DNA of 64,000 nt from positions 1,438,506 through 1,502,505 of the forward strand of contig OX638316.1 in assembly GCA_951812525.1 (NCBI GenBank). The letters run 5' to 3'. The notes below the pieces were generated by a model. That model saw nothing but the letters and a program-made list of their open reading frames with translations, searched no databases and had not been told where the DNA came from. Position numbers and translations under genes: made by a program. Positions 1-64,000 of the stretch are shown one piece after another (the first letter of the stretch is position 1; the number at the start of each line of letters is the position of its first letter). The stretch comes from an uncultured Poribacteria bacterium. Lineage in GTDB: Bacteria > Poribacteria > WGA-4E > WGA-3G.

Positions 1-77
1 GAGGCAGATCGTCGCTTTTTAATAGCCCCTTCCCCGTAGTCTGGGTAGGAACCGCTGCGGGTCTGATACCCTCTCTC

Positions 78-108
78 TGTAGGAGGGATCTCCCGATCCC
101 GACCTCTC
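78..108. repeat. Intergenic repeat with GGGATC hairpin
   Basis: The segment begins TGTAGGAGGGA and contains the hairpin GGGATC-TCCC-GATCCC (85-100). The TGTAGGAGGGA core recurs twice near 42390-42435. No gene is visible in bases 1-193, so this is probably a dispersed intergenic element lying between the window edge and the terminator of the first gene. Confidence 0.5.
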
Positions 109-193
109 CCTTATAACTAACAACCAACCACTAATTAGTAGCCACGTTGTGTTCTTGTGAATTTTGATGGGATCGCCAAATACCGTCGTTGAA

Positions 194-232
194 TAAAAAA
201 ACAGGGACTCACAACCGAAGCCGGGAGTCCCT
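194..232 (-). terminator. Rho-independent terminator of the lamin-tail gene
   Basis: Read on the minus strand, an 8-bp stem AGGGACTC/GAGTCCCT (203-210 with 225-232) encloses a 14-nt loop. It is followed by G and a run of seven T (195-201). It lies about 57 bases past the stop codon at 289 and points the same way, so it most likely ends that transcript. Confidence 0.85.
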
Positions 233-288
233 ATTTTCGTTTTAGGTTAGTTCAATTTTTTCATCCCTGAACAACCTTGGTGTCCGAC

Positions 289-3261
289 TTATTTGCCAGA
301 CGATTTTAGCTCACTCCAACGCGTTGTGAGTTTACCACCCGCACTCACATTGCCACGCAGATGCGTTGTGCGCAAGGTTGTCCGCTTGCCGTCCAGCGAG
401 ACATCCTCAATCTGGTAGTAGTAAACAACGTTGGGTTTCGCAGTTGTATCTGTGTACGTGTACACATGCTTTTCAGATGTCGTGCCGTGTCCGGGAACGA
501 TGCCCTTGACGTTGATAACATTGAACGCACTGCCTTTACCTTCACTCCGCAGGATATTGAAACCGGCGTTGTTTAGCTCAGACTGCGTGACCCACGTAAT
601 ATCAACATGACCCGTCTCTTGATTGCGGACCGGACGGAAACTCGACAGCGATACGGGCAGCGGACCACCGAGACGGTAGCCGGGTGTGCCGATGTCATTA
701 CGGTGTCCATAGTATGCCAAGCCAGCACCAGAAATGTCAGACTGTTTCCACGACGTTTCCATCGTGCCATCGTCTGCCGCATCCGGTGTACCGTCAATCA
801 CACGACTTCCATATTGACGTATCAACGATTGACGTGCCGCAGGATCGCGTGTAGGCAGTTCCCACATCACCATGCGTTGCGCACCTTGAACAGAAACGTT
901 ACCAGCTTCGTCTATCATCTTCAAAGCCGTTCTACCGCCTTCGTTGACTTTCGCATGCAAACTCAAGTAGAAGCCTGTGCGAGACAACAGGATAGAATCA
1001 CGTGCCAGCAATCCAAGCTCACGACGATGGTGTTGATAGAGGTTATAGACGCGGTCGGCATCAACATCGTTGGTACCGGCACCCGAAACGAGCAGTATGG
1101 TCTGATTCGGCTGAATCTTAGCACCTGCTTCGAAGTCGAAACTTGAATCAACGTAGGATTCAACGTCTTCTTTGTTGCGAATCTCTAAACGCCAACCGGC
1201 AAGGTCAATCGTTTCGCTCATCGATGAGTTGTAGAGTTCGATCCATTGGACAAGATTCCAACGAGGACCGGCATCATACATCACTTCAGAAATCGTTACA
1301 GACCCGCCAAAGGCATACGCTGTGTGCTTCGCTGCGCCATCTCTGTCGTGTTCTATGACGTTGATAGCAACATTCGGATAGCCGGGTGTGCCGGGTGAGA
1401 CGCGTCCATCAGCACCGCGATCATAACCTGTACCCATATATCCAAAGGACAGCCAGTCGTCTTTATGCATCCTGTTGCCTTCACGACCCTTGGGCCAATA
1501 GACACCACGATTCAGCTCTGTGCTTGCGCGTTTGGCAGCCTCTTTCGGATCGGCAGTGCCAACGGCGTGTCCGAGTTCGGTTTTCCGTCCCCATGACTGA
1601 TCCGCTGATGCGAAGGTATCATCTCCCACGGCGGCTTGGTCACCGGGTGCTGTCCAACCGACGAAGGGCCAGACTTGGGTATCAAACTCGTTAGGCTCTT
1701 GGCGTGTGAAGTAGCCGTTACCAGCAAAATCAACAACCTTTTCATGCGTCCCCTTTTTATCATTACCGTTTCTGAGAATGATAAGGAACTTCTTATCAGA
1801 CGGCAGATTCAGGTTTGCACTAACGGTATACACGTGAGACGTGCCTTTGTTGACGTTGGTCTGATTCGCCACAGCATCAATACTCACACCACCAGCAAGA
1901 CCAGTACCTACGGGATCGCGGTTATAGATAACCAGATATTCACCCGGTGCCAACTTATACGTCGGCAAGACAGCGAGGCTTTCATCCTTATAGTCGAAAT
2001 TGTCTTTGTTAGGATCATCAGCCTCTGTTTTACCGGCTTTCGGTGTTCTTGTGACAATACTCAGTTCCCAATTATTAACGTTTGTAGACGTAACGCCTGC
2101 CGGTGCCGGATCGGTGTTATTGAACAACTCAATCCAGTCGAGGTTGGCAGAAGAGGTATCGTTGCGCACCTCGTTGATAATAACGCCAGAACCGGGGTCA
2201 AGGTTTTTCGGCGCATCGGCTGTGCCGAGGTTCGTCGTCGGCGGAACAGCAGCAGGGGCTTTAGCAAAAGTCGTCGCCAAACCACCCGTACTGACATGAA
2301 CAGAACCCGGGGAACCGGTGTACCAACCGATCATGTTAATCGTACCTGCGGACGCTGCCCAAGAACCGCCTGCTGTACCAACACCAAGACCGTCAAGGTC
2401 TTTTCTACCGGTTGCTGGATTCGCCTTGTCAGACTGTTTATACTTACCTGCTTTAAGGTTGACTTTCCGATACATTGAGACGAGCGATGTGGGTTGAGTA
2501 GCGACTGTAGGATCATTTGTACCGAAAATCGCCGCGGTGTTACCGCTGTTGCCCACAAGTGACCAAGTGCCGCCAAAATCGGTGACTATGGAAACCTTAT
2601 CAACGATTACGCCATACACAGCGGCGGCTTCGGTGGTGGCCGCTGTTATTACTATCACGTCGCCAACCTGATTAACTGTCCGCGTGCGGCTGAAACGAAG
2701 CGAGAGTTCATCATCTGCTTTTAACGCACCGCCATGGTTGTAAATTTCAATCCATTGTGCCGTTGCTACGCCTGCAGGAGCAGCAGTTGTGCGATTACGC
2801 CCCCACATAATTTCGCTAATAATGAGTCTGTGCTTAAACGTAGCAGCTTTAGCGGGTGTAATCGTTGAAATTCTGGTAGCCGTAGTACCTACAAAACCAA
2901 CGGTCTCTATATCTGATACAATTGTAGTGGTCGCTGTTGCAGGAGGTACAGGTTTTACACCGACTGAAAGCACAAGGTCAATCTCACCACCAGACCGAAG
3001 TAGCACATCCAAATCTGTCAAAGTTGCTACTTGGACACCAGTTGTTGTATCAACAGTTGGCGTAAGGTCCACAATTCCGTGATTCTCACCACCTGTGTTA
3101 GCATCAGTGCCACCAGCACTCTCTGCAATAACCGTAAACCCGTTTGCTCCGGGTTGGGGGTCAACCGTTATCGGTGCAATCGCCTGCCCAAACGCCGACA
3201 TCGCAACGAACGTAAACATTAAAACTAAAACTAAGGAAAATGTCAATTTATTTGACAACAT
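289..3261 (-). CDS. Secreted protein with three lamin-tail domains
   Basis: A 990-residue exported protein. Residues 1-26 form a signal peptide ending SAFGQA. Three lamin-tail-like modules start near residues 146 (LIISEIMWG), 360 (VIINEVRND) and 655 (VTISEVMYD); each continues with the typical W-I-E-L/I-Y/F-N strand. LTD modules are beta-sandwiches found in surface proteins and nucleases, but no enzyme domain is seen here, so a surface or structural role is inferred. Residues 868-990 form a separate fibronectin-like C-terminal domain (containing SELNNAGFNILRSE) that ends KLTTRWSELKSSGK. That tail resembles the end of the LamG protein at 50.8 kb and may be a sorting tag. The ATG has a GGAGGA ribosome site at 3271-3276, nine bases upstream. 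The gene is single, with its own terminator at 194-232. Confidence 0.85.
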   Translation of the reverse strand: MLSNKLTFSLVLVLMFTFVAMSAFGQAIAPITVDPQPGANGFTVIAESAGGTDANTGGENHGIVDLTPTVDTTTGVQVATLTDLDVLLRSGGEIDLVLSVGVKPVPPATATTTIVSDIETVGFVGTTATRISTITPAKAATFKHRLIISEIMWGRNRTTAAPAGVATAQWIEIYNHGGALKADDELSLRFSRTRTVNQVGDVIVITAATTEAAAVYGVIVDKVSIVTDFGGTWSLVGNSGNTAAIFGTNDPTVATQPTSLVSMYRKVNLKAGKYKQSDKANPATGRKDLDGLGVGTAGGSWAASAGTINMIGWYTGSPGSVHVSTGGLATTFAKAPAAVPPTTNLGTADAPKNLDPGSGVIINEVRNDTSSANLDWIELFNNTDPAPAGVTSTNVNNWELSIVTRTPKAGKTEADDPNKDNFDYKDESLAVLPTYKLAPGEYLVIYNRDPVGTGLAGGVSIDAVANQTNVNKGTSHVYTVSANLNLPSDKKFLIILRNGNDKKGTHEKVVDFAGNGYFTRQEPNEFDTQVWPFVGWTAPGDQAAVGDDTFASADQSWGRKTELGHAVGTADPKEAAKRASTELNRGVYWPKGREGNRMHKDDWLSFGYMGTGYDRGADGRVSPGTPGYPNVAINVIEHDRDGAAKHTAYAFGGSVTISEVMYDAGPRWNLVQWIELYNSSMSETIDLAGWRLEIRNKEDVESYVDSSFDFEAGAKIQPNQTILLVSGAGTNDVDADRVYNLYQHHRRELGLLARDSILLSRTGFYLSLHAKVNEGGRTALKMIDEAGNVSVQGAQRMVMWELPTRDPAARQSLIRQYGSRVIDGTPDAADDGTMETSWKQSDISGAGLAYYGHRNDIGTPGYRLGGPLPVSLSSFRPVRNQETGHVDITWVTQSELNNAGFNILRSEGKGSAFNVINVKGIVPGHGTTSEKHVYTYTDTTAKPNVVYYYQIEDVSLDGKRTTLRTTHLRGNVSAGGKLTTRWSELKSSGK

Positions 3262-3386
3262 TCTTTATTTTCCTCCTATACATAAACTTATTAACTCTTT
3301 CATTTCACTTTTCACATCAAAAATAAGAACACGTATCCAGGGATTGTATACGAATTCTCCGTTTGAACCTAACCTTATGCTGGGCT

Positions 3387-3599
3387 TTAGATCCCAGCGG
3401 TGTGTTGAAGTTGTTGTTTCGTCACTTCTTTGTAGGTCGTGACGAGTTCGTTTTCAAAGTCTATCCAGACAGGATTCTTCCGCCAGCGCGAGACTGTTGA
3501 ATCGCTGACCTTAAAATGTTCAGCGATCTCCGCATTGCTCATGCCGGAAAATGACATTTGACAAGCTGAGAGAATTGTGCCTTTTGAATTGCTGTGCAT
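3387..3599 (-). CDS. Small helix-turn-helix protein
   Basis: A 70-residue protein if started at the ATG at 3599. The frame can be extended 14 codons to a GTG at 3641, but that GTG sits only about ten bases from the expected start of the strong promoter at 3658-3686 and has GAGG only two bases away. The ATG has GGAAGAG nine bases upstream. Residues around SNAEIAEHFKVSDSTVSRW form a homeodomain-like HTH of the kind found in small terminase-like or resolvase-type proteins; the rest is a helical tail. DNA binding is inferred. Whether it is a regulator or a remnant of a phage or mobile element cannot be told. It lies at the edge of an AT-rich repeat region. Confidence 0.6.
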   Translation of the reverse strand: MHSNSKGTILSACQMSFSGMSNAEIAEHFKVSDSTVSRWRKNPVWIDFENELVTTYKEVTKQQLQHTAGI

Positions 3600-3657
3600 G
3601 ATGAAAATCTCTTCCGGTTGACTTTGAAAATTGAACTTCACAACCTCATACGCATTA

Positions 3658-3686
3658 ATTATACACTATGTTACGAAAAAAGTCAA
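3658..3686 (-). promoter_or_regulatory. Sigma-70 promoter for the small HTH gene
   Basis: On the minus strand: TTGACT (3681-3686), a 17-base spacer, and a perfect TATAAT (3658-3663). It predicts transcription starting near 3650, leaving about 50 bases before the ATG at 3599. Confidence 0.75.
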
Positions 3687-4084
3687 GAAAAAATACAAAA
3701 AAAATCAAAAAAACAGTAAAAAAATCAATAATATATGTATTTTTCTGAAATAAATTGCGTATTTTTGCGTTTTTACCAATATTTTTTACTTTATTGCGTT
3801 TTTTGCGCTATTTTACAAGCAAACTCGAAAAAAATGTAGCGACGGAATAGTCGACATCTCCCATCGCTACATTACCCCGCTATCTGCATATATACATATA
3901 TAATTGGTAGGCGATGTTTCTAACTTCGCTGGGTTAAGCATTTTGTACCATAAACTGTTAGTTTGTGGCGTGCCTAGCGAAACCCAACCCCATGCTATAG
4001 ATGTTACATAAACAGAGATCCAAAATCTGCGAAATCCGACAGACACGCAAAACAGGTGCTACTTCTAAATAAAAAAAGATGGAA
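3687..4084. other. AT-rich intergenic region with repeats
   Basis: No coding frame is convincing here. Bases 3687-3830 are A/T-rich with long A and T runs. An inverted repeat GTAGCGA/TCGCTAC spans 3837-3871. Bases 3907-3930 resemble the GGCGAGGTTTCTAACC repeat. Bases 3928-3988 are a member of the TTGGGTT/AACCCAA repeat family, and that member contains one copy of a 25-bp palindromic element (3944-3969) that recurs at 6283 and 6421. Confidence 0.6.
3928..3988. repeat. TTGGGTT/AACCCAA dispersed repeat, copy 1
   Basis: The segment starts GCTGGGTT and ends AACCCAAC, with about 45 bases between the arms. The arms match those at 38069-38095, 42449-42545 and 59862-59932, while the inner part differs in each. 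The inner part here carries the palindrome AAACT-GTT-AGTTT at 3952-3964. Confidence 0.6.
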
Positions 4085-5065
4085 TCACAGTGGTGTCATT
4101 TGGTAAGTAACCTGATCTGGACTGGTTTCTACGGGCGAGTTCATTTTGAAGGATACCGTTTCTTGTTCAGCGACAATTCCTGTCACATCAATCGTTAGCG
4201 TCGAATCGTCTGTCTCCCCCGTCGGATAGAAGAACTGAACAGCTCGACCCTCATCACTCTCAACAAGTGCAAAACCGCTTATATCCTCATTACTCACCGG
4301 CTCGCCGTTTATGCGGATGTTAAGCTGACTACCATCAAGCGTGTACGCACCGTCTGGTGCGTCATAGTTCACCCATATAAGCCATCCGTCATTATGAACA
4401 TGATGTGCGTCAATACCACTGGATTGCGTATTGCCTTCGCCAGTATCACCGTCGGGAGGATTGTTAACGACGGGAGGGGTATCTACAGGAGGTGTGCCAC
4501 CACCGCCCGGAGGATTGTTATTCACCGGAGGGTCTACTACAGGAGTCGGGTTTACTACAGGTGGCGTACCACCGCCACCGCTGGGAGGATTGTTAACGAC
4601 GGGAGGGGGATTTACTGGATTACCGCCATCTCCTCCTCCACCGCCACCGCCAGCGGGAGGATCGTTATTCACCGGAGGGTCTATTACAGGAACTATAGGA
4701 GGTGTTGTGCCGCCACCGCCACCACCGCCGCCAGTTAGTGATTTCACAATATCACTGGTATCGACAGCTCGCTCAGCACGCAGGATCTGTTGTCCCTCGT
4801 GATAGAACACATACACAAGCTTTTGGGGATGTATATGGATAACCGGCACTTTCACATTTGCGATCTCGGGGGTTTTAGGTGTGAGCTTCAGGCATCCTTC
4901 CTCTGAACCGGTTTGTAAGCAGACCTCCCCAACAGCGCGATGGGTAACGTACTTGTCAATATTGACAGGTGTTAGCATTGAACCCGTCTGGGAGTTCTCA
5001 GCACAGCCGGTTATTACAAAGAGCGTGATAAGCAGTAAATTGACAATAACTAAGTATTCTCGCAT
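4085..5065 (-). CDS. Lipoprotein with Pro/Gly-rich repeat linker
   Basis: A 326-residue lipoprotein from the ATG at 5065; the frame is open 12 codons further upstream, but MREYLVIVNLLLITLFVITGC gives a proper lipoprotein signal with lipobox ITGC, and AAAGGGAAAGAG lies just upstream. After a short N-terminal domain comes about 100 residues of low complexity in which PPVVNN-PP and poly-Gly blocks alternate roughly four times, built from near-identical DNA units. The C-terminal 110 residues look like a compact beta domain (GWLIWVNYD, IRINGEPVS, LTIDVTG). No family is recognised. The linker probably holds the C-terminal domain away from the membrane; this is inference. Confidence 0.7.
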   Translation of the reverse strand: MREYLVIVNLLLITLFVITGCAENSQTGSMLTPVNIDKYVTHRAVGEVCLQTGSEEGCLKLTPKTPEIANVKVPVIHIHPQKLVYVFYHEGQQILRAERAVDTSDIVKSLTGGGGGGGGTTPPIVPVIDPPVNNDPPAGGGGGGGDGGNPVNPPPVVNNPPSGGGGTPPVVNPTPVVDPPVNNNPPGGGGTPPVDTPPVVNNPPDGDTGEGNTQSSGIDAHHVHNDGWLIWVNYDAPDGAYTLDGSQLNIRINGEPVSNEDISGFALVESDEGRAVQFFYPTGETDDSTLTIDVTGIVAEQETVSFKMNSPVETSPDQVTYQMTPL

Positions 5066-5234
5066 TTCTCTTTCCCTTTCAGTCCGCGAAACAATAAGCA
5101 ATCAAAGATTATTAACAAAACGGACGCAACCATTACCGGAACCAACAGGGTCATCACTAAAACCAACATAAATAAAATTATATCTATCATGAGACCACTC
5201 TCCGTCGTCTAAATACCGACACCTTATTCGTATA

Positions 5235-5849
5235 TCACGCACTGCCTATAACGTTTTTATAAATTTCCTCGACTTCGCTCGGCGAAGTCATAAACCACTT
5301 GCCGCCAGGCGCATCTTCTATGTACCTCCCACGGAACCTCAGCACATTGTGTATCGTCTGCTCCAAATTCTCCGAATCATCTGTTTTAAAGATGAGTCGG
5401 ACCTCCGGAGGTTCTGGCATTGCGATCGGCACCTGTGATCCAGCTTTGTCAATCTTGCATGCCCAAAATTCCTTGCCTTCGTATGTTGCCAAACACCGAT
5501 ACGCCGGATAATAGTAAAGATAAACAGCATTCTTACCACTACCAAGTATCTGTACGGCATCTGAATCAAGAGAATCATCTGGATACACCTCAGGGTTCAA
5601 AAATATAGACCACTCACCCCGAATAGGGTTGTTTGCAAGTCCTTGCTTCTTCATTGTGCTGAGGGCACTTGAGACAGGATGCATTTCATTCGTTGATAGG
5701 ATTCCACCACGCGAGGCGTGCGTATCATCCACAACCTGCTTTATCTCTTTTTTCTTGATACCTGTCTCTCCTGAGAATATCTCTATGACGAGTTCTCGCG
5801 CGATCCTCTCGGTGAGAGGTTTTCCAGCATGTTTGTAGTTGTCATTCAT
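5235..5849 (-). CDS. Winged-helix protein with GIY-YIG-like domain
   Basis: A 204-residue protein from the ATG at 5849, which has GAGGGG seven bases upstream; a TTG five codons earlier overlaps that ribosome site and is less likely. The first 90 residues look like a winged helix (ITERIARELVIEIF region, then HPVSSALSTMKKQG and a beta wing). The second half, from VYLYYYPAY through WACKIDKAG to LEQTIHNVLRFRGRY and GGKWFMTS, has the order of elements of the GIY-YIG/T5orf172 (MUG113) fold: aromatic strand, K-I strand, E-x2-H helix, and a final W-F strand. The GIY-YIG motif itself is poorly kept, so nuclease activity is uncertain. It has its own strong promoter (6038-6066). Confidence 0.55.
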   Translation of the reverse strand: MNDNYKHAGKPLTERIARELVIEIFSGETGIKKKEIKQVVDDTHASRGGILSTNEMHPVSSALSTMKKQGLANNPIRGEWSIFLNPEVYPDDSLDSDAVQILGSGKNAVYLYYYPAYRCLATYEGKEFWACKIDKAGSQVPIAMPEPPEVRLIFKTDDSENLEQTIHNVLRFRGRYIEDAPGGKWFMTSPSEVEEIYKNVIGSA

Positions 5850-6037
5850 CCTTATGCCCCTCAAGGGAAGTTGCGTTTATATCTGTGTTGGTGAGATTTC
5901 TAACCGCACCAGCGTAAACTTTGGGACCTTGATTCTGATAAGAAAATTGCGCAATTTCCATTTATAGATTGTATATTATATTTTAGGACAATTATATTAA
6001 AATATAAAGTTATAATATAATATACGACTCAATATAT

Positions 6038-6066
6038 ATTATAGCATAATTGAGCAATTAAGTCAA
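6038..6066 (-). promoter_or_regulatory. Sigma-70 promoter for the winged-helix gene
   Basis: On the minus strand: TTGACT (6061-6066), a 17-base spacer, and a perfect TATAAT (6038-6043). It implies a leader of about 180 bases before the ATG at 5849. The hexamers are identical to those of the promoter at 3658-3686. Confidence 0.75.
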
Positions 6067-6282
6067 AATTAATTAAAAAAACGCAAATTATGTCAAGGAC
6101 TTCGCCTAATAAAACAAATTCTGTAATATATACTGTAATATTTGTGGGATTCAATACAATTTTGGGATGTTCAGACTGGGATTAGTCCACGATTGGTCGG
6201 CAACGAACGCAAGCGTTTTATGAATTTTGGCAGGATTGTAAAGATGTGATAGGGTGTGTATAGGTTTTCAATTAAACGTAAA

Positions 6283-6308
6283 ACGCAAACTAACAGTTTA
6301 CGGTACAA
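6283..6308. repeat. 25-bp palindromic element, copy 2
   Basis: Core AAACT-AAC-AGTTT at 6287-6299. The flanking bases also match copy 3 (6421-6446) and the reverse complement of copy 1 (3944-3969). Copy 1 is in the opposite orientation to copies 2 and 3. Confidence 0.6.
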
Positions 6309-6420
6309 GTTCTCCTTATCGAACTCATGTTATATAGATAATTATAGGATCTATGGTAGATATTAGAATTAATTGGACATTCTTAAAGAGTGTGAATGCC
6401 ACTAATGAGCATTCACAGTG

Positions 6421-6446
6421 GCACAAACTAACAGTTTATGCTACAA
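6421..6446. repeat. 25-bp palindromic element, copy 3
   Basis: Core AAACT-AAC-AGTTT at 6425-6437. Outside the core it differs from the reverse complement of copy 1 at only about two positions. Function unknown; a transposition footprint or an operator are both possible. Confidence 0.6.
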
Positions 6447-6617
6447 AGATGTCCATTTATTTCTAGGTTTTACCATAGTTTGGGACGTATGTCAATCGGC
6501 GTGCTAATCAACTTTCAGGTCAGAATCTTGCGGATGGGTGTGTTTGTGAATGCAGAGGTTCTCTGCTGTCAATTGTCGGTTGGAAGTGTAACTTAGGCTG
6601 TTAAAATTCTACAGACA

Positions 6618-9600
6618 TTATTGTTTAGGCAAAGCAGTTTTTGGGAGTGCATAGACACCCCAGCGGACTTTTACAATCTCACCGAGTTTGGTAAGCCGCA
6701 CGAGTTCGTGATGTATTGCTGCTGGATTTCCATCAATCACTGCAATCACGTCAGCCGCCTTTTTCTCACCATCAGCCAAGAGAGAGAGGATTTGCTCTCG
6801 GAAAGGCACGCGTAGAGGCTTCCCACCCCGCAGTTTTTTCAACATACGGTTTGCCTGCCGTGATGAGCATGCGAGAATACGCTCCACCTCTTGCCTACTG
6901 GATGCCGCAGTCAGATTGTCCCGATCTGTTTCAAAACGTTGCCGTGTCGATATCACCTCAGGAAGTTTCGCCAGTCCACCGGCTACCTCAAAATCTTCCC
7001 AGTCAAATAGGAGCGTCTCAGGTCTGTCTGTGATGTCTGGGACTTCAAGGCTACTCATTAATACAACCTTTTTGCCGCCCAACCGGTTCAATCCCGCATG
7101 TCCGAGAATCTCTGTGATATATTCAGCAACAGTCTGCGTATAAACTCTCTGAAGCCGTTCATCTTTATAGTGTTGGAAATCCGTGTCCGCTTCATAACAG
7201 AGCGGTTCCTCATCGTTCCCAAACAAGATTTGCGCCCGCCGCCACGTGGCACCCGGTTCCCAGAACGGTGTGCCGACAATCCAAACGATCTCTGCTGCTT
7301 CAAAAGCCGTCTCTGAATTGTTCAGATCTTGAAATTCTCTCAGCAAACAGACATTCTCTTTTTCTCTGATGTCTCTCAATTGTTTGATAATTGCGGGATA
7401 ACTAACAATGGCATGTTTAACACTCGGATCCCTCTCGATTTCGGCACAGATACCGAGAAAAAAACGTTCACCCATTTTAGAGAGCCCAATAACGTCCCAT
7501 GTGCTATCGTAGTCCAACAGTGTTTTTAGGGTATGGACACCTGACCGAATCTGAAATACCTGATTTCCAGCGACCCACGGTGTCGGGTTGGTATGAATAA
7601 ATTCAATCTCTTCGCTTGAAAACGCTTTGGAAAGCTCTTGTTCAGACAAGGTTATTGACGTTAGCAAAAGCCGTTTGATACTCGGATGCAGCACCGGGGG
7701 CACCCAGAATTGTAGGACCTTGTCAAACCATATCATCGGTGCGTCGGCATCTCGGGTATAATGCGCTAAGAAACGCTTGAGTTGATGCCAAAACGTCCAG
7801 TCTGGATTCAGGTAGACGCTCGGAAATGTCTGAATCTGTTCGACCGTTCCTATATCCAAGATACCCAATCCAATTGCTCGTTCAATTGGCATCGGTATTC
7901 TCATGTCGGCGTCAAGCTCAAAAGATTCGAGTCCGAAAACCGGTAGTTTCTTTGCGGCGAGCCTATCTGCAGCATTACTATTGAGAGGAATGTAAGCAAA
8001 AACGCCACCTTCAAACGCAATAGAAAAACGTGCCAACGCCGCTCCGGTCTCGTCATCCACAACCCCTCGCTCGACAACCTTACCCTTGACATTGATTTGA
8101 TTCATCTGTCTAACGATTTCTGCTTCATACGGTTGAAACGCCCCTACTACTGTGCGGATGCGTCTAACAGCAAAATCGTCGGGTTCGCTTTCGATTTCCA
8201 ATGTGTTCATTAAAGCCTGTGCGAAGTTTCCTAACACATGCTCTTGCCAGGTTACACGCCATTCTTTTAATCTCTCTCTCGATATGCGACATTCCCAAAA
8301 AAAGCCGTCCGCTTTCGTTGAACTGACAATACAAAGCCGTTGTGTGCCGTTAAGGGGTTCAAGGATTTTTTCTGACACTGCCAATTGTTCTGGATTCAAA
8401 AACGTTTGGTTAAATCCAAATATTTGTGTCTTGGCACGTTGCAATGTAGCTGACTGAGATAGATAACCGCGTTCCTGGCATGCTGTGTAGACTGGACACT
8501 CTGGACACAGGGTTTCACTCGCATTCACGCCCTGACTCACCAGTGCTATGAATCGCTCCGGATCCTCACAGACATTCCCACGTTCAAAAGGCGTTGCCAT
8601 CCGAACGTCAACAGGTATCTTTTTCACCTGATCCCATAAGTAAGTCACATGCCGCCAGCGTGCGACGGATGGTAGGTTTTGTTTTTCAAAGTGCTTTACC
8701 GCTTCTTCTACTATTGGAAAACTCGCGCTAAAAGCGACTGTGCTGCTTTTCAAGAGATGCGATTCCAGTTCATAGTTATCCCTCGCGTCCGTCTCGGCAA
8801 CGAGTCCAACAATGCGCTTATCCGCCTCAAAGACCCGATTTATCTGACCGATGTTCTTTTCGAGCGGCTCATAAACTTTATCAGTAGTTTTCGGCTTTTG
8901 GAGTACCGGCGATGGACGTTTGATCGCCAAAGGGCTGAGTGTCCCTTCTCGCACCGCAAGCACTGTATCAGAAACAGGAGGGTCCGCAGTAATCCGTGGT
9001 AGAATGCCCGTATCGTCCCAAACATCTGTGATGAGGGTATCCTGTGTCGGGAGTCCAAGATCTGACGTAGATGCACGTATCCACATATCGCCATCCGTCT
9101 CCCATAACAATACATCTGTCTCACCATCCTCACTAACGCCCTGCGTCCAGTGATGAAAATTGTTCTCTACTCGGAGATAAGAAAACCTACGCTTCAAGAA
9201 TGCCTCTTTCGCCAGATCTAATTTATACGAACCCAAGGACGGTGGTGGGGCGATAGCCACTTGCGAAGTCTGTTCCAATCCTTCTGTTACAAGCGGATTA
9301 GGGGCGTGCAGTTCCGTTCGGAGCGCATCAATAGATGCAAAGAGAATCTCTTTCGCAATCACTGGTGGATTTAACAGGTCGCCCAATAAAATCTCATAGC
9401 GCGCATCCCAAGGACTGTGTCCCGCTTCCCCAAGGACTTCAAGGTACACATCTCGCCGATGTAGGTTTTCCGACGTCAGGCTGTCCTTGTAGATATATAA
9501 CCTCGCCGTCTCGGTATTTGGATGTAGATAATATGGAACCCTGCAAGAAAAGCGTAACCCACCAGACTTTGTCAGCGTCAACAACGGATTCCCAATAACA

Positions 9601-10031
9601 TTGGCGAGTGTCTCAATACAAGCCAAGACCGCCTCGGGTGCCGCACAAATAGCTTCGTATGTAAAATCAAGGTCATGCCATCGGGCACCGTCGCGTTCGG
9701 AAGGGACGCCCGTATACACCCGGATCCCCCACGATGTATGCCAGTGCCTGGTTTCCCAATCTATTATCTTTTGACGGCTCAAAAAACGTTCACCGCCGAA
9801 AGATTGTGGAACTCTATCGTACTCAGGACCACCCCCTACTGGCATAAAGGAAATCTCCGCCTCCTCTAAGTCATAAAGACTAACAGGATATCTATGCGCA
9901 CAATAAGCCGTGAAATGGTGATGGATCCCCTTATAGACCGAAGGTGTGACAACCGTCTTTTTTTGCCGAAATGGCTTCTCGCGTCGTTGGTGGCAACGTT
10001 GAATTATATCTTTCAGAGCGTTCATGGTCAT
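6618..10031 (-). CDS. Large primase/helicase-like protein, ATPase motifs lost
   Basis: An 1137-residue protein with no clear match by eye. Residues 115-215 (HDLDF at 119-123, TKSGGLRFSC at 154-163, then DVYLEVLGE) recall the motif order of archaeo-eukaryotic primases. Residues 400-1000 follow the layout of a superfamily 2 helicase: a first strand and loop at 405-421 where a Walker A is expected but AETDARDN is found; a CPEC-x5-C cysteine cluster at 509-518 followed by GYLSQ; VSSTKADG at 569-576 where a DExx box would be; TSITLSE at 791-797 like motif III; and IVGTPFW at 918-924. A winged helix closes the protein (1080-1130). The helicase thus appears inactive while the scaffold is kept. A replication or mobile-element role is inferred. 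Two in-frame ATGs (10031, 10025) compete; neither has a strong ribosome site. Confidence 0.4.
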   Translation of the reverse strand: MTMNALKDIIQRCHQRREKPFRQKKTVVTPSVYKGIHHHFTAYCAHRYPVSLYDLEEAEISFMPVGGGPEYDRVPQSFGGERFLSRQKIIDWETRHWHTSWGIRVYTGVPSERDGARWHDLDFTYEAICAAPEAVLACIETLANVIGNPLLTLTKSGGLRFSCRVPYYLHPNTETARLYIYKDSLTSENLHRRDVYLEVLGEAGHSPWDARYEILLGDLLNPPVIAKEILFASIDALRTELHAPNPLVTEGLEQTSQVAIAPPPSLGSYKLDLAKEAFLKRRFSYLRVENNFHHWTQGVSEDGETDVLLWETDGDMWIRASTSDLGLPTQDTLITDVWDDTGILPRITADPPVSDTVLAVREGTLSPLAIKRPSPVLQKPKTTDKVYEPLEKNIGQINRVFEADKRIVGLVAETDARDNYELESHLLKSSTVAFSASFPIVEEAVKHFEKQNLPSVARWRHVTYLWDQVKKIPVDVRMATPFERGNVCEDPERFIALVSQGVNASETLCPECPVYTACQERGYLSQSATLQRAKTQIFGFNQTFLNPEQLAVSEKILEPLNGTQRLCIVSSTKADGFFWECRISRERLKEWRVTWQEHVLGNFAQALMNTLEIESEPDDFAVRRIRTVVGAFQPYEAEIVRQMNQINVKGKVVERGVVDDETGAALARFSIAFEGGVFAYIPLNSNAADRLAAKKLPVFGLESFELDADMRIPMPIERAIGLGILDIGTVEQIQTFPSVYLNPDWTFWHQLKRFLAHYTRDADAPMIWFDKVLQFWVPPVLHPSIKRLLLTSITLSEQELSKAFSSEEIEFIHTNPTPWVAGNQVFQIRSGVHTLKTLLDYDSTWDVIGLSKMGERFFLGICAEIERDPSVKHAIVSYPAIIKQLRDIREKENVCLLREFQDLNNSETAFEAAEIVWIVGTPFWEPGATWRRAQILFGNDEEPLCYEADTDFQHYKDERLQRVYTQTVAEYITEILGHAGLNRLGGKKVVLMSSLEVPDITDRPETLLFDWEDFEVAGGLAKLPEVISTRQRFETDRDNLTAASSRQEVERILACSSRQANRMLKKLRGGKPLRVPFREQILSLLADGEKKAADVIAVIDGNPAAIHHELVRLTKLGEIVKVRWGVYALPKTALPKQ

Positions 10032-10384
10032 CTAACCTACTTTTGGCTGCGGTTCATCTGCGTAAACATAAGCGGAGATTAGGACACCTAAAACCTTATG
10101 AAATTTGCATCATAACTATCACTTATGGTGTCCCAATAGGAATTAAAAATACAACATTCGCCTGGGAAATCAACGAAGATAAACGCAATATTGTTTATAC
10201 GGTGGAACTCGGCTTAATACGAAACCAAAAACCTAATGCGTACATTACCACAAATTATCTTGTTAATCAAGTTTTTGTATATAGGAGATCAAGGGCATTT
10301 TGGTTTAGTTTTTCTGTGGAGATGATGGGGCTTATGGAAGTGAACCTTCTTACCGACTGCTGACTGCTGATAGCTAATTGCTAT
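10032..10384. other. Intergenic spacer between porV and the primase-like gene
   Basis: I see no gene. The last part, 10352-10384, is a GCAGTCAGC-type short repeat directly after the stop of porV. A plus-strand frame crossing this spacer has no ribosome site and no protein-like composition. Confidence 0.5.
10352..10384 (-). repeat. GCAGTCAGC-type repeat after porV
   Basis: On the minus strand the bases read as repeats of AGCAGTCAGC/AGCTATCAGC, ending GCAGTCGG. It starts immediately after the porV stop codon. The same kind of element follows several other genes in this window (near 11473, 17805, 20946, 38250, 39461 and 62895), always in the sense direction of the gene before it. Confidence 0.55.
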
Positions 10385-11404
10385 CTAAAACCTAATCCGG
10401 AGGGATATACGATGGCTGCCACCTAACGCTGGATGATTCGCAAAGGCATAGTCCAGCCCGGCACCGGCACCTGTGACGAATCGGAGGTTCAACCCAGCAC
10501 CAGCCGTTAATTGGCGAATACTCTCAAGGCTGCCTCTACGCTCAGCGAGCCCGATCCGTAAAGCAAGCAGATCGAACAGTGTCCACTCGGCACCCCCATG
10601 CAATTCAACGCCGTCTTTGATGTAAGTATCCAAAGCAAGAATGAGCACACTTCGGAAAACATTGAGTTTATGTGTCGTTGCGATACCGATTTTGAGATGC
10701 GGCGGTATCGTTTCGGTATGCGATGTAAGGTTTGATGAAGGCGGCGGCGTGTTCCAATAAAGCTTCGTCTGAAAGGCATCGCTCGCCTGTAGACCGAGCG
10801 TCAGTTGATGCGGCTTTTCTGGGTTCGTCGTTGCAATGAAACCGATGTCCGCACCACCACCGATGGCGTTTGTGCTCCGATATCCACTCATATAGAGAAG
10901 CTTGAGCGTGCCACCAAGTCGTAAATCCATACCGTGAAAAGAGGGTAGCCGCCAACCCGATGCCAAGAGAAAAGCGTTATCCGTATTGTTGAAAGAGCCT
11001 ACTACCTCTGGTCGGTTCGTCGGTCCAACTGGACGACTAGCCACCGGTAGACTGGTGATAGGAATATCGTCAACGCCGACGCGAAGCCAACTCACACCGA
11101 TCGCCCCTCGATCTTTCAGCGGATGGATATAACTGACAAAATCGTAAGCATCCTCTCCATTGAGTGTGGAGTGCATGAAACTAACCTCATACCGGGTAAG
11201 TTGTCCCAATGCCGCAGAATTCCAGTAAGGCGCATAAGCATCTGCACTCAGAGCAGTCCCCGCACCGCCCATAGCAAGGGGACGGGCTCCAACACCAAGC
11301 GTCAGGAAATCAGCCGTATATTTCGCATCTACGGACAAAAGTCCCGTACAAAACGCAATAATAGGCACAATAAAGTAGAAAATATTTTTTTTCTGATGTT
11401 TCAT
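10385..11404 (-). CDS. porV: PorV/PorQ-family outer membrane protein
   Basis: A 339-residue outer membrane beta-barrel of the PorV/PorQ (FadL-like) family. After a signal peptide ending SVDA, residues 30-60 carry the family hallmark FLTLGVGARPLAMGGAGTA followed by D-A-x-A-x-x-W-N-S-A-A-L. The body alternates amphipathic strands and ends in RIRF with a terminal aromatic, as usual for barrel proteins. In the Bacteroidota T9SS, PorV shuttles cargo from the SprA translocon to the PorU sortase on the cell surface. Here it lies 100 bases after the PorU-like gene on the same strand, which supports a T9SS role over a generic PorV-like role. Its own ribosome site is weak, suggesting it depends on the upstream gene. 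Confidence 0.8.
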   Translation of the reverse strand: MKHQKKNIFYFIVPIIAFCTGLLSVDAKYTADFLTLGVGARPLAMGGAGTALSADAYAPYWNSAALGQLTRYEVSFMHSTLNGEDAYDFVSYIHPLKDRGAIGVSWLRVGVDDIPITSLPVASRPVGPTNRPEVVGSFNNTDNAFLLASGWRLPSFHGMDLRLGGTLKLLYMSGYRSTNAIGGGADIGFIATTNPEKPHQLTLGLQASDAFQTKLYWNTPPPSSNLTSHTETIPPHLKIGIATTHKLNVFRSVLILALDTYIKDGVELHGGAEWTLFDLLALRIGLAERRGSLESIRQLTAGAGLNLRFVTGAGAGLDYAFANHPALGGSHRISLRIRF

Positions 11405-11472
11405 TTTATTCCAGCTATTAGCCCTCAGATATCAGTCGCCAGAAGTTCCACTTACAGGATAAATGTACTCTG

Positions 11473-11500
11473 ACAGCCGACAGCCGACAGCTGACAGCCT
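11473..11500 (-). repeat. GCAGTCAGC-type repeat after porU
   Basis: On the minus strand the PorU stop codon is followed by a run of A and then GGCTGTCAGC, GTCGGC and GTCGG units. Same class and same relative direction as the repeat at 10352-10384. Confidence 0.5.
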
Positions 11501-11504
11501 TTTT

Positions 11505-14500
11505 TCAACGCAGCTTCATCATTTTGAGTATTTCAGTGATGTCTTTTTCACCCTCACGCATGATTTTAAGTCTGGCGTAGTAAACGCCATTTGCCACCTC
11601 AACGCCATCGGAATCCCTGCCGTCCCATTCCACCATAAGGAACCCAGGCGTCGCAGGCATTGAAAGCTCACGGATGAGCCGCCCACTCAGCGTATAAATC
11701 TTCACAGCAAGTGAGTCAGCCGGTGCCGTTAATTCACAAGTCAGCGTGGTTGTGCGTGGGAACGGATTCGGATAGTTCAGAAACGATAGCAGCTGCAAGG
11801 TATCGTGAACCCGGAATGTAATACGTTTTGTGTCAGCGTTTCCGTGCACATCGCTGGCTGTTAGTCGAATCTCATACTCGCGCGGTTCAAGTTCAGGAGA
11901 CTGATACGTCAAAACGAGTTGATTCGAACCGGGATGATACGTCAACTGATACGCTTCTGGATTGATAGGTTCGTACGAGAGACCACTTCCAAGTTCCAAC
12001 AGGAGCGGGCGGGTGAGATAATCAAGTCCACTTGGATCGGTGAGTGTTGCGCCGATGAGCGGTTCAGCATCCGTTGCATCTCCCGGAACGAAGTGCTGTT
12101 GGTTACCAATAGTCAACTCTATGTCCGGTGGAACAGTATCTTCACTGTGCAAGAGTGTAACCGCTCCAAGCCGATCTGTTGTGGCTCTAATCGTCCCTAC
12201 AGGTCGGGTTTCAAACCGAAATCTATCGCCGGGCTCAAAGGGACGTGTGCCTTGTGTAATTTGGAGACGTAAACCGTAGGGCGCGTAAGAGAAAGGTTGA
12301 CCAACCGTCCCGCGGAGTGGCGTATTTCCACCGGTCTCGGATCGTAGAACACCGGTTCTCTCGCCTTCAATTTGAAACTCGGAGCCGGTCAAAAAAAAGA
12401 TAATCCATCGATCTTCCGGCATGGAAGTATCTGCTGGAAATTCAATATAACTGACTGTACCGGTGCCGCGGTTAACATCCCCGTACCCAGATGCATACCA
12501 ACGCAATTCTCCCTGCGCCGCACCGCTGAAGTCCGGGTCAACATCCAAAGGTTGTTCAAGCGCAGTTATGTTGAATGTCCAAATGTCACCAAACTCGAAA
12601 GGTGCATCAGGAACAGTCTCCATGTTAATAGCGAATCCATGCTCAAAGTTCGTATAATCTGTGGTGAAACTTGCGAGTTGCTCCGCCGGTGAAACAACTT
12701 CTAACGCTTCCAGTGACCGCGAATCTTCTATGAACGGTGCGCGAAGCATACGATAGGTTTGAGAACCTGTGAAAAGAAGGACGTACTTCCCAGATGGTGC
12801 CCCATCCGGATGGATGCGAATGTCGCGAAGCTCACCTTTACCAATATTCTCTGCATCTATGTTGGTCACATGTAGCCGTTGTTGTAAGGTACTTGTAGTA
12901 TCAACTAACAGCTGAGAGGGCAGTCGGATCCAGTTTCCGAGCGTCGGACTCCATTGGTAAACACCTATTCCACGTGCGCGGGAAGCGACTGCAGTCCCAA
13001 TTGTAGCCGCCACATCCGATACATCGGTGACTTCCTCTGCACTCCCTAACAACTCTTCAGCGAGTTGCGTGCCGAGTGCTCCGAGGTCGAAACTAAAGTC
13101 AATCGCTATCGGAGCAGTCAGCTGCATAGAAGCCTTTGGCGTATTTGCAACAACACTATCAGTAACTTGAACGTCCTCTGCTGAGTGTGCATCAACAACG
13201 AGTTCATAGCCATAAACCGAACCGCCGGGTAGCGGTGCACGCTTAGACATCCCGCCAACAACACTTATATGTTCGCTCGGAGTGTCAGGTTTCGCTGTCG
13301 TACCCACAGCAGCGAACTTCTGCGTATCTAAGGCGCGTATCGTAAGTACAGCCGGATTTTGAAGAACACCAGGCGGCGCAGTGATAACACAGTTCCGATC
13401 CAAACTAACAATCTGACTTGAGGACGCTGCCCCTACCACGCCCATGTCAACGGTAATGCGTCGATAGGCGATATTATCACCTTCTTCGTTTTCGAGAACT
13501 TTGCCGGGTTGATCCGTCTCACCGAAGGTTGGATCTACAGACACAAATATATCGTGTGTACCGAGGGGTAACCCGCGTGTGTCAAAATTTCCGGGTTGTC
13601 CACCCACAAATGGAAAATTCCCTGCTAAAGGCAAAACGGCAGTCGCGATTGGTAGTGTATTCAGTGGATCAGGTTCATAGACATCTTTTCGCGCAGACGC
13701 ACTTTTGGAGTCCACTAACGGATTGCGTTGTATCCAGTCCGCAGGTTGGATTCGAGCCGTTCCGAGATGGTTGACATCACTATCGATGATCGAGTCATTG
13801 TCAACATCTGGATTGCCGTAAAAAAAGGCAACTTCAACAGGAGTTTTTATCTCCTCTCCCTCTACCTGCACGTCGGCTGAGAGATACCACTCCTTCGTTT
13901 CGGCGTTGTAGCTGTATCCAACAACATCGGTTCTACTTATTTGCACAACAGAGAGATTCGGATACGCGTAGGGGTAATACCGCAATACCTGACTCGTAAC
14001 CGCATTATTGTCTGTATCCGTGACCAAAATTTCATATCGGATGAGAGAACCGTCCGTTGGTGCCTCAAGCGGTTCAGGCACTGTCCACCATCCTTCTGTC
14101 GAAAGAGGCGGTGGTGCCGGAGTGAGGCTCACATTCTCCCATGACCGGCTAATAGGGTTGCGCCAAGTCAAGAGGACTGAAGCCAGCTGCTCTTTCTCAT
14201 CGGAAACCTGAACAGAGATACGGAATTTTTCTTCACCGACCAACTCAGCTTGAATATCAAGGATTTTTGGGATATTGACGGTAAACCCATCACCACCGAC
14301 AGCAACTGTTGTATCACTTTGGGCATAATACTCAACGTGGGCATCACCGCTTGCAATGTTTTGCGGAACATCAAAGGTCACCGCTGGATAGGCACCATTG
14401 CTGACAGTAAGGGTCTTCGTCGAAATTACATCACCCGTGTAGTAGTTAACAGGACCTGAGATGCCCTGTGCTACAACCGTTTTCCCTGGAAACACTGCCT

Positions 14501-17500
14501 TGACAGTGAGCGATCCGCTAAAGGTGGGATTTCTGGTAAAACGTTTTGTACGCGTCCCTGGATCATAATTGGCATTCTGAACGTATCCGGGTGCGATCCG
14601 GAGGGTATCACCCGGAGCAACCGTTTTCGTTTCAACATCAGGCAAAATCTCACCACCAGCAATAGCAAGCTGCAAAGCAGGGTCCCCGAAAAGCGTGTAT
14701 TCCATCATGATGTCAATCTGGCCGGTGCCTTCCGTCATCAGAAGCTCAACTTTAGAATCAAAACTTAAGGGACCGAGTTGCCGAATGTTCCGTTTAAAGA
14801 GCATATCGAAGATAATACGGTTGAGTGCATCGTTTCCACTGCCATAAGTCAGCCGCGTCGCACTTAACATACCAATAATACCGCCCCTCTCTTTGCGCAG
14901 TAACTTCTCAGCCATGCTCGGCTCGCCGGGTTTGTCAAAATAACCGTTGTAACAACTGAGGACTAACATGAACGGGATCTTATCGGTTTCTTCAACCTGA
15001 TCGACGGACGCGTTGTCGAAAATTGCCTCGTGCGCCCAGACAATTCTGCCACCATGCCCAGCATATTGTGCGAGCACAGCACCCTCTCCAAGCGCATCAA
15101 TAATCCTATCTTTTGCAACACGTTGTGGCAAGAGACCCGTGTACTCCGCCGGACGCGCTTCAACAAGATCAATAACATCTTCAAGGAAAACCTCAACAGT
15201 TTCGTAACCTAAGCGGGTGTGGTCCTTCGCAATTTCGTTGAGACTCTTTTTGAAAATAAAATCGCCAGAGTTGCTGACTTCGTCGTCAGCAACAGAGATA
15301 ATCTTTCTGCGCCAATCCCCGTTAGGTGGGCTCTGTTCATAAGCCAAGATTTTGTCAACGACAGCATTCGCCTGGCTGACACTTTCAGCACTGAGCCTAC
15401 CGATATAAAAATCGGTGAATTCATCGTGACCGGAGACGGTGGCATACCAGTGATCCGCCGCCGTTCGACCAAAGGAATCGGTTCGGATATAGTGTGTCGG
15501 AATGTAACCAGTAAGTTCGGGTGGCTCGGAATAAATTTCTGTATCAACACCCCGAAAATCAAAGGTACCGTCCCCTAAGAGCACAACATAAGTCGGTGCT
15601 GGTGGCACCCACGATTGATATGCCTGTGTAAGAAATGCCTTAATCGCTTTAGGACTAACACCACCATCACCAAATGTATTGTAGATATCATCAGTTGTAA
15701 CCACTTTCGCTCGGTGTCCACCACCTTTAGGCGTTTCCCGCCACGCCGCCAATCTTTGCGCCGCATCCAAGAATACGGGATGTGCCACAACGATATAATC
15801 GGCACCGTGTCTCGCAGTTGCTAAGTCTGTAGGCTCTACGATCTCGACGCGTTCTGGTTGACGTAACGCAGTATCAGAAACAGCAATAAACGCTGACTTC
15901 CGGGTATCGAACATCTGAAAAAGTGCATTGTATAAATTAGGGTTCTCTATATCCCGCTCTATGGTGACGCCCTGCATCCGAGCAGTGAGGATATTACCAT
16001 CTGTCTCAAAGATGTGTACACCCGGATCACGGAATGCCTCGACCTTGTACTGGAGGTTACGCGCACTCTGAACCCGATCGTTTGAGTCTGCCTCCGCAGT
16101 GGGCGAATTGAACCACAACTCGTCTGCAACGGCTCGGAAGAGACGCGTATACTCGACAGAAAAACGGTTGAGATAGACGTGATATGGATACCGCGTAGTA
16201 TCCTCATCAACGTTATTATCAATGCGGGCAAAGGACAAGACGTTCTGCTCGCCCTTGACAACATCCTTAAGCGTATCCCACGTGCGTAAGGTACGCTCAA
16301 CGGTGAGTGGGTCTTGATGCTGCCATTCGGCTACCTCAATTCGGACCCCGTTAATAGCAACCAAAATTTGATGGGCTACCGGTGTACCGCCCCGCAAATC
16401 AACAGAAATATGGGGCGGGTCAAAACTTTTGGCAACATCATGAAGCGGAAACTCAAGACGCATCTCAGCACCATCGCCGCCATTCTTAATACCGTCCCAA
16501 TACCAGAAATCTAACGCATCAAACCATCCATGTTTATCGCCGGGCGAAACCGTATCGGTATAGACGAATTCAAGGTTATTCGTCAGGTGCTCTTCTTCAA
16601 AATCTACTTTAGAACGAAAAGTGGGGACCTGTGTCGCTGTTGGATCTGTGGGGCTGGCGGTGATTTGTGGGACCCGTGCTGGAACGCGACGCCTGTTATC
16701 AAGCACGAGCCAATAGATATTCCAACGACTATAGCGATTGCTCGGTTTATGCCCAAGGAAAAAGATCGCATCCGCTGGATCAAAACTACCGTCGCTCGCA
16801 CCACTAACATAGATAGGAATATCTCTATCCCCTTGTGTGAGTCGCAGTTTCGCTGGATCTGTACCGACAATTTCTATACCCCAATCGCGCTGTAAAGCCG
16901 CCGCTGTTAAAGCGTAAATGCCAGTTTCTCTGACAAACAATTTATAGCGTGTTTCATTAGCAACTTCGATAGGAACAAGGGTTGGTGCTGCGGGGACCGG
17001 TGGACGGGGTGCGCGGAAGTGACGCGCCTCCTCAGCATTAAGGAGCTGATGCGATAGCGCACGTTCAAACGCTTCTGATTCCGGCACAATCCGCCCTGGA
17101 CCGCGCTGCGTCATATATGACTGAGAACCTAAGCCTTGATATGTCTGTTTCGCATCGGAAAAACGGATATTCACTGTGAGGCGTGAATACAGGCGTAATT
17201 GGCGGGTATTCGGCAGATATTGCACAGGATATAATGCCAACGCGATGACGCGTTGATTGCGGATATAGCCCTCTCGTACAACGCGGGCAAGAGGGTGTCC
17301 CGGATATGAAATGCTTTTACCATTTGAGCGATAAGCACTTCCACTTTCCCGCCAGTATTGCGTCGCTGAGTGCTGCGCTTTAGATTCGTGCACGTCAAAA
17401 ATTGGGGCTGGCACAAGACGAACACCGTTACGTGTCTCGAAGGGAGCAGCAGAAACATCAACCGCTTCAATCTCAGCTGATGCCGGTATACCCAACATCA

Positions 17501-17792
17501 ACCGCGTGACTGGAACCCTCGGATTGCCCGGTTCATTCGTGAAACGACTATCAGTATATCCGACCTCTTGATAACGGACGTTCTCTCGAACTACTTCGGA
17601 GATGGTGAGTGCTGGTAGGGTGAATTGGACAGTGATCCCACTATCTGATGTGACTTGGGTAACCTGCGCAGAAGTACTACCTATACCTATGATAAAGAGG
17701 AGAACTTGGACGCTCAGCAGGATACCAAGCCCAAATCGTGTGCGCAACCGTTCGTGTTTCGCTCGCCTCTGTTGTGAGAATAATTGCATCAT
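11505..17792 (-). CDS. porU: PorU-like gingipain-family (C25) surface protease
   Basis: A 2095-residue exported cysteine protease. A signal peptide covers residues 1-43. Residues 660-1045 are a peptidase C25 domain: YIVVAHP opening, LLGDGTFDF, catalytic His913 in YAGHGG and Cys947 in LSCYNG, then the LTYGSGN and FGDPAL segments. An N-terminal region (45-650) has the beta-rich layout of PorU and gingipain propeptides. Residues 2002-2095 are a FlgD-Ig-like T9SS C-terminal domain (NYPNPFPRTT, IYTLSGRLIREL, WDGRDSDGVEVANGVYY). PorU cleaves cargo C-terminal signals and attaches cargo to surface sugar. P. gingivalis PorU is about 1160 residues, so nearly 950 residues between the protease and the C-terminal domain are extra, including a CARDB-like stretch near 1220-1420. 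It could instead be a large gingipain-like cargo; the adjacent porV favours PorU. No strong ribosome site is seen. Confidence 0.75.
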   Translation of the reverse strand: MMQLFSQQRRAKHERLRTRFGLGILLSVQVLLFIIGIGSTSAQVTQVTSDSGITVQFTLPALTISEVVRENVRYQEVGYTDSRFTNEPGNPRVPVTRLMLGIPASAEIEAVDVSAAPFETRNGVRLVPAPIFDVHESKAQHSATQYWRESGSAYRSNGKSISYPGHPLARVVREGYIRNQRVIALALYPVQYLPNTRQLRLYSRLTVNIRFSDAKQTYQGLGSQSYMTQRGPGRIVPESEAFERALSHQLLNAEEARHFRAPRPPVPAAPTLVPIEVANETRYKLFVRETGIYALTAAALQRDWGIEIVGTDPAKLRLTQGDRDIPIYVSGASDGSFDPADAIFFLGHKPSNRYSRWNIYWLVLDNRRRVPARVPQITASPTDPTATQVPTFRSKVDFEEEHLTNNLEFVYTDTVSPGDKHGWFDALDFWYWDGIKNGGDGAEMRLEFPLHDVAKSFDPPHISVDLRGGTPVAHQILVAINGVRIEVAEWQHQDPLTVERTLRTWDTLKDVVKGEQNVLSFARIDNNVDEDTTRYPYHVYLNRFSVEYTRLFRAVADELWFNSPTAEADSNDRVQSARNLQYKVEAFRDPGVHIFETDGNILTARMQGVTIERDIENPNLYNALFQMFDTRKSAFIAVSDTALRQPERVEIVEPTDLATARHGADYIVVAHPVFLDAAQRLAAWRETPKGGGHRAKVVTTDDIYNTFGDGGVSPKAIKAFLTQAYQSWVPPAPTYVVLLGDGTFDFRGVDTEIYSEPPELTGYIPTHYIRTDSFGRTAADHWYATVSGHDEFTDFYIGRLSAESVSQANAVVDKILAYEQSPPNGDWRRKIISVADDEVSNSGDFIFKKSLNEIAKDHTRLGYETVEVFLEDVIDLVEARPAEYTGLLPQRVAKDRIIDALGEGAVLAQYAGHGGRIVWAHEAIFDNASVDQVEETDKIPFMLVLSCYNGYFDKPGEPSMAEKLLRKERGGIIGMLSATRLTYGSGNDALNRIIFDMLFKRNIRQLGPLSFDSKVELLMTEGTGQIDIMMEYTLFGDPALQLAIAGGEILPDVETKTVAPGDTLRIAPGYVQNANYDPGTRTKRFTRNPTFSGSLTVKAVFPGKTVVAQGISGPVNYYTGDVISTKTLTVSNGAYPAVTFDVPQNIASGDAHVEYYAQSDTTVAVGGDGFTVNIPKILDIQAELVGEEKFRISVQVSDEKEQLASVLLTWRNPISRSWENVSLTPAPPPLSTEGWWTVPEPLEAPTDGSLIRYEILVTDTDNNAVTSQVLRYYPYAYPNLSVVQISRTDVVGYSYNAETKEWYLSADVQVEGEEIKTPVEVAFFYGNPDVDNDSIIDSDVNHLGTARIQPADWIQRNPLVDSKSASARKDVYEPDPLNTLPIATAVLPLAGNFPFVGGQPGNFDTRGLPLGTHDIFVSVDPTFGETDQPGKVLENEEGDNIAYRRITVDMGVVGAASSSQIVSLDRNCVITAPPGVLQNPAVLTIRALDTQKFAAVGTTAKPDTPSEHISVVGGMSKRAPLPGGSVYGYELVVDAHSAEDVQVTDSVVANTPKASMQLTAPIAIDFSFDLGALGTQLAEELLGSAEEVTDVSDVAATIGTAVASRARGIGVYQWSPTLGNWIRLPSQLLVDTTSTLQQRLHVTNIDAENIGKGELRDIRIHPDGAPSGKYVLLFTGSQTYRMLRAPFIEDSRSLEALEVVSPAEQLASFTTDYTNFEHGFAINMETVPDAPFEFGDIWTFNITALEQPLDVDPDFSGAAQGELRWYASGYGDVNRGTGTVSYIEFPADTSMPEDRWIIFFLTGSEFQIEGERTGVLRSETGGNTPLRGTVGQPFSYAPYGLRLQITQGTRPFEPGDRFRFETRPVGTIRATTDRLGAVTLLHSEDTVPPDIELTIGNQQHFVPGDATDAEPLIGATLTDPSGLDYLTRPLLLELGSGLSYEPINPEAYQLTYHPGSNQLVLTYQSPELEPREYEIRLTASDVHGNADTKRITFRVHDTLQLLSFLNYPNPFPRTTTLTCELTAPADSLAVKIYTLSGRLIRELSMPATPGFLMVEWDGRDSDGVEVANGVYYARLKIMREGEKDITEILKMMKLR

Positions 17793-17802
17793 TTATTTCT
17801 GT

Positions 17803-17840
17803 TAGCTGTCCGCTGAAAACCGATAGCCGACTGCTAATCT
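17803..17840 (-). repeat. GCAGTCGGC-type repeat between qor and porU
   Basis: The minus strand reads ATTAGCAGTCGGC, ATCGG and TTTTCAGC units in the 49-base gap after the oxidoreductase stop and before the PorU start. It belongs to the same class as the repeats at 10352 and 11473. Confidence 0.45.
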
Positions 17841-17841
17841 A

Positions 17842-18825
17842 TTATTTTACCTTTAAAAGGATTTTACCAAAATTGTGGTTCGCTTCCATATATTCATGTG
17901 CTTGTGCCGCCTGTACCAGTGGAAAAACAGTGTCAATAACCGGTTGGAGCACACCACTTTTTAACGCTGGCAACCACCGCTCAACAAAACGTTGTGTAAT
18001 AGCAATTTTTTCGTCAATAGATTGCGGTCTCATGACTGAACCTATAATCTGGAGGCGATTGCGCATCAATGTGTTGAGGTTAATTTCTGTGGCAGACCCG
18101 CCAATCAATCCGACTTGCAATAACCTACCTTTTGTTTTGAGTATGGAAAGATTCCGCTCAAAGTATGGGGCACCGATAAAGTCTAAAACGACATCAACAC
18201 CCTGTCCATCCGTCAAGCGTTGGATTTCGGTAACGAAGTCGGTTGTTTTGTAATTAATGCCGTCTGTTGCACCCAGCTCCTTACATCCGTTAATCTTCTC
18301 CTGTGTCCCCGCAGTCACGAAGACAGTAGCACCCGCATGCCGCGAAATCTGAACCCCAGCACTGCCGACCCCACTTCCACCCGCATGAATCAGAATCGTC
18401 TCACCGGCTGATAATTTGCCGAGTGTGAAGATATTTTCATTCGCCGTGAAAAAGACCTCAGGAACCGCAGCGGCTTGTTCAAAACTCCACCCATCGGGTA
18501 TAGGCATTGCCATGCGGTAATCGATAACCGCCTGTTCTGCATAGCCGCCGCCTCCGACGAGCCCAAAGACTCGATCGCCTTCGGAAATCCCGCTCTCCAC
18601 GGCATCTCCCATTGCCGAGACAGTACCGGCAATTTCCAAACCGATGATATCGGATTCACCTGGCGGTGGTGGGTATCCACCGCGTCGCTGAATCGTATCA
18701 GCACGATTTAAAGCGGTAGCATGGACATCGACTAAAAGTTGTGTCGCCGTTGGGGTAGGTGAGGGTACTTCGGCTAATTGCAGGACTTCTGGTCCACCAT
18801 CGCCTGTTCTGATAATTGCTTTCAT
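17842..18825 (-). CDS. NAD(P)H quinone oxidoreductase (PIG3-like)
   Basis: A 327-residue zinc-free member of the medium-chain dehydrogenase superfamily, of the quinone oxidoreductase/PIG3 type. The N-terminal GroES-like domain carries LNRADTIQRRGGYPPPPG, the PIG3-type substrate segment; the Rossmann domain has ILIHAGGSGVGSAGVQ near residue 145. It lacks the zinc-binding cysteines of alcohol dehydrogenases. The expected reaction is NADPH-dependent one-electron reduction of quinones in the cytoplasm. The ATG has GGAG eight bases upstream. It lies upstream of porU on the same strand with a 49-base gap, so cotranscription is possible, but a functional link to secretion is not evident. Confidence 0.85.
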   Translation of the reverse strand: MKAIIRTGDGGPEVLQLAEVPSPTPTATQLLVDVHATALNRADTIQRRGGYPPPPGESDIIGLEIAGTVSAMGDAVESGISEGDRVFGLVGGGGYAEQAVIDYRMAMPIPDGWSFEQAAAVPEVFFTANENIFTLGKLSAGETILIHAGGSGVGSAGVQISRHAGATVFVTAGTQEKINGCKELGATDGINYKTTDFVTEIQRLTDGQGVDVVLDFIGAPYFERNLSILKTKGRLLQVGLIGGSATEINLNTLMRNRLQIIGSVMRPQSIDEKIAITQRFVERWLPALKSGVLQPVIDTVFPLVQAAQAHEYMEANHNFGKILLKVK

Positions 18826-19297
18826 CGTTTTTGCTCCGATTTTTTATTTTTCATGCACCTTTACGTCCTTAATTCTAACATATTTAATAAAGGTGATACC
18901 AAATTTAAAGACAGGCGATAAAGGCATCCAGTTTTCGGTCTCCGAACAACCGTTTTCTATGAAACTGAGTTTACTGGACGGCACGACTTCAGTTCAATTT
19001 ATATTTGTCCTGTTTCACCTCGGTTTTCTTCAAAAAAACAAAACAATTTTTGTGTAATCTAACATTGTGTACTTCTTGTGATTAGGATGCTGGAAATAGT
19101 ATAAAACCGATGTGAGAAGAAAGAAGATTACAACTTTTTGAGTTAACCAACGTCTAAAAGATACAACAGCCCCAAAAATACGGCATCTTCGGTAGGCGAA
19201 GTTTCCAAATTATGCTACGAAAACATAATTTGTCTTAGCTTTACATTCTTCGCCGGTGCAAGTGTAAATGAAAATTAATCAAGGAGGGGAATACACA
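18826..19297. other. Intergenic region between divergent genes
   Basis: A 470-base divergent spacer. It holds an 8-bp inverted repeat AAATTATG/CATAATTT (19207-19231) that could be an operator for the HepT-like gene. Just before it, 19190-19206 resemble the GGTAGGCGAGGTTTCTAACC repeat. No clear promoter hexamers or further gene are visible. Confidence 0.5.
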
Positions 19298-19771
19298 ATG
19301 GGAAAAAGAAACAAAAGAACTTCCAAGAAACTGGCAGCTCGCAGATTCAATCCGGTGAAAGCAAAACTCGAATCCATAAGCGAATGTTTTGACCAATTAC
19401 GACACGGACTCCCGCCGAAACAGGAAGAGTATATCGAGGGAGACCGAATTACGCACTCTTACGTTAAAAGTTGCTTTCTCATGATTATTCAACGCGCTGT
19501 GGATATCAACAACGTTATCATCGAATTTAGTGGGCAAACACCGCCGCTCCAAAAACATCACAGTTTTCACGCTTTACACCAAAATAGCACGATTGATAGG
19601 GAAACACTGGACTTTTTCATGAAAGCGTTGGACTACTACGAAAAAATCGCTAACCCCTATCAGGAGCTCCCACCCTCTGAACTGTACGATGCCTCTCGCG
19701 AACTTCTGGCGTACGGTGAAGCTTATACCAGCCAGATTGAGAAGTTCTTTTTAAACCTCTCACCGACTTAA
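19298..19771 (+). CDS. HepT-like (DUF86-type) helical protein
   Basis: A 157-residue protein. The start is the ATG at 19298, with AAGGAGGGG eight bases upstream; a frame-matched ATG at 19268 lies ahead of that ribosome site and is rejected. After a basic N-terminal tail (GKRNKRTSKKLAARR), residues 20-150 form an all-helical domain whose SYVKSCFLMIIQRAVDINN segment and later I-D-x-E-T-x-x-F block follow the HepT/DUF86 pattern of minimal nucleotidyltransferase toxin-antitoxin systems. The R-x4-6-H-x-Y catalytic motif of HepT RNases is not seen; the matching place reads KIANPYQ. No MntA-type nucleotidyltransferase gene is adjacent. It is therefore either a degenerate orphan or a relative with another role. 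Confidence 0.45.
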   Translation: MGKRNKRTSKKLAARRFNPVKAKLESISECFDQLRHGLPPKQEEYIEGDRITHSYVKSCFLMIIQRAVDINNVIIEFSGQTPPLQKHHSFHALHQNSTIDRETLDFFMKALDYYEKIANPYQELPPSELYDASRELLAYGEAYTSQIEKFFLNLSPT

Positions 19772-19798
19772 TTAGTACGTCCCGCCGCTCATAGAATC

Positions 19799-19852
19799 GG
19801 CGCGGTTGCAAACCTTTCCTCAATATTAGAGCGAAAGGTTACAAACCGCGCC
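19799..19852. terminator. Long hairpin between convergent genes
   Basis: Arms GGCGCGG...AACCTTTC (19799-19818) and GAAAGGTT...CCGCGCC (19833-19852) pair with a small internal mismatch around a loop of about 14 bases. It lies between the stop codons of the HepT-like gene and the facing lipoprotein gene, so it may terminate both. There is no T run. Its arms also resemble the GGCGAGGTTTCTAACC repeat family. Confidence 0.45.
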
Positions 19853-19870
19853 TCCAGATTAATGTACTAT

Positions 19871-20641
19871 CTAATTAAACTCAACAATACCGCCCGTTCC
19901 CTTCAATATAATATCCGGTTTAAGCAGAATTTGCTGTTCCGGTTCCAACTTTAATCCGCTTGGATGGAGCATATAAGCAATTCTGAGCGGCAGATATTTG
20001 CCTAAATCGGCGAGCCTATCTGTGTCACTTTTAAAGGTCTGCTGTTCGCTTGCCTGTGTCTGATAGGCATACCAATACTTGAGATAAGAACGGATACGGT
20101 TGCTGAAGATAAGTTCCCCAGAGCTTGAATCGATGACCTTGACCCGGATACGACCAATAGCCGTGAGGCGAGTCCGAATATAAGTGGATGTCCCCGAAAT
20201 TCCGCCCTGCCTACCTTGTTTCATCAGATGCTGATCATAATCTTGCCGAGTCAATTTCGGCTCTTCAACCATACCGATGATAACCATATCTGTGCCAAGT
20301 GCCTGTCCAAGCTTCGCTGCTAATGCTGGATCTGTGTAAACCTGATTCAGTGTTAACCCCAATTCTCCGAGTTTATCATCGATCGGCTTAACCTTGTTTG
20401 AAAGGTCATAAACCCATTCTGATTCGTTGAAGATGAGTTCCATACGGGTAGCGAGGTTAATTGTCATGCGTCTCCCTAAATCGTTTATTTCATCTGATTC
20501 AGCGAAGAATGGTGCGACAGCAACGCTCTTGGCATCGCTAATCGGCGGTGGTGTCGTGATGTTGGGTTCACCACCACCCAAACAGCCCACCATTGCAATA
20601 CAGAGAAGAGGTATAAATAGAATTGTGAAGAAACGTGCCAC
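19871..20641 (-). CDS. CsgG/LpoB-like lipoprotein
   Basis: A 256-residue lipoprotein starting with GTG at 20641, supported by AGGAGG nine bases upstream (20651-20656). The lipobox is MVGC at about residue 20. The mature part has the CsgG/LpoB/TolB-N-type layout: KSVAVAPFF as the first strand, then a helix (ATRMELIF), a GQALGTDMVIIGMVEE strand-turn-strand, and IRVKVIDSSSGELIFSNRI as the typical conserved strand pair. Such proteins sit in the outer membrane facing the periplasm, where they form secretion pores (CsgG) or activate penicillin-binding proteins (LpoB); which applies here cannot be told. No curli genes are nearby. Confidence 0.6.
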   Translation of the reverse strand: MARFFTILFIPLLCIAMVGCLGGGEPNITTPPPISDAKSVAVAPFFAESDEINDLGRRMTINLATRMELIFNESEWVYDLSNKVKPIDDKLGELGLTLNQVYTDPALAAKLGQALGTDMVIIGMVEEPKLTRQDYDQHLMKQGRQGGISGTSTYIRTRLTAIGRIRVKVIDSSSGELIFSNRIRSYLKYWYAYQTQASEQQTFKSDTDRLADLGKYLPLRIAYMLHPSGLKLEPEQQILLKPDIILKGTGGIVEFN

Positions 20642-20951
20642 TGAAGTGTGCCTCCTATAATTTTCTGTCTAAATTTCCTGCCTATCAAGGCTAAAAACTT
20701 GTCCTGACTTTACATCATGTGCCCTAAAAAGTCTTCCCTTACTTCCATAACGGAGCATTCGATGTCTTAGGCGAAGACAGGTTCAAATTTTCCGATAAGT
20801 CGGTTATGAACCACGTTCAACTGCTGGCACGATTCAAAATCGCGCCCATCCTCGTTGAAAACCAGATTGTGCTATCAACACACAATTGCCTTCGCCTCAT
20901 ACTTTGCTAAAAGCATACCATAAATTACAGAAATAGGTCAACCTTTATCTG
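20642..20951. other. Intergenic region before the CsgG-like lipoprotein gene
   Basis: 310 bases without a convincing gene. It contains the ribosome site for the GTG at 20641. Its far end (20946-20972) is a GCAGTCAGC-class repeat that forms the last codons and stop of the BNR-repeat gene. No promoter is clear. Confidence 0.5.
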
Positions 20952-21917
20952 CTATCCGCTGATTGCTAATGCCCGGACCTCTCCGAATTCATGTGAGAGT
21001 TTCGTCCAGGAATCACCAGCATCCGCGCTCCGATAAAGCTGCCCGCTCACACTACAAGCGATAAGAAGGTCGTTGACATTCGGATTGTGCGCAAAGCACC
21101 AGATTGTACTGTTGGCAGTTCTGCCGATGTCTGCACGGTTCCATGTCTTACCAGCGTCGCGCGTTGAGAAAATACCGCCTTGGTCCCCCGGAGGACCGTT
21201 ACCTGCGCCAATAAACACACGACCCGCATCACCATTCAAAAAGAATGCAGCACGGCAATAGGGCCATGGATAATGTGCTTTGACATTCAGCGGTGTCCAC
21301 TGCTGACCCATATCTGTCGTTACGCAGACATCGTTATTCGTTGCGGCAATGATAGTCTTCGGAGAACCCGGAACTACACAGAGTCCGTGGATGTCCAAAC
21401 TACTGAGCCCTTCACTCCGCTCAGTCCAGGTCTCTCCACCGTCGGTGCTCAGACGCATTCCATCAATTTCAATCCCAGCATAGAGCGTCTGCGAATCGTT
21501 AGGATCAACCACGAAAGTTGTGACGCGCGGAATAATCGGGACACCCTCACACTCCTGTGCCAAATCAGCATTGAGTTGTTTCCAGTTAGCACCACCGTCA
21601 GTAGATTTGAAAAGCGCAGACGGACATGTGCCAGCATAAATCGTGTTCGATGCGTTTGGGTCAATAGCGATTGCCCATACTTCCCGTCCATCCATAGGAC
21701 TTGGAAGATGATGCCACGATTCAGCACCATCGTTCGTTTGGAAGATACCGTTTTCGGTACCGGCGTAGACAGTGGCTGAATTATCTGGATTGACGGCTAA
21801 AGCACGAATATCGGCTTCCGGAAAGAGCCCGTTGCTCGCTCTACCCCAAGTGTCCCCGTTATCGGTACTACGCCAGACACTTTGTCCGATCGTTCCTGCA
21901 TAAAGTGTAGATTGCAT
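20952..21917 (-). CDS. BNR/sortilin-like beta-propeller protein
   Basis: A 321-residue protein from the ATG at 21917, which has AAAGGGG six to seven bases upstream; the frame is open 40 codons further but with no ribosome site. It is built of repeated beta-propeller blades with the Asp-box pattern S-T-D-G-G-x-x-W: STDNGDTW, TNDGAESW, STDGGANW, STDGGETW, TTDMGQQW, TRDAGKTW and SADAGDSW, each preceded by a T-I/L-Y-A-G strand. Such seven-bladed folds occur in sialidases, photosystem assembly factors and sortilin-like proteins. No signal peptide is seen and no sialidase active-site set is recognised, so a ligand-binding role is more likely than hydrolysis. Its last residues (LAISG) come from an intergenic-type repeat. 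Confidence 0.7.
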   Translation of the reverse strand: MQSTLYAGTIGQSVWRSTDNGDTWGRASNGLFPEADIRALAVNPDNSATVYAGTENGIFQTNDGAESWHHLPSPMDGREVWAIAIDPNASNTIYAGTCPSALFKSTDGGANWKQLNADLAQECEGVPIIPRVTTFVVDPNDSQTLYAGIEIDGMRLSTDGGETWTERSEGLSSLDIHGLCVVPGSPKTIIAATNNDVCVTTDMGQQWTPLNVKAHYPWPYCRAAFFLNGDAGRVFIGAGNGPPGDQGGIFSTRDAGKTWNRADIGRTANSTIWCFAHNPNVNDLLIACSVSGQLYRSADAGDSWTKLSHEFGEVRALAISG

Positions 21918-22103
21918 GTTTTTCCCCTTTCTGAAGCCCCTAAAAAGAATGAAAACGAAGTTTCCGCTTTTACCAACTCTGAATAGGAGCGATCTCATGA
22001 TCAAAACGGGAGCGTTATCTCCCAAATTTTTCCGCAATATTGTCTAAACTTGGGCTTATCACCTACTGCAAGCCCTATGCTCATCAGTCGTTTGACTATA
22101 ATA

Positions 22104-23816
22104 TTACTCAATTAGCGTACCTGTGTCAACAAGTCTTGAATCAAGCGAAATCTGATATACGACAGATTCCGGTTCTATGCCCGGTTTAAGCAGGAACGAA
22201 AATCGATACAACTGGCTGTCTTGAGAGTCTTGCGCTACTTGGTACATCGCCTGTTCTTCTTTATATAACTGTTCCGCCCCACCGTTAAGAACCACTAATG
22301 CCACCATCGGGGTCAACCCGACGAGCGGTTCACTTGGTTCAGCGATGATGTCCCAGTAACGTGGATGCACCGGGTTAGGGAGAACCGCAGCGACAAACGT
22401 AATATGAGCACCGCGTGTCGCACTATACTGATACCTTTCGCTCTGTGTATCAGCACCAAAAGACTCGGACTGTAAACTGGCGACGAGGATCGCCTCTGTG
22501 ACAGTGGTCGGTAATACAACGGAACCTGTGTTATTCGTGGAAAGCTCTATTTTTTGGACTTGGACAGCACCTGTAGTGTGGAATTCAATCACATGCGCAT
22601 CGCTACTCGACACAGAACCGCTGGAAAATCCGAGTGTTAGTCCGCCAGCATCTTCAAATCCGATATAATCTGCCGAAAAGTTTTGCAATTCTCCATCTTG
22701 CGCGCCACTTGGATATGAGCGATACCAGCGACGAGGCGAAAGAGAAAGACTTACCGCTCGGTAATCAGATAAGTAATTCGCGAGTTTCCATGAAATAAAA
22801 AGGTCAGAGACTGTTTGACGGATGCCCCGCGAGGCAAGGGCATCGGTCATACCCGTGAGAGATGTCCCACGATTCTGGACAATTTTAATCATGGTTTCTA
22901 TACCGCCGTGCTGTTCATGCAGATAAAGCATCCACAAAAAGGCAGCACCGTAGTGTGGAAGTAAATCACCTCGTGTCTCGGGCCAGATAGTGAGTGAAAC
23001 AGAAGGGTTCTTCTCAAACGCGTTTACATGTTCTTGAAGTGAGTAGCCACAAAGAAATGAAGCGTACTCTGCACAACCTTCATCAACCCAGGTCGCCTCT
23101 TTGGGATCGTGTTTCCAATTGATAATATGTTGAAACTCATGTGCGATAACATTGTGAGCAGTCTCACTATTTGGATTGAGTGGATGAGTGTCGATATACA
23201 GTATTTCTGCTTCGTTACTGCGAATAGGAAAACCACGAAATCCTGGATGCCTCAGGACTCCTCGATTCTGATCCGCTGGATTGAAAAAACCCGCCGTAAA
23301 CTGGCTCGCGTGATCCTTGTCTCGAATATTGAGTAAAAGTAAAATTATCCTCCCATTTCCATCAATATCCGGTGGAATGCCGAAGTGCTTTGTCAGCGTT
23401 AGATAAATCCCGCGCTGTGGATCCGATGGTACGGCAGCGTCAAAAGCACGGATCACCGCCTGAACGGTGGCAGCGGTAACGCGCGTGTTCCACTCAGAGT
23501 CCTCAACAAAAACATAACAAAAACTACCAACACCGCGCAGCACTGCCGAAACAGCGTATTGCTGCATACTTCTAAAATCAGGGGCGAAGAAGGTCCGTTC
23601 TGTACCAACAAGTAGTGCCGGAGCAGCAGGCAGTTCGGGAGCAGTCATCGCAATATCTGATTGAGGAATGGGATTTCTGCCTGTTACTGGACCGGTATAT
23701 GGGATTACGTCCCTTGTGAATGACAACTGCGGTGTACCACAAAGATGTGCCAAGCTTCCGTACAGAACGCCAAAAAGCATCAGTATAGCGACGAAAAGTA
23801 ACCTCATATTTTTCAT
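22104..23816 (-). CDS. Secreted zinc metalloprotease (M30 hyicolysin-like)
   Basis: A 570-residue exported protease. The N-terminal 20 residues form a signal peptide. The catalytic zincin motif is His226-Glu227-x-x-His230 (IAHEFQHIINW), with Glu246 in VDEGCAEYAS as the likely third zinc ligand. The preceding strand PDIDGNGRIILLLLNI is typical of the hyicolysin (M30) and related M6-like families. The C-terminal 200 residues are beta-rich and may be a binding domain. The start ATG has GAGGG six bases upstream. It lies 100 bases after the TPR gene on the same strand, perhaps in one transcript with it. Acts outside the cytoplasm; substrate unknown. Confidence 0.7.
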   Translation of the reverse strand: MKNMRLLFVAILMLFGVLYGSLAHLCGTPQLSFTRDVIPYTGPVTGRNPIPQSDIAMTAPELPAAPALLVGTERTFFAPDFRSMQQYAVSAVLRGVGSFCYVFVEDSEWNTRVTAATVQAVIRAFDAAVPSDPQRGIYLTLTKHFGIPPDIDGNGRIILLLLNIRDKDHASQFTAGFFNPADQNRGVLRHPGFRGFPIRSNEAEILYIDTHPLNPNSETAHNVIAHEFQHIINWKHDPKEATWVDEGCAEYASFLCGYSLQEHVNAFEKNPSVSLTIWPETRGDLLPHYGAAFLWMLYLHEQHGGIETMIKIVQNRGTSLTGMTDALASRGIRQTVSDLFISWKLANYLSDYRAVSLSLSPRRWYRSYPSGAQDGELQNFSADYIGFEDAGGLTLGFSSGSVSSSDAHVIEFHTTGAVQVQKIELSTNNTGSVVLPTTVTEAILVASLQSESFGADTQSERYQYSATRGAHITFVAAVLPNPVHPRYWDIIAEPSEPLVGLTPMVALVVLNGGAEQLYKEEQAMYQVAQDSQDSQLYRFSFLLKPGIEPESVVYQISLDSRLVDTGTLIE

Positions 23817-23917
23817 TTTTCGCCCTCATACCATGACAGCCAAGAACAGCATTCGTTTAATGATGGATTCTCTTTGAGATTGAGGATTTTGTTTCAGAAC
23901 GCCTCAGGTAAACAAGA

Positions 23918-25612
23918 CTAATCAGCTTTGAACGCTTCAAATTTTTGACGGAATTCCGTGTTGTTCGGTTCAAGTTGTATAGCTTGTTCCAAGACCTGTA
24001 ACGCCTTGTCCTTCAAACCTTTTTGCTGATAGGCATCGGCAAGATGTAAGAGAATTTCAGGTGTGTCAGGGAGGTAATGGATTGCGAGTTCCAAGTTTTC
24101 TATCGCCGCATCCAGTTTCCCTTGCTTGAAGTAGATAAACCCTAAGCTATCGAGGTATGCCCCAGACGTTGGTGAACTTTTGAGTGCTCGCTGGACGAGT
24201 TTTGCAGCCTCGTCTAAGTTAGTACCCTGTTCGGCATAGAGATAACCCAATGCGTTATAAACATCGGGTAACTCATTTCTCGAGGATAGCTCAATAGCCT
24301 TGCGGAGGTAGGTTTCTGCACGCTGCAGATCGTCCAGCATTTGATAAGCCATCCCGATTCCCGAAAGGGCGGGAACATATTTAGCATCTGTCGCCAAGAT
24401 CTTCGCAAAGGTGTCCACAGCCTTCCGCGGCACGTTGAAGCTAAGGTAAATCTGTCCAAGTGTATAGCGAGCATCCCGAATACGTCTGGTTAAGGCAATG
24501 CGTTCGTTACCTCTCGTCCGGCGAGTTCCGCCCCTTATCGAACCTGTTTTTTCTTCCAATAGACCGATTACACGCCTGATATGGAATTCGGACTTCTCGA
24601 AATTGTTTTGTGCTTGATACGCGAGGCTAATACCGTGGTGTGCCTCAATTTCAGCCTCACCTGACTCGATCGCTGCGCGGGCTTGTGTCTGACGTGTAGA
24701 CCTGCCTGTATTACCCTGACCATTTGTTTGCGTTTCAAGTTGGGTCAAAATAACGAGAAAGGTTTCTATCGCCGCTGAATAGTCGCCGGTCTGAAGATAA
24801 AGCTGACCAAGACGGTTCCTGGCACTTATCTGCTCGGGGCGGATTGTTACGACTCTTTCGTAAGACTGCAACGCATCTTCAAGGCGATTTTGCATCTCAT
24901 AGAGTTCACCAAGCTCCTTATGAAATTGATCGTCATAAGGCATAATTCGGGTAAGTGCCTTAAAAGATGTAATTGCCAGCTCTATTTGCCCAAGATCACG
25001 TGCCATAGTCCCAAGATAGAAGTGCGCTCTATGGTGATCTGAATCCAGTTCAATGACGCGTTTTAAAACTGCGAGCATCTCCTCTTGTAATGCTTGGGCA
25101 CGCGTATCGCGCCTATTTTCTTGGATAGACGAAAAGACCCGACGTGTTAATATCTGAGCGAGGAGCCATGTTGCTGATACGTTTTCTGGATTAAGTTCAA
25201 TGGCTTTTCTTACGTCATCTTCCGCACCTTTGATATTCTGCAGGGTGTTGAATCGAAGCGTAGCGCGTTCTGTGTAAACGAAACTGATATCATGAAGGGA
25301 TGCAATTTTATCCGAAGTGGTAAGAGAATCATTGTCGATCTCGAACTCTTTTATTAGCGCATCGAAAGCAGACTTGCTTTTACGGATATTTTGCTCACCA
25401 GTGCCACAATAAACAGCCCACATCAAGTCAGTATAGAATTTGGAAGCACGTCTCATGTCAGTGCTCAACTCTATATTAGCATCTGTAGGTGTTACCAAAT
25501 CGGGTGTCTGGGACGGGCTTTCTATCTCAGGATTCTGGGCTTGTAGATTGTTTCCAAAGACGAGGTATACTGTCATCAGAACAAGAATTATGAGCATGTT
25601 GAGATATTTCAT
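23918..25612 (-). CDS. Exported TPR-repeat protein
   Basis: A 564-residue protein taken from the ATG at 25612, which has GGAG six bases upstream; GTG 25624 and ATG 25615 in the same frame are alternatives. A signal peptide covers the first 26 residues, ending NNLQAQ. The rest is a series of at least ten tetratricopeptide repeats, clear in ARNRLGQLYLQTGDYSAAI, YNALGYLYAEQGTNLDEAA and LLHLADAYQQKGLKDKALQ. TPR arrays bind proteins; here one would act in the periplasm or at the surface. It follows gyrA with a 44-base gap on the same strand, but this looks like a chance neighbour and not a functional unit. Confidence 0.8.
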   Translation of the reverse strand: MKYLNMLIILVLMTVYLVFGNNLQAQNPEIESPSQTPDLVTPTDANIELSTDMRRASKFYTDLMWAVYCGTGEQNIRKSKSAFDALIKEFEIDNDSLTTSDKIASLHDISFVYTERATLRFNTLQNIKGAEDDVRKAIELNPENVSATWLLAQILTRRVFSSIQENRRDTRAQALQEEMLAVLKRVIELDSDHHRAHFYLGTMARDLGQIELAITSFKALTRIMPYDDQFHKELGELYEMQNRLEDALQSYERVVTIRPEQISARNRLGQLYLQTGDYSAAIETFLVILTQLETQTNGQGNTGRSTRQTQARAAIESGEAEIEAHHGISLAYQAQNNFEKSEFHIRRVIGLLEEKTGSIRGGTRRTRGNERIALTRRIRDARYTLGQIYLSFNVPRKAVDTFAKILATDAKYVPALSGIGMAYQMLDDLQRAETYLRKAIELSSRNELPDVYNALGYLYAEQGTNLDEAAKLVQRALKSSPTSGAYLDSLGFIYFKQGKLDAAIENLELAIHYLPDTPEILLHLADAYQQKGLKDKALQVLEQAIQLEPNNTEFRQKFEAFKAD

Positions 25613-25656
25613 CATTTTCTCCACGTATGGTCATTGAAACGTGTCTCAGTAAGGCG

Positions 25657-28197
25657 TTAGGATTTGACACCTTCCTCAAGCAGAGAAGAAGAGAGTTCAA
25701 TCTTAGCGGCATCAACAAGCGTTTCCTCAGTTTGGAGTGCCATAATACGTACACCTTGCGTATTTCGTCCAATGCGTCGAATATCCGAAACCGCTGTGCG
25801 GGTCACATACCCGTTTGAACTAATGAGAACAAGTTCATCGATCTTTGTGACGCGCTTTGCAGCAACAACTGCACCATTTCGCTTAGATTTTCCGATGGCA
25901 ATGATCCCTTTTCCACCGCGTTTTTGTGAACGATAAGCCAAAACAGATGTGCGTTTACCATACCCATTTTCTGTAACAATCAGCAGATCTTCTGCTTCCT
26001 TTTTCTTACCGGCACGCCGTGTTGGTTGTTCCTCTTCAGGCACCCCGCCTTTGACAATAACCATTTGCGCGACAAAGTCTTCGTCACCGAGTTCTATACC
26101 GCGGACCCCGCGTGTGTTACGTCCAAGAGGTCGGACCTCTTCTTCGCTGAATCGAATAGCAACGCCTTTGTGAGTGACGAGAATGACATCGTTGCTGCCG
26201 TCTGTCACTTGTGCCCCAATGAGCTTGTCACCATCATCAAGGTTAACAGCGATAATACCACTCGACAATGTGTTCTCGAAACTCGCAAGTTCCGTCTTTT
26301 TGACAACACCTTGCTGCGTTGCCATAAACACAAAAGCTTTCGCCACAGCACCATCCCCATTAGCATTAGCATCGCCATTCTTACGGGGAACCGGAACGTA
26401 TGCAGTTATATTCTCCTCCTGCGATAAGCGGAGTAAGTTGACTACCGCACGACCTGCTGATTGACGACGTGTTTCTGGAATTTGATAGACTTTCAGTGTA
26501 TAACATTTGCCCCAATCTGTAAAGAAAAGAATATTCTGATGCGCAGTCGCAACAAAAATATGCTCCAGAAAATCCCCATCTCTAGGCGCAGCACCCTTGA
26601 TCCCAACACCGCCGCGGTGTTGCTTCCGGTAGGTATCCATGGGCAGCCGTTTAATGTAACCGGCATGCGATAATGTAACCACCATCTCTTCGTCAGCAAT
26701 AAGGTCTTCAACCTCGAATTCCTTGACTTCGCCTGTAATTTCGGTGCGTCGCTCGTCGCCGTATTTTTCCTTGAGCGTTTCAAGTTCTGTGCGGATAATA
26801 TCCGTTATCAGTGTTTCACTGCCGAGAATTGCTCGAAGTTCCGCGATACGGTCCAGAATTTCAGTATATTCATCGTGAATGCGCTGGCGTTCGAGTCCCG
26901 TCAACTGTCGGAGCGTCATAGTGAGAATTTCTCTTGATTGTTGCTCGCTGAGTTGATAGGTGGCTTGAAGTTCCTGCTCCGCCGCTTGCGGTGATTCCGC
27001 AGTTTGGACAAGCTCTATGATTGCTTCAAGGTTTTGTAGCGCAAGCAGGTACCCTTCAAGGATGTGACTCCTGCGTTCGGCGCGTGCAAGGTCAAACTGC
27101 GTGCGGCGGCGAATCACATCCCGGCGGTGCGCGAGGTAGTGGTTGAGAATCTCCTCAAGCGTTAAAATCTTCGGAAGCCCATCAACCAAACAAAGCAGAC
27201 TCGCACTGAAATTCGTTTGCATCTGCGTGTGCTTATACAATTGATTGAGGATAACCTGCGCTATTTCCCCGCGCTTGAGCGGTATAACGATGCGAATGTC
27301 TTGGTCAGACTCATCCCGAATGTCAGAGATTCCCGTAATCGTCTTATTGACAACTAAATTGTACATCCGCTCAAGCAGCTGATTTTTCTTTACCTGATAC
27401 GGGATTTCAGTTATGATGATCTGTTCCCGTTCTGCTCCTGTGCCAGATGCTGGTGTAATTCTTTCTATGAACGCTTTAGCACGGATAGTGACGCTGCCTC
27501 TACCAGTGGCGTACATCTGCTTAATCCCGCTGGTGCCGACGATAATTCCCGAAGTCGGGAAATCAGGACCCGTGATGTGCTCCATGAGCGTTTCGGTATC
27601 AGCATTCGGATCCGCAAGTTTGCAGAGAAGCGCATCAACCACTTCGGTGAGGTTATGCGGTGGTATGCGGGTTAAATAACCCACACCAATACCCGTCGTA
27701 CCATTGACAAGCAGATTCGGTAGCAGACCAGGTAGGACTGTCGGTTCTTCAAGCGAGTCCTTGTAATTGGGCTGAAAATCTACTACTTGCTTCTCAATAT
27801 CGGTGAGCATCTCCGAAGCAATAGTAGCGAGCCGACATTCCGTGTAGCGCATCGCCCCCGGTGGATCGTCATCAATACTACCGAAGTTGCCCTGTCCGTC
27901 TATCAACGGGTAGCGCATGTTAAACGGCTGGGCTAAACCCACGAGCGTGCCATAAATCGGACCATCACCGTGTGGATGAAAGTTTTTCATCGCCTCTCCG
28001 ACAACGGCAGCACATTTGTCGTAAGGTCGATTTGAAGTGAGATTTATCTCTCCCATCGCGTAGATAATCCGACGGGTGCTCGGTTTGAGACCGTCGCGGA
28101 CATCGGGTATCGCACGGTTGGTATTGACACTCATCGCGTAAGTCAGGTACGATGTTGTCAATTCATTCTCTATGTTGCGTTCTTGGATGTTTTCCAT
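25657..28197 (-). CDS. gyrA: DNA gyrase subunit A
   Basis: 846 residues, normal length for GyrA. The DNA-breakage domain has IPDVRDGLKPSTRRIIYAM and the catalytic Tyr118 in AMRYTECR. The C-terminal beta-pinwheel has the gyrase-specific GyrA box as QKRGGKG (758-764), which argues for gyrase over topoisomerase IV. With GyrB it introduces negative supercoils. The quinolone-contact loop reads HPHGDGPIYG, so the positions equal to E. coli Ser83 and Asp87 are Gly79 and Gly83. gyrA follows gyrB on the same strand with a 197-base gap. No Shine-Dalgarno sequence precedes the ATG. Confidence 0.95.
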   Translation of the reverse strand: MENIQERNIENELTTSYLTYAMSVNTNRAIPDVRDGLKPSTRRIIYAMGEINLTSNRPYDKCAAVVGEAMKNFHPHGDGPIYGTLVGLAQPFNMRYPLIDGQGNFGSIDDDPPGAMRYTECRLATIASEMLTDIEKQVVDFQPNYKDSLEEPTVLPGLLPNLLVNGTTGIGVGYLTRIPPHNLTEVVDALLCKLADPNADTETLMEHITGPDFPTSGIIVGTSGIKQMYATGRGSVTIRAKAFIERITPASGTGAEREQIIITEIPYQVKKNQLLERMYNLVVNKTITGISDIRDESDQDIRIVIPLKRGEIAQVILNQLYKHTQMQTNFSASLLCLVDGLPKILTLEEILNHYLAHRRDVIRRRTQFDLARAERRSHILEGYLLALQNLEAIIELVQTAESPQAAEQELQATYQLSEQQSREILTMTLRQLTGLERQRIHDEYTEILDRIAELRAILGSETLITDIIRTELETLKEKYGDERRTEITGEVKEFEVEDLIADEEMVVTLSHAGYIKRLPMDTYRKQHRGGVGIKGAAPRDGDFLEHIFVATAHQNILFFTDWGKCYTLKVYQIPETRRQSAGRAVVNLLRLSQEENITAYVPVPRKNGDANANGDGAVAKAFVFMATQQGVVKKTELASFENTLSSGIIAVNLDDGDKLIGAQVTDGSNDVILVTHKGVAIRFSEEEVRPLGRNTRGVRGIELGDEDFVAQMVIVKGGVPEEEQPTRRAGKKKEAEDLLIVTENGYGKRTSVLAYRSQKRGGKGIIAIGKSKRNGAVVAAKRVTKIDELVLISSNGYVTRTAVSDIRRIGRNTQGVRIMALQTEETLVDAAKIELSSSLLEEGVKS

Positions 28198-28394
28198 ATT
28201 ATTTTTTTGTATCGACTACAGTTAATTGTTCCTTTCTATAAAATAGTAGAGGAGGTACGCAAGTGCTTTGCTGACCGTGGAAAACCGCAAGAAAAATAAC
28301 AAAAATAGATAAAAATGAAAAAGTAGGCAGCACTATTTTAGACACGCATCAGCCAATAACCGCGACATACGTAACGCCAGCCATATACATATAC

Positions 28395-30980
<2,586 letters not shown>

Positions 30981-31162
30981 TTAACCATCGGTTGTTAGCA
31001 CATCCTACAGGTTAGGACAATTTTCCTAAATAATATATATTAAGTATACGCAATAAAGGGTAAAGTGGTTTCAGTGCTGTAAGTGAAGTATCCTCTGTTC
31101 TGGCGGGCACTGTTGGGTTCCCTAATAATAGAATACCCTATTTCTACACCTTATGTCAAGGC

Positions 31163-31654
31163 TTATTTCTCGCTTTGTGTGGTGAAGAGCCGCCGAAGAG
31201 ATTTCTTCAATCTCGCATCTGTTACACTGGCAAGTGTCTGCTCAATTTGCTCTAATTCTTCAGGGGTTGTACGACGGGTGGTGTCAGTATTGGACTGTTT
31301 TGGTGGTTTAGATTGGGATTCGGGGGGCTTTGTTTCTGCATCGCGAGGTGTTACGGCGCGGATTTGGCGTAATTCTATCCGGAGATCTGTGAGAACAGAC
31401 TGTCCCAATTCCGCATTCAGGTTGGCTATGATTCTCTGTTTGAGGAATAGGAGTTCTCGCCTGTAAGGTGGATATTCAGTGTAGACTTTCAAGATGCCGT
31501 TTGAAAGCGATACCGGTATTGTTTTTGAGCCGAGCGGCGCACCGAGATGTTTGCGCCAGAGGTCGAAGACCTTCTGCTCCAGTATCTTAGGTTCAAGCTG
31601 GTTTTTCCGAATAAGTTCTGTGAGGAGATTGCGTAAATCCCGTGTTTTTTGCAT
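31163..31654 (-). CDS. dciA: DciA-like (DUF721) replicative helicase loader
   Basis: 163 residues from the ATG at 31654, with GAGG six bases upstream inside the end of recF; a TTG four codons earlier overlaps that site. The N-terminal 100 residues match DUF721/DciA: a helix LRNLLTELIRKN, the W-x-x-H-L-G segment after it, then ILKVYTEYPPYRRELLFLKQRIIANLN, the KH-like strand and helix. The rest is a Pro/Gln/Thr-rich linker and a short helical tail. DciA is the ancestral loader of the DnaB helicase in bacteria lacking DnaC or DnaI. Its place between recF and gyrB at the origin is the usual one. Confidence 0.8.
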   Translation of the reverse strand: MQKTRDLRNLLTELIRKNQLEPKILEQKVFDLWRKHLGAPLGSKTIPVSLSNGILKVYTEYPPYRRELLFLKQRIIANLNAELGQSVLTDLRIELRQIRAVTPRDAETKPPESQSKPPKQSNTDTTRRTTPEELEQIEQTLASVTDARLKKSLRRLFTTQSEK

Positions 31655-31662
31655 CTGGCACC

Positions 31663-33033
31663 TCAACTCGAAGCGATGGAACTTATCTGAGCATCCTTGA
31701 CATTTAAAACATTCGGTTCATGAAGATGGTGTACGAGCGGTTCGGCGTGCGTCGCTGTAATGAAAGTCTGTGCACTCAGATTTTGGAGAACACCCAGCAG
31801 GTAACCTATGCGTTTGTAATCCAGTTCCGAAGTGACATCATCCAAAAGCACTATCGGATTCCTTCCTGTTGTGGCGCGAATCAACTCTAATTCTGCCAGT
31901 TTTAGTGCTAACGCGATTGTCCGCTGCTGACCCTGCGACCCGTAAGCGCGCGCTACCTCCCGGTATATTTCGAGGTCTTCCCTTGAGAATTGATATTCGC
32001 TATAAACTGACTCAACTTTCGGTTCCGAAAGTTGAATTAGTTCATCCGTCATCTCTTCGTCACTGTTATCCGAGATGTGCGGTTCATTCTCGCTTAGAAG
32101 CGTATGTGATTGATGCTCCAATTCGATCAGAAAATCGTCGCGATGCGGTCCAACCAATGTTGTCCCTCTCTGGAGATCCGCGGCGCGTGAAGCACTTAAC
32201 GTCGCGCCAAATTGCTTGTTAACCTCGCTTTCGCTCGGAACCTTAACCGATTCAACTCCAGATTCAGCCAATGAATTTGCGTTTGTAGATGCGGGCTCCG
32301 AATTATTATCCTTTACACTGTCCATTGACGCATCGTCCCGCACTGATGCGGAACGATACGTCAATGCTAGGCTTTCCCGACCACCCGTAAGTTTTTGGTG
32401 GTTTTTCATTGCATAAGCCTTAAGTTGGTGAAATACTTCTAAACGCTTTATAGTAACAGCAGTACCGTGTATGAGCAAAAGCTGATCCCAAGCGTCTAAC
32501 TGCGCTGCATCCACAAAGATTGTACGAATTTGCTTTAGTAGTTCGTTCCGTTGTTTGAGAACTGACTGATATTTCTGCAAATGCTGCAGATAATCGCGAT
32601 CAATCTGCGCGATAAGCAGATCGAGAAATCTCCGTCGTTCGGCTGGTGCTCCCTTTACCAATATTAGGGATTCAGGTGCGAAAAATACGGCGTTAAACTG
32701 CCCAATCCACTCAGAGCGCTTAGTATGAAGAACACCATTCTTTTTCAATCTAAACTGCCCACGTGCACGCTTCGATGCCTCAAGAGATACCACATCGTTG
32801 CTGCTATTGGTCAGTACACCTTTCAGGTAAAAGCCAGCTTCATTATGTCGGATGAGTTCGGCATCTCGCATGGCACGGTGGGATTCGGCGGTGCAGAGGA
32901 AATAAATCGCCTCAAGTAGGCTAGTCTTTCCTTGCGCGTTCCCGCCGATAATCAGATTAACCGGCTTGGAGAAACTCACTTCACAATCAATATAATTACG
33001 AAAATTACGTAAAACGATCTGGTTTAACAACAT
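31663..33033 (-). CDS. recF: DNA replication and repair protein RecF
   Basis: 456 residues, about 90 longer than most RecF proteins. Walker A is GGNAQGKTS (30-38), the ABC signature is SQGQQRT (366-372), and Walker B is IVLLDDVTSELD (ending about 405). The extra length is a Ser/Asp/Glu-rich insertion near residues 225-325 that looks unstructured. RecF loads RecA at gaps with RecO and RecR. Only eight bases separate its stop from the dciA start, and the dciA ribosome site lies in the last recF codons, so the two are coupled. The adjacent upstream element is oriC; dnaN, which normally precedes recF, is absent. Confidence 0.92.
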   Translation of the reverse strand: MLLNQIVLRNFRNYIDCEVSFSKPVNLIIGGNAQGKTSLLEAIYFLCTAESHRAMRDAELIRHNEAGFYLKGVLTNSSNDVVSLEASKRARGQFRLKKNGVLHTKRSEWIGQFNAVFFAPESLILVKGAPAERRRFLDLLIAQIDRDYLQHLQKYQSVLKQRNELLKQIRTIFVDAAQLDAWDQLLLIHGTAVTIKRLEVFHQLKAYAMKNHQKLTGGRESLALTYRSASVRDDASMDSVKDNNSEPASTNANSLAESGVESVKVPSESEVNKQFGATLSASRAADLQRGTTLVGPHRDDFLIELEHQSHTLLSENEPHISDNSDEEMTDELIQLSEPKVESVYSEYQFSREDLEIYREVARAYGSQGQQRTIALALKLAELELIRATTGRNPIVLLDDVTSELDYKRIGYLLGVLQNLSAQTFITATHAEPLVHHLHEPNVLNVKDAQISSIASS

Positions 33034-33099
33034 CTGTTTTGAAGGTATAAAAAGTATGCTTCGTTCCTAAGTATGGATCTGTAAATCGAACTTTATTAT

Positions 33100-33450
33100 C
33101 CCTGATTAAAAATTTTTTTCTAGTTTTGCACAGTTTCTAATTCTTATACTAAGTACAATTTATATATGAGTTTTAATTATTTAGTAGTATTAGTAGGGGC
33201 TGTGGATAAGTGGATAACTCGTCTAAACCCTTATGGTTACTGACTTTTCCCTGTTGATAGATTGTTGATAACTTTCTGACTTATCAACAGGTTATCAACA
33301 AAAAGAGGAAATATGCAAGTTATCAACAAGTTATCAACAAGTTATCAACAGGTTTAGCAAAGTTATGCACAAGTTATCAACAAGTTTTTTACAAAGTTAT
33401 GCACAAGTTATCAACAGGTTTAGCAAAGTTATGCACAAGTTATCAACAAA
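33100..33450. other. Chromosomal replication origin (oriC)
   Basis: The recF-dnaA spacer has an A/T-rich unwinding region (33100-33181), then five TAG/TAT trios on the plus strand (33182-33196), a GGGC spacer, and TGTGGATAA at 33201-33209, which is a perfect TTATCCACA box on the minus strand. A second reverse box is at 33263-33271. Forward TTATCAACA boxes start at 33281, 33292, 33320, 33331, 33342, 33374, 33408 and 33440; forward TTATGCACA boxes start at 33363, 33397 and 33429. Many neighbours are exactly 11 bp apart. Box, G/C spacer and trios together match the bacterial origin unwinding element described in Bacillus subtilis, where DnaA-trios load DnaA onto single strands. Confidence 0.93.
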
Positions 33451-33555
33451 ATTAGGGTGAAACGCAAGGTTAAAATACGGAACTTTAATCCTACAAAAGA
33501 GGTATCAGATAGAGTTGAAGTACAGACATTGGGTGGTAAAGGGCGTTAAAATTGG

Positions 33556-34935
33556 CTAACGGAATTGATCGAGTAGCATCATAATTGATTCACGTTCATC
33601 ATCACTTTCGTCTATCATTTTCTCGATCTGCTTGCATGCGTGAATGACAGTCGTATGGTTTTCCCTATTAAAGGATTGTGCAATGTTGGAGTATGACATT
33701 TGTGTCAGTTCCCGGCACAGATACATAGCGACTTGGCGTGGCTGTACCAATTCCTTGGTTCGCTTCTGAGACACAAGATCTGATGGATCAATACCAAAAT
33801 AGTCAGCGACGGCTGTCTGTATTGCCTTTGCTGTAGCGGTTTTCCGCTGACGGAGTGGCGAGGTGGAACCGACATCACCAAGAATTTGTCGAGCAAACTC
33901 CACACTCAGGTTCTCCTTAAGTATTGAAGCTTGTGCGATAAGGCGAACGAGTGTACCTTCTAATTCTCGAATATTGGTCGTGACCATCTCGGCGATGTAG
34001 CTAATTACCTCATTAGGGAGATGTGTCATTCCCTGATCTTGGCATTTTTGTTGGAGAATCGCGATACGCATCTCATATTGTGGTCGATCTATTTCAGCGA
34101 CCATACCCCACTCAAAGCGTGAGCGGAGGCGTTCCTCCAAGTTCTCCAGATTACCCGGAGGGCGGTCACTGGTCATGACTATCTGGTTTGAATTCATGTG
34201 GAGGTCGTTAAAGGTATTGAAGAATTCTTCCTGTGTACCCTCTTTGCGTTGCAAAAACTGTATGTCATCAATGAGAAGCATATCAGCCGTTCGATATTTT
34301 GTCCGAAAGCCTTGTGCCGATGTACGGTTAACAATGGATTCCACATACTCATTCATAAAGGTTTCTGATGTAACATACAGCACTTTCTTTTCCGGCTGGT
34401 GCACTGAAAGTCGATTGCCAATGGCGTGTAGCAAATGCGTTTTGCCCAACCCTACTTCGCCGTAGATAAAGAGCGGATTATAGTCACGACCCGGATTTTC
34501 CGAGACAGCCAGAGCTGTCGCGTGACACACGCGATTGCTGGAGCCAACGATGAATCTATCAAACCGATAATTCGGATTCAATCCTGTCTGAACTTGTCGG
34601 GGTCGGGTGGGAGGATCATCAACGGAGGTGTTGTTTAAGCTAATCAGTTCTTCGGACTGCGTCTCGCTAACATCTTCGCTTTCATCGGTACTTGATTCGT
34701 CTACAGTGAGGATCAGGGCACACCGGGCACCAATTAATGTGGCTAACACCCGTTGGATATCAGCGCGGAACCGCTCTTCAATTCTCGCACGCGTGTACGC
34801 TGAAGGGACAGCTATCTTCAACGCTTCTGCTGTAATTGAGAGTGGAACTGCTTGATGAAGATAGACGTCTTGTCGCGCTGCATCGCTGAGTTTTTCCAGT
34901 ATTTCTAACCAAATTTCATTTGGGGTCTGCCGCAT
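33556..34935 (-). CDS. dnaA: Chromosomal replication initiator DnaA
   Basis: 459 residues in four domains: an N-terminal interaction domain (1-75), an acidic linker (80-118), an AAA+ ATPase with Walker A GEVGLGKTH (159-167) and Walker B LLIDDIQFL, and a C-terminal DNA-binding domain from about 365. The DNA-binding signature reads NRENHTTVIHA (423-433), where nearly all DnaA proteins have G-G-R-D-H-T-T-V. The residue equal to E. coli Asp433 is Asn426, Arg432 is Glu425, and Pro423 is Ser416; Arg399 is kept as Arg392. A strong promoter lies at 35092-35120. It binds the boxes of the adjacent oriC and opens the duplex. Confidence 0.95.
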   Translation of the reverse strand: MRQTPNEIWLEILEKLSDAARQDVYLHQAVPLSITAEALKIAVPSAYTRARIEERFRADIQRVLATLIGARCALILTVDESSTDESEDVSETQSEELISLNNTSVDDPPTRPRQVQTGLNPNYRFDRFIVGSSNRVCHATALAVSENPGRDYNPLFIYGEVGLGKTHLLHAIGNRLSVHQPEKKVLYVTSETFMNEYVESIVNRTSAQGFRTKYRTADMLLIDDIQFLQRKEGTQEEFFNTFNDLHMNSNQIVMTSDRPPGNLENLEERLRSRFEWGMVAEIDRPQYEMRIAILQQKCQDQGMTHLPNEVISYIAEMVTTNIRELEGTLVRLIAQASILKENLSVEFARQILGDVGSTSPLRQRKTATAKAIQTAVADYFGIDPSDLVSQKRTKELVQPRQVAMYLCRELTQMSYSNIAQSFNRENHTTVIHACKQIEKMIDESDDERESIMMLLDQFR

Positions 34936-35091
34936 GAGCGTCCATCCTAACCTGAGTTCTATATGTGCCTTCCATGAACATTTGCAAGTTGTGCGCGCTG
35001 CTTTACTCGAAGTGAAGTGATTGTTCTATATCGGGTATGTGCGAGTTCAATATCCGCTAAAACTTGCTATTATGAATTGGCAGTGAAAAAT

Positions 35092-35120
35092 ATCTTACCA
35101 CTTTATTATGAAAATGTCAA
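35092..35120 (-). promoter_or_regulatory. Sigma-70 promoter of dnaA
   Basis: On the minus strand: perfect TTGACA (35115-35120), a 17-base spacer, and TAAGAT (35092-35097). It predicts a dnaA leader of about 150 bases. Confidence 0.75.
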
Positions 35121-35251
35121 AACTTTTTATCAGAATTTTTTCGTCTTGCAAATCTGCATTACAGATGTCGTTGGTACAACACTCTTTACCGAAATCGAAA
35201 TTTTGTCAAGCCATTTTCTCGAGGTTTGCGACACAAAAAGCACCAAAAAAT

Positions 35252-35280
35252 TTGACAAACGCTCAAAAATGGCGTATCAT
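35252..35280 (+). promoter_or_regulatory. Sigma-70 promoter of rpmH
   Basis: Perfect TTGACA (35252-35257), a 17-base spacer starting AACGCT, and TATCAT (35275-35280), about 115 bases before the rpmH start. The TTGACAAACGCT segment is identical in the promoter at 52768-52796. Confidence 0.8.
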
Positions 35281-35399
35281 TTTAAAACTAAAATATGATG
35301 CTCTCTGGGGAACGAATACTACACTAAAACTATAGGACCAGGAACTGAATATAATGCCCCTGATTCGCTTGCATCAGGACAGAGAAAAGGAGACGTTTC

Positions 35400-35534
35400 A
35401 TGAAGCGCACATATCAACCACATCGTCGTAAACGAAAAAATAAGTTCGGTTTCCGTAAACGTATGTCTACGCGGTATGGCAGACAAACTATCGCGCGCCG
35501 CCGCGCGAAGGGACGAAAAGTCTTAAGTGCCTAA
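35400..35534 (+). CDS. rpmH: Ribosomal protein L34
   Basis: A 44-residue, strongly basic protein: [19 protein letters not shown], then [21 protein letters not shown] and VLSA. This is the standard L34 sequence, with the T-Y-Q-P-(H/S)-x-R-x-R-K-x-x-x-G-F-R pattern. The ATG at 35400 has AAGGAG seven bases upstream and a strong promoter at 35252-35280. L34 is part of the large ribosomal subunit. rpmH next to dnaA is a widely kept arrangement, but the RNase P protein gene rnpA that usually follows is missing. Confidence 0.95.
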
Positions 35535-35568
35535 ATCGAACTAACGAGTTAGCACTGAGGCACCAAGA

Positions 35569-35585
35569 GATAGGATTATCCTATC
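35569..35585. terminator. Short hairpin after rpmH
   Basis: Perfect 7-bp stem GATAGGA/TCCTATC with loop TTA, 34 bases after the rpmH stop. It lacks a T run, so it may be a weak terminator or an RNA-stabilising hairpin. Confidence 0.35.
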
Positions 35586-35686
35586 ACACCGAGCGTGATA
35601 CAGGTAGGCTAACACTGGCAATCCGCACATCTTAAATCTTTTAGTCATTCTCTAATTTTTATACCCGGCACTGGAAGAAAAAGCGA

Positions 35687-36964
35687 ATGCCCCGAATTTT
35701 TAAACTGCCTCACTTCTACCATAGCCCAATCATTTCCGTAGTGAAACGCGCTCGCCGAGAAATCGATGTTCGCAAACGAGATCTGTCACCTACGTTGCTG
35801 GACTTTGGACCCGTCCGTTTTAAAATAGCACGCCACTTCGGTTTCTGTTACGGGGTCGAGAACGCCATTGAGATCGCCTACCAAGCGTTGGCAGAGAATC
35901 CAGACAAACGCATCTTCCTGCTATCCGAAATTATCCACAATCCACATGTGAACGAAAACTTAAGGCAGCGCGGAGTCCAGTTCCTCATGGATACCGCTGG
36001 CACATCGCTACTTCCTTTTGATATTTTAATGCCCGACGATGTCGTTATTGTTCCTGCTTTCGGTACCACACTTGAAGTGGAGCAGTCGCTTAAAGAGCGC
36101 GGTGTTATCCTCACTGCCTATAATACGACATGCCCATTTGTTGAAAAGGTTTGGCGGCGGAGTGAAGAGATTGGCACACAGGATTACACTGTTGTTATCC
36201 ACGGGAAACGGTATCATGAGGAGACGCGCGCAACGTTTTCCCATGCCCAAGCAAGCGCACCGGTCGTCGTCGTTCGAGACCTTGGCGAAGCGCGGGCTTT
36301 AGCAAAGGTCATCTCTGGTGAAGAAGATACTGCCTTCTTCTTTGAAAAATTCGCAGACCGTTTCTCCCCCGGCTTTGATCCCGCTATTCATCTCAAACGC
36401 ATTGGTGTTGTCAATCAGACGACCATGCTTGCCACTGAGACAGAGGCGATCGCAGACTTGCTGCGAGAGGCTATCAGGAAAACCTACGGCGATGCCAAGA
36501 TGTCGGAACACTTTGCTGATACCAAAGACACCCTCTGTTATGCCACAAAGGAAAATCAGGATGCGACCCTCGCACTCATTGCCGATGGTGGGGATGTCGC
36601 AGTCGTCGTCGGTGGGTACAACTCGTCTAATACAAGCCATCTCGTAGAACTCTGTCAACAGCATCTCCCGACCTATTTTGTCCGAAATGCAGACGAACTG
36701 CTCAGCCCTAAACAAATTCGCCACCTTGAATTAGAAACAAAAACGGTGCAAATTACAGAAGATTGGCTTTCTCAGACAATCGAAATCCCAGAATCTAAAA
36801 CACCTGTCGACATTGTACTGACTGCCGGTGCTTCTTGTCCCGATGTCTTACTTGATGAGGTATTGCAAAAGATTGTTGGATGGTTTCCAAACACTCGCTC
36901 TGTTGAAGAGGTTTTGGAACCCTATGATACCTTTGTAGGGGACGAACTCGCTGAAGCCCTATAA
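35687..36964 (+). CDS. ispH: 4-hydroxy-3-methylbut-2-enyl diphosphate reductase
   Basis: 425 residues; the longer IspH/LytB form, about 100 residues more than the E. coli enzyme. Three cysteines that bind the iron-sulfur cluster are visible: Cys54 in HFGFCYGVE, Cys149 in NTTCPFVEKVW and Cys384 in GASCPDVLLDEV. IspH catalyses the last step of the non-mevalonate pathway, reducing HMBPP to IPP and DMAPP. This implies that the organism makes isoprenoids by the MEP route. The extra length lies at the N-terminus and in the middle (DAKMSEHFADTKDTLCYATKENQ region). The end overlaps the convergent hisC by six bases. Confidence 0.92.
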   Translation: MPRIFKLPHFYHSPIISVVKRARREIDVRKRDLSPTLLDFGPVRFKIARHFGFCYGVENAIEIAYQALAENPDKRIFLLSEIIHNPHVNENLRQRGVQFLMDTAGTSLLPFDILMPDDVVIVPAFGTTLEVEQSLKERGVILTAYNTTCPFVEKVWRRSEEIGTQDYTVVIHGKRYHEETRATFSHAQASAPVVVVRDLGEARALAKVISGEEDTAFFFEKFADRFSPGFDPAIHLKRIGVVNQTTMLATETEAIADLLREAIRKTYGDAKMSEHFADTKDTLCYATKENQDATLALIADGGDVAVVVGGYNSSNTSHLVELCQQHLPTYFVRNADELLSPKQIRHLELETKTVQITEDWLSQTIEIPESKTPVDIVLTAGASCPDVLLDEVLQKIVGWFPNTRSVEEVLEPYDTFVGDELAEAL

Positions 36965-38056
36965 AGTTGATAACACTTTCAGCAATACCGATGTTTGAGA
37001 CGGCGTGCCAACACTGATTCGGATATGGTCGCGGAGGCCCGGTGTGTTAAAGTATCGGATGAGAATGCCACGTTCGGCTAACGCACCTTTCAGTTCTGCA
37101 GCATCTTTGCCAACGACCCGTACCAAGATAAAATTCGCTTCACTCGGATACGGTTCCAAAAAGTCAAACTCCCCCAATGCCTGATAAAGCCGTCCACGTT
37201 CCTCTACAATTTTTTCCACATTCTCCCGTAAATGGTGCACATCCGACAAGGAAGCCAAAGCCGCTGTTGCTCCCGCAACGTTTACATTGTAGGGCTGCTT
37301 AATCTTCAACAGATGTGAGAGTACCCAGTGCGGAAAAACACCATATCCTACCCGCAATCCTGCCAAACCTGCCCATTTGCTGAATGTCCGAAGCACAATC
37401 AGGTTTTCATGCTCTAAAACCCAATCTACACGACTGCTGCCAGAGAATTCGACATAAGCTTCATCCAACACAACAATTACGGGCAGCTGAAGCAGTTGCC
37501 GAAGGCACGTGTCGCCAAGTACACTGCCATCAGGATTGTTTGGACTTGTAAGAAAGATAATTTTAACGTTTCCGTTGTTGTGAGTGCGTGTAACTACCGA
37601 TTCAGTGTCTAACAAGAAGTCCGCTTTTCGCGCAATATCAATGATTCTGCCACCGTTAAGTTCTGTGTCGAAACGATACATTCCGAACGTTGGAGGGCAG
37701 TTAATAACTGCATCGCCGGGATCGATAAATAACCTTATGATAAGATCTATCAGTTCGTCCGCACCGTGTCCAGCGACGATGTGGCTTGCATCGATACCTG
37801 TGTACTGGCTCAAAGCATGACGGAGGGAGGTACTGTCCGGGTCTGGATATATGTGATAATAGGTTTCGTTTGCCAACGCTTCGTATACGCACGGCGAGGG
37901 ACCGTAAGGGTTCTCATTCGCATCAAGCTTAATAATGTCCTCAGGGGATATGTTGAGGCGTTGGCTAAGCACATCAAACGGCACGATGGGTGTGTACGGT
38001 GCCATATCTGCAATGTCTGGACGAATGAGGTTTTTGTAGGATGTTTTGGGGGACAT
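36959..38056 (-). CDS. hisC: Histidinol-phosphate aminotransferase
   Basis: 365 residues from the ATG at 38056, the usual HisC length. The frame is open 36 codons further upstream, but that part is an intergenic repeat (38069-38095) and would add an unrelated N-terminus. It is a PLP fold-type I aminotransferase: KLDANENPYGPSP at the N-terminus, SPNNPDGS near 171, VVLDEAYVEF near 196, and the PLP lysine Lys227 in RTFSKWAGLAGLRVGYG. HisC converts imidazole-acetol phosphate to histidinol phosphate; related enzymes act on aromatic amino acids. No other his genes are nearby. The ribosome site is weak. Confidence 0.88.
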   Translation of the reverse strand: MSPKTSYKNLIRPDIADMAPYTPIVPFDVLSQRLNISPEDIIKLDANENPYGPSPCVYEALANETYYHIYPDPDSTSLRHALSQYTGIDASHIVAGHGADELIDLIIRLFIDPGDAVINCPPTFGMYRFDTELNGGRIIDIARKADFLLDTESVVTRTHNNGNVKIIFLTSPNNPDGSVLGDTCLRQLLQLPVIVVLDEAYVEFSGSSRVDWVLEHENLIVLRTFSKWAGLAGLRVGYGVFPHWVLSHLLKIKQPYNVNVAGATAALASLSDVHHLRENVEKIVEERGRLYQALGEFDFLEPYPSEANFILVRVVGKDAAELKGALAERGILIRYFNTPGLRDHIRISVGTPSQTSVLLKVLSTL

Positions 38057-38068
38057 TGTTTCTCGTAG

Positions 38069-38095
38069 GTTGGGTTGAACGAAGTGAAACCCAAC
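38069..38095. repeat. TTGGGTT/AACCCAA dispersed repeat, copy 2
   Basis: The shortest copy: GTTGGGTT and AACCCAAC arms 11 bases apart, forming a hairpin just upstream of hisC. Its arms equal those at 42449-42545 and 59862-59932. Confidence 0.7.
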
Positions 38096-38111
38096 ACAAC
38101 CTCTAATGTGG

Positions 38112-38200
38112 TAGGCGAGGTTTTGTGGCGTACTCGACCCCGGTGAATGCCATAAGGCATTCATACCGTTGATTCATGCGATCTGCATTCTAACCTCGCC
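38112..38200. repeat. GGCGAGGTT...AACCTCGCC inverted repeat
   Basis: Arms GTAGGCGAGGTT and TAACCTCGCC lie about 70 bases apart. Inside is a perfect 8-bp hairpin TGAATGCC-ATAA-GGCATTCA (38144-38163). The arms match the compact repeats at 51606 and 51651, so this looks like a longer copy carrying an insert. Confidence 0.55.
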
Positions 38201-38249
38201 TGTTTACAGCGTCTTCGGACCACAAACTGTTGGGTTGCGGGAAACCACT

Positions 38250-38284
38250 TCTAACAGCCGACAGCTGACCGCTATCGCTGTCCC
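38250..38284 (-). repeat. GCAGTCAGC-type repeat after the dehydrogenase
   Basis: The minus strand reads GATAGCGGTCAGC, GTCGGC and GTTAG units right after the stop codon at 38285. Same class and same relative direction as the repeats after porV and porU. Confidence 0.5.
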
Positions 38285-39364
38285 TTACAGACTTGGATTC
38301 GGTGAGGTACGAACCTCAACTGCCTTCGGGCTCAGCGCACCGAGGGGTGTCTCACCCTTCAGCACCCGAACGAAATCGTCTATCGTCATATCCGCCACGC
38401 GTAAATTAGAATCTTCCGTTCTACCAGCGATATGCGGTGTGTGGACAACGTTATCTCGGTTGCGGAGTTCATCATCGACAGGGACCGGTTCGATATCGTA
38501 AACGTCAAAGGCACCAGCGAGTTCATCCTTCACAATCCGTTCACGCAATGCTTCCATATCGACGGCGTGGGCACGTGTAATCACGACAACCAAACTACCT
38601 TTCCGCAGATGGTAGATACGTTCGCGATTCAATAGATGCCGTGCTGAAGGAGTCGGTGGGACAGCCACGAACACAATATCAGAAGTATCGGCAAGTGTAT
38701 CCATATCCGTACGTTGCACATCCCATTCTTGGAGGAGTGCTTCCGGCACGTATGGATCAAAACCCGACACTGTTGCTCCGAAAACTCTACACCATTGCGC
38801 TATTTTCCCGCCAATCTGTCCAAGACCGATAACGCCAATGTTTTTCGTGCCGAGGTCGCCGTTAACGAAGTCTGGATCGTCACAGAATTGATGCGCGACA
38901 GGAAGTTTTTTCTCGCCCCATATCGGATTTTCCCAATCCCACAGTACTTCTCCAGCTGCCATCTTTTTATGCCACTGTGCTGTCCGACGCAGCGAAGACA
39001 AAGCGAGACCGAAAGCGCACTCCGCCACTGATTGCGACCACGCCCGCGTCGATTCAATGACAGGGATACCGCGTGCCTGAAGTGCTTGGTATGGTATACC
39101 GTGACCAGAGTTATCTGTCATCGCTCCGAGCACTTTGAGTTTTGGTGCCGCCGCGATGCATGCCTCGGTCAGATTTCCGCCGAAGTGGGATATACCGATC
39201 GTCTCACTTAAGTCGACCTGTTCGTGAATAGGATCTCGACTGTCGGTGTTGAGAACAAGCGTTACGCCGAGTTCTTCTAACCGACTTACCATCTGTTTGT
39301 GTACGAAGGGCCAAGAGATCTCTAAGTTAGAATAACGTGTGAATACAAATTCGGGGCTTGCCAT
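38285..39364 (-). CDS. D-isomer-specific 2-hydroxyacid dehydrogenase
   Basis: 359 residues from the ATG at 39364, which has AAGGA seven bases upstream; 14 further upstream codons are in frame but unsupported. The NAD-binding Rossmann motif is GVIGLGQIGGKIA near residue 180. The catalytic residues of the family appear as Arg in VVITRAHAVDME, Glu in DVYDIEPVP and His in TPHIAGRTE. The family reduces 2-keto acids to D-2-hydroxy acids or the reverse; members include D-3-phosphoglycerate, glycerate and formate dehydrogenases. The substrate cannot be told. It lies near a GH2 glycosidase on the same strand. Confidence 0.85.
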   Translation of the reverse strand: MASPEFVFTRYSNLEISWPFVHKQMVSRLEELGVTLVLNTDSRDPIHEQVDLSETIGISHFGGNLTEACIAAAPKLKVLGAMTDNSGHGIPYQALQARGIPVIESTRAWSQSVAECAFGLALSSLRRTAQWHKKMAAGEVLWDWENPIWGEKKLPVAHQFCDDPDFVNGDLGTKNIGVIGLGQIGGKIAQWCRVFGATVSGFDPYVPEALLQEWDVQRTDMDTLADTSDIVFVAVPPTPSARHLLNRERIYHLRKGSLVVVITRAHAVDMEALRERIVKDELAGAFDVYDIEPVPVDDELRNRDNVVHTPHIAGRTEDSNLRVADMTIDDFVRVLKGETPLGALSPKAVEVRTSPNPSL

Positions 39365-39460
39365 AAATTTTTCCTTTTTTAATAATGACAGTCGGGTAAA
39401 ACTCAACCATCCATCTGTTCGTTCGGGTTCTGTGCCTGAATAGACACAATATCCTCTGAT

Positions 39461-39489
39461 TACTGATCCTGAAAGCCGATTGCTAATAA
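39461..39489 (-). repeat. GCAATCGGC-type repeat after the GH2 gene
   Basis: The minus strand reads TTAGCAATCGGC, TTTCAGGATCAG directly after the stop codon at 39490. A diverged member of the class found after porV and porU. Confidence 0.4.
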
Positions 39490-42261
39490 CTACTTCTGAC
39501 GAATGAGCAAATGCGGTCCAACAGGGTATCTGCCCATACGTGCCCCATAGAGTGCGAATCCACCTTTCATATCAGCGTCTGCTTTCACTTCATAACGGAC
39601 TGCTAATGTGTCTGTCTTACCATTCAAAACGAGCGAGGTATCAACCTTGACGGTGTGTAGATAGCCGTAAGTACCCGGTTCCCCGTGGATATAAGAGAGG
39701 ACACCGCGGACATCCGCAGGGCAATCTGGAATACGAAGGGTGTCGATTTCAACACCGTTGACTGAAACTGTCACATCGGATGGGTATTTCTCCGGTTCCG
39801 TTTGACGTGCACCGCCATCCGAACTGGACCCTTCAAAAATGAGTTCCATCTCCGCAACATCCGCTGTGCTGAGTCCTTCTGGCAACGAAACCTCATATTC
39901 GACATAGCCACTTCCGACAGCAGAGAAAAGCTGCTCACTCCTTGTCGGTTCATCCCAAGAGAATTCAGATGTGTTTCCAGGAGCATAGTTAAGCGCAATC
40001 GACTTTGAATCGCTTGATCCAACTCGCGAGGCGTCTTCTACGAAATGCTCGAAGTTGATAAAGTTGCGGGCAACGACGACCCCTGTGCAATCTGTTACCC
40101 AGATGTGCAGTGTGCCGACTGCCGGGTGAATATTGGGCACCACAAGTTCGAGTTCGTGCACCTGCTCCACCTGATACTGCGGAAATGGAATCTCAACGCT
40201 TCCTGAAACACATCCGCGTGTGACATGTCCGGTTGCTGACATCGTATCCAGTTGCCAGTGAAGGGTTGTGCCCGTAATGGTTTTGTGTGAAAAGTGGCTG
40301 GCGTAAATGTCGGCTCTTATCCGCTCACCTGGGGCAACCGTTGTACCAGGCGGATAGTCGATGGCGATAAAGTCGAGCGCGTTGATATCCAAATAGTCGT
40401 ATCCGAACTCCTTTATCGAACGGTCGTAGTTCATGAAACCGTTGTGCTCCCATTCGATGTCCTGCAGCTCCGTGTAGACGTAGCCACAGATTTTTGGATG
40501 GAGACGGAGTTCGTTGGTAAGGTATTTGAAACACCAAGAGACATCCTTATCACCCGCACCGGCTGAGATACCACCATATTCGCTATTAATCAGCGGTGCA
40601 TCGGACTGAACGTTACCACCAGCGTAGTTAAATGCTGAACCCGGATATGTCTCTTCTACAACATTCGCGATATGTTCTTTCGCGTTTTCATAATCATTAA
40701 TATAGAAATGCCACGAATTGATGTCTGTTTCCACATGATCATACAGACATGGCGAGTTATCCTCTATCAGACGCGTCTCATCTAACGATTTAGCAAGGTG
40801 ATACATTTCACGCACCCATTCCTGACGGTCATGCATTTCCTTGTATTCTCTGCCGCCGAGTCCCCAGGTTTCGTTGAAATTACACCATGAAATGATCGAA
40901 GGGTGGTTATAGTCACGCGCTATAGTCCCACGGAGCGTCTCTTCAAATCTTGATTGCGCTTTCTCCGTATAATCGCCGAAGTTCGGAATATCGCACATAA
41001 AGAGCATACCTAACTTGTCAGCCCAGTAGTAGAGCCGAGGTTCGTCTACTTTGATGTGCAAGCGTAGGAAGTTGAACCCGAATTCCTTTGCGCGTTCAAT
41101 ATCTCGCCGGATAGCTTCATCTGTGAGGAAAGTATACACACCTTCTGGAGTGAAGGACTGATTGAGCGCACCGAGTAAGTAAATGGGACGGTCGTTAAGG
41201 TAGATATACTGATAATCGGCGTTTGGTGCTTTTGCTATGGAAACTTTCCGCATCCCGAAGTAGGTGAAAACTCTGTCAATAACAGATGCTCCGGACATCA
41301 ACGTCAGTGTGACATTGTAGAGATACGGCGTATCCACATCCCACAGGTGGAGATGTTCTTGCGGAATATCAATACGGATTTTGTAGGAGGGGTTTGCAAC
41401 CCCGAATCCATCTGTTCGCTCTCCACCGGCTTCTACTGCGATGCTGCCACTGAGATTTGAACCCGTTGCTTCCACAGGAGAGGCACAGTGCCAGTTGAGC
41501 GTTGTTCCCGCTGCAACTGCTCCGTCGATTGTAATGTCAAGAGTAGCTGTGCTATTATCGATATCGGGTGTAATCTGGGACGCTTTGATGTGTGTTGCGT
41601 TTCTCGGCTCAAGGTGAACAGTCTGCCAAATACCACTCGTCCGTGCATACCAACCTATCTGTTTGCCTGCAAGTTGCTCACCGTGGTCCTGTGCGTCATA
41701 CGCACGAACAACGATGCATGTCGCTTCTCCGGGTGTAAGAGCATCTGTGATGTCGAGTTCAAACGGGAGGTATCCGTTTTCATGTTCGCCGATATATTCG
41801 CCGTTCACCCAAACTTTTGCGTGCCAATCCACTGCCCCGAATGTCAGGATCGTCCGTTTCTCGCTCCATGTCTCTGGAACGGATACCGTTTTGCGGTACC
41901 ATCCGATAGTGTGTCGGGGTGCTTCGCGGTAATTGCCACTGCGCTCAATGCCACCGCAAGTGACATCTTCAGGGATTAAATAAGCTTTTTTGCTCAAGTA
42001 GTTTTCGTTATCTGCTTCGTCTTCTTCTCCCCATGCTGCAAGGCTATCCCAAGGATAGGGAACCTGTATTTGCGATGTCCATTCAGAATCGGCGGTTGAT
42101 TCAGCAGCAAACCACCGATTTTGTTCACCAATATCATCTGGGTCAAAAGCGAATTCCCATGTGCCGTTGAGGCAGATCCAATCTATACCTTCTGATGTGC
42201 CGCGTTGGAAATCTGGACGCGGGTATTCTGGACGCGGTCCGTCTGTATTGTTACCTGTCAT
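39490..42261 (-). CDS. Glycoside hydrolase family 2 protein
   Basis: 923 residues with the GH2 layout: a jelly-roll sugar-binding domain (CLNGTWEFAFDPDD from 30; WVNGEYIGEHENGY near 151), an immunoglobulin-like domain, a TIM barrel from about 350, and a C-terminal beta region. The acid/base is Glu464 in NFNETWG and the nucleophile is Glu561 in INSEYGG. GH2 includes beta-galactosidases, glucuronidases and mannosidases; specificity cannot be read. There is no signal peptide, so it should act in the cytoplasm on imported sugars. The ATG has AAGGA about six bases upstream. Confidence 0.88.
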   Translation of the reverse strand: MTGNNTDGPRPEYPRPDFQRGTSEGIDWICLNGTWEFAFDPDDIGEQNRWFAAESTADSEWTSQIQVPYPWDSLAAWGEEDEADNENYLSKKAYLIPEDVTCGGIERSGNYREAPRHTIGWYRKTVSVPETWSEKRTILTFGAVDWHAKVWVNGEYIGEHENGYLPFELDITDALTPGEATCIVVRAYDAQDHGEQLAGKQIGWYARTSGIWQTVHLEPRNATHIKASQITPDIDNSTATLDITIDGAVAAGTTLNWHCASPVEATGSNLSGSIAVEAGGERTDGFGVANPSYKIRIDIPQEHLHLWDVDTPYLYNVTLTLMSGASVIDRVFTYFGMRKVSIAKAPNADYQYIYLNDRPIYLLGALNQSFTPEGVYTFLTDEAIRRDIERAKEFGFNFLRLHIKVDEPRLYYWADKLGMLFMCDIPNFGDYTEKAQSRFEETLRGTIARDYNHPSIISWCNFNETWGLGGREYKEMHDRQEWVREMYHLAKSLDETRLIEDNSPCLYDHVETDINSWHFYINDYENAKEHIANVVEETYPGSAFNYAGGNVQSDAPLINSEYGGISAGAGDKDVSWCFKYLTNELRLHPKICGYVYTELQDIEWEHNGFMNYDRSIKEFGYDYLDINALDFIAIDYPPGTTVAPGERIRADIYASHFSHKTITGTTLHWQLDTMSATGHVTRGCVSGSVEIPFPQYQVEQVHELELVVPNIHPAVGTLHIWVTDCTGVVVARNFINFEHFVEDASRVGSSDSKSIALNYAPGNTSEFSWDEPTRSEQLFSAVGSGYVEYEVSLPEGLSTADVAEMELIFEGSSSDGGARQTEPEKYPSDVTVSVNGVEIDTLRIPDCPADVRGVLSYIHGEPGTYGYLHTVKVDTSLVLNGKTDTLAVRYEVKADADMKGGFALYGARMGRYPVGPHLLIRQK

Positions 42262-42567
42262 TTTTTTCCTTTTTGTCGTTTTCGGTTAAATTAGGGGTCA
42301 GATAGGCATCGGAACCCTCCATCCAAATATATCATAAATAAAATTTCTTTTCAATTTTTTTCTCTAGGGGTTAGGGATATTCAGTTCTTCTGTAGGAGGG
42401 AGCACCGATTCTCGACTTCTTCTTGTAGGAGGGAACTCTAGTACGTAGGTTGGGTTGAGCGGTGCAGAAAAAACATATCCATTTAACGCGAAAATCTCGC
42501 ATTTTCAAGAAACTTGAACACACTGAAACCTTAGCGAAACCCAACGCTTCATATAAGAAGTATTCAA
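42262..42567. other. Intergenic region with two repeat types
   Basis: About 300 bases without a gene. It holds two TGTAGGAGGGA cores (near 42390 and 42425), as also seen at 78-108, and then a long TTGGGTT/AACCCAA repeat (42449-42545) just past the stop of the SprA-like gene. Confidence 0.6.
42449..42545. repeat. TTGGGTT/AACCCAA dispersed repeat, copy 3
   Basis: The longest copy, 97 bases. Besides the outer arms GTTGGGTT and AACCCAAC, it has an inner imperfect pairing around GCGAAAATCTCGC and a TTTCAAG/CTTGAA pair. The GTTGGGTTGAGCGG start is shared with copy 4. Confidence 0.65.
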
Positions 42568-45500
42568 TTACTGAATCTCGCCGCGGACAGTCAATGCACT
42601 TGCGATGGAAAGGAAGTCTCGACCCTCTTCAACTCTATCGTTGTTATAACTGAGGCCGAGGTGGAAGTTGGCTGTGATATGTGTGCTGATTTTGTATCCG
42701 ACGCGTAAGGTTGTCTCGTAACGCTCCGAACGTTCTTCGCGGTTCGCACCGAATTGCTCTCGCCGAATAGCCCAAGAAAGCGTGTTGGTTAACTCCAGAT
42801 CATGTTTCAGGGGAACTCTTCCAAAAAACGGAAGCCGTATCCCGTTTTCTGTCCGATAACGGTAATCAACACTTAGGTTCGGCGTGACAATGAAAGCGTT
42901 GCTTTGGATACCACTCCGCTGCTGATCTTGGAACGTCGTGCGTACACCCAATGCTGTCCGAGTCTCTTTACCCCATGTATGTATCCAGCTAAGCGATGGA
43001 GTGTGCGCCGTGCTGTCGCTAAGGGTTGCTTCCTGCGTTGTATTGTCACGTTTCGTGAAGCTATAGCGAAGCTGAAAACTCGTCGTCTCCCGCGCAGTCA
43101 GTTTTACATCCGCTTCGTATGCTTCAGCGTGCGATGTATAGATACTGCCCGAACTCTTACGGAAGCTGTCGGAAGTGCTAACGTTTGTACCGAAGGATGC
43201 CCATTTCCACGGCTCCACCGAGCTCCGGACGGTATAACGGTTGCTCCGCCGCGAGTTTGTCCGTTCCTTCGCATCTTCGGCGAGCGAATAGATGTCTATA
43301 ATTGACTGCCCGGATGCAAGCCTCCGATACGATTCAGTAGCAGTGAAGTTAGCATTCGTGCTAACAGTGAAACTTTTTAGAGTTCGACTCAGAATTCCAT
43401 CCTGTACCTGTGATGTTGGACTGGAAATAGGGTCTGTAGGAGGCATCTCTCCCTTATCGCGTTCGATCCAATCTCCGCGATCCTCTTCCAATTCTTGGAT
43501 TTGTGCCTCGTCAATACCGTCTTCTCGTAGTTGTTCAATCATCTCCGTCCCAACGTCACCTAATACGGATTCTGTGGGTATGTTGTCTTCTCTGGGTGTG
43601 TCTTCTAAAGGCGCAGACGTTCCATCTTGTGGTCCATTTGGAGGGCTTTGGGTTTCTGGTGTTTTCCCGTTCAGGAGCCACCCGAACCATTTTTCGACAC
43701 GTAGGTTCATACCGAGGCTGACGTTTCCATTGAGCGAGGCATTTTTCTGTTTGCTGAACCAGTTCTCGCGAAAACTCAATCTGCTGGTAACAGTCGGACG
43801 TACCCCAAGCAGGTCCCGGTTAAGGCGCGGTGTCAGGGACAGGCGATGTTCGCGCTCAGCAATCGAAAAATCGGATGCTTCCTCTTCCTCGGGTTCAGAC
43901 GCTTCTGGTTCAGTGCCTACATTACCACCAAACAGCGAACTGGAATTCCGATCTTCTCGTCTTTCAAGTGTCCGGCTGACATCATAAGTCGGATTTAGAC
44001 TAAAGATGCTTGTCGGGCTAATATTTATTGTAATTGTCCCACTGTCTGTTTTTTCGTCCCGATTTCTGCCATAGCCGTAGCTGCTGTAGGTGCTTGACGT
44101 TGAAGACGTCTCTGTGGCGGTTTCCGGCTTTGCAATTATATCTTCGTGCCGATACTGCGCGTTAAGACCAAGTTTTGAACCGAGGTCGTAACGAAAGCTG
44201 CCGGTATAGAGATGGCTAATCTGCGTCCCTTGACGTTCATTCCAGAAGTCTTGGTAGTTATACGCAAAGCCGAGGTTCGGAAGCGGATTGCGATTAAGTT
44301 GGACAGAAATATCTCGTGTCTGTATTTCGCTTTTTCCACTCTGGAAGCTGCTATAGCCGCCTCGCACGGTCTCGGTTTCAGTGTCTTGCTGTCGGATAGC
44401 GTACCGGATCGGTAACCACGGGAAAAGCGTCACATCTGCGTCGATATTGAAGTCGTTATTCGTGGTGCTATAGCCACGCGAAGAGAGGCGTTGCCTACCG
44501 ATTTCGCCCGCGCCGCTTTCAAAGTCTTTGTCTTGGCTCGCGTAACCACCGCGCAATTTAACAATATTACCGAGAGCAACTGACATATTACCACGACGTG
44601 CCCATCCGGCACGGACGAGTGGGTCGCCGAGATGGATCTCATTCACCCAAATTTCGCCGCTAATTTCGCGGTCGGTATCGTTACGAATACCCAATAAGAT
44701 ACCGCCGATGTTTTTAATAGAGAGGCGTGTACTGTTTCTACCCCGAATCGTGAAGCCATCAGGGTGTCCGTCGGGGACATCATCTGCAGGTTGAGTCTCT
44801 GCTGTAATTGTGTTTTCTGCAACGGTGACACCGCTCTGGATCTCTGCTGTAGATTGGGCGGTAGCGGTGTCTGCAGTGAGATCTGGGGACGCGTTTCTAT
44901 GCAAATCCCGCAAATCGATTTCAATCAACTTCCAACCGTCAAAATCGATCGGCACTGTATATTCGTAGTAGTCTGTTAGATTCTCGAAGACATTGACATC
45001 CGCTTCCTCCGTCTGGTTAACAAATGGATCTGAACTATAAAACGAGCTCCGATAACCCGTACGGACTGTTGGTGCAAGTTGCAAAACGAAGGTTGTATCG
45101 CTTTTATCACCATAGAGCCAAAATCGGAGTGTATCATGTTTGCTGAAGTCCTGTCCGTCGCTTTGTGTTATGCCTTTCAGTTGTTTAGAAGTGACACCGT
45201 AAGATCCTGGGAAGAGGTAATATTCAAGACTAAGCGTCTGTTCGCGTTGCTGTTGTGTTTGAAAACCGAGCGATGTTGCTGTAAATGGGTGCAGTTTTTT
45301 GAAGAGTTCATTATCTTCGATGTCAAGATACGCGCTCTGATAATCATCATAGCTGAAATTATCTTTTGTGCCGACGATGAACTTTTCGAGTGTGTCCTCT
45401 ACAATTGTACTTGTTGACAATGTTTCACCCGTAGGGATAACAGACGGATCGTTCAGGTTCGATGGCAAACCGGGGTCCGCACCCAAACTGGAGCGGGTTA

Positions 45501-48500
45501 TAATTCCTTGCTGCCATTTGTTTCCAACAATTTCAATAGATGCCCACTGAAGTGTACCTTGCGCACTGCCGGGCGCGTTTTTGCTTAACCAGAACCGGAA
45601 ATGTTGCACGAATACAAGACTCGGTAAACGTGAACCTGTCGGTGTAAATTTAGAGAGTGGAATGCTAAGGAACATCCAGTCGTTTGCGTTTTTGCTTTTG
45701 ATCCACTCATTCGGAATTTCATTCAGTGGAATCGAAATTTCAAAGTAGGCATCTGCGCTGTCAAGCACACCGTCCCCGTTAAGGTCTTCGCTGTCCAATA
45801 TTTGGTTATCTGCACCGATAGAAATCTCGCCAAGAAGTCCGTCGTAATTCCAGCCTATGTCCTCCCCGGTATCGAGCGCACCGTTCCCACGATAACGATC
45901 GGCATCTGCGAGATTCTCCAGATCCAAATCTAAGGCGTCTACACTGCCGTCTCCGTTTGCGTCTATGAGCGTATTCGGAAGGTCTTCACTGTCCAATATC
46001 TTATCTGCGTCGGTGTCTTCGTTCACTACGCCGAGATTCAAATGTAGTGTAACGTTATCGTCCCCTTGCACTCGCAACCAGATTTCTAGGAAACCGCGTT
46101 CCGAATAGTCTACACCTGATGCCGAGAGACCATTAGAAAAACCGCCCCATTCCGCAACTACATCTCTGAAATCGTAGCCGAGTTCCATGATGAGGCGTTC
46201 TTCGGTAGAGAGGGAAAGCGGTTGAATTGAAGATGCAGGGACATCTCGGTTTCGCATATAGTTTCCGACCGCTTCAGATTCGTTTTTGTCTTTCAGCACA
46301 ACTCTAAAGACCGCCCTATTTTCATTGGTCGGTATAACACGGTAAACCGATGGATCGCTCGAGGCAACTTGATTTTGCGGAGTATACGGTAAACTGCTCG
46401 GCTTCCAGTTGTATTTTAGCGTAGGAACGGTTGTAGCTTCCTTCGCGCCCTCCATACTATCAATAAGTGCGACGCCTATGCTATTGGGATTGTTGTGTGA
46501 ATACGCTGCTTCTCCACTAAAATCGAGGGAGAGTGGGAAGTTTCGTATGTTAATAAACGGTAGGAGATTGAAGAGACCTGCAATGTTGAATTCTCTACCG
46601 AAACTGGTGTTTACATTGAACGCTTGCAAACGGTTGGGAACGCTGTTTACATCGGGTATCTCCGCCGGTTTTTGCCCTGTATTCAAGATGTACCCCGTCG
46701 ATAGCATAAATCCTTTTTGGAAAACAGGATTAAAATAGTTCATCCCGCCCCCGTAACTACCATAATTACTCCGAGACCTACCTCCGAAGCTACCGAAACT
46801 ACTATAGCCACCGCCATAACCGCCGCCGAAGCCACCGCCGCCAAATCCACTTCTTCCAAACCCTCCGCCAAATCCACTCCTTCCTAAACCGCCACTTCTC
46901 CCGCCTGGAAAAGTTTCACCAAATGCATCCCCTGTTCCCCTACCAAGTCCACTCGGATCCATCGTTTGCATGCCACCTAACCGATTAAATCTATCTTCAA
47001 GACTCTGCGCTCTGTCCGATTTAGGGGCAGGCTTATGCGAATACTCTAACCAAACACCCGCTACAGCTTGTTGTGATGAACCACCAAACGGGGTCTTTTC
47101 AAATTCCACAACGATCTCATCAAACTCATCAAGTTGTCTGAAAAAACGAATCGTTCCCACCTCATAAAGCATCATATAATCGGTGTCACGTGTAAGAAGT
47201 TGACCATTGAGGCGAACGGTTTCGCTATTCGGTATGACGAACAAACCGACATTGTACGTCTCTGATTGGTAGGCATAGTCTGCTATAATTGTATAGATTT
47301 GGGCATCTGATCGGACACCTTCGAGATAGATGGCACTATTGTTAAGCGCATCGCGATAGTCATAATATGGATGGCTCGGATCAGTGATTTGAAAGGGATG
47401 TATGCCGTATATTGTTGGGAAACGAAGGACACCTCTATCGTAGTCTATATACTCGGCATCCACATTGCCATCGCCGTTTCGATCCAAGCCAAAAATCTCG
47501 ATGTAAGGGGCAGAACCGGCACTCGTCTGGAACGTCTCATTTTGCCCTTGTCGGATAATCGTAAGTGTGAAGTCGCGCGGGTTAATATTGCGATTGCCAA
47601 GGCTATAAACGTGTGTCGCCTCGGTGCCACGAAAGCCTTTCTCTTTTAGGACGATGTAGCCTACTTCTTCCCCTTCTTCATCAAGTGTGCCGTCTTGGTT
47701 TTCGTCGACAAATACCTCACCAGGGCTACCAACAATACCACCACCACCACCGAGATATTCGTACGCTACAACGACCGTATAACTGGCGGAAATCGGCGAG
47801 AGGAACTCTATCTCACCGGTTTCGTAGTCTATATTGTAGTCTTGTCCAGCGAACTGCGGGTTAAAATAGCCGCGGCTCGTCCGTTTACCGCCTTGGTTGT
47901 TGCCCACAACACCATCATCAATATAGATCTCTTCGCTTCCCGATTTTATCGGCAGATATGCCTCATGCAGAACGCCATCTGCATCTTTGTGGATGTGGTA
48001 GAATCTGTTTTTTACATAGTTGCCATCTTGGATCTGAATCCCGCGTGGACCGTAACCATATCCGCCCCCAGCACGCCTCGATTGTCCACGAAAGGTGCGC
48101 ACCTCACGTATCCCTTTACTGCGAGAACCGAACGCTGTGAAACGTGTGTTTTTCCATTCAAAGACACCTTCAAGCCCGAATAGATTTCGGTTGATATTCA
48201 GAAAACGGGTGTTCGGCAAACTAAGCGTGATGTCACCGAAGGAGATAGTTTTTATAATGCTTTCCGGTGTGCCTTCGTACCAGATTTTAATCTTCTGTTC
48301 TTTGGCACCGCCGATACCGTATCCACCACCGTATCCACCGCCGTACCCGCCACCATATCCACCACCGTATCCACCGCCACTACCGAAACTGCTGCCCCCG
48401 GCACTGTAGTCTACAGCGATATGCGTGCGTTGTCCGACGCGACCGTGAAGACCAAATTGCTGAATCTGTCGCAAATTAAAGCCTGTTGCACGAGGAACAC

Positions 48501-49314
48501 CACTCCTACCGTATCCACCATATCCACCGCCATACCCACCACCGTATCCGCCACCGCCGTAGCTGCTGTAACCGCTTCCCAATCCGCTGCCGTATCCACC
48601 GCCAAACCCACCGCTGCTATAACCGAAATCCTCGTAACCGTAAGACGAGGTGAGCCCCAAATCAAGACCCGATGAATATCCACCATATCCACCCCCATAA
48701 CCGTAACCTCCATACCGGTTCAGATCGCCTTCACCAAAATAGTGGGTCTTGTTCGCCTCTATGGTTACAGATTGTAAGCCTGTTATTCTAAGGTTAGAAT
48801 CCATCGGAAGGGCGATACCCTTTTCATCCCGCTTCGGCTTTGGCTTCCAGTCGTAAAGTTTTTTAAAGTCGGTCAGGTATGGGGCATACCGCCATTTTCG
48901 GAGACTGTCTAAGTACGGTTGTATAAGTGGATCTTCTTCCGCTTCCGCCGGATCCAATTCTTCAGCCGGTTGCTCCGTGTCGTCTTGCCAGATGAAATGT
49001 TTCGACTCGGTGCCGCTATCAAACGGATTACCGGTAGATAAGCCGAATTCAGTATAGCGTCGGTTTTCCATGGACGTTTCGGATGCGTCAGGATCAACTG
49101 TGGAGACGCGTTGACGGGGTTGTGTGGGGTCTGTAGTGGGAGGGGTTTGTAACTCCGATGTCGGTTCAGCTTCTTCTTCTTCGGCGATACGACTCACGAC
49201 AACTTCAGATGTTGAACAGATGACAATGATAAGAATAAGCCCAGTTTTTAACAGCAGATTTTGCTTTTTTGAGGTTAACTGGTCTGCAAATTTCGGCAAA
49301 AAATTTATCTGCAC
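42568..49314 (-). CDS. sprA: SprA-like T9SS outer membrane translocon
   Basis: 2248 residues. It starts with GTG at 49314 (AGAGAG about seven bases upstream); residues 20-45 form a signal segment. SprA/Sov features run through the protein: FGDITLSLPNTRFLNINRN, slow repeats of strand pairs such as YNIDYETGEIEFLSPI and MMLYEVGTIRFF, Asp-rich EF-hand-like loops near 1130-1210, a segment with GEIWVNEIHLGDP near 1545, and a long C-terminal run of beta-barrel strands. SprA is the giant barrel through which T9SS cargo leaves the cell. Unlike Bacteroidota SprA, three Gly/Tyr/Ser-rich stretches (about 201-272, 306-336 and 790-858) built on GGGYGGGYGG units are inserted in the N-terminal third. PorU and PorV homologues lie 25-38 kb away. 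Confidence 0.75.
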   Translation of the reverse strand: MQINFLPKFADQLTSKKQNLLLKTGLILIIVICSTSEVVVSRIAEEEEAEPTSELQTPPTTDPTQPRQRVSTVDPDASETSMENRRYTEFGLSTGNPFDSGTESKHFIWQDDTEQPAEELDPAEAEEDPLIQPYLDSLRKWRYAPYLTDFKKLYDWKPKPKRDEKGIALPMDSNLRITGLQSVTIEANKTHYFGEGDLNRYGGYGYGGGYGGYSSGLDLGLTSSYGYEDFGYSSGGFGGGYGSGLGSGYSSYGGGGYGGGYGGGYGGYGRSGVPRATGFNLRQIQQFGLHGRVGQRTHIAVDYSAGGSSFGSGGGYGGGYGGGYGGGYGGGYGIGGAKEQKIKIWYEGTPESIIKTISFGDITLSLPNTRFLNINRNLFGLEGVFEWKNTRFTAFGSRSKGIREVRTFRGQSRRAGGGYGYGPRGIQIQDGNYVKNRFYHIHKDADGVLHEAYLPIKSGSEEIYIDDGVVGNNQGGKRTSRGYFNPQFAGQDYNIDYETGEIEFLSPISASYTVVVAYEYLGGGGGIVGSPGEVFVDENQDGTLDEEGEEVGYIVLKEKGFRGTEATHVYSLGNRNINPRDFTLTIIRQGQNETFQTSAGSAPYIEIFGLDRNGDGNVDAEYIDYDRGVLRFPTIYGIHPFQITDPSHPYYDYRDALNNSAIYLEGVRSDAQIYTIIADYAYQSETYNVGLFVIPNSETVRLNGQLLTRDTDYMMLYEVGTIRFFRQLDEFDEIVVEFEKTPFGGSSQQAVAGVWLEYSHKPAPKSDRAQSLEDRFNRLGGMQTMDPSGLGRGTGDAFGETFPGGRSGGLGRSGFGGGFGRSGFGGGGFGGGYGGGYSSFGSFGGRSRSNYGSYGGGMNYFNPVFQKGFMLSTGYILNTGQKPAEIPDVNSVPNRLQAFNVNTSFGREFNIAGLFNLLPFINIRNFPLSLDFSGEAAYSHNNPNSIGVALIDSMEGAKEATTVPTLKYNWKPSSLPYTPQNQVASSDPSVYRVIPTNENRAVFRVVLKDKNESEAVGNYMRNRDVPASSIQPLSLSTEERLIMELGYDFRDVVAEWGGFSNGLSASGVDYSERGFLEIWLRVQGDDNVTLHLNLGVVNEDTDADKILDSEDLPNTLIDANGDGSVDALDLDLENLADADRYRGNGALDTGEDIGWNYDGLLGEISIGADNQILDSEDLNGDGVLDSADAYFEISIPLNEIPNEWIKSKNANDWMFLSIPLSKFTPTGSRLPSLVFVQHFRFWLSKNAPGSAQGTLQWASIEIVGNKWQQGIITRSSLGADPGLPSNLNDPSVIPTGETLSTSTIVEDTLEKFIVGTKDNFSYDDYQSAYLDIEDNELFKKLHPFTATSLGFQTQQQREQTLSLEYYLFPGSYGVTSKQLKGITQSDGQDFSKHDTLRFWLYGDKSDTTFVLQLAPTVRTGYRSSFYSSDPFVNQTEEADVNVFENLTDYYEYTVPIDFDGWKLIEIDLRDLHRNASPDLTADTATAQSTAEIQSGVTVAENTITAETQPADDVPDGHPDGFTIRGRNSTRLSIKNIGGILLGIRNDTDREISGEIWVNEIHLGDPLVRAGWARRGNMSVALGNIVKLRGGYASQDKDFESGAGEIGRQRLSSRGYSTTNNDFNIDADVTLFPWLPIRYAIRQQDTETETVRGGYSSFQSGKSEIQTRDISVQLNRNPLPNLGFAYNYQDFWNERQGTQISHLYTGSFRYDLGSKLGLNAQYRHEDIIAKPETATETSSTSSTYSSYGYGRNRDEKTDSGTITINISPTSIFSLNPTYDVSRTLERREDRNSSSLFGGNVGTEPEASEPEEEEASDFSIAEREHRLSLTPRLNRDLLGVRPTVTSRLSFRENWFSKQKNASLNGNVSLGMNLRVEKWFGWLLNGKTPETQSPPNGPQDGTSAPLEDTPREDNIPTESVLGDVGTEMIEQLREDGIDEAQIQELEEDRGDWIERDKGEMPPTDPISSPTSQVQDGILSRTLKSFTVSTNANFTATESYRRLASGQSIIDIYSLAEDAKERTNSRRSNRYTVRSSVEPWKWASFGTNVSTSDSFRKSSGSIYTSHAEAYEADVKLTARETTSFQLRYSFTKRDNTTQEATLSDSTAHTPSLSWIHTWGKETRTALGVRTTFQDQQRSGIQSNAFIVTPNLSVDYRYRTENGIRLPFFGRVPLKHDLELTNTLSWAIRREQFGANREERSERYETTLRVGYKISTHITANFHLGLSYNNDRVEEGRDFLSIASALTVRGEIQ

Positions 49315-49648
49315 GTATACTCTCTATTTTTTCGTATTTACTGCGTTTCTGTGGATACTAAGGGATAGCGTTATAAAGACCGCCTGTTTGCAGTCATACG
49401 GAATCTAAAGTTAAATTTTGATTGCAAACGAAGAATTGGGTCTTTGTGTTTACATAAGGTCTTTAATTGTGCCGTTATTTTTGATTTTAGACCTACTTTG
49501 CGTCTACAAGTGCTACTTGCTGTTTTTAAGATGTGCCCACGTCACAGTTAATTTTTCTGCTGCTTCCACCGCCTGAAATTGCTATGTGAGGCTTTCCATC
49601 ACTTCCTCAAGTTTGTCCTCATCTAATGTTGTGTCGTAAACAGCAATT
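49315..49648. other. Intergenic region upstream of the SprA-like gene
   Basis: 330 bases with no convincing gene. It must contain the sprA promoter, but no hexamer pair stands out. No repeat of the dispersed families is seen. Confidence 0.5.
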
Positions 49649-50617
49649 TCATTGTGCATATCTGGAATATTCTTTTTTTCCTATCTCTATCCACCAACGT
49701 TGCCATTTCTCATAGTCATTAGATTCAAATGGAATTCGGCTCCAATCTTCTAAACGCGGTACGGCACTCCTATACTCGTAGTCTGCTATCAAAAACCGTA
49801 AAAATCTGTAACCTCGGTGTCGGATATATATATCTTCATCTCTCAGTGATTCAATCAGGAGCGGAATCCATATCACATAATGGTGTTCATCGTATTTATG
49901 TTCAATATACTTGAAAACGCGATCGTCCTTAAACCGTATTTCCGCGATTGTTCCGCCCGGCGCACTTCCATCAAAATAATACCATGCGTCACCATTACGG
50001 CAATGGGGCGCACGAAGCTTAACACGAATCCCATCACGATGCTCGCCTACCAATGCCGACATCCTATCCGTCGCAGAGTATACTGGGGATGGGTATTTGT
50101 CCATCGGGGAGTATGCTGGGTATTTGTTGGACCTCGACCCAGTTTCTGTCCACCAACGCTGCCATTTCTCATAATCATTAGATTCAAATGGGATTTGATG
50201 CCAATTTTCTGGATGTTCTATGGCACTGTTCTGCTCGTATGCTTCTATCAAAAATCGTAAAAAACTGTAACCTTGCTTCCGAGTATCTACGTCCTCATCT
50301 CTCAGCGATTCAATCAGAAGCGGAATCCATGTCATATAATTGTGTTTATCATGTCCTTGTTCAATATACCTGAGTACGTGGTCGTCCCTAAAGCGTATAT
50401 CCGCGACTGTCCCATCCGGTGCGTTTTCATCAAAATAATACCATGAGTCTCCATTACGGCAATAGGGTGCACCGAACTCAGCACGAATTAAATCACGATG
50501 CTCGCCTATCAATATCAACTCCTTATCTAGCGCAGTGTATACTGGATATTCGTGAGACGAGCATCCACTGAATAAAATAACAAAAAAAATGAATAAGGCA
50601 GACAGTTTTGTACGCAA
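49649..50617 (-). CDS. Duplicated lipoprotein with BamE-like domains
   Basis: 322 residues, starting with TTG at 50617, which is supported by AAGGAG seven bases upstream. The lipobox is LFSGC near residue 19. The mature protein is two copies of a roughly 145-residue unit. Each copy begins with a BamE/SmpA-like segment (IGEHRDLIRAEFGAPYCRNG followed by WYYFD, and VGEHRDGIRVKLRAPHCRNG followed by WYYFD), then a helical HEAT-like piece (IPLLIESLRDED), and ends FESNDYEKWQRWW. The copies are so alike that the duplication seems recent. BamE-like domains occur in outer membrane assembly lipoproteins; a role here is unknown. Confidence 0.65.
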   Translation of the reverse strand: MRTKLSALFIFFVILFSGCSSHEYPVYTALDKELILIGEHRDLIRAEFGAPYCRNGDSWYYFDENAPDGTVADIRFRDDHVLRYIEQGHDKHNYMTWIPLLIESLRDEDVDTRKQGYSFLRFLIEAYEQNSAIEHPENWHQIPFESNDYEKWQRWWTETGSRSNKYPAYSPMDKYPSPVYSATDRMSALVGEHRDGIRVKLRAPHCRNGDAWYYFDGSAPGGTIAEIRFKDDRVFKYIEHKYDEHHYVIWIPLLIESLRDEDIYIRHRGYRFLRFLIADYEYRSAVPRLEDWSRIPFESNDYEKWQRWWIEIGKKEYSRYAQ

Positions 50618-50705
50618 TGTTTGACTCCTTTATGTGTATTGTATCACTTTTCTGCAAGATTAACGACTTTTTTACGTTTGATGGCTCTGGCTGCACACAT
50701 TTTTC

Positions 50706-50733
50706 TTGACTTTTTCTGTATTATTGGTAAAAT
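50706..50733 (+). promoter_or_regulatory. Sigma-70 promoter of the LamG gene
   Basis: TTGACT (50706-50711), a 16-base spacer, and TAAAAT (50728-50733). It predicts a start near 50740 and a leader of about 25 bases before the GTG at 50767. Confidence 0.6.
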
Positions 50734-50766
50734 GTTCAGTAATTTCAGAATGTGGAGGAAATTGTT

Positions 50767-51588
50767 GTGCGAAAATTATCTGTTTTAGGGATTATCTGTT
50801 TAATGGCTATTCCAACGATTTTTGCAACGATGAGTGATGCAGCGATTGATAGCAAAAGCATCGTTGGCGTATGGCTCTTTGATGAAGTCAAAAACGATAT
50901 CTCTCCCGATTCTACCGCTAATGGCAATGATGCCGAATTGATTAAAGGTGCTGAATTGGTAGACGATGGCAAATTTGAGAAGGCATTAAGTCTCTCAGGT
51001 GATGACGATTTTCAGTATGCAATGGTTGAGAGTTCAAAAAGTTTGGACAGTTGTGCTGAAGAATACACCACTACGACCTGGGTGAAACTTAAGAAAAAAG
51101 AGGATATCGTTTTGGGTGGTTGTTGTAACGACGACCATGCCATCATTAATTTCATGTATACCTGCCTGTTGAACATCTTCGGACCCGGTAGGGGTGGCGG
51201 ACATGGGAAGGTTGAAATTGGCAGTGGACAACTCGCACCATCATGGGTTGCGGGTCCGACGATCGTCAACGACGATGAATGGCATCACATCGCCTTCACC
51301 TATGATGGAAAGGAAATGATCGCCTATGTGGATGGCAAGGTTGATGCAAAATCAAATACCGGTGGCGTTTTTGGGTTGACAGGACAAGCCCTCAATATTG
51401 GCGGTATGCCGGATCAGAGACCCGGATGGGGGCTTATGGATGATGTCGCTGTCTTCAATACCGCTCTAAGTGAAGCCGATGTTAATGACATCATGAACGA
51501 CGGACTCGGTAAACTCTTCGGATTTACGCCCGTCACGCCAATAGGACGTTTAACCACGGTCTGGGCGAGTGTAAAGTCGGAGCGTTAA
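50767..51588 (+). CDS. Secreted LamG-domain protein
   Basis: 273 residues from the GTG at 50767, with GGAGG eight bases upstream; an in-frame GTG at 50752 overlaps that ribosome site and is rejected. A signal peptide (RKLSVLGIICLMAIPTIFA) is followed by a concanavalin-A-like LamG domain: GVWLFDEVKND, then TTTTWVKLKKKED, WHHIAFTYDGKEMIAYVDG and GLMDDVAVFNTALSEADV. LamG domains bind sugars or other surface ligands. After the domain, the last residues RLTTVWASVKSER resemble the end of the lamin-tail protein at 289-3261 (KLTTRWSELKSSGK), suggesting a shared export or anchoring tag. Single gene with its own promoter. Confidence 0.8.
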   Translation: MRKLSVLGIICLMAIPTIFATMSDAAIDSKSIVGVWLFDEVKNDISPDSTANGNDAELIKGAELVDDGKFEKALSLSGDDDFQYAMVESSKSLDSCAEEYTTTTWVKLKKKEDIVLGGCCNDDHAIINFMYTCLLNIFGPGRGGGHGKVEIGSGQLAPSWVAGPTIVNDDEWHHIAFTYDGKEMIAYVDGKVDAKSNTGGVFGLTGQALNIGGMPDQRPGWGLMDDVAVFNTALSEADVNDIMNDGLGKLFGFTPVTPIGRLTTVWASVKSER

Positions 51589-51605
51589 TTTTCTGGTTAA
51601 TCGTT

Positions 51606-51626
51606 GGCGAGGTTTCTAACCTCGCC
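51606..51626. repeat. GGCGAGGTTTCTAACCTCGCC palindrome, copy 1
   Basis: A 21-base near-perfect palindrome: GGCGAGGTT-TCT-AACCTCGCC. It follows the LamG stop and could form a 9-bp hairpin. Confidence 0.75.
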
Positions 51627-51650
51627 TCAACTATTTAATGCATCTTCGCT

Positions 51651-51670
51651 GGCGAGGTTTCTAACCTCGC
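51651..51670. repeat. GGCGAGGTTTCTAACCTCGC palindrome, copy 2
   Basis: Same as the element at 51606-51626 except for the final base, 45 bases further on. Both copies lie upstream of the oxidoreductase start and would add spurious residues to an extended frame. Confidence 0.75.
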
Positions 51671-51708
51671 TATTTGTTGCTGGCAACCAATTAAAGGTCT
51701 CCATACTA

Positions 51709-52746
51709 ATGCCAAAATATCGAAGCGCAATCATCGGCTGCGGCGGGAGAGCCTACGGTCATGCAAGTGCCTATCAACAAGTTTCGCAAGGCGAGTTGGT
51801 CGCGTGTGCAAATCGTTCAGATACAGTCCGACGCGAGAAATTTGCTGAGACTTTTGGCATCACGGGTTATGCTGGTGCCGAGCAGATGCTCCGCACAGAG
51901 CAACCCGATCTTGTCCACCTCGTCGCTATGCCTGACCAGTGGCGTGAACTCCTGCCGATGGTTTCTGAACTCGGTGTACCCGCATGCCTCGTCGAAAAAC
52001 CTATCGCCTGCAGCGTTGAAGACTGGCGTTTTTTGTGCGAGTTGGAGGCGCAGACGAATACAAAATTCGGTGTCGGAAAACAGTTCCGCTGGCATCCTGG
52101 ACTCGTCAGTTGTCGGGAGATTGTCCAGAATGGTGAACTGGGAAACATTCGGTTTTTAGATTTTTCGTGTGGCATGAATCTCACCGCCCAAGGCACCCAT
52201 ATTATCGATTGGGCAATGTCTTTAAACGGCGATTCCCCTATCATTAGGGTCTTCGGCACTGCAAGCGGTGCTGAAGCGTTGGATAGCGGCTATCCTGCCC
52301 CCGATGCCTCATCGTGTCAAGTCCTATTTGAAAATGGCATCTATGGCTTCTGGAACACAGGATGGACATCACCACGGGTCATGGATGATGATACCACCTA
52401 CAGGCACTGTCGTGTTGCCGCCTATGGCGAAAACGGACACGTGCTTTTTGAAGAATTTAATGGATGGCAAATTGTTACTACTGAGAAAGTAAAAAATCAT
52501 CAGGCGACCCCTGATGATTGTCGTCAGAACAACGATCTCGCACAAGCGCGTCTGACAGAGGCGATGTTCGACTGGATTGAAGACGATACCGATCCAGTCG
52601 AAACGAATCTCAAACTCGCACTACACCAGTTCAATGCTGTTTTGGGCATCTATCTAAGTGCTATCTCTCACCAACCGATTGATATCCCTTTTAACCCACC
52701 AGACGATCTTGATGCGCAACTTCGCGAGGTTTTGTCTCGTTCCTGA
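51709..52746 (+). CDS. Gfo/Idh/MocA family oxidoreductase
   Basis: 345 residues from the ATG at 51709. The frame continues 35 codons upstream, but that part is the palindromic repeat DNA. The N-terminal Rossmann domain has AIIGCGGRAYGHASAYQQ and the family motif LVEKPIACSVED, whose Lys is the usual catalytic residue. A GTHIIDWAMSL segment gives the matching His. The family oxidises sugars and inositols with NAD(P). The start has only a weak AAAGG ribosome site. It lies before a promoter, an epimerase and two zinc dehydrogenases, which together suggest sugar or polyol breakdown. Confidence 0.88.
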   Translation: MPKYRSAIIGCGGRAYGHASAYQQVSQGELVACANRSDTVRREKFAETFGITGYAGAEQMLRTEQPDLVHLVAMPDQWRELLPMVSELGVPACLVEKPIACSVEDWRFLCELEAQTNTKFGVGKQFRWHPGLVSCREIVQNGELGNIRFLDFSCGMNLTAQGTHIIDWAMSLNGDSPIIRVFGTASGAEALDSGYPAPDASSCQVLFENGIYGFWNTGWTSPRVMDDDTTYRHCRVAAYGENGHVLFEEFNGWQIVTTEKVKNHQATPDDCRQNNDLAQARLTEAMFDWIEDDTDPVETNLKLALHQFNAVLGIYLSAISHQPIDIPFNPPDDLDAQLREVLSRS

Positions 52747-52767
52747 CGCTTTGCACCATTCGGAAAT

Positions 52768-52796
52768 TTGACAAACGCTGCGTTTTATGCTATACT
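52768..52796 (+). promoter_or_regulatory. Sigma-70 promoter of the epimerase cluster
   Basis: Perfect TTGACA (52768-52773), a 17-base spacer starting AACGCT, and TATACT (52791-52796). It lies about 80 bases before the epimerase start. Shares TTGACAAACGCT with the rpmH promoter. Confidence 0.8.
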
Positions 52797-52877
52797 ATTA
52801 ACGGCTAAAACGCTTCGTTTGCAAGTCTGTTTTAATATGGATTAAGCCAGAAATTTTGATGCTACGGGAGCACTATT

Positions 52878-53594
52878 TTGTCTGTTGAAAATACAGCATC
52901 TTCAAAGCCGCACATCCACATCGCACCATCGGTGATGTGCGCAGACTTATGCAACTTAGAAGCCGACATTCGGGAATTAGAAACTGCTGGCATTGACATG
53001 CTACATTTCGACTTAATGGATGCGCATTTCGTCCCGAATATGCCGATTGGGCTCGTACTTATTCAACAATTGCGCGCAAAAACAGATTGCACTTTTGACA
53101 TCCATCTCATGGTGGAAAACAACGACTTCTTCGTTGACGCTGTCGCAGAAATTGGCGTGCAGCAGATAGCCGTTCACGTTGAATCCGCAACCCATCTTGA
53201 TAGAACGTTGTCCCTGATTCGAGCACATGGCATCAAGGCTGGTGCTGCCCTTAATCCAGCAACCCCGCTCTCCGCATTGGATTATGTCCTTGAGCGACTC
53301 GATTTTGTGCTGATTATGACAGTGAATCCAGGATTTGCAGGGCAGAAAGTCGTGCCAGCAACGCTCCGAAAAATTGCGGAATGTCGTGCCTTTTTGGACA
53401 AACGCGGGATTAATCTGCCAATTGAAGTTGACGGCAATGTGAGTTTTGAAAATATCCCCAAGATGGTATCCGCAGGTGCCGACATCTTGGTGGGTGGTAC
53501 CAGCAGCGTTTTCCACAAATCTGGTTCACGTACTGAAAACATCCAGCAAGCGCAGCAGGCTATTACACTCGGACTCGCACACAGAGGAGGCTGA
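52878..53594 (+). CDS. rpe: Ribulose-phosphate 3-epimerase family protein
   Basis: 238 residues, starting with TTG at 52878, which has GGGAG about seven bases upstream; no ATG fits the family N-terminus. It is a TIM barrel with the family blocks HIAPSVMCADLCNLE, LHFDLMDAHFVPNMP (His43 and Asp45 metal ligands), FDIHLMVEN, MTVNPGFAGQK, IEVDGNVSFENI and GADILVGGTSSVF. The enzyme interconverts ribulose 5-phosphate and xylulose 5-phosphate; close relatives act on allulose 6-phosphate. In this cluster of sugar dehydrogenases, either is possible. It follows a strong promoter at 52768-52796. Confidence 0.85.
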   Translation: MSVENTASSKPHIHIAPSVMCADLCNLEADIRELETAGIDMLHFDLMDAHFVPNMPIGLVLIQQLRAKTDCTFDIHLMVENNDFFVDAVAEIGVQQIAVHVESATHLDRTLSLIRAHGIKAGAALNPATPLSALDYVLERLDFVLIMTVNPGFAGQKVVPATLRKIAECRAFLDKRGINLPIEVDGNVSFENIPKMVSAGADILVGGTSSVFHKSGSRTENIQQAQQAITLGLAHRGG

Positions 53595-53676
53595 CAATGA
53601 TCGGTTGCGACGCTTCAGCGAAAACCGTTAAGTTACGAATCGTGGATTTAACGCCTTACGTTCAGATAAAAATATA

Positions 53677-54738
53677 ATGGAAGCACTTGTTCTTCACGGA
53701 ATAGGAGATTTACGATTAGAACAAATTCCAGTGCCACATCTCGCTGACGGAGAGGTACGCGTCCGAATTGGGTTCTGTGGTGTCTGCGGCTCCGATATTC
53801 CGAGAATTTTTGTCAAGGGTACCTATAATTTTCCAACGGTCTGTGGACATGAATTTGCGGGCATTGTTGATGCATGTGGTCCCGGAGTTGACGGCTTTGC
53901 ACCCGGGGATCCTGTTGCTGTCTTTCCGCTTCTCTGGTGTGGAAAGTGTTCGGCGTGTGAACACGGAAAATATGTCCAGTGCCACGACTACGATTATCTC
54001 GGTTCAAGGAGTGACGGTGCCTTCGCTGAATTTGTGGTTGCACCACAGCAAAATTTAATCCCTGTCCCGCAAGGCGTGACACTCGAAGAAGCGTCAATGA
54101 CAGAGCCAGCTGCAGTCGCACTACACGCACTCCGCCGGATTCAAACGTCGCTTGCTGGAAAGGCAGTTGCAATCTTCGGTGCCGGACCTATCGGATTAAT
54201 GACGGCACAGTGGGCAAGAATAATGGGTGCAGCGGAGATATTTCTCTTTGATGTTATTACGGAAAAATTGGAACTGGCGAAGCGAATCGGTTTTGACAAT
54301 ATCTTCAATAGCGCGACCCAAGATCCACTTGAAATTATAAATGCACGGACTGGCGGAAAAGGCGCGCACGCTTGTATCGAGGCAGCAGGAGTACCCGCAA
54401 CCTATCGCCATGCCCTTGGCAGTGTTGGACGCGGCGGTAGCGTTGTTTTCCTCGGTAATCCTGATGCAGATGTAACACTACCTGCACCGCTTATCTCGCA
54501 ATTAATGCGACGTGAAGTGAGTATTCTCGGAACCTGGAATTCCGATTATAGTGCCGCTGGCAATGATGATGACTGGCGCACTGTACTCCAAGCAATAGCC
54601 TCTGGTATGCTAACGCTCACACCTTTGATAACACACAAAATTCCGTTGGCAGACAGTTCCGACATGTTACATAAAATGCGAGACAAGAGCGAATTTTACG
54701 CAAAGGTCCTGATTCATCCGTCTGGCGAGCGTTTTTAA
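53677..54738 (+). CDS. Zinc alcohol dehydrogenase, polyol-phosphate type
   Basis: 353 residues of the zinc-containing medium-chain dehydrogenase family. Catalytic zinc ligands are Cys37 (CGVCGSDIPR), His58 and Glu59 (CGHEFAG); the structural zinc is held by Cys88, Cys91, Cys94 and Cys102. The NAD-binding loop is AIFGAGPIGLMTAQ near 167. The segment CGSDIPRIFVKG strongly recalls galactitol-1-phosphate 5-dehydrogenase and related sorbitol dehydrogenases, so a polyol or polyol phosphate substrate is likely. It follows the epimerase gene by 82 bases on the same strand. The ribosome site is weak. Confidence 0.82.
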   Translation: MEALVLHGIGDLRLEQIPVPHLADGEVRVRIGFCGVCGSDIPRIFVKGTYNFPTVCGHEFAGIVDACGPGVDGFAPGDPVAVFPLLWCGKCSACEHGKYVQCHDYDYLGSRSDGAFAEFVVAPQQNLIPVPQGVTLEEASMTEPAAVALHALRRIQTSLAGKAVAIFGAGPIGLMTAQWARIMGAAEIFLFDVITEKLELAKRIGFDNIFNSATQDPLEIINARTGGKGAHACIEAAGVPATYRHALGSVGRGGSVVFLGNPDADVTLPAPLISQLMRREVSILGTWNSDYSAAGNDDDWRTVLQAIASGMLTLTPLITHKIPLADSSDMLHKMRDKSEFYAKVLIHPSGERF

Positions 54739-54826
54739 AAAGAAAATCTATATTTGTATAAAAATAAGGTGCCCACCTAATCGAAAAACGATGATTGCTC
54801 TAACAAGATAATCATTGTAGGAGGAA

Positions 54827-55897
54827 ATGACTAAAAACATGAAAGCGGCTATACTTGAGAGCCTTGATAATTTAAGTGTCCAAGAGGTACCTGAACCCGA
54901 AATTGACGATGATGCTGCTCTATTGCGCGTTGAAGCTGTCAGTATATGTGGTTCTGATGTTCGAATCCTCCACCACGGTAACCCAAGAGTCAAACCTCCC
55001 ACCATTATCGGACATGAAAACTCCGGTGTCATCGTTAAAACTGGCAAAAACGTAACACGCGTCAAAGAAGGCGACCGAGTCTCAATCGGTGCTGATGTGC
55101 CGTGCGGACAGTGTCATTGGTGCCGCGACGGTCTCGGAAACAACTGCGACATCAACTACGCTATCGGCTACCAAATTCCAGGTGCTTTCGCCGAGTATAT
55201 GAAACTCCCACGCCTCGTTTTAGAAGAGGGACCGGTTACGCCATTCGATGCGACCCTCAGTTTTGATGAAGCTGCCCTCGCTGAACCGCTCGCATGCGCC
55301 ATTAACGGACTTGAACTCGTCAATATGTCCCTCGGAAAAACCGTCGTAATCATCGGTCTCGGACCCATCGGATGTATGATGATTGATCTTGCACGGGTTA
55401 TGGGGGCTACAAAGGTCATCGGTGTCCAACGGAGCAAACTCCGTATGGAGATCGCAAAGTTCTACGAGGCAGACGCATACATCGCTTCTGAAGAGGAAGA
55501 CGTAATTGAGAGATGTAAGGAAGAAACAGGCGGTGAGGGACCCGATATCGTCGTTACAACCTGCGCTTCTGTTGAAGCACACGAACAGGCTGTCGAAATG
55601 GTAGCACACCGCGGATACGTCAATCTATTTGGTGGGTTGCCAAAGACCATGCGACCCATGAGTGTTCTCTCAAATGTTATCCACTACAAAGAGTGTTTCG
55701 TCACAGGTTCGCATGGGTGTGTACCCCGGCATCATGAGTTGGCAGTGCGTCTCCTTGAAAAGGGATTAGTGCGTGTGGAACCGCTCATCACACACCACTT
55801 CCCGCTTGTTGAGATTGACAAAGCCTTTGAAGCAATGGAATCCCGGAAGGGTATGAAGATTATGATACACCCACATCAGGAGGTGCAAAGAACGTAA
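54827..55897 (+). CDS. Zinc-dependent sugar/polyol dehydrogenase
   Basis: 356 residues; a second zinc medium-chain dehydrogenase, of the iditol/threonine dehydrogenase type. Zinc ligands are Cys41 (ICGSDVR), His63 and Glu64 (GHENSG); structural cysteines are Cys93, Cys96, Cys99 and Cys107. NAD loop: VIIGLGPIGCMM. Two starts compete: the ATG at 54827 has AGGAGG only two bases away, and the ATG at 54839 is 14 bases from it. It is a different subfamily from the preceding gene. Its stop TAA shares its last A with the ATG of apt (55897), so the two genes are translationally coupled. Confidence 0.82.
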   Translation: MTKNMKAAILESLDNLSVQEVPEPEIDDDAALLRVEAVSICGSDVRILHHGNPRVKPPTIIGHENSGVIVKTGKNVTRVKEGDRVSIGADVPCGQCHWCRDGLGNNCDINYAIGYQIPGAFAEYMKLPRLVLEEGPVTPFDATLSFDEAALAEPLACAINGLELVNMSLGKTVVIIGLGPIGCMMIDLARVMGATKVIGVQRSKLRMEIAKFYEADAYIASEEEDVIERCKEETGGEGPDIVVTTCASVEAHEQAVEMVAHRGYVNLFGGLPKTMRPMSVLSNVIHYKECFVTGSHGCVPRHHELAVRLLEKGLVRVEPLITHHFPLVEIDKAFEAMESRKGMKIMIHPHQEVQRT

Positions 55898-56412
55898 TGC
55901 ACGATTTTTCGCGTTTTATTCGCGAGATACCCGATTTTCCCAAACCGGGTATCTCATTTAAAGACATCACACCACTTTTAGGAAGTCCAACCGCTTTTCA
56001 TAAAGCAATTGATGAATTCGCACTCCGTTATAAACTTGAGGCAATTGACGCTGTTGTTGGAATAGACGCACGCGGCTTCATTTTTGGCTCTGCCCTTGCT
56101 TACCGGCTCGGTACTGCTTTTGTCCCCATTCGGAAAAGCGGCAAATTACCGTTTGATAAATATGAAGTCACATACGATCTTGAATACGGTAGTGATACGG
56201 TGGCAATTCATCGAGATGCGTTCCCCAAAAACAGTAGAGTCCTGATATGTGATGATCTCTTAGCAACTGGCGGGACGCTTGGCGCATCAGTCAAACTTGT
56301 TGAGAAACTGGAAGGACACATCGTTGGCATCGCTATCTTAATTGAGTTAACCGAACTCAACGGTAGGGAAAAGGTTACAGACTACGATATCTTTTCTCTC
56401 ATTAAATATTAA
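55897..56412 (+). CDS. apt: Adenine phosphoribosyltransferase
   Basis: 171 residues, normal length. The N-terminal FIREIPDFPKPGISFKDITP and the PRPP-binding VLICDDLLATGGTL (near residue 113) are typical of Apt, as is GIDARGFIFGSALAYRL. It converts adenine and PRPP to AMP, salvaging adenine in the cytoplasm. Its ATG overlaps the preceding dehydrogenase stop by one base; this coupling of purine salvage to a sugar dehydrogenase is unusual and may only reflect gene packing. Confidence 0.95.
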   Translation: MHDFSRFIREIPDFPKPGISFKDITPLLGSPTAFHKAIDEFALRYKLEAIDAVVGIDARGFIFGSALAYRLGTAFVPIRKSGKLPFDKYEVTYDLEYGSDTVAIHRDAFPKNSRVLICDDLLATGGTLGASVKLVEKLEGHIVGIAILIELTELNGREKVTDYDIFSLIKY

Positions 56413-56420
56413 GGTCGCCT

Positions 56421-56493
56421 GCGCCTGTAGCTCAGGGGATAGAGCAGGGGCTTCCTAAGCCTCGTGTCGGGGGTTCGATTCCTCCCAGGCGCG
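56421..56493 (+). tRNA. tRNA-Arg (anticodon CCT)
   Basis: Acceptor stem GCGCCTG pairs with CAGGCGC (56486-56492) with discriminator G at 56493. The D arm is GCTC/GAGC, the anticodon stem GGGGC/GCCTC holds loop TTCCTAA (anticodon CCT, reading AGG), and the T arm GGGGG-TTCGATT-CCTCC is complete. CCA is not encoded. It lies nine bases after the apt stop. Confidence 0.95.
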
Positions 56494-56589
56494 TTTAAAA
56501 TGCTTGGTGGTTTCGATAATTCTTGAAGGGATCGTTATCAGTCGTCAGTGCGTTAACTGCGTTTGCTTTCGGTTGAGGAGTGGTTTGGT

Positions 56590-56650
56590 TAAGTAAAACC
56601 GCTTTAACTGACAACTGACAACTATTAAAGCCGATAACTGAAAACTATTC
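56590..56650 (+). repeat. AACTGACAACTGACAACT short repeat
   Basis: Tandem ACTGACA units followed by GCCGATAACTGAAAACT, about 24 bases before secD. Related in composition to the GCAGTCAGC-class repeats, but it lies upstream of the neighbouring gene and not directly after a stop codon. Confidence 0.4.
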
Positions 56651-56673
56651 TAATGTCTTAGGAGTAATATTGG

Positions 56674-58620
56674 ATGTACAGATTTAGTATCTGGAAAATA
56701 CTTTTAATCATCGGGGTTTTGGTGTTTTCTGCGCTATACCTCATCCCTACGCCGGATAGGTTCTACAATCCGTTGTACGGAAACCTACCGCTTTGGATGC
56801 AGGAGAAGCTACCTCCCTTTGAAGTCAGCGAGGATAACGCTTTTAAAGTAAATCTCACAGAAGTCGAATACCCCGAAGGAGTCAATTTCCAGGACGCAAC
56901 CTTTGAACTTCAGGATGTCTTCCGAGTCCATTTAAGGAAACTCGGACTTGAGGAGATCCTTGATTATGAATTTGATACCACTGAAGCACGCGAATTTTAC
57001 GTCCGACTGACCTCGGAAAAAGCACTTCAAAACCCACGCGCAACCCTTGACAATTTACACCTATACGGGAGCCTGCCAGGAACACTCCGGCGGCTCATAC
57101 CCGATAGCCGATTGAAGTTAGGGCTGGACCTCAAGGGCGGTGTACACCTCGTCCTTGAAGTCGATTTAGAAACCTCAAAAACAGAACTGCTACGCGAGCA
57201 TTCGCTCTCTATTCCCGAACGCCTACGCGCAGATGATATCTTATGCCGAGACGTTCAACAAGTAGCAGGACAAGATATCCTAAACGTCTTTATCGGTATT
57301 CCCTCTCGGCTCCGGGCGGATACTGCACAAAAAGCATCTTATATTGAGAAAGCCGAACAACTCCTCAACGAAATCGAGTTTTTTGAAGATGCCCGGGTTC
57401 AAGCCGAAACGGAAACACAATCCACATATCAGTTAAAACTCAGCACATCAGGCATAGCTAAATATGCTGAGCAGGCGATTGAACAGGTACTCATTGTACT
57501 GCGAAATCGTGTTGACGCATTCGGCGTTTCCGAACCCTCTATCCGCCGAGAGGCAAATCACCCACGGATTATTGTCGAACTTCCAGGTGCTAAGGATTCC
57601 TCGAAACCTCTCCAGATTGTAAAGACTATGGGTAGACTCGAATTTAAACTCGTTAGAAAATCACCCACTGGCGGCAGTTTATGGAGTGGCACTGCCGATA
57701 CCCCGCCGCCTGATAATATACCCGAAGATAGCGAGATCCGGTATCATTATGAAACTGGCAACTGGTACGTCTTAGAAAGTCCTGTACTCCTGAGCGGCGA
57801 CAGGATTAATGACGCAGGACCCTCTACAGGGAGAACGAGTTTCGACATAGTTGTTTCGATGAGTTTTGACAGTGTCGGTAGGCGCAAGTTTGCTACAGTC
57901 ACAGGCGATCATATCGGTGAACACTTGGCGATTCTTCTTGACAGTAAAGTCCAATCCGCGCCTGTTATCCAAGACCAGATTGTCGGAAACGCAATTATTC
58001 AGGGGAACTTCACTTACGAGGAAGCGAGTTACCTCTCCAATATCCTGAAGGCGGGAGCGTTCCCTGTCGGGGTCCAGATCGCAGAGGAACGAACCGTCGG
58101 TCCCACCCTTGGACAAGAATCTATTGACGACGGCGTTAAAGCCGCACTCATCGGTTTGGGTGGCGTTCTGATTTTCATGATGATTTACTATCGTCTATCT
58201 GGGTTAGTTGCTATTGTCGCCCTCGTTTTCAATATGCTTATCATTCTCGGTGCCTTGGCAGGATTTGGTGCAGCGTTAACGTTGCCCGGTATCGCAGGAC
58301 TCGTGCTGACGATCGGCATGTCTGTTGACGCGAATGTGCTAATCTTTGAGCGGATTCGAGAGGAGTTACGAACCGGTAAGACCGTCTGGTCCTCTATCAC
58401 GAGTGGCTATCAACGCGCGTTTCTAACTATTTTAGACGCCAATCTGACGACGTTCTTTACGGCGCTGGTCCTCTATCACTTCGGCACAGGTCCGATTAAA
58501 GGGTTTGCCGTAACGCTCGGCATCGGTATCCTCGCGAGTATGTTCACGGCGATTGTCGTCACACGCGAAATATACGGTTTGACAATCGGAAACAGGGACG
58601 TGCAGAAACTCAGTATTTAA
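56674..58620 (+). CDS. secD: Protein translocase subunit SecD
   Basis: 648 residues. One membrane helix at 9-26, a large periplasmic region opened by LKLGLDLKGGVHLVLEV near 149, and a C-terminal five-helix membrane block from about 490 containing the RND-type segments GLGGVLIFMMIYY and TIGMSVDANVLIFERIREEL. The conserved NRVDAFGVSEP loop is near residue 281. SecD with SecF uses the ion gradient to pull proteins through SecYEG at the periplasmic side. The periplasmic part has extra sequence before the GGVHL motif (30-145). It is followed by secF after 56 bases. Confidence 0.93.
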   Translation: MYRFSIWKILLIIGVLVFSALYLIPTPDRFYNPLYGNLPLWMQEKLPPFEVSEDNAFKVNLTEVEYPEGVNFQDATFELQDVFRVHLRKLGLEEILDYEFDTTEAREFYVRLTSEKALQNPRATLDNLHLYGSLPGTLRRLIPDSRLKLGLDLKGGVHLVLEVDLETSKTELLREHSLSIPERLRADDILCRDVQQVAGQDILNVFIGIPSRLRADTAQKASYIEKAEQLLNEIEFFEDARVQAETETQSTYQLKLSTSGIAKYAEQAIEQVLIVLRNRVDAFGVSEPSIRREANHPRIIVELPGAKDSSKPLQIVKTMGRLEFKLVRKSPTGGSLWSGTADTPPPDNIPEDSEIRYHYETGNWYVLESPVLLSGDRINDAGPSTGRTSFDIVVSMSFDSVGRRKFATVTGDHIGEHLAILLDSKVQSAPVIQDQIVGNAIIQGNFTYEEASYLSNILKAGAFPVGVQIAEERTVGPTLGQESIDDGVKAALIGLGGVLIFMMIYYRLSGLVAIVALVFNMLIILGALAGFGAALTLPGIAGLVLTIGMSVDANVLIFERIREELRTGKTVWSSITSGYQRAFLTILDANLTTFFTALVLYHFGTGPIKGFAVTLGIGILASMFTAIVVTREIYGLTIGNRDVQKLSI

Positions 58621-58676
58621 CATAAGAAAATCGTTGCGTGTGTGCTTGTAACACACCCCCGGAAAAGGACAGAGAA

Positions 58677-59837
58677 TTGGAATTTCTTAAAAATACAAAC
58701 TTCGATTTTATCAGTAAATACCGCACTGGATTTATGCTATCAGCAGTTCTCATTTCTATCGGCATAATTTTCCTTGCAATCCATCAAGGTCCAAGCTTTG
58801 GAATTGATTTTCGTGGCGGCGTTAAAATCCAAGCCAAGTTCAACAGAGTTGTCACAGAGTCCGAATTGCAAACCAAACTCGCTGAAATCGGCTACGAGCG
58901 TGTCAAAATCCAAATAGATGCAAGCAAAAACGAGGCGTCCATCTCCATGGGACACCGTCCAGAGTTTCAGCAGCAGTTAGTTAATATTCCGATTATGGCG
59001 GACCCTGGTGATGCAGCTGCTATGCGTCTGAGTGTGAGCCCTACCGTCGAAAAATCACACCTTTTGGAAGTCGGCGAAACCGTTGATCTTATTGATGGCA
59101 ACATGCGGCAGCGCAATGAGATTACTGCCCGCGACGATACCAGTGAGGCCGGCGCGATCCAGTTGACCTTCGCAAATCCTTTCGGAGTCGATTTAAGCGA
59201 AAACGCAGTTATCCAAGTTCAAGCGAGTATCGGTAGAATTCTCACGGATGCCCTGCTTCAAGGAGGAAGCGGTTGGCAAGCACTTGTCGGTGGCGTTAAT
59301 GTTTCTGAGGTAGGTCCCAGTGTTGGACGTGATCTCAAATGGGCAGCACTCTGGTCTGTCCTCTGGTCAATCATTATCTTGTTAGCTTACATCTCTTGGA
59401 GATTTGAATTCCGTTTCGCCATTGGAGCAATTGCTGCGCTCGTACACGATGTCTTGATTACCTTAGGGCTTTTCTCCATTCTCGCAAAGGAGATTAATCT
59501 GCCGACTGTAGCAGCGTTCCTGACGATTATCGGGTATTCACTCAACGATACAATCGTCGTCTTCGACCGAATTCGAGAGAATTCGCAATCTTTGCGCGGC
59601 ACCGATTACATTACAGTCCTAAACCGAAGCATCAACCAATCGCTCAGTCGAACCGTTATTACTTCCTTGACCACTCTATTTGTTGTGATGGTTATCTTCC
59701 TCATTACCACTTCGGGAGAGGAGATTAACACATTCGCTTTAGCCCTTATCGTCGGTGTGTTAGTAGGAACCTACTCCTCCATCTTCATTGCGAGCCCAAT
59801 TTTGTATCTCTGGAATCGCGGACAGCAACAAGCTTAA
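58677..59837 (+). CDS. secF: Protein translocase subunit SecF
   Basis: 386 residues from the TTG at 58677, which has AAAAGGAC about eight bases upstream; an ATG 13 codons earlier (58638) would place odd residues before the family start EFLKNTNFDFISKYR. Membrane helix 1 is followed by FGIDFRGGVKI, the SecF form of the GG motif; helices 2-6 run from about 215 and contain LGLFSILAKEINLPTVAAFL and SLNDTIVVFDRIREN. A periplasmic insertion lies at about 90-195. It works as a heterodimer with SecD in membrane protein export. Confidence 0.93.
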   Translation: MEFLKNTNFDFISKYRTGFMLSAVLISIGIIFLAIHQGPSFGIDFRGGVKIQAKFNRVVTESELQTKLAEIGYERVKIQIDASKNEASISMGHRPEFQQQLVNIPIMADPGDAAAMRLSVSPTVEKSHLLEVGETVDLIDGNMRQRNEITARDDTSEAGAIQLTFANPFGVDLSENAVIQVQASIGRILTDALLQGGSGWQALVGGVNVSEVGPSVGRDLKWAALWSVLWSIIILLAYISWRFEFRFAIGAIAALVHDVLITLGLFSILAKEINLPTVAAFLTIIGYSLNDTIVVFDRIRENSQSLRGTDYITVLNRSINQSLSRTVITSLTTLFVVMVIFLITTSGEEINTFALALIVGVLVGTYSSIFIASPILYLWNRGQQQA

Positions 59838-59861
59838 TCGCCATCGGTTGTTAACACGTAA

Positions 59862-59932
59862 GTTGGGTTGAGCGGACTAAACTCCGAACTTTCAAGATAT
59901 TTGAATATTTCGAAATTACCGCGAAACCCAAC
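59862..59932. repeat. TTGGGTT/AACCCAA dispersed repeat, copy 4
   Basis: 71 bases, arms GTTGGGTT and AACCCAAC, with an inner palindromic stretch around TTTCAAGATATTTGAA. It lies just after secF and could serve as its terminator hairpin. Confidence 0.65.
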
Positions 59933-59955
59933 ACTTCAACCGACAGCCAATTCAC

Positions 59956-60699
59956 ATGAAAATATTAATCTTAAGCTCTTACACAACACGGCAGAAATAT
60001 CAACCCGCCAACTTCCTTCGGCATGAAGATTGCAATTCAGACGAACGTCTTCAGTGGCGACTCAAAGAACTGCGCGGTTACAACACAGAAGGTTGGTACC
60101 ATGAAGATAGAGACTACAGTGCCCCCGCTGGCGAGATGTTCACCGGTCCTTTACATACGCAATTACGCGAAGGATTAAAGCAAATTCGAGAGCATGCCCA
60201 GTATGGTGAGACGACGCTTGATTCATATTTTCCGTGGTATGCCTGTCGTATTGATGGAAAAAATCTACCTGTTAGCGAGAGCGACGCGATCGTTCCTTTT
60301 GATATTGCGCCACTTCACAACTTGGCAGTTTTAGAGTACGGTGAGACTGGCGTTCCTGAGGCAATGGAAGCCTTAATCGAACGCTACGACCTCGTTTTCT
60401 CACTATTAAGGCAGGACGATATTGTATCACTACAGCGCGTTTTTGAGGTGGAACGGGCAACAACCCTGATCTTCCTACTCGCGCCAAGCCACAGAAAGGC
60501 AGTTGATGAGAGCTTATCCAATGTCCACGTTGTTGAAACAGGGAGCAAGTTGGGAAAAGCCATCGGTGCCACGAATTGGGCACTAAAGGGGGTTGTCCTG
60601 AGACGACTCTGTGAAGCCGCATGTAGCGAAGGTTTCCACCTTTTTGAGCAGGTTAAACAAGACCCGCAACAGCTACTTGAAATTATACAAAATCAGTAG
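59956..60699 (+). CDS. DUF6884/YaaA-like protein, divergent paralogue
   Basis: 247 residues, no confirmed family. It is clearly paralogous to the next gene: both begin MKIL, then a basic K/Q-K-Y-x-(P/S)-A-N segment, share the M-(F/Y)-T-G-x-x-H-T block, an I-V-P-(F/Y) block, a Y-D-L-V-F-x-L strand, and a C-terminal A-L-K-G-V/F-V-x-(R/K)-x-L-C-x-A helix. Compared with its partner it has lost the N-terminal Cys (SYTTRQKY for SCTSKKKY) and the SAGYGLL motif, and carries a Trp/Tyr-rich insertion (YNTEGWYHEDRDYSAP). It may be an inactive or altered subunit. No good ribosome site is visible. Confidence 0.5.
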   Translation: MKILILSSYTTRQKYQPANFLRHEDCNSDERLQWRLKELRGYNTEGWYHEDRDYSAPAGEMFTGPLHTQLREGLKQIREHAQYGETTLDSYFPWYACRIDGKNLPVSESDAIVPFDIAPLHNLAVLEYGETGVPEAMEALIERYDLVFSLLRQDDIVSLQRVFEVERATTLIFLLAPSHRKAVDESLSNVHVVETGSKLGKAIGATNWALKGVVLRRLCEAACSEGFHLFEQVKQDPQQLLEIIQNQ

Positions 60700-60714
60700 C
60701 AAGGGTTTAGTTCT

Positions 60715-61407
60715 GTGAAGATATTGGTTATCACCTCTTGCACCAGTAAGAAAAAATATAAATCCGCAAACCAACTCCAGCCAGAGGACTTTTTTTCTGC
60801 TGAGCGACGCGCGGTTAGGTCTACCGAACTTAAATCCTACGAGACCTCTGCTGCAAAAATGTATACAGGTCAGCAGCATACGCTGTTAATGGAGGGCTTA
60901 GAGCAGATTAGGGAATCCTATGGACGAAAAGTTGTCGATTTATACATTATTTCCGCCGGATATGGATTGCTGAACGAATCCGATGTAATCGTTCCTTACA
61001 ACGTTACATTTTCAGGTGCAAAGAAACCAGAGCTTTTAGCGCGTAGCAATAGCCTTCAACTCCATGAAAAGGTACAGACCGTAATCGCTAATTACGACCT
61101 TGTTTTCTTCTTGTTGGGTAAAGAATATGTTCAAGCGTTGCAACTCCCTTTTCAGGTTCCAGATACGATTACACAGATTTTTCTCCTTGGTACGGGATAT
61201 AGAAAGTTGATTCCTGATGTGCCGAACACCCATTTTGTTCCCGCTGGAAGTGATTTAGCGCGTGAGCTCGGTGTCATGGGCGTTGCTCTTAAAGGATTTG
61301 TGTTCAAGCAGTTGTGTGCCGCTGTATGTTGCAAGGGATTGCAGGTTTTCAAAAAGATCAGAAAGAAGCCACAACGGATTCTTAAGATTGCACTGGCTAA
61401 CAGATAG
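60715..61407 (+). CDS. DUF6884/YaaA-like protein
   Basis: 230 residues, starting with GTG at 60715, which has AAGGG nine bases upstream. The pattern ITSCTSKKKY, then MYTGQQHTLLMEGL, and YIISAGYGLLNESDVIVPYN fits small proteins of the DUF6884/YaaA-like type, whose S-A-x-Y-G-L-L strand-turn and N-terminal S-C-(T/S)-x-x-K are likely active-site parts. No reaction is assigned. It lies 15 bases after its diverged paralogue, in one operon, and 33 bases before a sigma-54 activator gene on the same strand. Confidence 0.5.
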   Translation: MKILVITSCTSKKKYKSANQLQPEDFFSAERRAVRSTELKSYETSAAKMYTGQQHTLLMEGLEQIRESYGRKVVDLYIISAGYGLLNESDVIVPYNVTFSGAKKPELLARSNSLQLHEKVQTVIANYDLVFFLLGKEYVQALQLPFQVPDTITQIFLLGTGYRKLIPDVPNTHFVPAGSDLARELGVMGVALKGFVFKQLCAAVCCKGLQVFKKIRKKPQRILKIALANR

Positions 61408-61440
61408 GCACAACTTTGGATGCTGTAGAAGAACAAAAAG

Positions 61441-62865
61441 ATGAATTTCCCAAAGCTCGTTACCAGCGATAGTTCACGACGCATTATCGGTGAGTCTGCC
61501 CCGATGCAGGCAGTTTTGCGCCAAGTCGAACAGGTCGCACCAACAAAAGCGACTGTGCTCATCACAGGCGAAACGGGTGTTGGTAAAGATGTCATCGCCG
61601 AGGCGATACACGAAGGAAGCCCACGTAAAAACCGATCCTTCAAGGCAATCAATTGCGGTACGTTTTATCAAGATCTCCTGCAAAGCGAACTCTTCGGACA
61701 TGAAAAAGGAGCTTTTACAGGGGCAACCAGCCAACGGCGTGGTGTATTTGAACAAGCAGACGGCGGAACACTCTTCCTTGATGAGGTAGGCGAAATGTCC
61801 CCCGAAGTACAGGTGAAGTTTCTGCGAGTCTTAGAGTCCCAAGAATTCACACGCCTCGGTGGCGAAAAAAATATTAAAGTCGATGTCCGAATTATCGCTG
61901 CCACGAACATCGACCTTGCAAGATCCGTTAAAGAAAAAAAATTTAGACAAGACCTCTATTATCGGCTAAATCTCTTTCGTATCCATATCCCACCGCTGCG
62001 CGACCGACGCGAGGATATTCCACTCTTCGTTTCGGCATTCGTCTCCGAATTGAGTGCAGAGCACGAGAAAACAATTACCGGCATAACACCCGAAGCACTC
62101 AATTACCTCCAAAGTGCGACTTGGCATGGTAACGTTCGACAACTCAGGAATGCTGTCGAGTCTGCTATCATCGTCGCCACAACCGATGAACTCCAACTTA
62201 GAGATTTCCCAATAGATACAGAATCTGAACAAATTGCAGCACTCCCCGTTCAAGTTCCAGGGACCCAACTCGCACCTACACAAATTGTGGGCACAGAAGT
62301 CCCTGACGAGACCGATCTTCTTAATCGAGTAGGCACCTCTTTACAGGTTGTAGATACAGTTTCCAACCCAATCACAACAGAAAATATAGCAATTTACAAG
62401 ACAATTCTGGGGCTGATCTTCTCTGCAATCCGATCGCTTAATCCGACTGCCGCTTCGGGTGATGATACCCCATTCCTAATTCCTGATGAAGATACCAGTT
62501 GGATGCAGATTGATGAGACTGATGACGCAGCCGCTATCCTCAGGAAAACACTGGAGGTGCTTTCAACCATTGCTCAGGTACTTGAGGGGCGTGGTCAAGG
62601 CGGGATTTTACCGATCACTGCATCGATAGAGTCGCAAGAAGGAGACAAATCGCAGGTGCTTGATGAGGAGGTCATCGGCAGGGTCGGCATGACGATGGCA
62701 GAAATTGAGCGGGCAGCTATCCAGAAAACCCTCTCGGAGACAGGTGGAAATAAAACAGAGGCGGCAAAAATCCTTGACATAGGTGTCCGAACACTACACC
62801 GCAAATTGGACGTTTATAGGCAGGACACAGAAGACAATTCGGACGATAACCTCAGTCAGGAATAG
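61441..62865 (+). CDS. Sigma-54-dependent transcriptional activator
   Basis: 474 residues. The AAA+ domain starts almost at the N-terminus: Walker A GETGVGKD (43-50), the sigma-54 contact loop GAFTGA (90-95), Walker B GGTLFLDEVGEM near 108-119, and RLNLFRIHIPPLRDRREDIP. The C-terminal Fis-type HTH is at about 430-465 (GNKTEAAKILDIGVRTLHRKL). There is no receiver, GAF or PAS domain, so activation must come from a partner or from expression level. Between the AAA+ core and the HTH lies an unusual acidic linker of about 150 residues (265-415). It activates RNA polymerase holding sigma-54; targets are unknown. Confidence 0.92.
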   Translation: MNFPKLVTSDSSRRIIGESAPMQAVLRQVEQVAPTKATVLITGETGVGKDVIAEAIHEGSPRKNRSFKAINCGTFYQDLLQSELFGHEKGAFTGATSQRRGVFEQADGGTLFLDEVGEMSPEVQVKFLRVLESQEFTRLGGEKNIKVDVRIIAATNIDLARSVKEKKFRQDLYYRLNLFRIHIPPLRDRREDIPLFVSAFVSELSAEHEKTITGITPEALNYLQSATWHGNVRQLRNAVESAIIVATTDELQLRDFPIDTESEQIAALPVQVPGTQLAPTQIVGTEVPDETDLLNRVGTSLQVVDTVSNPITTENIAIYKTILGLIFSAIRSLNPTAASGDDTPFLIPDEDTSWMQIDETDDAAAILRKTLEVLSTIAQVLEGRGQGGILPITASIESQEGDKSQVLDEEVIGRVGMTMAEIERAAIQKTLSETGGNKTEAAKILDIGVRTLHRKLDVYRQDTEDNSDDNLSQE

Positions 62866-62892
62866 CATTTGCCAAGATGCCTGAATGATTCT

Positions 62893-64000
62893 TTACCGAC
62901 TGCTGACTGCTGATTGCTGACTGCTATAATAAATCGCATTGAAAAGCAACTTAAAAGTCCCATGAGACTGCCCACGGTGCTGCGGTTTGAAACCAAAAAG
63001 AATCACGCGTCCTTCTCCGAGCGGTGTCTCCAACAGGGCAGTCTTCTGACGAATCCGTTTCTCACCTTCAAGCCACCCACTCATCAACGGATTGAATTCT
63101 GGATACGTCGCTACGGCTTTTACATCCCCACGCACACCGTCAAAAACAGGTCCCGATTTAAAGAAAATCGCCATATCTCGATCCAGTCCATATCCTATCG
63201 GGTGTTTCGGATCTATCCGGACGCGCAGTAATGAACCCGGACAGAAAAACACCCCATCCTTCGGTAGGTTGTCTTTCTCGACCACATTGACAATCCCCTT
63301 TTCACCAAGTCCAAAGTATTTCAGAGGAAGTTCTGTCGCACGATTCAGACAGATAAGCGTGCCGCCATCCTCTACAAACGCCCGTAAATTCGCTAACCCT
63401 TCTGTACCGATCCCGCCGATGTATTCCGCCGGTAATTTTCCAGCTGCATGTCCATTAAGAATCCCAGAAGCACCCAGATCTGGCAAAATAATCGCGTCGT
63501 ATCGTTCCACCAAGTTTCCTGCCTGAATTTCCGCGTTCGTGAGGCTGTTGTAGGTAAATCCGTGCGTATCTAAGACCCAGCGCGTCCACCCTTCGTCCAT
63601 GTTAGCTGTCCACGGCTTATAGAGACCCAAGCGCGGGGCAACCACTTTTGAGAACGTCCGATCCAACGTTTGTTGGTCAATAGATGCGTCGGCATAGATG
63701 CGGATACCGAATTCCGACGCAAGTGCTGCCATCTCCTCAATCGCTTGTAGCGGTGGTACTGTCGTTCTAATCAGGATGCTCCCTGGCGAGAACGTTTTCC
63801 CTCCACTATTTATATCTCGATGTGCTCGGTGGAGGGTGTATTTTGGGCTGTTATCCGCTAATTTCGCATTAAACAGATGGTTCAGAACAATTGCTTCCGC
63901 ATTCGTTCGATTCTCAAACAGATAACCCTTCGGTTCAGAGACACGCTCCAAACTACCTTGTGCTTGTGTCAACACAGGAACCTGACTTAGGTCCGCGTCA
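62893..64000 (-). CDS. Zinc-carboxypeptidase-like protein, C-terminal part
   Basis: The reading frame is open to the right edge, so the start and presumably the catalytic domain lie outside the window. The visible 368 residues read as an enhancer or GATase-1-like C-terminal region as found at the end of M14-type peptidases: YDAIILPDLGA, VEDGGTLICLNRATELPLKYFG, then GEGRVILFGFKPQHRGQSHGTFKLLFNAIYY. The M14 assignment comes from family recall. The last residues (SSQQSAVSSR) are encoded by a GCAGTCAGC-class repeat (62895-62927), so the end of the protein has been replaced or extended by repeat DNA. It faces the sigma-54 activator gene with a 27-base gap. Confidence 0.5.
   Translation of the reverse strand, partial: DADLSQVPVLTQAQGSLERVSEPKGYLFENRTNAEAIVLNHLFNAKLADNSPKYTLHRAHRDINSGGKTFSPGSILIRTTVPPLQAIEEMAALASEFGIRIYADASIDQQTLDRTFSKVVAPRLGLYKPWTANMDEGWTRWVLDTHGFTYNSLTNAEIQAGNLVERYDAIILPDLGASGILNGHAAGKLPAEYIGGIGTEGLANLRAFVEDGGTLICLNRATELPLKYFGLGEKGIVNVVEKDNLPKDGVFFCPGSLLRVRIDPKHPIGYGLDRDMAIFFKSGPVFDGVRGDVKAVATYPEFNPLMSGWLEGEKRIRQKTALLETPLGEGRVILFGFKPQHRGQSHGTFKLLFNAIYYSSQQSAVSSR
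62895..62927 (-). repeat. GCAGTCAGC repeat inside a gene end
   Basis: The minus strand reads GCAGTCAGC, AATCAGCAGTCAGC and AGTCGG, the cleanest copy of this class. It encodes the last ten residues and lies across the stop of the carboxypeptidase-like gene. Confidence 0.65.

Follow-up and report, generated by a model that had tools for sequence, protein, structure and literature searches.

The open reading frame P0001, located in the 64-kb stretch of Poribacteria DNA analyzed here (the window), encodes a 1137-aa pseudo-primase-helicase that combines a Prim-Pol domain, an XPD/DinG-type helicase body and a C-terminal HTH plus winged helix and, as is the case for most examined copies of its family, lacks both the Walker A and the Walker B motif; some copies are devoid of the whole ATPase domain. 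The family is expanded, mostly solo and chromosomal in Poribacteria, and descends from a common ancestor with those plasmid and viral replication proteins that consist of Prim-Pol, an iron-sulfur XPD/DinG-like helicase and HTH. The best overall explanation, which we consider somewhat better than even, is a descended replication protein that became a motorless DNA binder, possibly involved in interference. P0001 is probably unable to hydrolyze ATP or translocate and would work as an ATP-independent DNA-binding protein. None of the papers listed in the literature searches appeared to describe this family.

Loss of the ATPase motifs in P0001

P0001 starts at position 10031 and stops at 6618 of the minus strand, and its 1137 codons contain zero internal stops, in agreement with the intact frame reported in a preliminary description of this DNA. 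The features discussed below are as follows (window coordinates).

6618..10031, minus strand: P0001, 1137-aa pseudo-primase-helicase (open frame and Poribacteria homologs)
6633..6914, minus strand: HTH plus winged helix, residues 1040-1133 (VIA and AbiEi_4 matches)
6954..8870, minus strand: XPD/DinG-type SF2 helicase body, residues 388-1026 (structure model, Foldseek, VIA)
7083..7112, minus strand: eroded motif VI, EILGHAGLNR (QIIGRAGLNR-type in paralogs, QAIGRAR-type in mobile relatives)
8304..8333, minus strand: erased Walker B, CIVSSTKADG (CIIDEAQ in the identical columns of a paralog)
8448..8636, minus strand: iron-sulfur-type block, residues 466-528, with C488, C509, C512 and C518 (cysteine conservation)
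8775..8798, minus strand: erased Walker A, AETDARDN (AETGAGKS in the identical columns of a paralog)
9240..10025, minus strand: Prim-Pol (AEP-fold) domain, residues 3-264 (AF2 model and VIA)
9549..9572, minus strand: Prim-Pol motif II, TKSGGLRF, with Arg160 at the usual His position
9663..9683, minus strand: Prim-Pol motif I, RWHDLDF, with the acidic pair D120/D122 (sequence position)
10242..10273, minus strand: promoter-like site, CTTGAT followed by TGGTAATGT, lying 210-240 bases upstream of the P0001 start (-10 placed by eye)

All strings quoted in the preliminary description were located in the protein, namely, AETDARDN (residues 412-419), CPECPVYTACQERGYLSQ (509-526), CIVSSTKADG (567-576), LTSITLSE (790-797) and IVGTPFW (918-924). 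AETDARDN and VSSTKADG had been assigned by eye to the Walker A and DExx sites, and the alignments place them there as well: among the 12 long copies in the same genome, three carry AETGAGKS or AETGAGKN along with IIDEAQ, IIDEMS or IVDEVA in those exact columns, and in a profile-profile alignment with the mobile relatives, AETDARDN and VSSTKADG correspond to ADTGTGKN and VQDDVSTH, respectively. The homologs with an intact Walker A that had been suggested as a check were found among the paralogs, and both the Walker A lysine and the Walker B DE are absent from P0001. Two features are additional to those in the preliminary description: the erosion of motif VI, where the arginine of QxxGR is missing (EILGHAG), and the fourth cysteine, C488.

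Predicted structure and domain composition

Database look-ups of P0001 alone were uninformative, so that the fold had to be used to classify the protein. The searches yielded only HTH_5 in Pfam (E 0.037), a best PHROGs match at 0.12 and nothing in NCBIfam; by sequence, the best PDB match had an E of 0.13, and there was no PDB match for a profile of 20 members or for L221 and L223, whereas an N-terminal profile search gave a single match (E 1). The model of residues 388-1026, in contrast, matched XPD (Foldseek E 9.4e-9) and XPD/DinG structures (VIA Z 11.0, rmsd 5.7, 485 aligned) and has the SF2 two-domain fold. The helicase order of elements proposed from the sequence is thereby supported against the alternative, also raised in the preliminary description, that this is not a helicase fold at all. 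In a library of predicted viral protein structures, matches were as strong as in the PDB, the best (E 6.2e-11) being to a 1085-aa protein without a name, and weaker ones carried the name primase/polymerase.

Along with the fold of residues 388-1026, P0001 shares with TFIIH XPD, DinG and CasDinG the four cysteines and the order of motifs III, V and VI, but differs from them in the missing Walker A and Walker B, the eroded motif VI and the fusion to Prim-Pol and HTH/winged helix. The cysteines (C-x20-C-x2-C-x5-C) lie between the two Walker positions, which is the order known for XPD/DinG. All four are kept in 99/99 ORFs that have the region, which is missing in 27 of the 126 family ORFs, and in each of the 66 full-length ATPase-null copies (66/66). 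A Fe-S cluster in P0001 is putative, given that parts of the cysteine block (480-488 and 520-524) were modeled poorly, at pLDDT <50. In the accessible part of a review of DinG, the word primase does not occur (PMC11981726).

At the C-terminus, the structure resembles ArsR and Zalpha winged helices (VIA Z about 9), and AbiEi_4 was matched in 16 of 20 family members (best E 1.2e-6). No PADLOC profile of a known anti-phage system spans P0001, the sole match being to an AbiEi winged helix over 32 residues at a weak E of 0.0049.

The N-terminus was modeled with AF2 (pLDDT 84.3, pTM 0.82), and rows 1-24 of the VIA results were all AEP/Prim-Pol structures, the best being 1rni (Z 10.0); Foldseek alone gave a weak match (E 0.13). 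The fold is similar to those of pRN1 ORF904 and NrS-1 Prim-Pol (Z 10.0 and 7.2), from which P0001 differs in the Arg at motif II and in the dead helicase; the helicase partner of ORF904 also differs from that of P0001. Judging by sequence position, D120/D122 would be equivalent to catalytic residues; position 122 is D or E in 8/8 members of the P0001 clade, and the acidic pair is likewise kept in 8/8. Many AEPs carry His at motif II. In this family, the place of the histidine is taken by Arg in 123/123 ORFs having that column, and the mobile relatives with this region have Arg or Lys. E198 is a candidate for the acidic residue of motif III (Glu in 114/123 ORFs). AEP-TOTE (PF22548), considered as a possible identity, was rejected: a Pfam search of P0001 that admitted matches to an E of 10 did not list it, and it was found in 0/21 genomes.

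These features bear on whether P0001 is still an enzyme, that is, a primase-polymerase with an active Prim-Pol site and a dead helicase body serving as a DNA clamp, comparable to ColE2-type Rep in doing without an NTPase. The acidic pair kept throughout the P0001 clade implies that an enzymatic role may persist, and the predicted Prim-Pol fold of the N-terminus is compatible with it. There is also precedent, in the accessible part of PMC5862659, for proteins that combine Prim-Pol, PriCT-1 and HTH without a helicase and for unwinding by ColE2 Rep without an NTPase domain; as far as that part goes, ColE2 Rep, RepE/RepS and PrimHYQ resemble P0001 in joining Prim-Pol to HTH with no functional motor, an ATP-free precedent, but they are devoid of this helicase body, which P0001 keeps in motorless form, and the P0001 gene is multi-copy. 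Nevertheless, we regard an active enzyme as unlikely: of the 82 ATPase-null ORFs with a letter at the position of the second acidic residue, 33 carry a different residue there, so catalysis is no general requirement in the family, and P0001 shows no zinc knuckle like the one seen in several mobile relatives.

Relatives on mobile elements

More distant relatives with intact motifs adjoin Rep_3, ParA or integrase genes, and one is in a viral contig (of seven scans of viral contigs, the seventh gave a relative at one locus and the other six gave none), making the family kin to mobile-element replication proteins. Rep_3 adjoins mobile relatives at L191, L222 and L228; for relatives with the same iron-sulfur helicase as in the family, two such loci were counted (L191, L222), with ParA and integrase also nearby at L222. 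The L222 protein is a fusion of Pfam BT4734-like_N (6.5e-24) with this helicase, and its tblastn matches, many of them to records named BT4734 or VirE type, involve the primase part only. The likeness to BT4734-like/VirE-type primases is via L222, P0001 itself having no match to a Pfam primase family. Searches with tblastn yielded no matches for an intact family copy against phages and plasmids, or for P0002 and L223 against plasmids.

Mobile-type and family copies are present together in several genomes. Of 113 family loci, two (L100, L149) have Rep_3 beside family copies without both motifs, and ParA adjoins such copies at two loci (L149, L155), so that motorless copies are tied to replicons at few loci; Rep_3, ParA and integrase had no match in the whole window.

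A self-propagating one-gene element, with the Prim-Pol-helicase as its own replication protein, would be in keeping with a solo gene in many dispersed copies, with the few copies on Rep_3-bearing pieces and with the location of P0001, which is not common to the relatives searched. We give this reading only a slim chance: some copy groups are syntenic between species among the matches listed, so self-mobility is not a general account, ATPase-less copies are not expected to drive replication alone, and the flank that P0001 has in common with its G028 homolog is limited to about 200 bp on the upstream side.

Distribution, phylogeny and selection

Among the 84 Poribacteria-phylum genomes searched, the family is restricted to one taxonomic family. 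ORFs of at least 500 aa (first set) or at least 400 aa (second set) were collected, with stop-containing copies entered as open pieces, and removal of 4 duplicates from 130 left 126 distinct ORFs. Both Walker motifs were called in 15 (19 allowing GKN), one in 18 and neither in 84, and the domain is absent or partial in 9; these calls depend on the alignment, and the proportions are no census, the copies having been picked from among the matches listed. Nine ORFs of ~1000-1036 aa (L192, L229-L232, L234-L236) are outside the 126, four of which were placed in the tree as null without motif classing.

Null and ATPase-competent copies coexist in G000, G010 and G028, and some adjoin each other (L033, L068, L076), a pattern that would suit P0001 as an inactive subunit paired with an ATPase-competent paralog. 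Such pairing is improbable in our estimate: among the copies found and classed, six genomes (G001, G007, G008, G012, G023, G026) have null copies only, and G005 has no classed copy with both motifs, so that an active paralog seems not to be required, although these assemblies are 91-97% complete and an intact copy might have been missed.

In the tree, with the mobile relatives as outgroup, the P0001 clade is nested among ATPase-intact lineages. The dN/dS is 0.14-0.21 in the P0001 clade (15 pairs; approximate, as whole-gene dS exceeds 1 in 4/15) and 0.11-0.17 in a second null clade (15 pairs); for the ATPase domain alone, it is 0.15-0.27 in the P0001 clade. Copies with at least one motif gave 0.21-0.28 (5 pairs), but with a dS of 0.11-0.20, these pairs are much younger and are no fair yardstick for the null clades. 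Between intact (17) and full-length null (66) copies, column conservation changes from 0.83 to 0.80 in the iron-sulfur block, from 0.77 to 0.80 in the HTH and from 0.80 to 0.76 in the winged helix. Motif III, which was not used for classing, falls from 0.88 to 0.52; the decreases for Walker A (0.90 to 0.38) and Walker B (0.98 to 0.63) are not independent evidence because the copies were classed by these motifs. Purifying selection has continued to act on the Prim-Pol fold, the cysteine block, the HTH and the winged helix after the loss of the motor. According to the preliminary description, the ATPase loss looked selected and not like decay; retention of the protein after the loss agrees with the first-clade ratios, and the adaptive nature of the loss itself does not follow from them.

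Some copies are truncated or contain stops, one of them being a C-terminal relic located 1.2 kb beyond the window, and motif erosion continues across the family, as would be the case for long-lived remnants of integrated elements that kept an open frame by chance. Such plain decay is nonetheless very improbable in view of the low dN/dS of two null clades (0.11-0.21 overall), also within the ATPase domain, the cysteines kept in every full-length null copy, and a null clade at nine loci in nine genomes that, among the matches listed, have an upstream flank common to all and a downstream flank common to seven.

Proposed function of the motorless copies

The many motorless copies in sponge-associated Poribacteria suggest a DNA-binding job without a motor. 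The winged helix, Prim-Pol and iron-sulfur modules would hold replication-type DNA structures, and when a related element comes in, a motorless copy could occupy its origin, primed template or partner proteins; replication of the incoming element would then be blocked, with P0001 acting as a dominant-negative decoy present in many diverging copies. Interference of this kind is our preferred, if unproven, reading of the job of P0001, and we propose it tentatively, given that conserved, undiversified DNA-binding modules are not obviously what an arms race would predict. Somewhat more doubtful is its extension to the family, under which these mostly chromosomal, motorless decoys would derive from the replication protein of Poribacteria plasmids and viruses and amount to genome-encoded immunity directed at related replicons, which arose by repeated, independent removal of the ATPase while the iron-sulfur and DNA-binding parts were strictly kept. 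The scaffold, sensor and silencer roles raised in the preliminary description are likewise candidates. A defense-like effect of a primase-polymerase is described in the accessible part of PMC7693054; it is not relied on here because the accessible part of PMC9751324 links that knock-out to addAB loss.

The more than 100 proteins form a natural series from an intact iron-sulfur helicase via a point-erased to a deleted motor and, with the cysteine block kept where the region remains and the DNA-binding end well preserved, make an ATP-free role of an XPD-like iron-sulfur domain testable. They also trace a route from a mobile-element replication protein to a host gene family, possibly in defense, within an uncultured phylum that is frequent in sponges.

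Genomic neighborhood and upstream region

A host role is the remaining reading, in which P0001 would regulate transcription or the chromosome through its HTH and winged helix, the remainder being a scaffold. These two domains are among the best-kept parts of the null copies and match ArsR-type and Zalpha winged helices, and some copies, among the matches listed, are at inherited loci among ordinary-looking genes. A divergent gene for a sigma-54-activator-like AAA protein lies no more than 2.2 kb upstream of 4/126 ORFs (L031, L035, L078, L099; matches counted at 100 aa or longer, with at least 2 kb of upstream sequence for 88/126 ORFs); at L073, such a gene is on the same strand, and short fragments are present at L036 and L088. 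Against this reading, which we also judge unlikely, close copies of the sigma-54-like gene occur away from family genes as well, and neither it nor the formylglycine-enzyme-like gene discussed below was found by P0001 (1.1-1.5 kb searched on each side). In the regions upstream of family genes, none of the few palindromes tested showed enrichment, which was confined to a promoter-like -35: AACTTGA is present in 17 of 73 non-redundant upstream regions (mean of 2.8 in shuffles), and the upstream k-mers correspond to this -35 and to the start-codon context.

No gene common to all loci of the family in the same genome was found. A T5orf172-like gene downstream of P0001 was considered as a partner and rejected, a 68% homolog being by another copy in the opposite orientation. 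An upstream element common to all copies was also considered and rejected; a stretch of about 200 bp upstream is common to P0001 and L021, and no reading frame accounts for it. Within 4 kb of 14 ORFs, with partly shared synteny, there is a neighbor gene that we take to be formylglycine-enzyme-like.

Sequence of P0001 and loss of the ATPase motifs

The window comes from genome G000, which consists of one contig of 5.06 Mb. The gene under study, P0001, encodes a pseudo-primase-helicase and has a GC content of 0.481 versus 0.473 for the window. The features of this locus are as follows.

5235-5864, minus strand: T5orf172/GIY-YIG-like gene (E 0.0073), downstream of P0001
6346-6486: dispersed repeat of ~130 bases, forming one long imperfect hairpin (-54 kcal/mol)
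10031 to 6618, minus strand: P0001 ORF, 1137 codons, internal stops absent
10242-10273: P0001 promoter-like site, AACTTGA-type plus a TATAAT-like box identified by eye

The preliminary description reported an intact frame and a helicase-like series of strings with erased Walker motifs. All the quoted strings were found at the expected places, and the 1137 codons indeed contain no internal stop. The erasure is real and homologs with intact motifs exist: a paralog in the same genome (L033:14151-17561) carries LIAETGAGKSHAVESY and LCIIDEAQ at the positions of P0001 LVAETDARDNYELESH and LCIVSSTK. Searches of P0001 against Pfam, PHROGs, NCBIfam, PADLOC and PDB sequences produced nothing stronger than a weak winged-helix signal. 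Twenty family members whose motifs are complete or almost so were also searched: the AbiEi_4 winged helix was matched by 16 (lowest E 1.2e-6) and AAA_22, weakly, by four (lowest E 0.014).

Predicted fold

The AlphaFold2 model of P0001, built on 70 members (mean pLDDT 73.6, pTM 0.70), is good over residues ~560-1060 and of low quality in the N-terminal part and near the cysteines of the putative cluster. Foldseek retrieved XPD 9p55 (E 9.4e-9) and 4a15 (E 1.2e-7), and structural alignment with VIA matched residues 388-1026 to TFIIH XPD 6ro4 (Z 11.0), S. aureus DinG (8.8), CasDinG (8.6) and DinG 6fws (8.2), bearing out the helicase fold proposed earlier; residues 1074-1133 aligned with winged helices (Z up to 9.5). 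The N-terminus, modelled separately with 120 sequences (pLDDT 84.3, pTM 0.82), matched AEP/Prim-Pol structures without exception in VIA rows 1 to 24, including pRN1 ORF904 (Z 10.0, 166 aligned, rmsd 3.5), NrS-1 (7.2), LigD (4.8) and archaeal primase (4.1), with the best Prim-Pol by Foldseek alone at E 0.13 only. From the model and the sequence, we infer an XPD-like order of insertions, in which the cysteine block falls between the two Walker motifs and an arch-like insertion separates Walker B from motif III.

Distribution of the family and recurrent motif loss

The genome of origin encodes seven family copies of at least 1132 aa and five of 782-1006 aa, plus one C-terminal fragment; four of these twelve copies lie in a cluster at 904-919 kb. 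All nine loci among the named relatives come from Poribacteria. With P0001 as the query, matches were obtained in 30 of 60 genomes (own included), all from a single genus. The profile query matched 49 of 84 phylum genomes; all 49 belong to one taxonomic family, which accounts for 58 of the 84, and none of the 26 others matched. In G019, which is among the 49, the match is probably to a mobile-type relative only (single profile match, E 2.9e-12; its C61 protein is mobile-type). Relatives were not found among viral contigs, phages and plasmids with P0001, family-profile or intact-copy queries. A C-terminal family relic lies near a second copy of a small HTH gene (G000:C1:1437125-1437331 and 1437868-1438140, just outside the window; window 3387-3641), and the two duplicate part of the P0001 neighbourhood.

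For motif classing (Walker A, G.GK[ST]; Walker B, hhDE), 130 ORFs were collected, of which 126 were distinct. Strictly classed, 15 possess both motifs, 18 one and 84 neither, with the domain absent or partial in 9; when GKN, the variant used by one group of mobile relatives, was allowed, the respective counts were 19, 15, 83 and 9. The four cysteines are kept in all 99 ORFs retaining that region, which is absent from 27 of the 126. Column conservation, compared between 17 intact and 66 full-length null rows with duplicates still included, was 0.83 and 0.80 in the cysteine block, 0.77 and 0.80 in the HTH, and 0.80 and 0.76 in the winged helix, and dropped from 0.88 to 0.52 in motif III; the drops in Walker A (0.90 to 0.38) and Walker B (0.98 to 0.63) are built in because the copies were classed by those motifs. 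L024, sister to the remaining P0001 clade, keeps DEAE and has lost Walker A, an intermediate in motif loss. Since six genomes held only null copies among those classed and a seventh lacked any both-motif copy, null copies seemingly do not need an active paralog.

In a tree of 61 rows (quick search, motif columns left in, some long branches), the family split from nine outgroup rows with support 100, and the P0001 clade fell inside an 18-row group that includes 11 ATPase-intact members (support 99; inner branching partly unresolved). The null state requires nine changes, six of them forced by well-supported branches.

Selection and inheritance of the loci

The P0001 clade gave pairwise Nei-Gojobori dN/dS ratios of 0.14-0.21 over the entire gene and 0.15-0.27 over residues 401-660 (15 pairs, four with rough whole-gene ratios because dS exceeds 1). 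A second null clade gave whole-gene ratios of 0.11-0.17 (15 pairs), and five pairs that are younger and keep one motif or more gave 0.21-0.28. Judged by these codon comparisons, null copies appear to be maintained by selection, and the earlier view that the motor loss in P0001 is not decay is supported. The motor motifs are gone from P0001 and its other modules are constrained.

In the second null clade, at least nine loci, each from a different genome, have the upstream flank in common and at least seven also the downstream one, and another group (L032, L070, L076 and others) is likewise syntenic; these are therefore inherited chromosomal loci. The spot occupied by P0001 is not common to the relatives searched. 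For the upstream genes (window 10378 on; stretch 10032-18900), long matches occur in 37 of 38 genus genomes, own included; the downstream block, where found, sits elsewhere, about 190 kb off in genome G028, whose homolog shares with P0001 a flank of about 200 bp, upstream only. Within the widely matched stretch, window 10385-17792 contains genes that we take to be PorV-like and C25-peptidase-like, of the type IX secretion kind.

Mobile relatives

Distant relatives surfaced in a search of nine chosen genomes. L191 is a contig of 9,612 bases that carries a Rep_3 initiator (5.3e-11 and 5e-15) and encodes a protein of 986 aa, in which a Prim-Pol tail is combined with a zinc knuckle, GGAGGGKST, the cysteine block and LDEAD; a wider search added L220-L228 and L233. 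All four M1 members (L191, L220-L222) possess GK[ST] and DE, and all six M2 members (L223-L227, L233) possess G.GKN, a DD/DE Walker B, SAT and QA[IV]GR[AG]R. Profile comparison of the family gave E 3e-153 with M2 and 5e-44 with M1. The acidic pair of Prim-Pol motif I is present in 11/11 relatives having the region, including L190 and L228, which encode a different helicase. These two (L190:1623-5474, L228:4973-8656) join a Prim-Pol and a winged helix of related type to a different SF2 helicase (STGKST, IDEVD); the primase module swaps helicases.

The N-terminus of L222 matches the Pfam BT4734-like primase (6.5e-24), and its neighbours are Rep_3, ParA and a tyrosine integrase; L228 adjoins Rep_3 and L233 adjoins RuvC. 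The viral protein encoded on an IMG/VR contig of 27.8 kb (L237:1726-4932) is a Prim-Pol-iron-sulfur-helicase whose Walker motifs are intact; a small HTH protein nearby resembles, by eye, a terminase small subunit. At L224:5-5078, a defence-like pair, a NACHT-type NTPase and a SIR2-like gene, lies a few kb from a mobile-type Prim-Pol-helicase.

Some family copies, too, lie close to replicon genes. Rep_3 adjoins two of 113 family loci, L100 (ATPase-null; G006:C29) and L149 (G079:C20), and was not found in the window. ParA adjoins L149, as a piece, and L155. L149 holds one null copy and one with Walker B only; it and L100 are possibly integrated or free plasmids bearing motorless copies.

Possible functions

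P0001 would bind DNA via its winged helix, Prim-Pol and cysteine block without hydrolysing ATP. The function we prefer, tentatively and at rather less than an even chance, is that of a putative motorless decoy interfering with related replicons. Conservation, not diversity, of the DNA-binding parts counts against this reading; P0001 matched no known defence family in Pfam, PHROGs, NCBIfam, PADLOC or PDB sequences, and an arms-race signature is absent. Retention of the acidic pair in 8/8 P0001-clade members would suit an ATP-free primase, but the second acidic residue is replaced in 33 of the 82 null ORFs with a letter there, and this rival is therefore not general either. The sigma-54-activator-like AAA gene (PF00158, 6.5e-61) divergently upstream of 4/126 ORFs (L031:12433-13533, L035:6895-7824, L078, L099) would suit a plain regulator better. 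The Rep_3 and sigma-54 neighbours pull in different directions, leaving the odds of the decoy and the other readings unchanged.

Replication proteins of the Prim-Pol-helicase type, helicases resembling DinG and Prim-Pols that lack a helicase have been described before (PMC5862659, PMC11981726). Our literature search found no report of a Prim-Pol/iron-sulfur-helicase fusion or a family of its motorless copies.

Upstream regions, repeats and neighbouring genes

AACTTGA occurs in 17 of 73 family upstream regions versus 2.8 in shuffles, with a TATAAT-like box, judged by eye, ~17 bases beyond; some family copies may carry a similar promoter. Close copies of the sigma-54-activator-like gene also occur elsewhere in the own genome. 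The repeat at 6346-6486 seems MITE-like: the own genome contains at least four further copies at 96-98%, many relatives contain copies at 77-90% among the matches listed, and another copy (L034:8199-8327) precedes a second family gene by about 150-200 bases. A 68% homolog of the T5orf172-like gene adjoins another family copy in the opposite orientation (L160:6162-6770, G024). Window 347-2397, part of a gene for a 990-aa lamin-tail-domain protein, is repeated with 88% identity at G000:C1:2361883-2363933, and the matches listed include many weaker ones in relatives.

Follow-up and report, generated by a model that had tools for sequence, protein, structure and literature searches.

The region between dnaA and recF in the stretch of DNA analysed here (the window, 64,000 nucleotides, bases 1438506-1502505 of the single-contig genome G000 of 5,062,467 bp) is almost certainly a chromosomal replication origin, oriC, of the type that opens through a basal unwinding system (BUS). 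Beyond the AT-rich core of this origin we found a second set of DnaA-trios, on the opposite strand and facing inward, with a DnaA box of its own. As an account of the whole locus, we consider it likely that an oriC with a BUS is combined with an opposite-strand second DnaA track that would serve a second helicase.

Phased DnaA boxes and the forward unwinding element

The DnaA assembly array on the plus strand (33281..33448) consists of 11 boxes in blocks of 2-3-2-2-2 with 2-bp linkers, and these blocks are conserved in the genus. Eight of the boxes are TTATCAACA (starts 33281, 33292, 33320, 33331, 33342, 33374, 33408 and 33440) and three are TTATGCACA (starts 33363, 33397 and 33429); TTATCAACA has 9 copies in the window compared to 0.63 expected. 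The doublets starting at 33363, 33397 and 33429 follow each other in steps of 34 and 32 bp. The 5.06-Mb genome contains the 2-bp-linked doublet TTATNNACANNTTATNNACA six times, always inside the array, and the reversed control of the doublet pattern nowhere. Between the array and the unwinding element, and facing the latter, lies an inverted pair of boxes 11 bp apart on the minus strand (33252..33271), formed by TTATCAACA at 33263-33271 and CTATCAACA, with one mismatch, at 33252-33260.

The unwinding element begins with a core box pair, TTATCCAC/TTATCCACA, that adjoins the trios on the minus strand (33201..33217) and has a one-base overlap: TTATCCACA is read on the minus strand at 33209..33201 and overlaps TTATCCACT at 33209-33217. 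It is followed on the same strand by the GC-rich spacer GCCC (33197..33200) and by the forward DnaA-trio array CTA-CTA-ATA-CTA-CTA (33182..33196), beyond which an AT-rich core (33152..33181, 87% A+T, 23-30 bp in relatives) separates the two trio arrays. A BUS-type oriC is expected to have a box no more than 16 bp from at least three trios of the right polarity, and TTATCCACA-GCCC-CTACTAATACTACTA on the minus strand has this arrangement. In B. subtilis, the middle base of each trio on the bound strand is recognised by Asn187 of DnaA (PMC10721633). When the window DnaA was aligned to 8btg, the B. subtilis BUS complex, the residue matching Asn187 was conserved, and the initiator-specific motif was present, with FTNEF aligned with FMNEY and Ile190 aligned with Val. 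In its box, GC spacer and trios, this part of the origin corresponds to the known basal unwinding system and is therefore ordinary. The earlier note on this DNA had described the eleven forward boxes, the three doublets repeating every 32-34 bp and the minus-strand box, spacer and five trios, and we recovered all of them at its coordinates, exact to the base; the inverted boxes and TTATCCACT are additions to it.

The box period inside the blocks is exactly 11 bp, and the steps between blocks in the window are 28, 21, 23 and 21 bp. Because the five block starts alone show no significant helical phasing (Rayleigh test, R=0.62, P~0.15), the proposal of the earlier note that DnaA is placed on one face of the helix is sound inside the blocks and is established there only. 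A 2-bp linker between direct boxes is the best spacing for dimers of T. maritima DnaA (PMC10316083), so the spacing of the array has a known meaning; tandem boxes with 2-bp linkers are a known optimum for DnaA oligomerisation and are no novelty. The gaps at 33353-33361, 33385-33393 and 33419-33427 hold degenerate box-like 9-mers (TTTAGCAAA, TTTTTTACA) 11 bp past the preceding box, which are possibly low-affinity sites that fill the array.

For comparison, we assembled 33 same-genus origins, the window included, that were chosen for having dnaA, the box region and recF adjacent. They contain 165 cases of neighbouring boxes that point the same way and lie closer than 20 bp, and in 164 of these the spacing is exactly 11 bp; unphased boxes in relatives, which the earlier note had named as evidence against its reading, are thus not what the genus has. 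Counted from the core box, the inverted pair is retained near -63/-52 in most origins, as are a pair near -92/-81 and two to three boxes near -142/-131/-120, with further blocks beyond. The inter-block steps across the genus are mostly 21-23 or 28 bp, and the 32-34-bp doublet repeat is an array extension found in the subclade of the window. The box type is nearly uniform within many of these origins, either all TTATCCACA or nearly all TTATCAACA, which suggests concerted evolution of the array.

The box type also follows the recognition helix of DnaA. Where the residue aligned with E. coli D433 is D, the boxes are TTATCCACA and a TTATCAACA array is found in 0 of 15 tree rows; TTATCAACA-type arrays occur only without D, in 29 of 42 such rows. 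The tree contains only four well-supported independent pairs for this link between D/N and box type, too few for a sign test or for statistical significance. In the related genus g20, all origins whose DnaA has the helix NHRTITYA carry TTATTATCA boxes, which are missing from those with NHTT; helix (NHTT to NHRT) and box type (to TTATTATCA) each change three times on the tree, and the changes are matched (L166-L181, downstream of dnaA). D433 was assigned to box position 7 (PMC8235120), whereas the box change here is at position 6. Together, these patterns suggest that initiator and box evolve together, which may explain why the main box of the window, TTATCAACA, departs from the usual TTATNCACA. 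The g20 origins with TTATTATCA boxes retain the 11-bp period; that box and recognition helix change jointly while the period stays suggests that spacing is constrained separately from the box sequence.

A mirror module on the opposite strand

The earlier note had seen the forward half of the unwinding element and missed a mirror module on its far side, which on the plus strand, reading inward, is TTTTGCACA-GTTT-CTA-ATT-CTT-ATA-CTA (33124-33151). It comprises a mirror DnaA box, TTTTGCACA (33124..33132, plus strand), with one mismatch to TTATGCACA, and, 4 bp further in, the mirror DnaA-trio array CTA-ATT-CTT-ATA-CTA (33137..33151, plus strand; P 0.030 versus shuffles). A five-trio in-register mirror block is present in all 33 same-genus origins, 23-30 bp from the forward array. 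An inward-facing mirror box is exact (TTATCCACA or TTATCAACA) in 23 of these origins and has one mismatch in 6 more, giving 29 of 33, and in most cases 3-4 bp separate it from the mirror trios; L009 and L022 are among the origins in which it is intact. The box is lost in L007, L008, L028 and L032; it is decaying in the subclade of the window, where L007 and L008 are already without it.

The search pattern fixed the outer trios and left the three inner trios free. In the inner trios of the 16 distinct blocks the first base is free (A14 C13 T12 G9), T occupies the middle position in 44 of 48, and the third position holds A or T in all 48. This is the known DnaA-trio constraint, in which the middle base is the one read by Asn187, the residue kept here. 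In strength the mirror trios fall short of the forward ones, their first base often being other than C.

We then took the 65 bp that lie past the forward trios, scored their opposite strand with a trio matrix set in advance from the published consensus, and compared the score to dinucleotide shuffles. The mirror-strand score was above the shuffles, with an enrichment P of 5.7e-7 for one median P per genus in 12 genera, compared to 0.10 for the same-strand control; the genus medians were used to avoid selection, an earlier combination on hand-picked genus representatives having given P 6.3e-8. Within the genus, single-genome P values were modest (mostly 0.003-0.15). The clearest mirror arrays come from outside the family of the window, one of them from another class, and include four CTA trios in L054, CTA-CTA-TTA-CTA in L184, CTA-CTA-CTA-TTA in L049 and CTT repeats in L043. 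In L050, from another family, both arms consist of CGA trios; in B. subtilis, activity survives a middle C on the bound strand, and the CGA-type middle-base variant was shown to be active (PMC10721633). By the shuffle test the mirror array was undetectable in f2, g9 and most of g20. The scan for opposite-strand trios covered Poribacteria and, as a control, 38 actinobacterial dnaA loci; only 3 of the latter had three CTA repeats, and no mirror array was visible in those 3. We found no description of trio arrays on both strands in the literature covered, which took in subscription papers and bioRxiv to a limited extent.

From these sequence patterns, we regard the chances as evenly balanced that the mirror module functions as a second DnaA track. 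The alternative that survives best is plausible, although we give it well under an even chance: the origin would be an ordinary one-sided BUS, as the described BUS is (PMC8287927), and the mirror block would be AT-rich unwinding DNA or the recF promoter, trio-like by chance or shared ancestry. The weakness of the mirror trios, their absence from several lineages and the modest single-genome P values are what such an origin would lead one to expect. Against it stand the three-base constraint over the distinct inner blocks, the contrast between the combined P and the control strand, and the adjacent inward-facing box in most of the genus. For the promoter variant, the region does contain weak promoter-like matches, at about the rate of shuffled sequence, and the distance of the mirror box to recF is not conserved (75 to 241 bp); we rejected the mirror block as a promoter on the level of these matches.

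An improbable alternative is that the inverted trios pair as a hairpin or cruciform when the origin melts, so that selection acts on base pairing and not on recognition by DnaA. Any mirror trios make up an inverted repeat by necessity, and strong hairpin potential was indeed found in L184, L054, L022, L021 and L035 (z about -2.8 to -3.9), with perfect palindromic cores in some genomes. However, there is no excess in the window (z -0.30) or in L007, L012, L015, L025, L034, L118 and L043. The arms differ, mostly at the first trio positions, without compensation, and in L043 mirror CTT trios stand opposite forward CTA trios, non-pairing yet trio-like. When DNA folding was compared to shuffles, pairing between the arms was not conserved, and a conserved hairpin or cruciform was rejected. 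Because the hairpin excess is patchy and the arm differences are uncompensated, trio recognition explains the pattern better.

Genomic setting and identity as oriC

The locus belongs to a sponge-associated Poribacteria bacterium; in the named collections, the closest relatives of the window DnaA are all from Candidatus Poribacteria metagenome-assembled genomes. The gene order is dnaA–oriC–recF–dciA–gyrB–gyrA, with the genes on the minus strand; rpmH and ispH lie on the opposite strand, upstream of dnaA. dnaA (33556..34935) encodes a four-domain initiator of 459 aa (TIGR00362, E 8e-151; Bac_DnaA and Bac_DnaA_C above cut-off). The other genes are recF (31663..33033; TIGR00611, E 1e-99), dciA (31163..31666; DUF721, PF05258, E 8e-14), which encodes the replicative helicase loader, gyrB (28395..30941; NCBIfam NF011501, E 1e-303; TIGR01059, E 6e-276) and gyrA (25657..28197; TIGR01063). 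The site thus lies where a bacterial oriC is expected, at dnaA amid replication genes, and the surroundings are a classic origin neighbourhood, save that dnaN is gone from between dnaA and recF. This gene context, the genome-wide uniqueness of the doublets and the 33 like-spaced related origins support the oriC with trios and 11-bp box pairs that the earlier note had proposed.

The GC skew, which the same note had suggested as a check, fits the site in a relative and does not place it in G000. In G028, the nearest complete relative, the third-position skew optimum is at 4.85 Mb and dnaA at 4.98 Mb, ~135 kb apart; in G010, where the signal is weak, the raw skew has its optimum at 2.30 Mb, near dnaA at 2.35 Mb. 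In G000, the skew obtained from 40 sampled 20-kb stretches and the window resolved no origin and did not point to 1.47 Mb (P 0.36). Skew therefore neither confirms nor refutes the oriC site in G000 and supports the site in G028. Relative to G028, the G000 skew is weak and scrambled, which suggests many rearrangements or an assembly error. That the box array serves chiefly in DnaA titration or regulation (datA- or DARS-like) while replication starts at another place is very improbable: dense boxes immediately behind dnaA and a G000 skew that lends the site no support would suit it, but the array terminates in a core box, GC spacer and trios adjoining an AT-rich core, the genome has no further doublet elsewhere, the G028 skew fits the site, and dciA, recF and the gyrase genes are adjacent.

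Several observations concern dnaN and dnaA elsewhere. dnaN is absent from the dnaA-recF locus in the genus of the window and is retained there in G044 (f4); three dnaN-like genes are scattered on chromosome C1 of G000 (668364, 4462275 and 2420648), one of them in a 588-aa frame. Genomes of families f2 and f4 (G036, G038, G039, G041, G043-G049) have a second DnaA-like gene of about 390-440 aa, whose products have about 40% identity to the window DnaA with the match beginning past domain I. In L039 (G034:C162:33167-34505), the dnaA match is split into two pieces in different frames, probably by an assembly frameshift. In family f3 (L241/G037, L242/G040, L243/G042), searches by protein, TIGR00362 or PF08299 found no DnaA; these three genomes are of 5-7 Mb, two of them 96% complete, and L241 has an unbroken stretch running from ispH to dnaN-recF-dciA that contains neither dnaA nor a box or trio cluster. 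This looks like the loss of dnaA plus its origin in a non-reduced bacterium.

Helicase loading and comparison with known systems

DnaA oligomerises from boxes onto the trios of one strand and thereby opens the origin (PMC8287927, PMC10721633). How bacterial origins place the second helicase on the other strand is an acknowledged open question (PMC10201434, PMC13326638), and for B. subtilis it was proposed that DnaD bound opposite the trios loads it (PMC10201434). DnaD (TIGR01446) was found in none of eight Poribacteria genomes, with the B. subtilis and L. lactis control genomes positive; dciA is encoded once in the eight genomes searched, G000 having a sole copy, directly behind recF in the window.

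For the locus studied here, we infer DnaA binding, origin opening and helicase loading from the sequence. DnaA would bind the phased arrays and the core box pair, where the 2-bp linkers would permit head-to-tail contacts between protomers. By homology with the B. subtilis basal unwinding system, the filament would then cross the GC spacer from the core box onto the trios of one strand and open the AT-rich core. The inward-facing box and the five in-register trios beyond the core may provide a second filament track on the opposite strand and with opposite polarity, so that two converging DnaA filaments would mark the two strands and set where each helicase enters. DciA-assisted loading of DnaB could then place one helicase in each direction. 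Tentatively, and at somewhat less than even chances, we propose a Poribacterial two-sided unwinding element in which converging box/trio modules direct opposite DnaA filaments and DciA loads one DnaB per strand. If true, this would be a sequence-encoded answer to second-helicase loading without DnaD, and a natural origin with trios on both strands, with DciA and no DnaD, makes the simple symmetric model testable.

The idea of more than one unwinding element is shared with the Streptomyces origin, for which Plachetka 2019, as cited in PMC7561715, reportedly described two putative unwinding elements. C. difficile oriC2 and H. pylori oriC2 (PMC7561715, PMC8235120) share boxes, a GC stretch and CTA-type trios by the unwinding region; these origins differ in being bipartite around dnaA, and no mirror trio array was found in the passages covered. 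The oligomerisation regions of T. maritima and E. coli share direct boxes with 2-bp linkers and oppositely oriented arrays, whereas the array here is longer and near-consensus (11 boxes and the inverted pair), with a box type that is often uniform per genome. With the B. subtilis BUS, the window shares tandem boxes, a short GC-rich spacer, same-polarity trios, an AT-rich core and Asn187. In contrast to B. subtilis, its genome is without DnaD and has DciA as the helicase loader, the trios are followed by a 23-30 bp core that is flanked on both sides, and the window adds an opposite-strand trio array with its own box.
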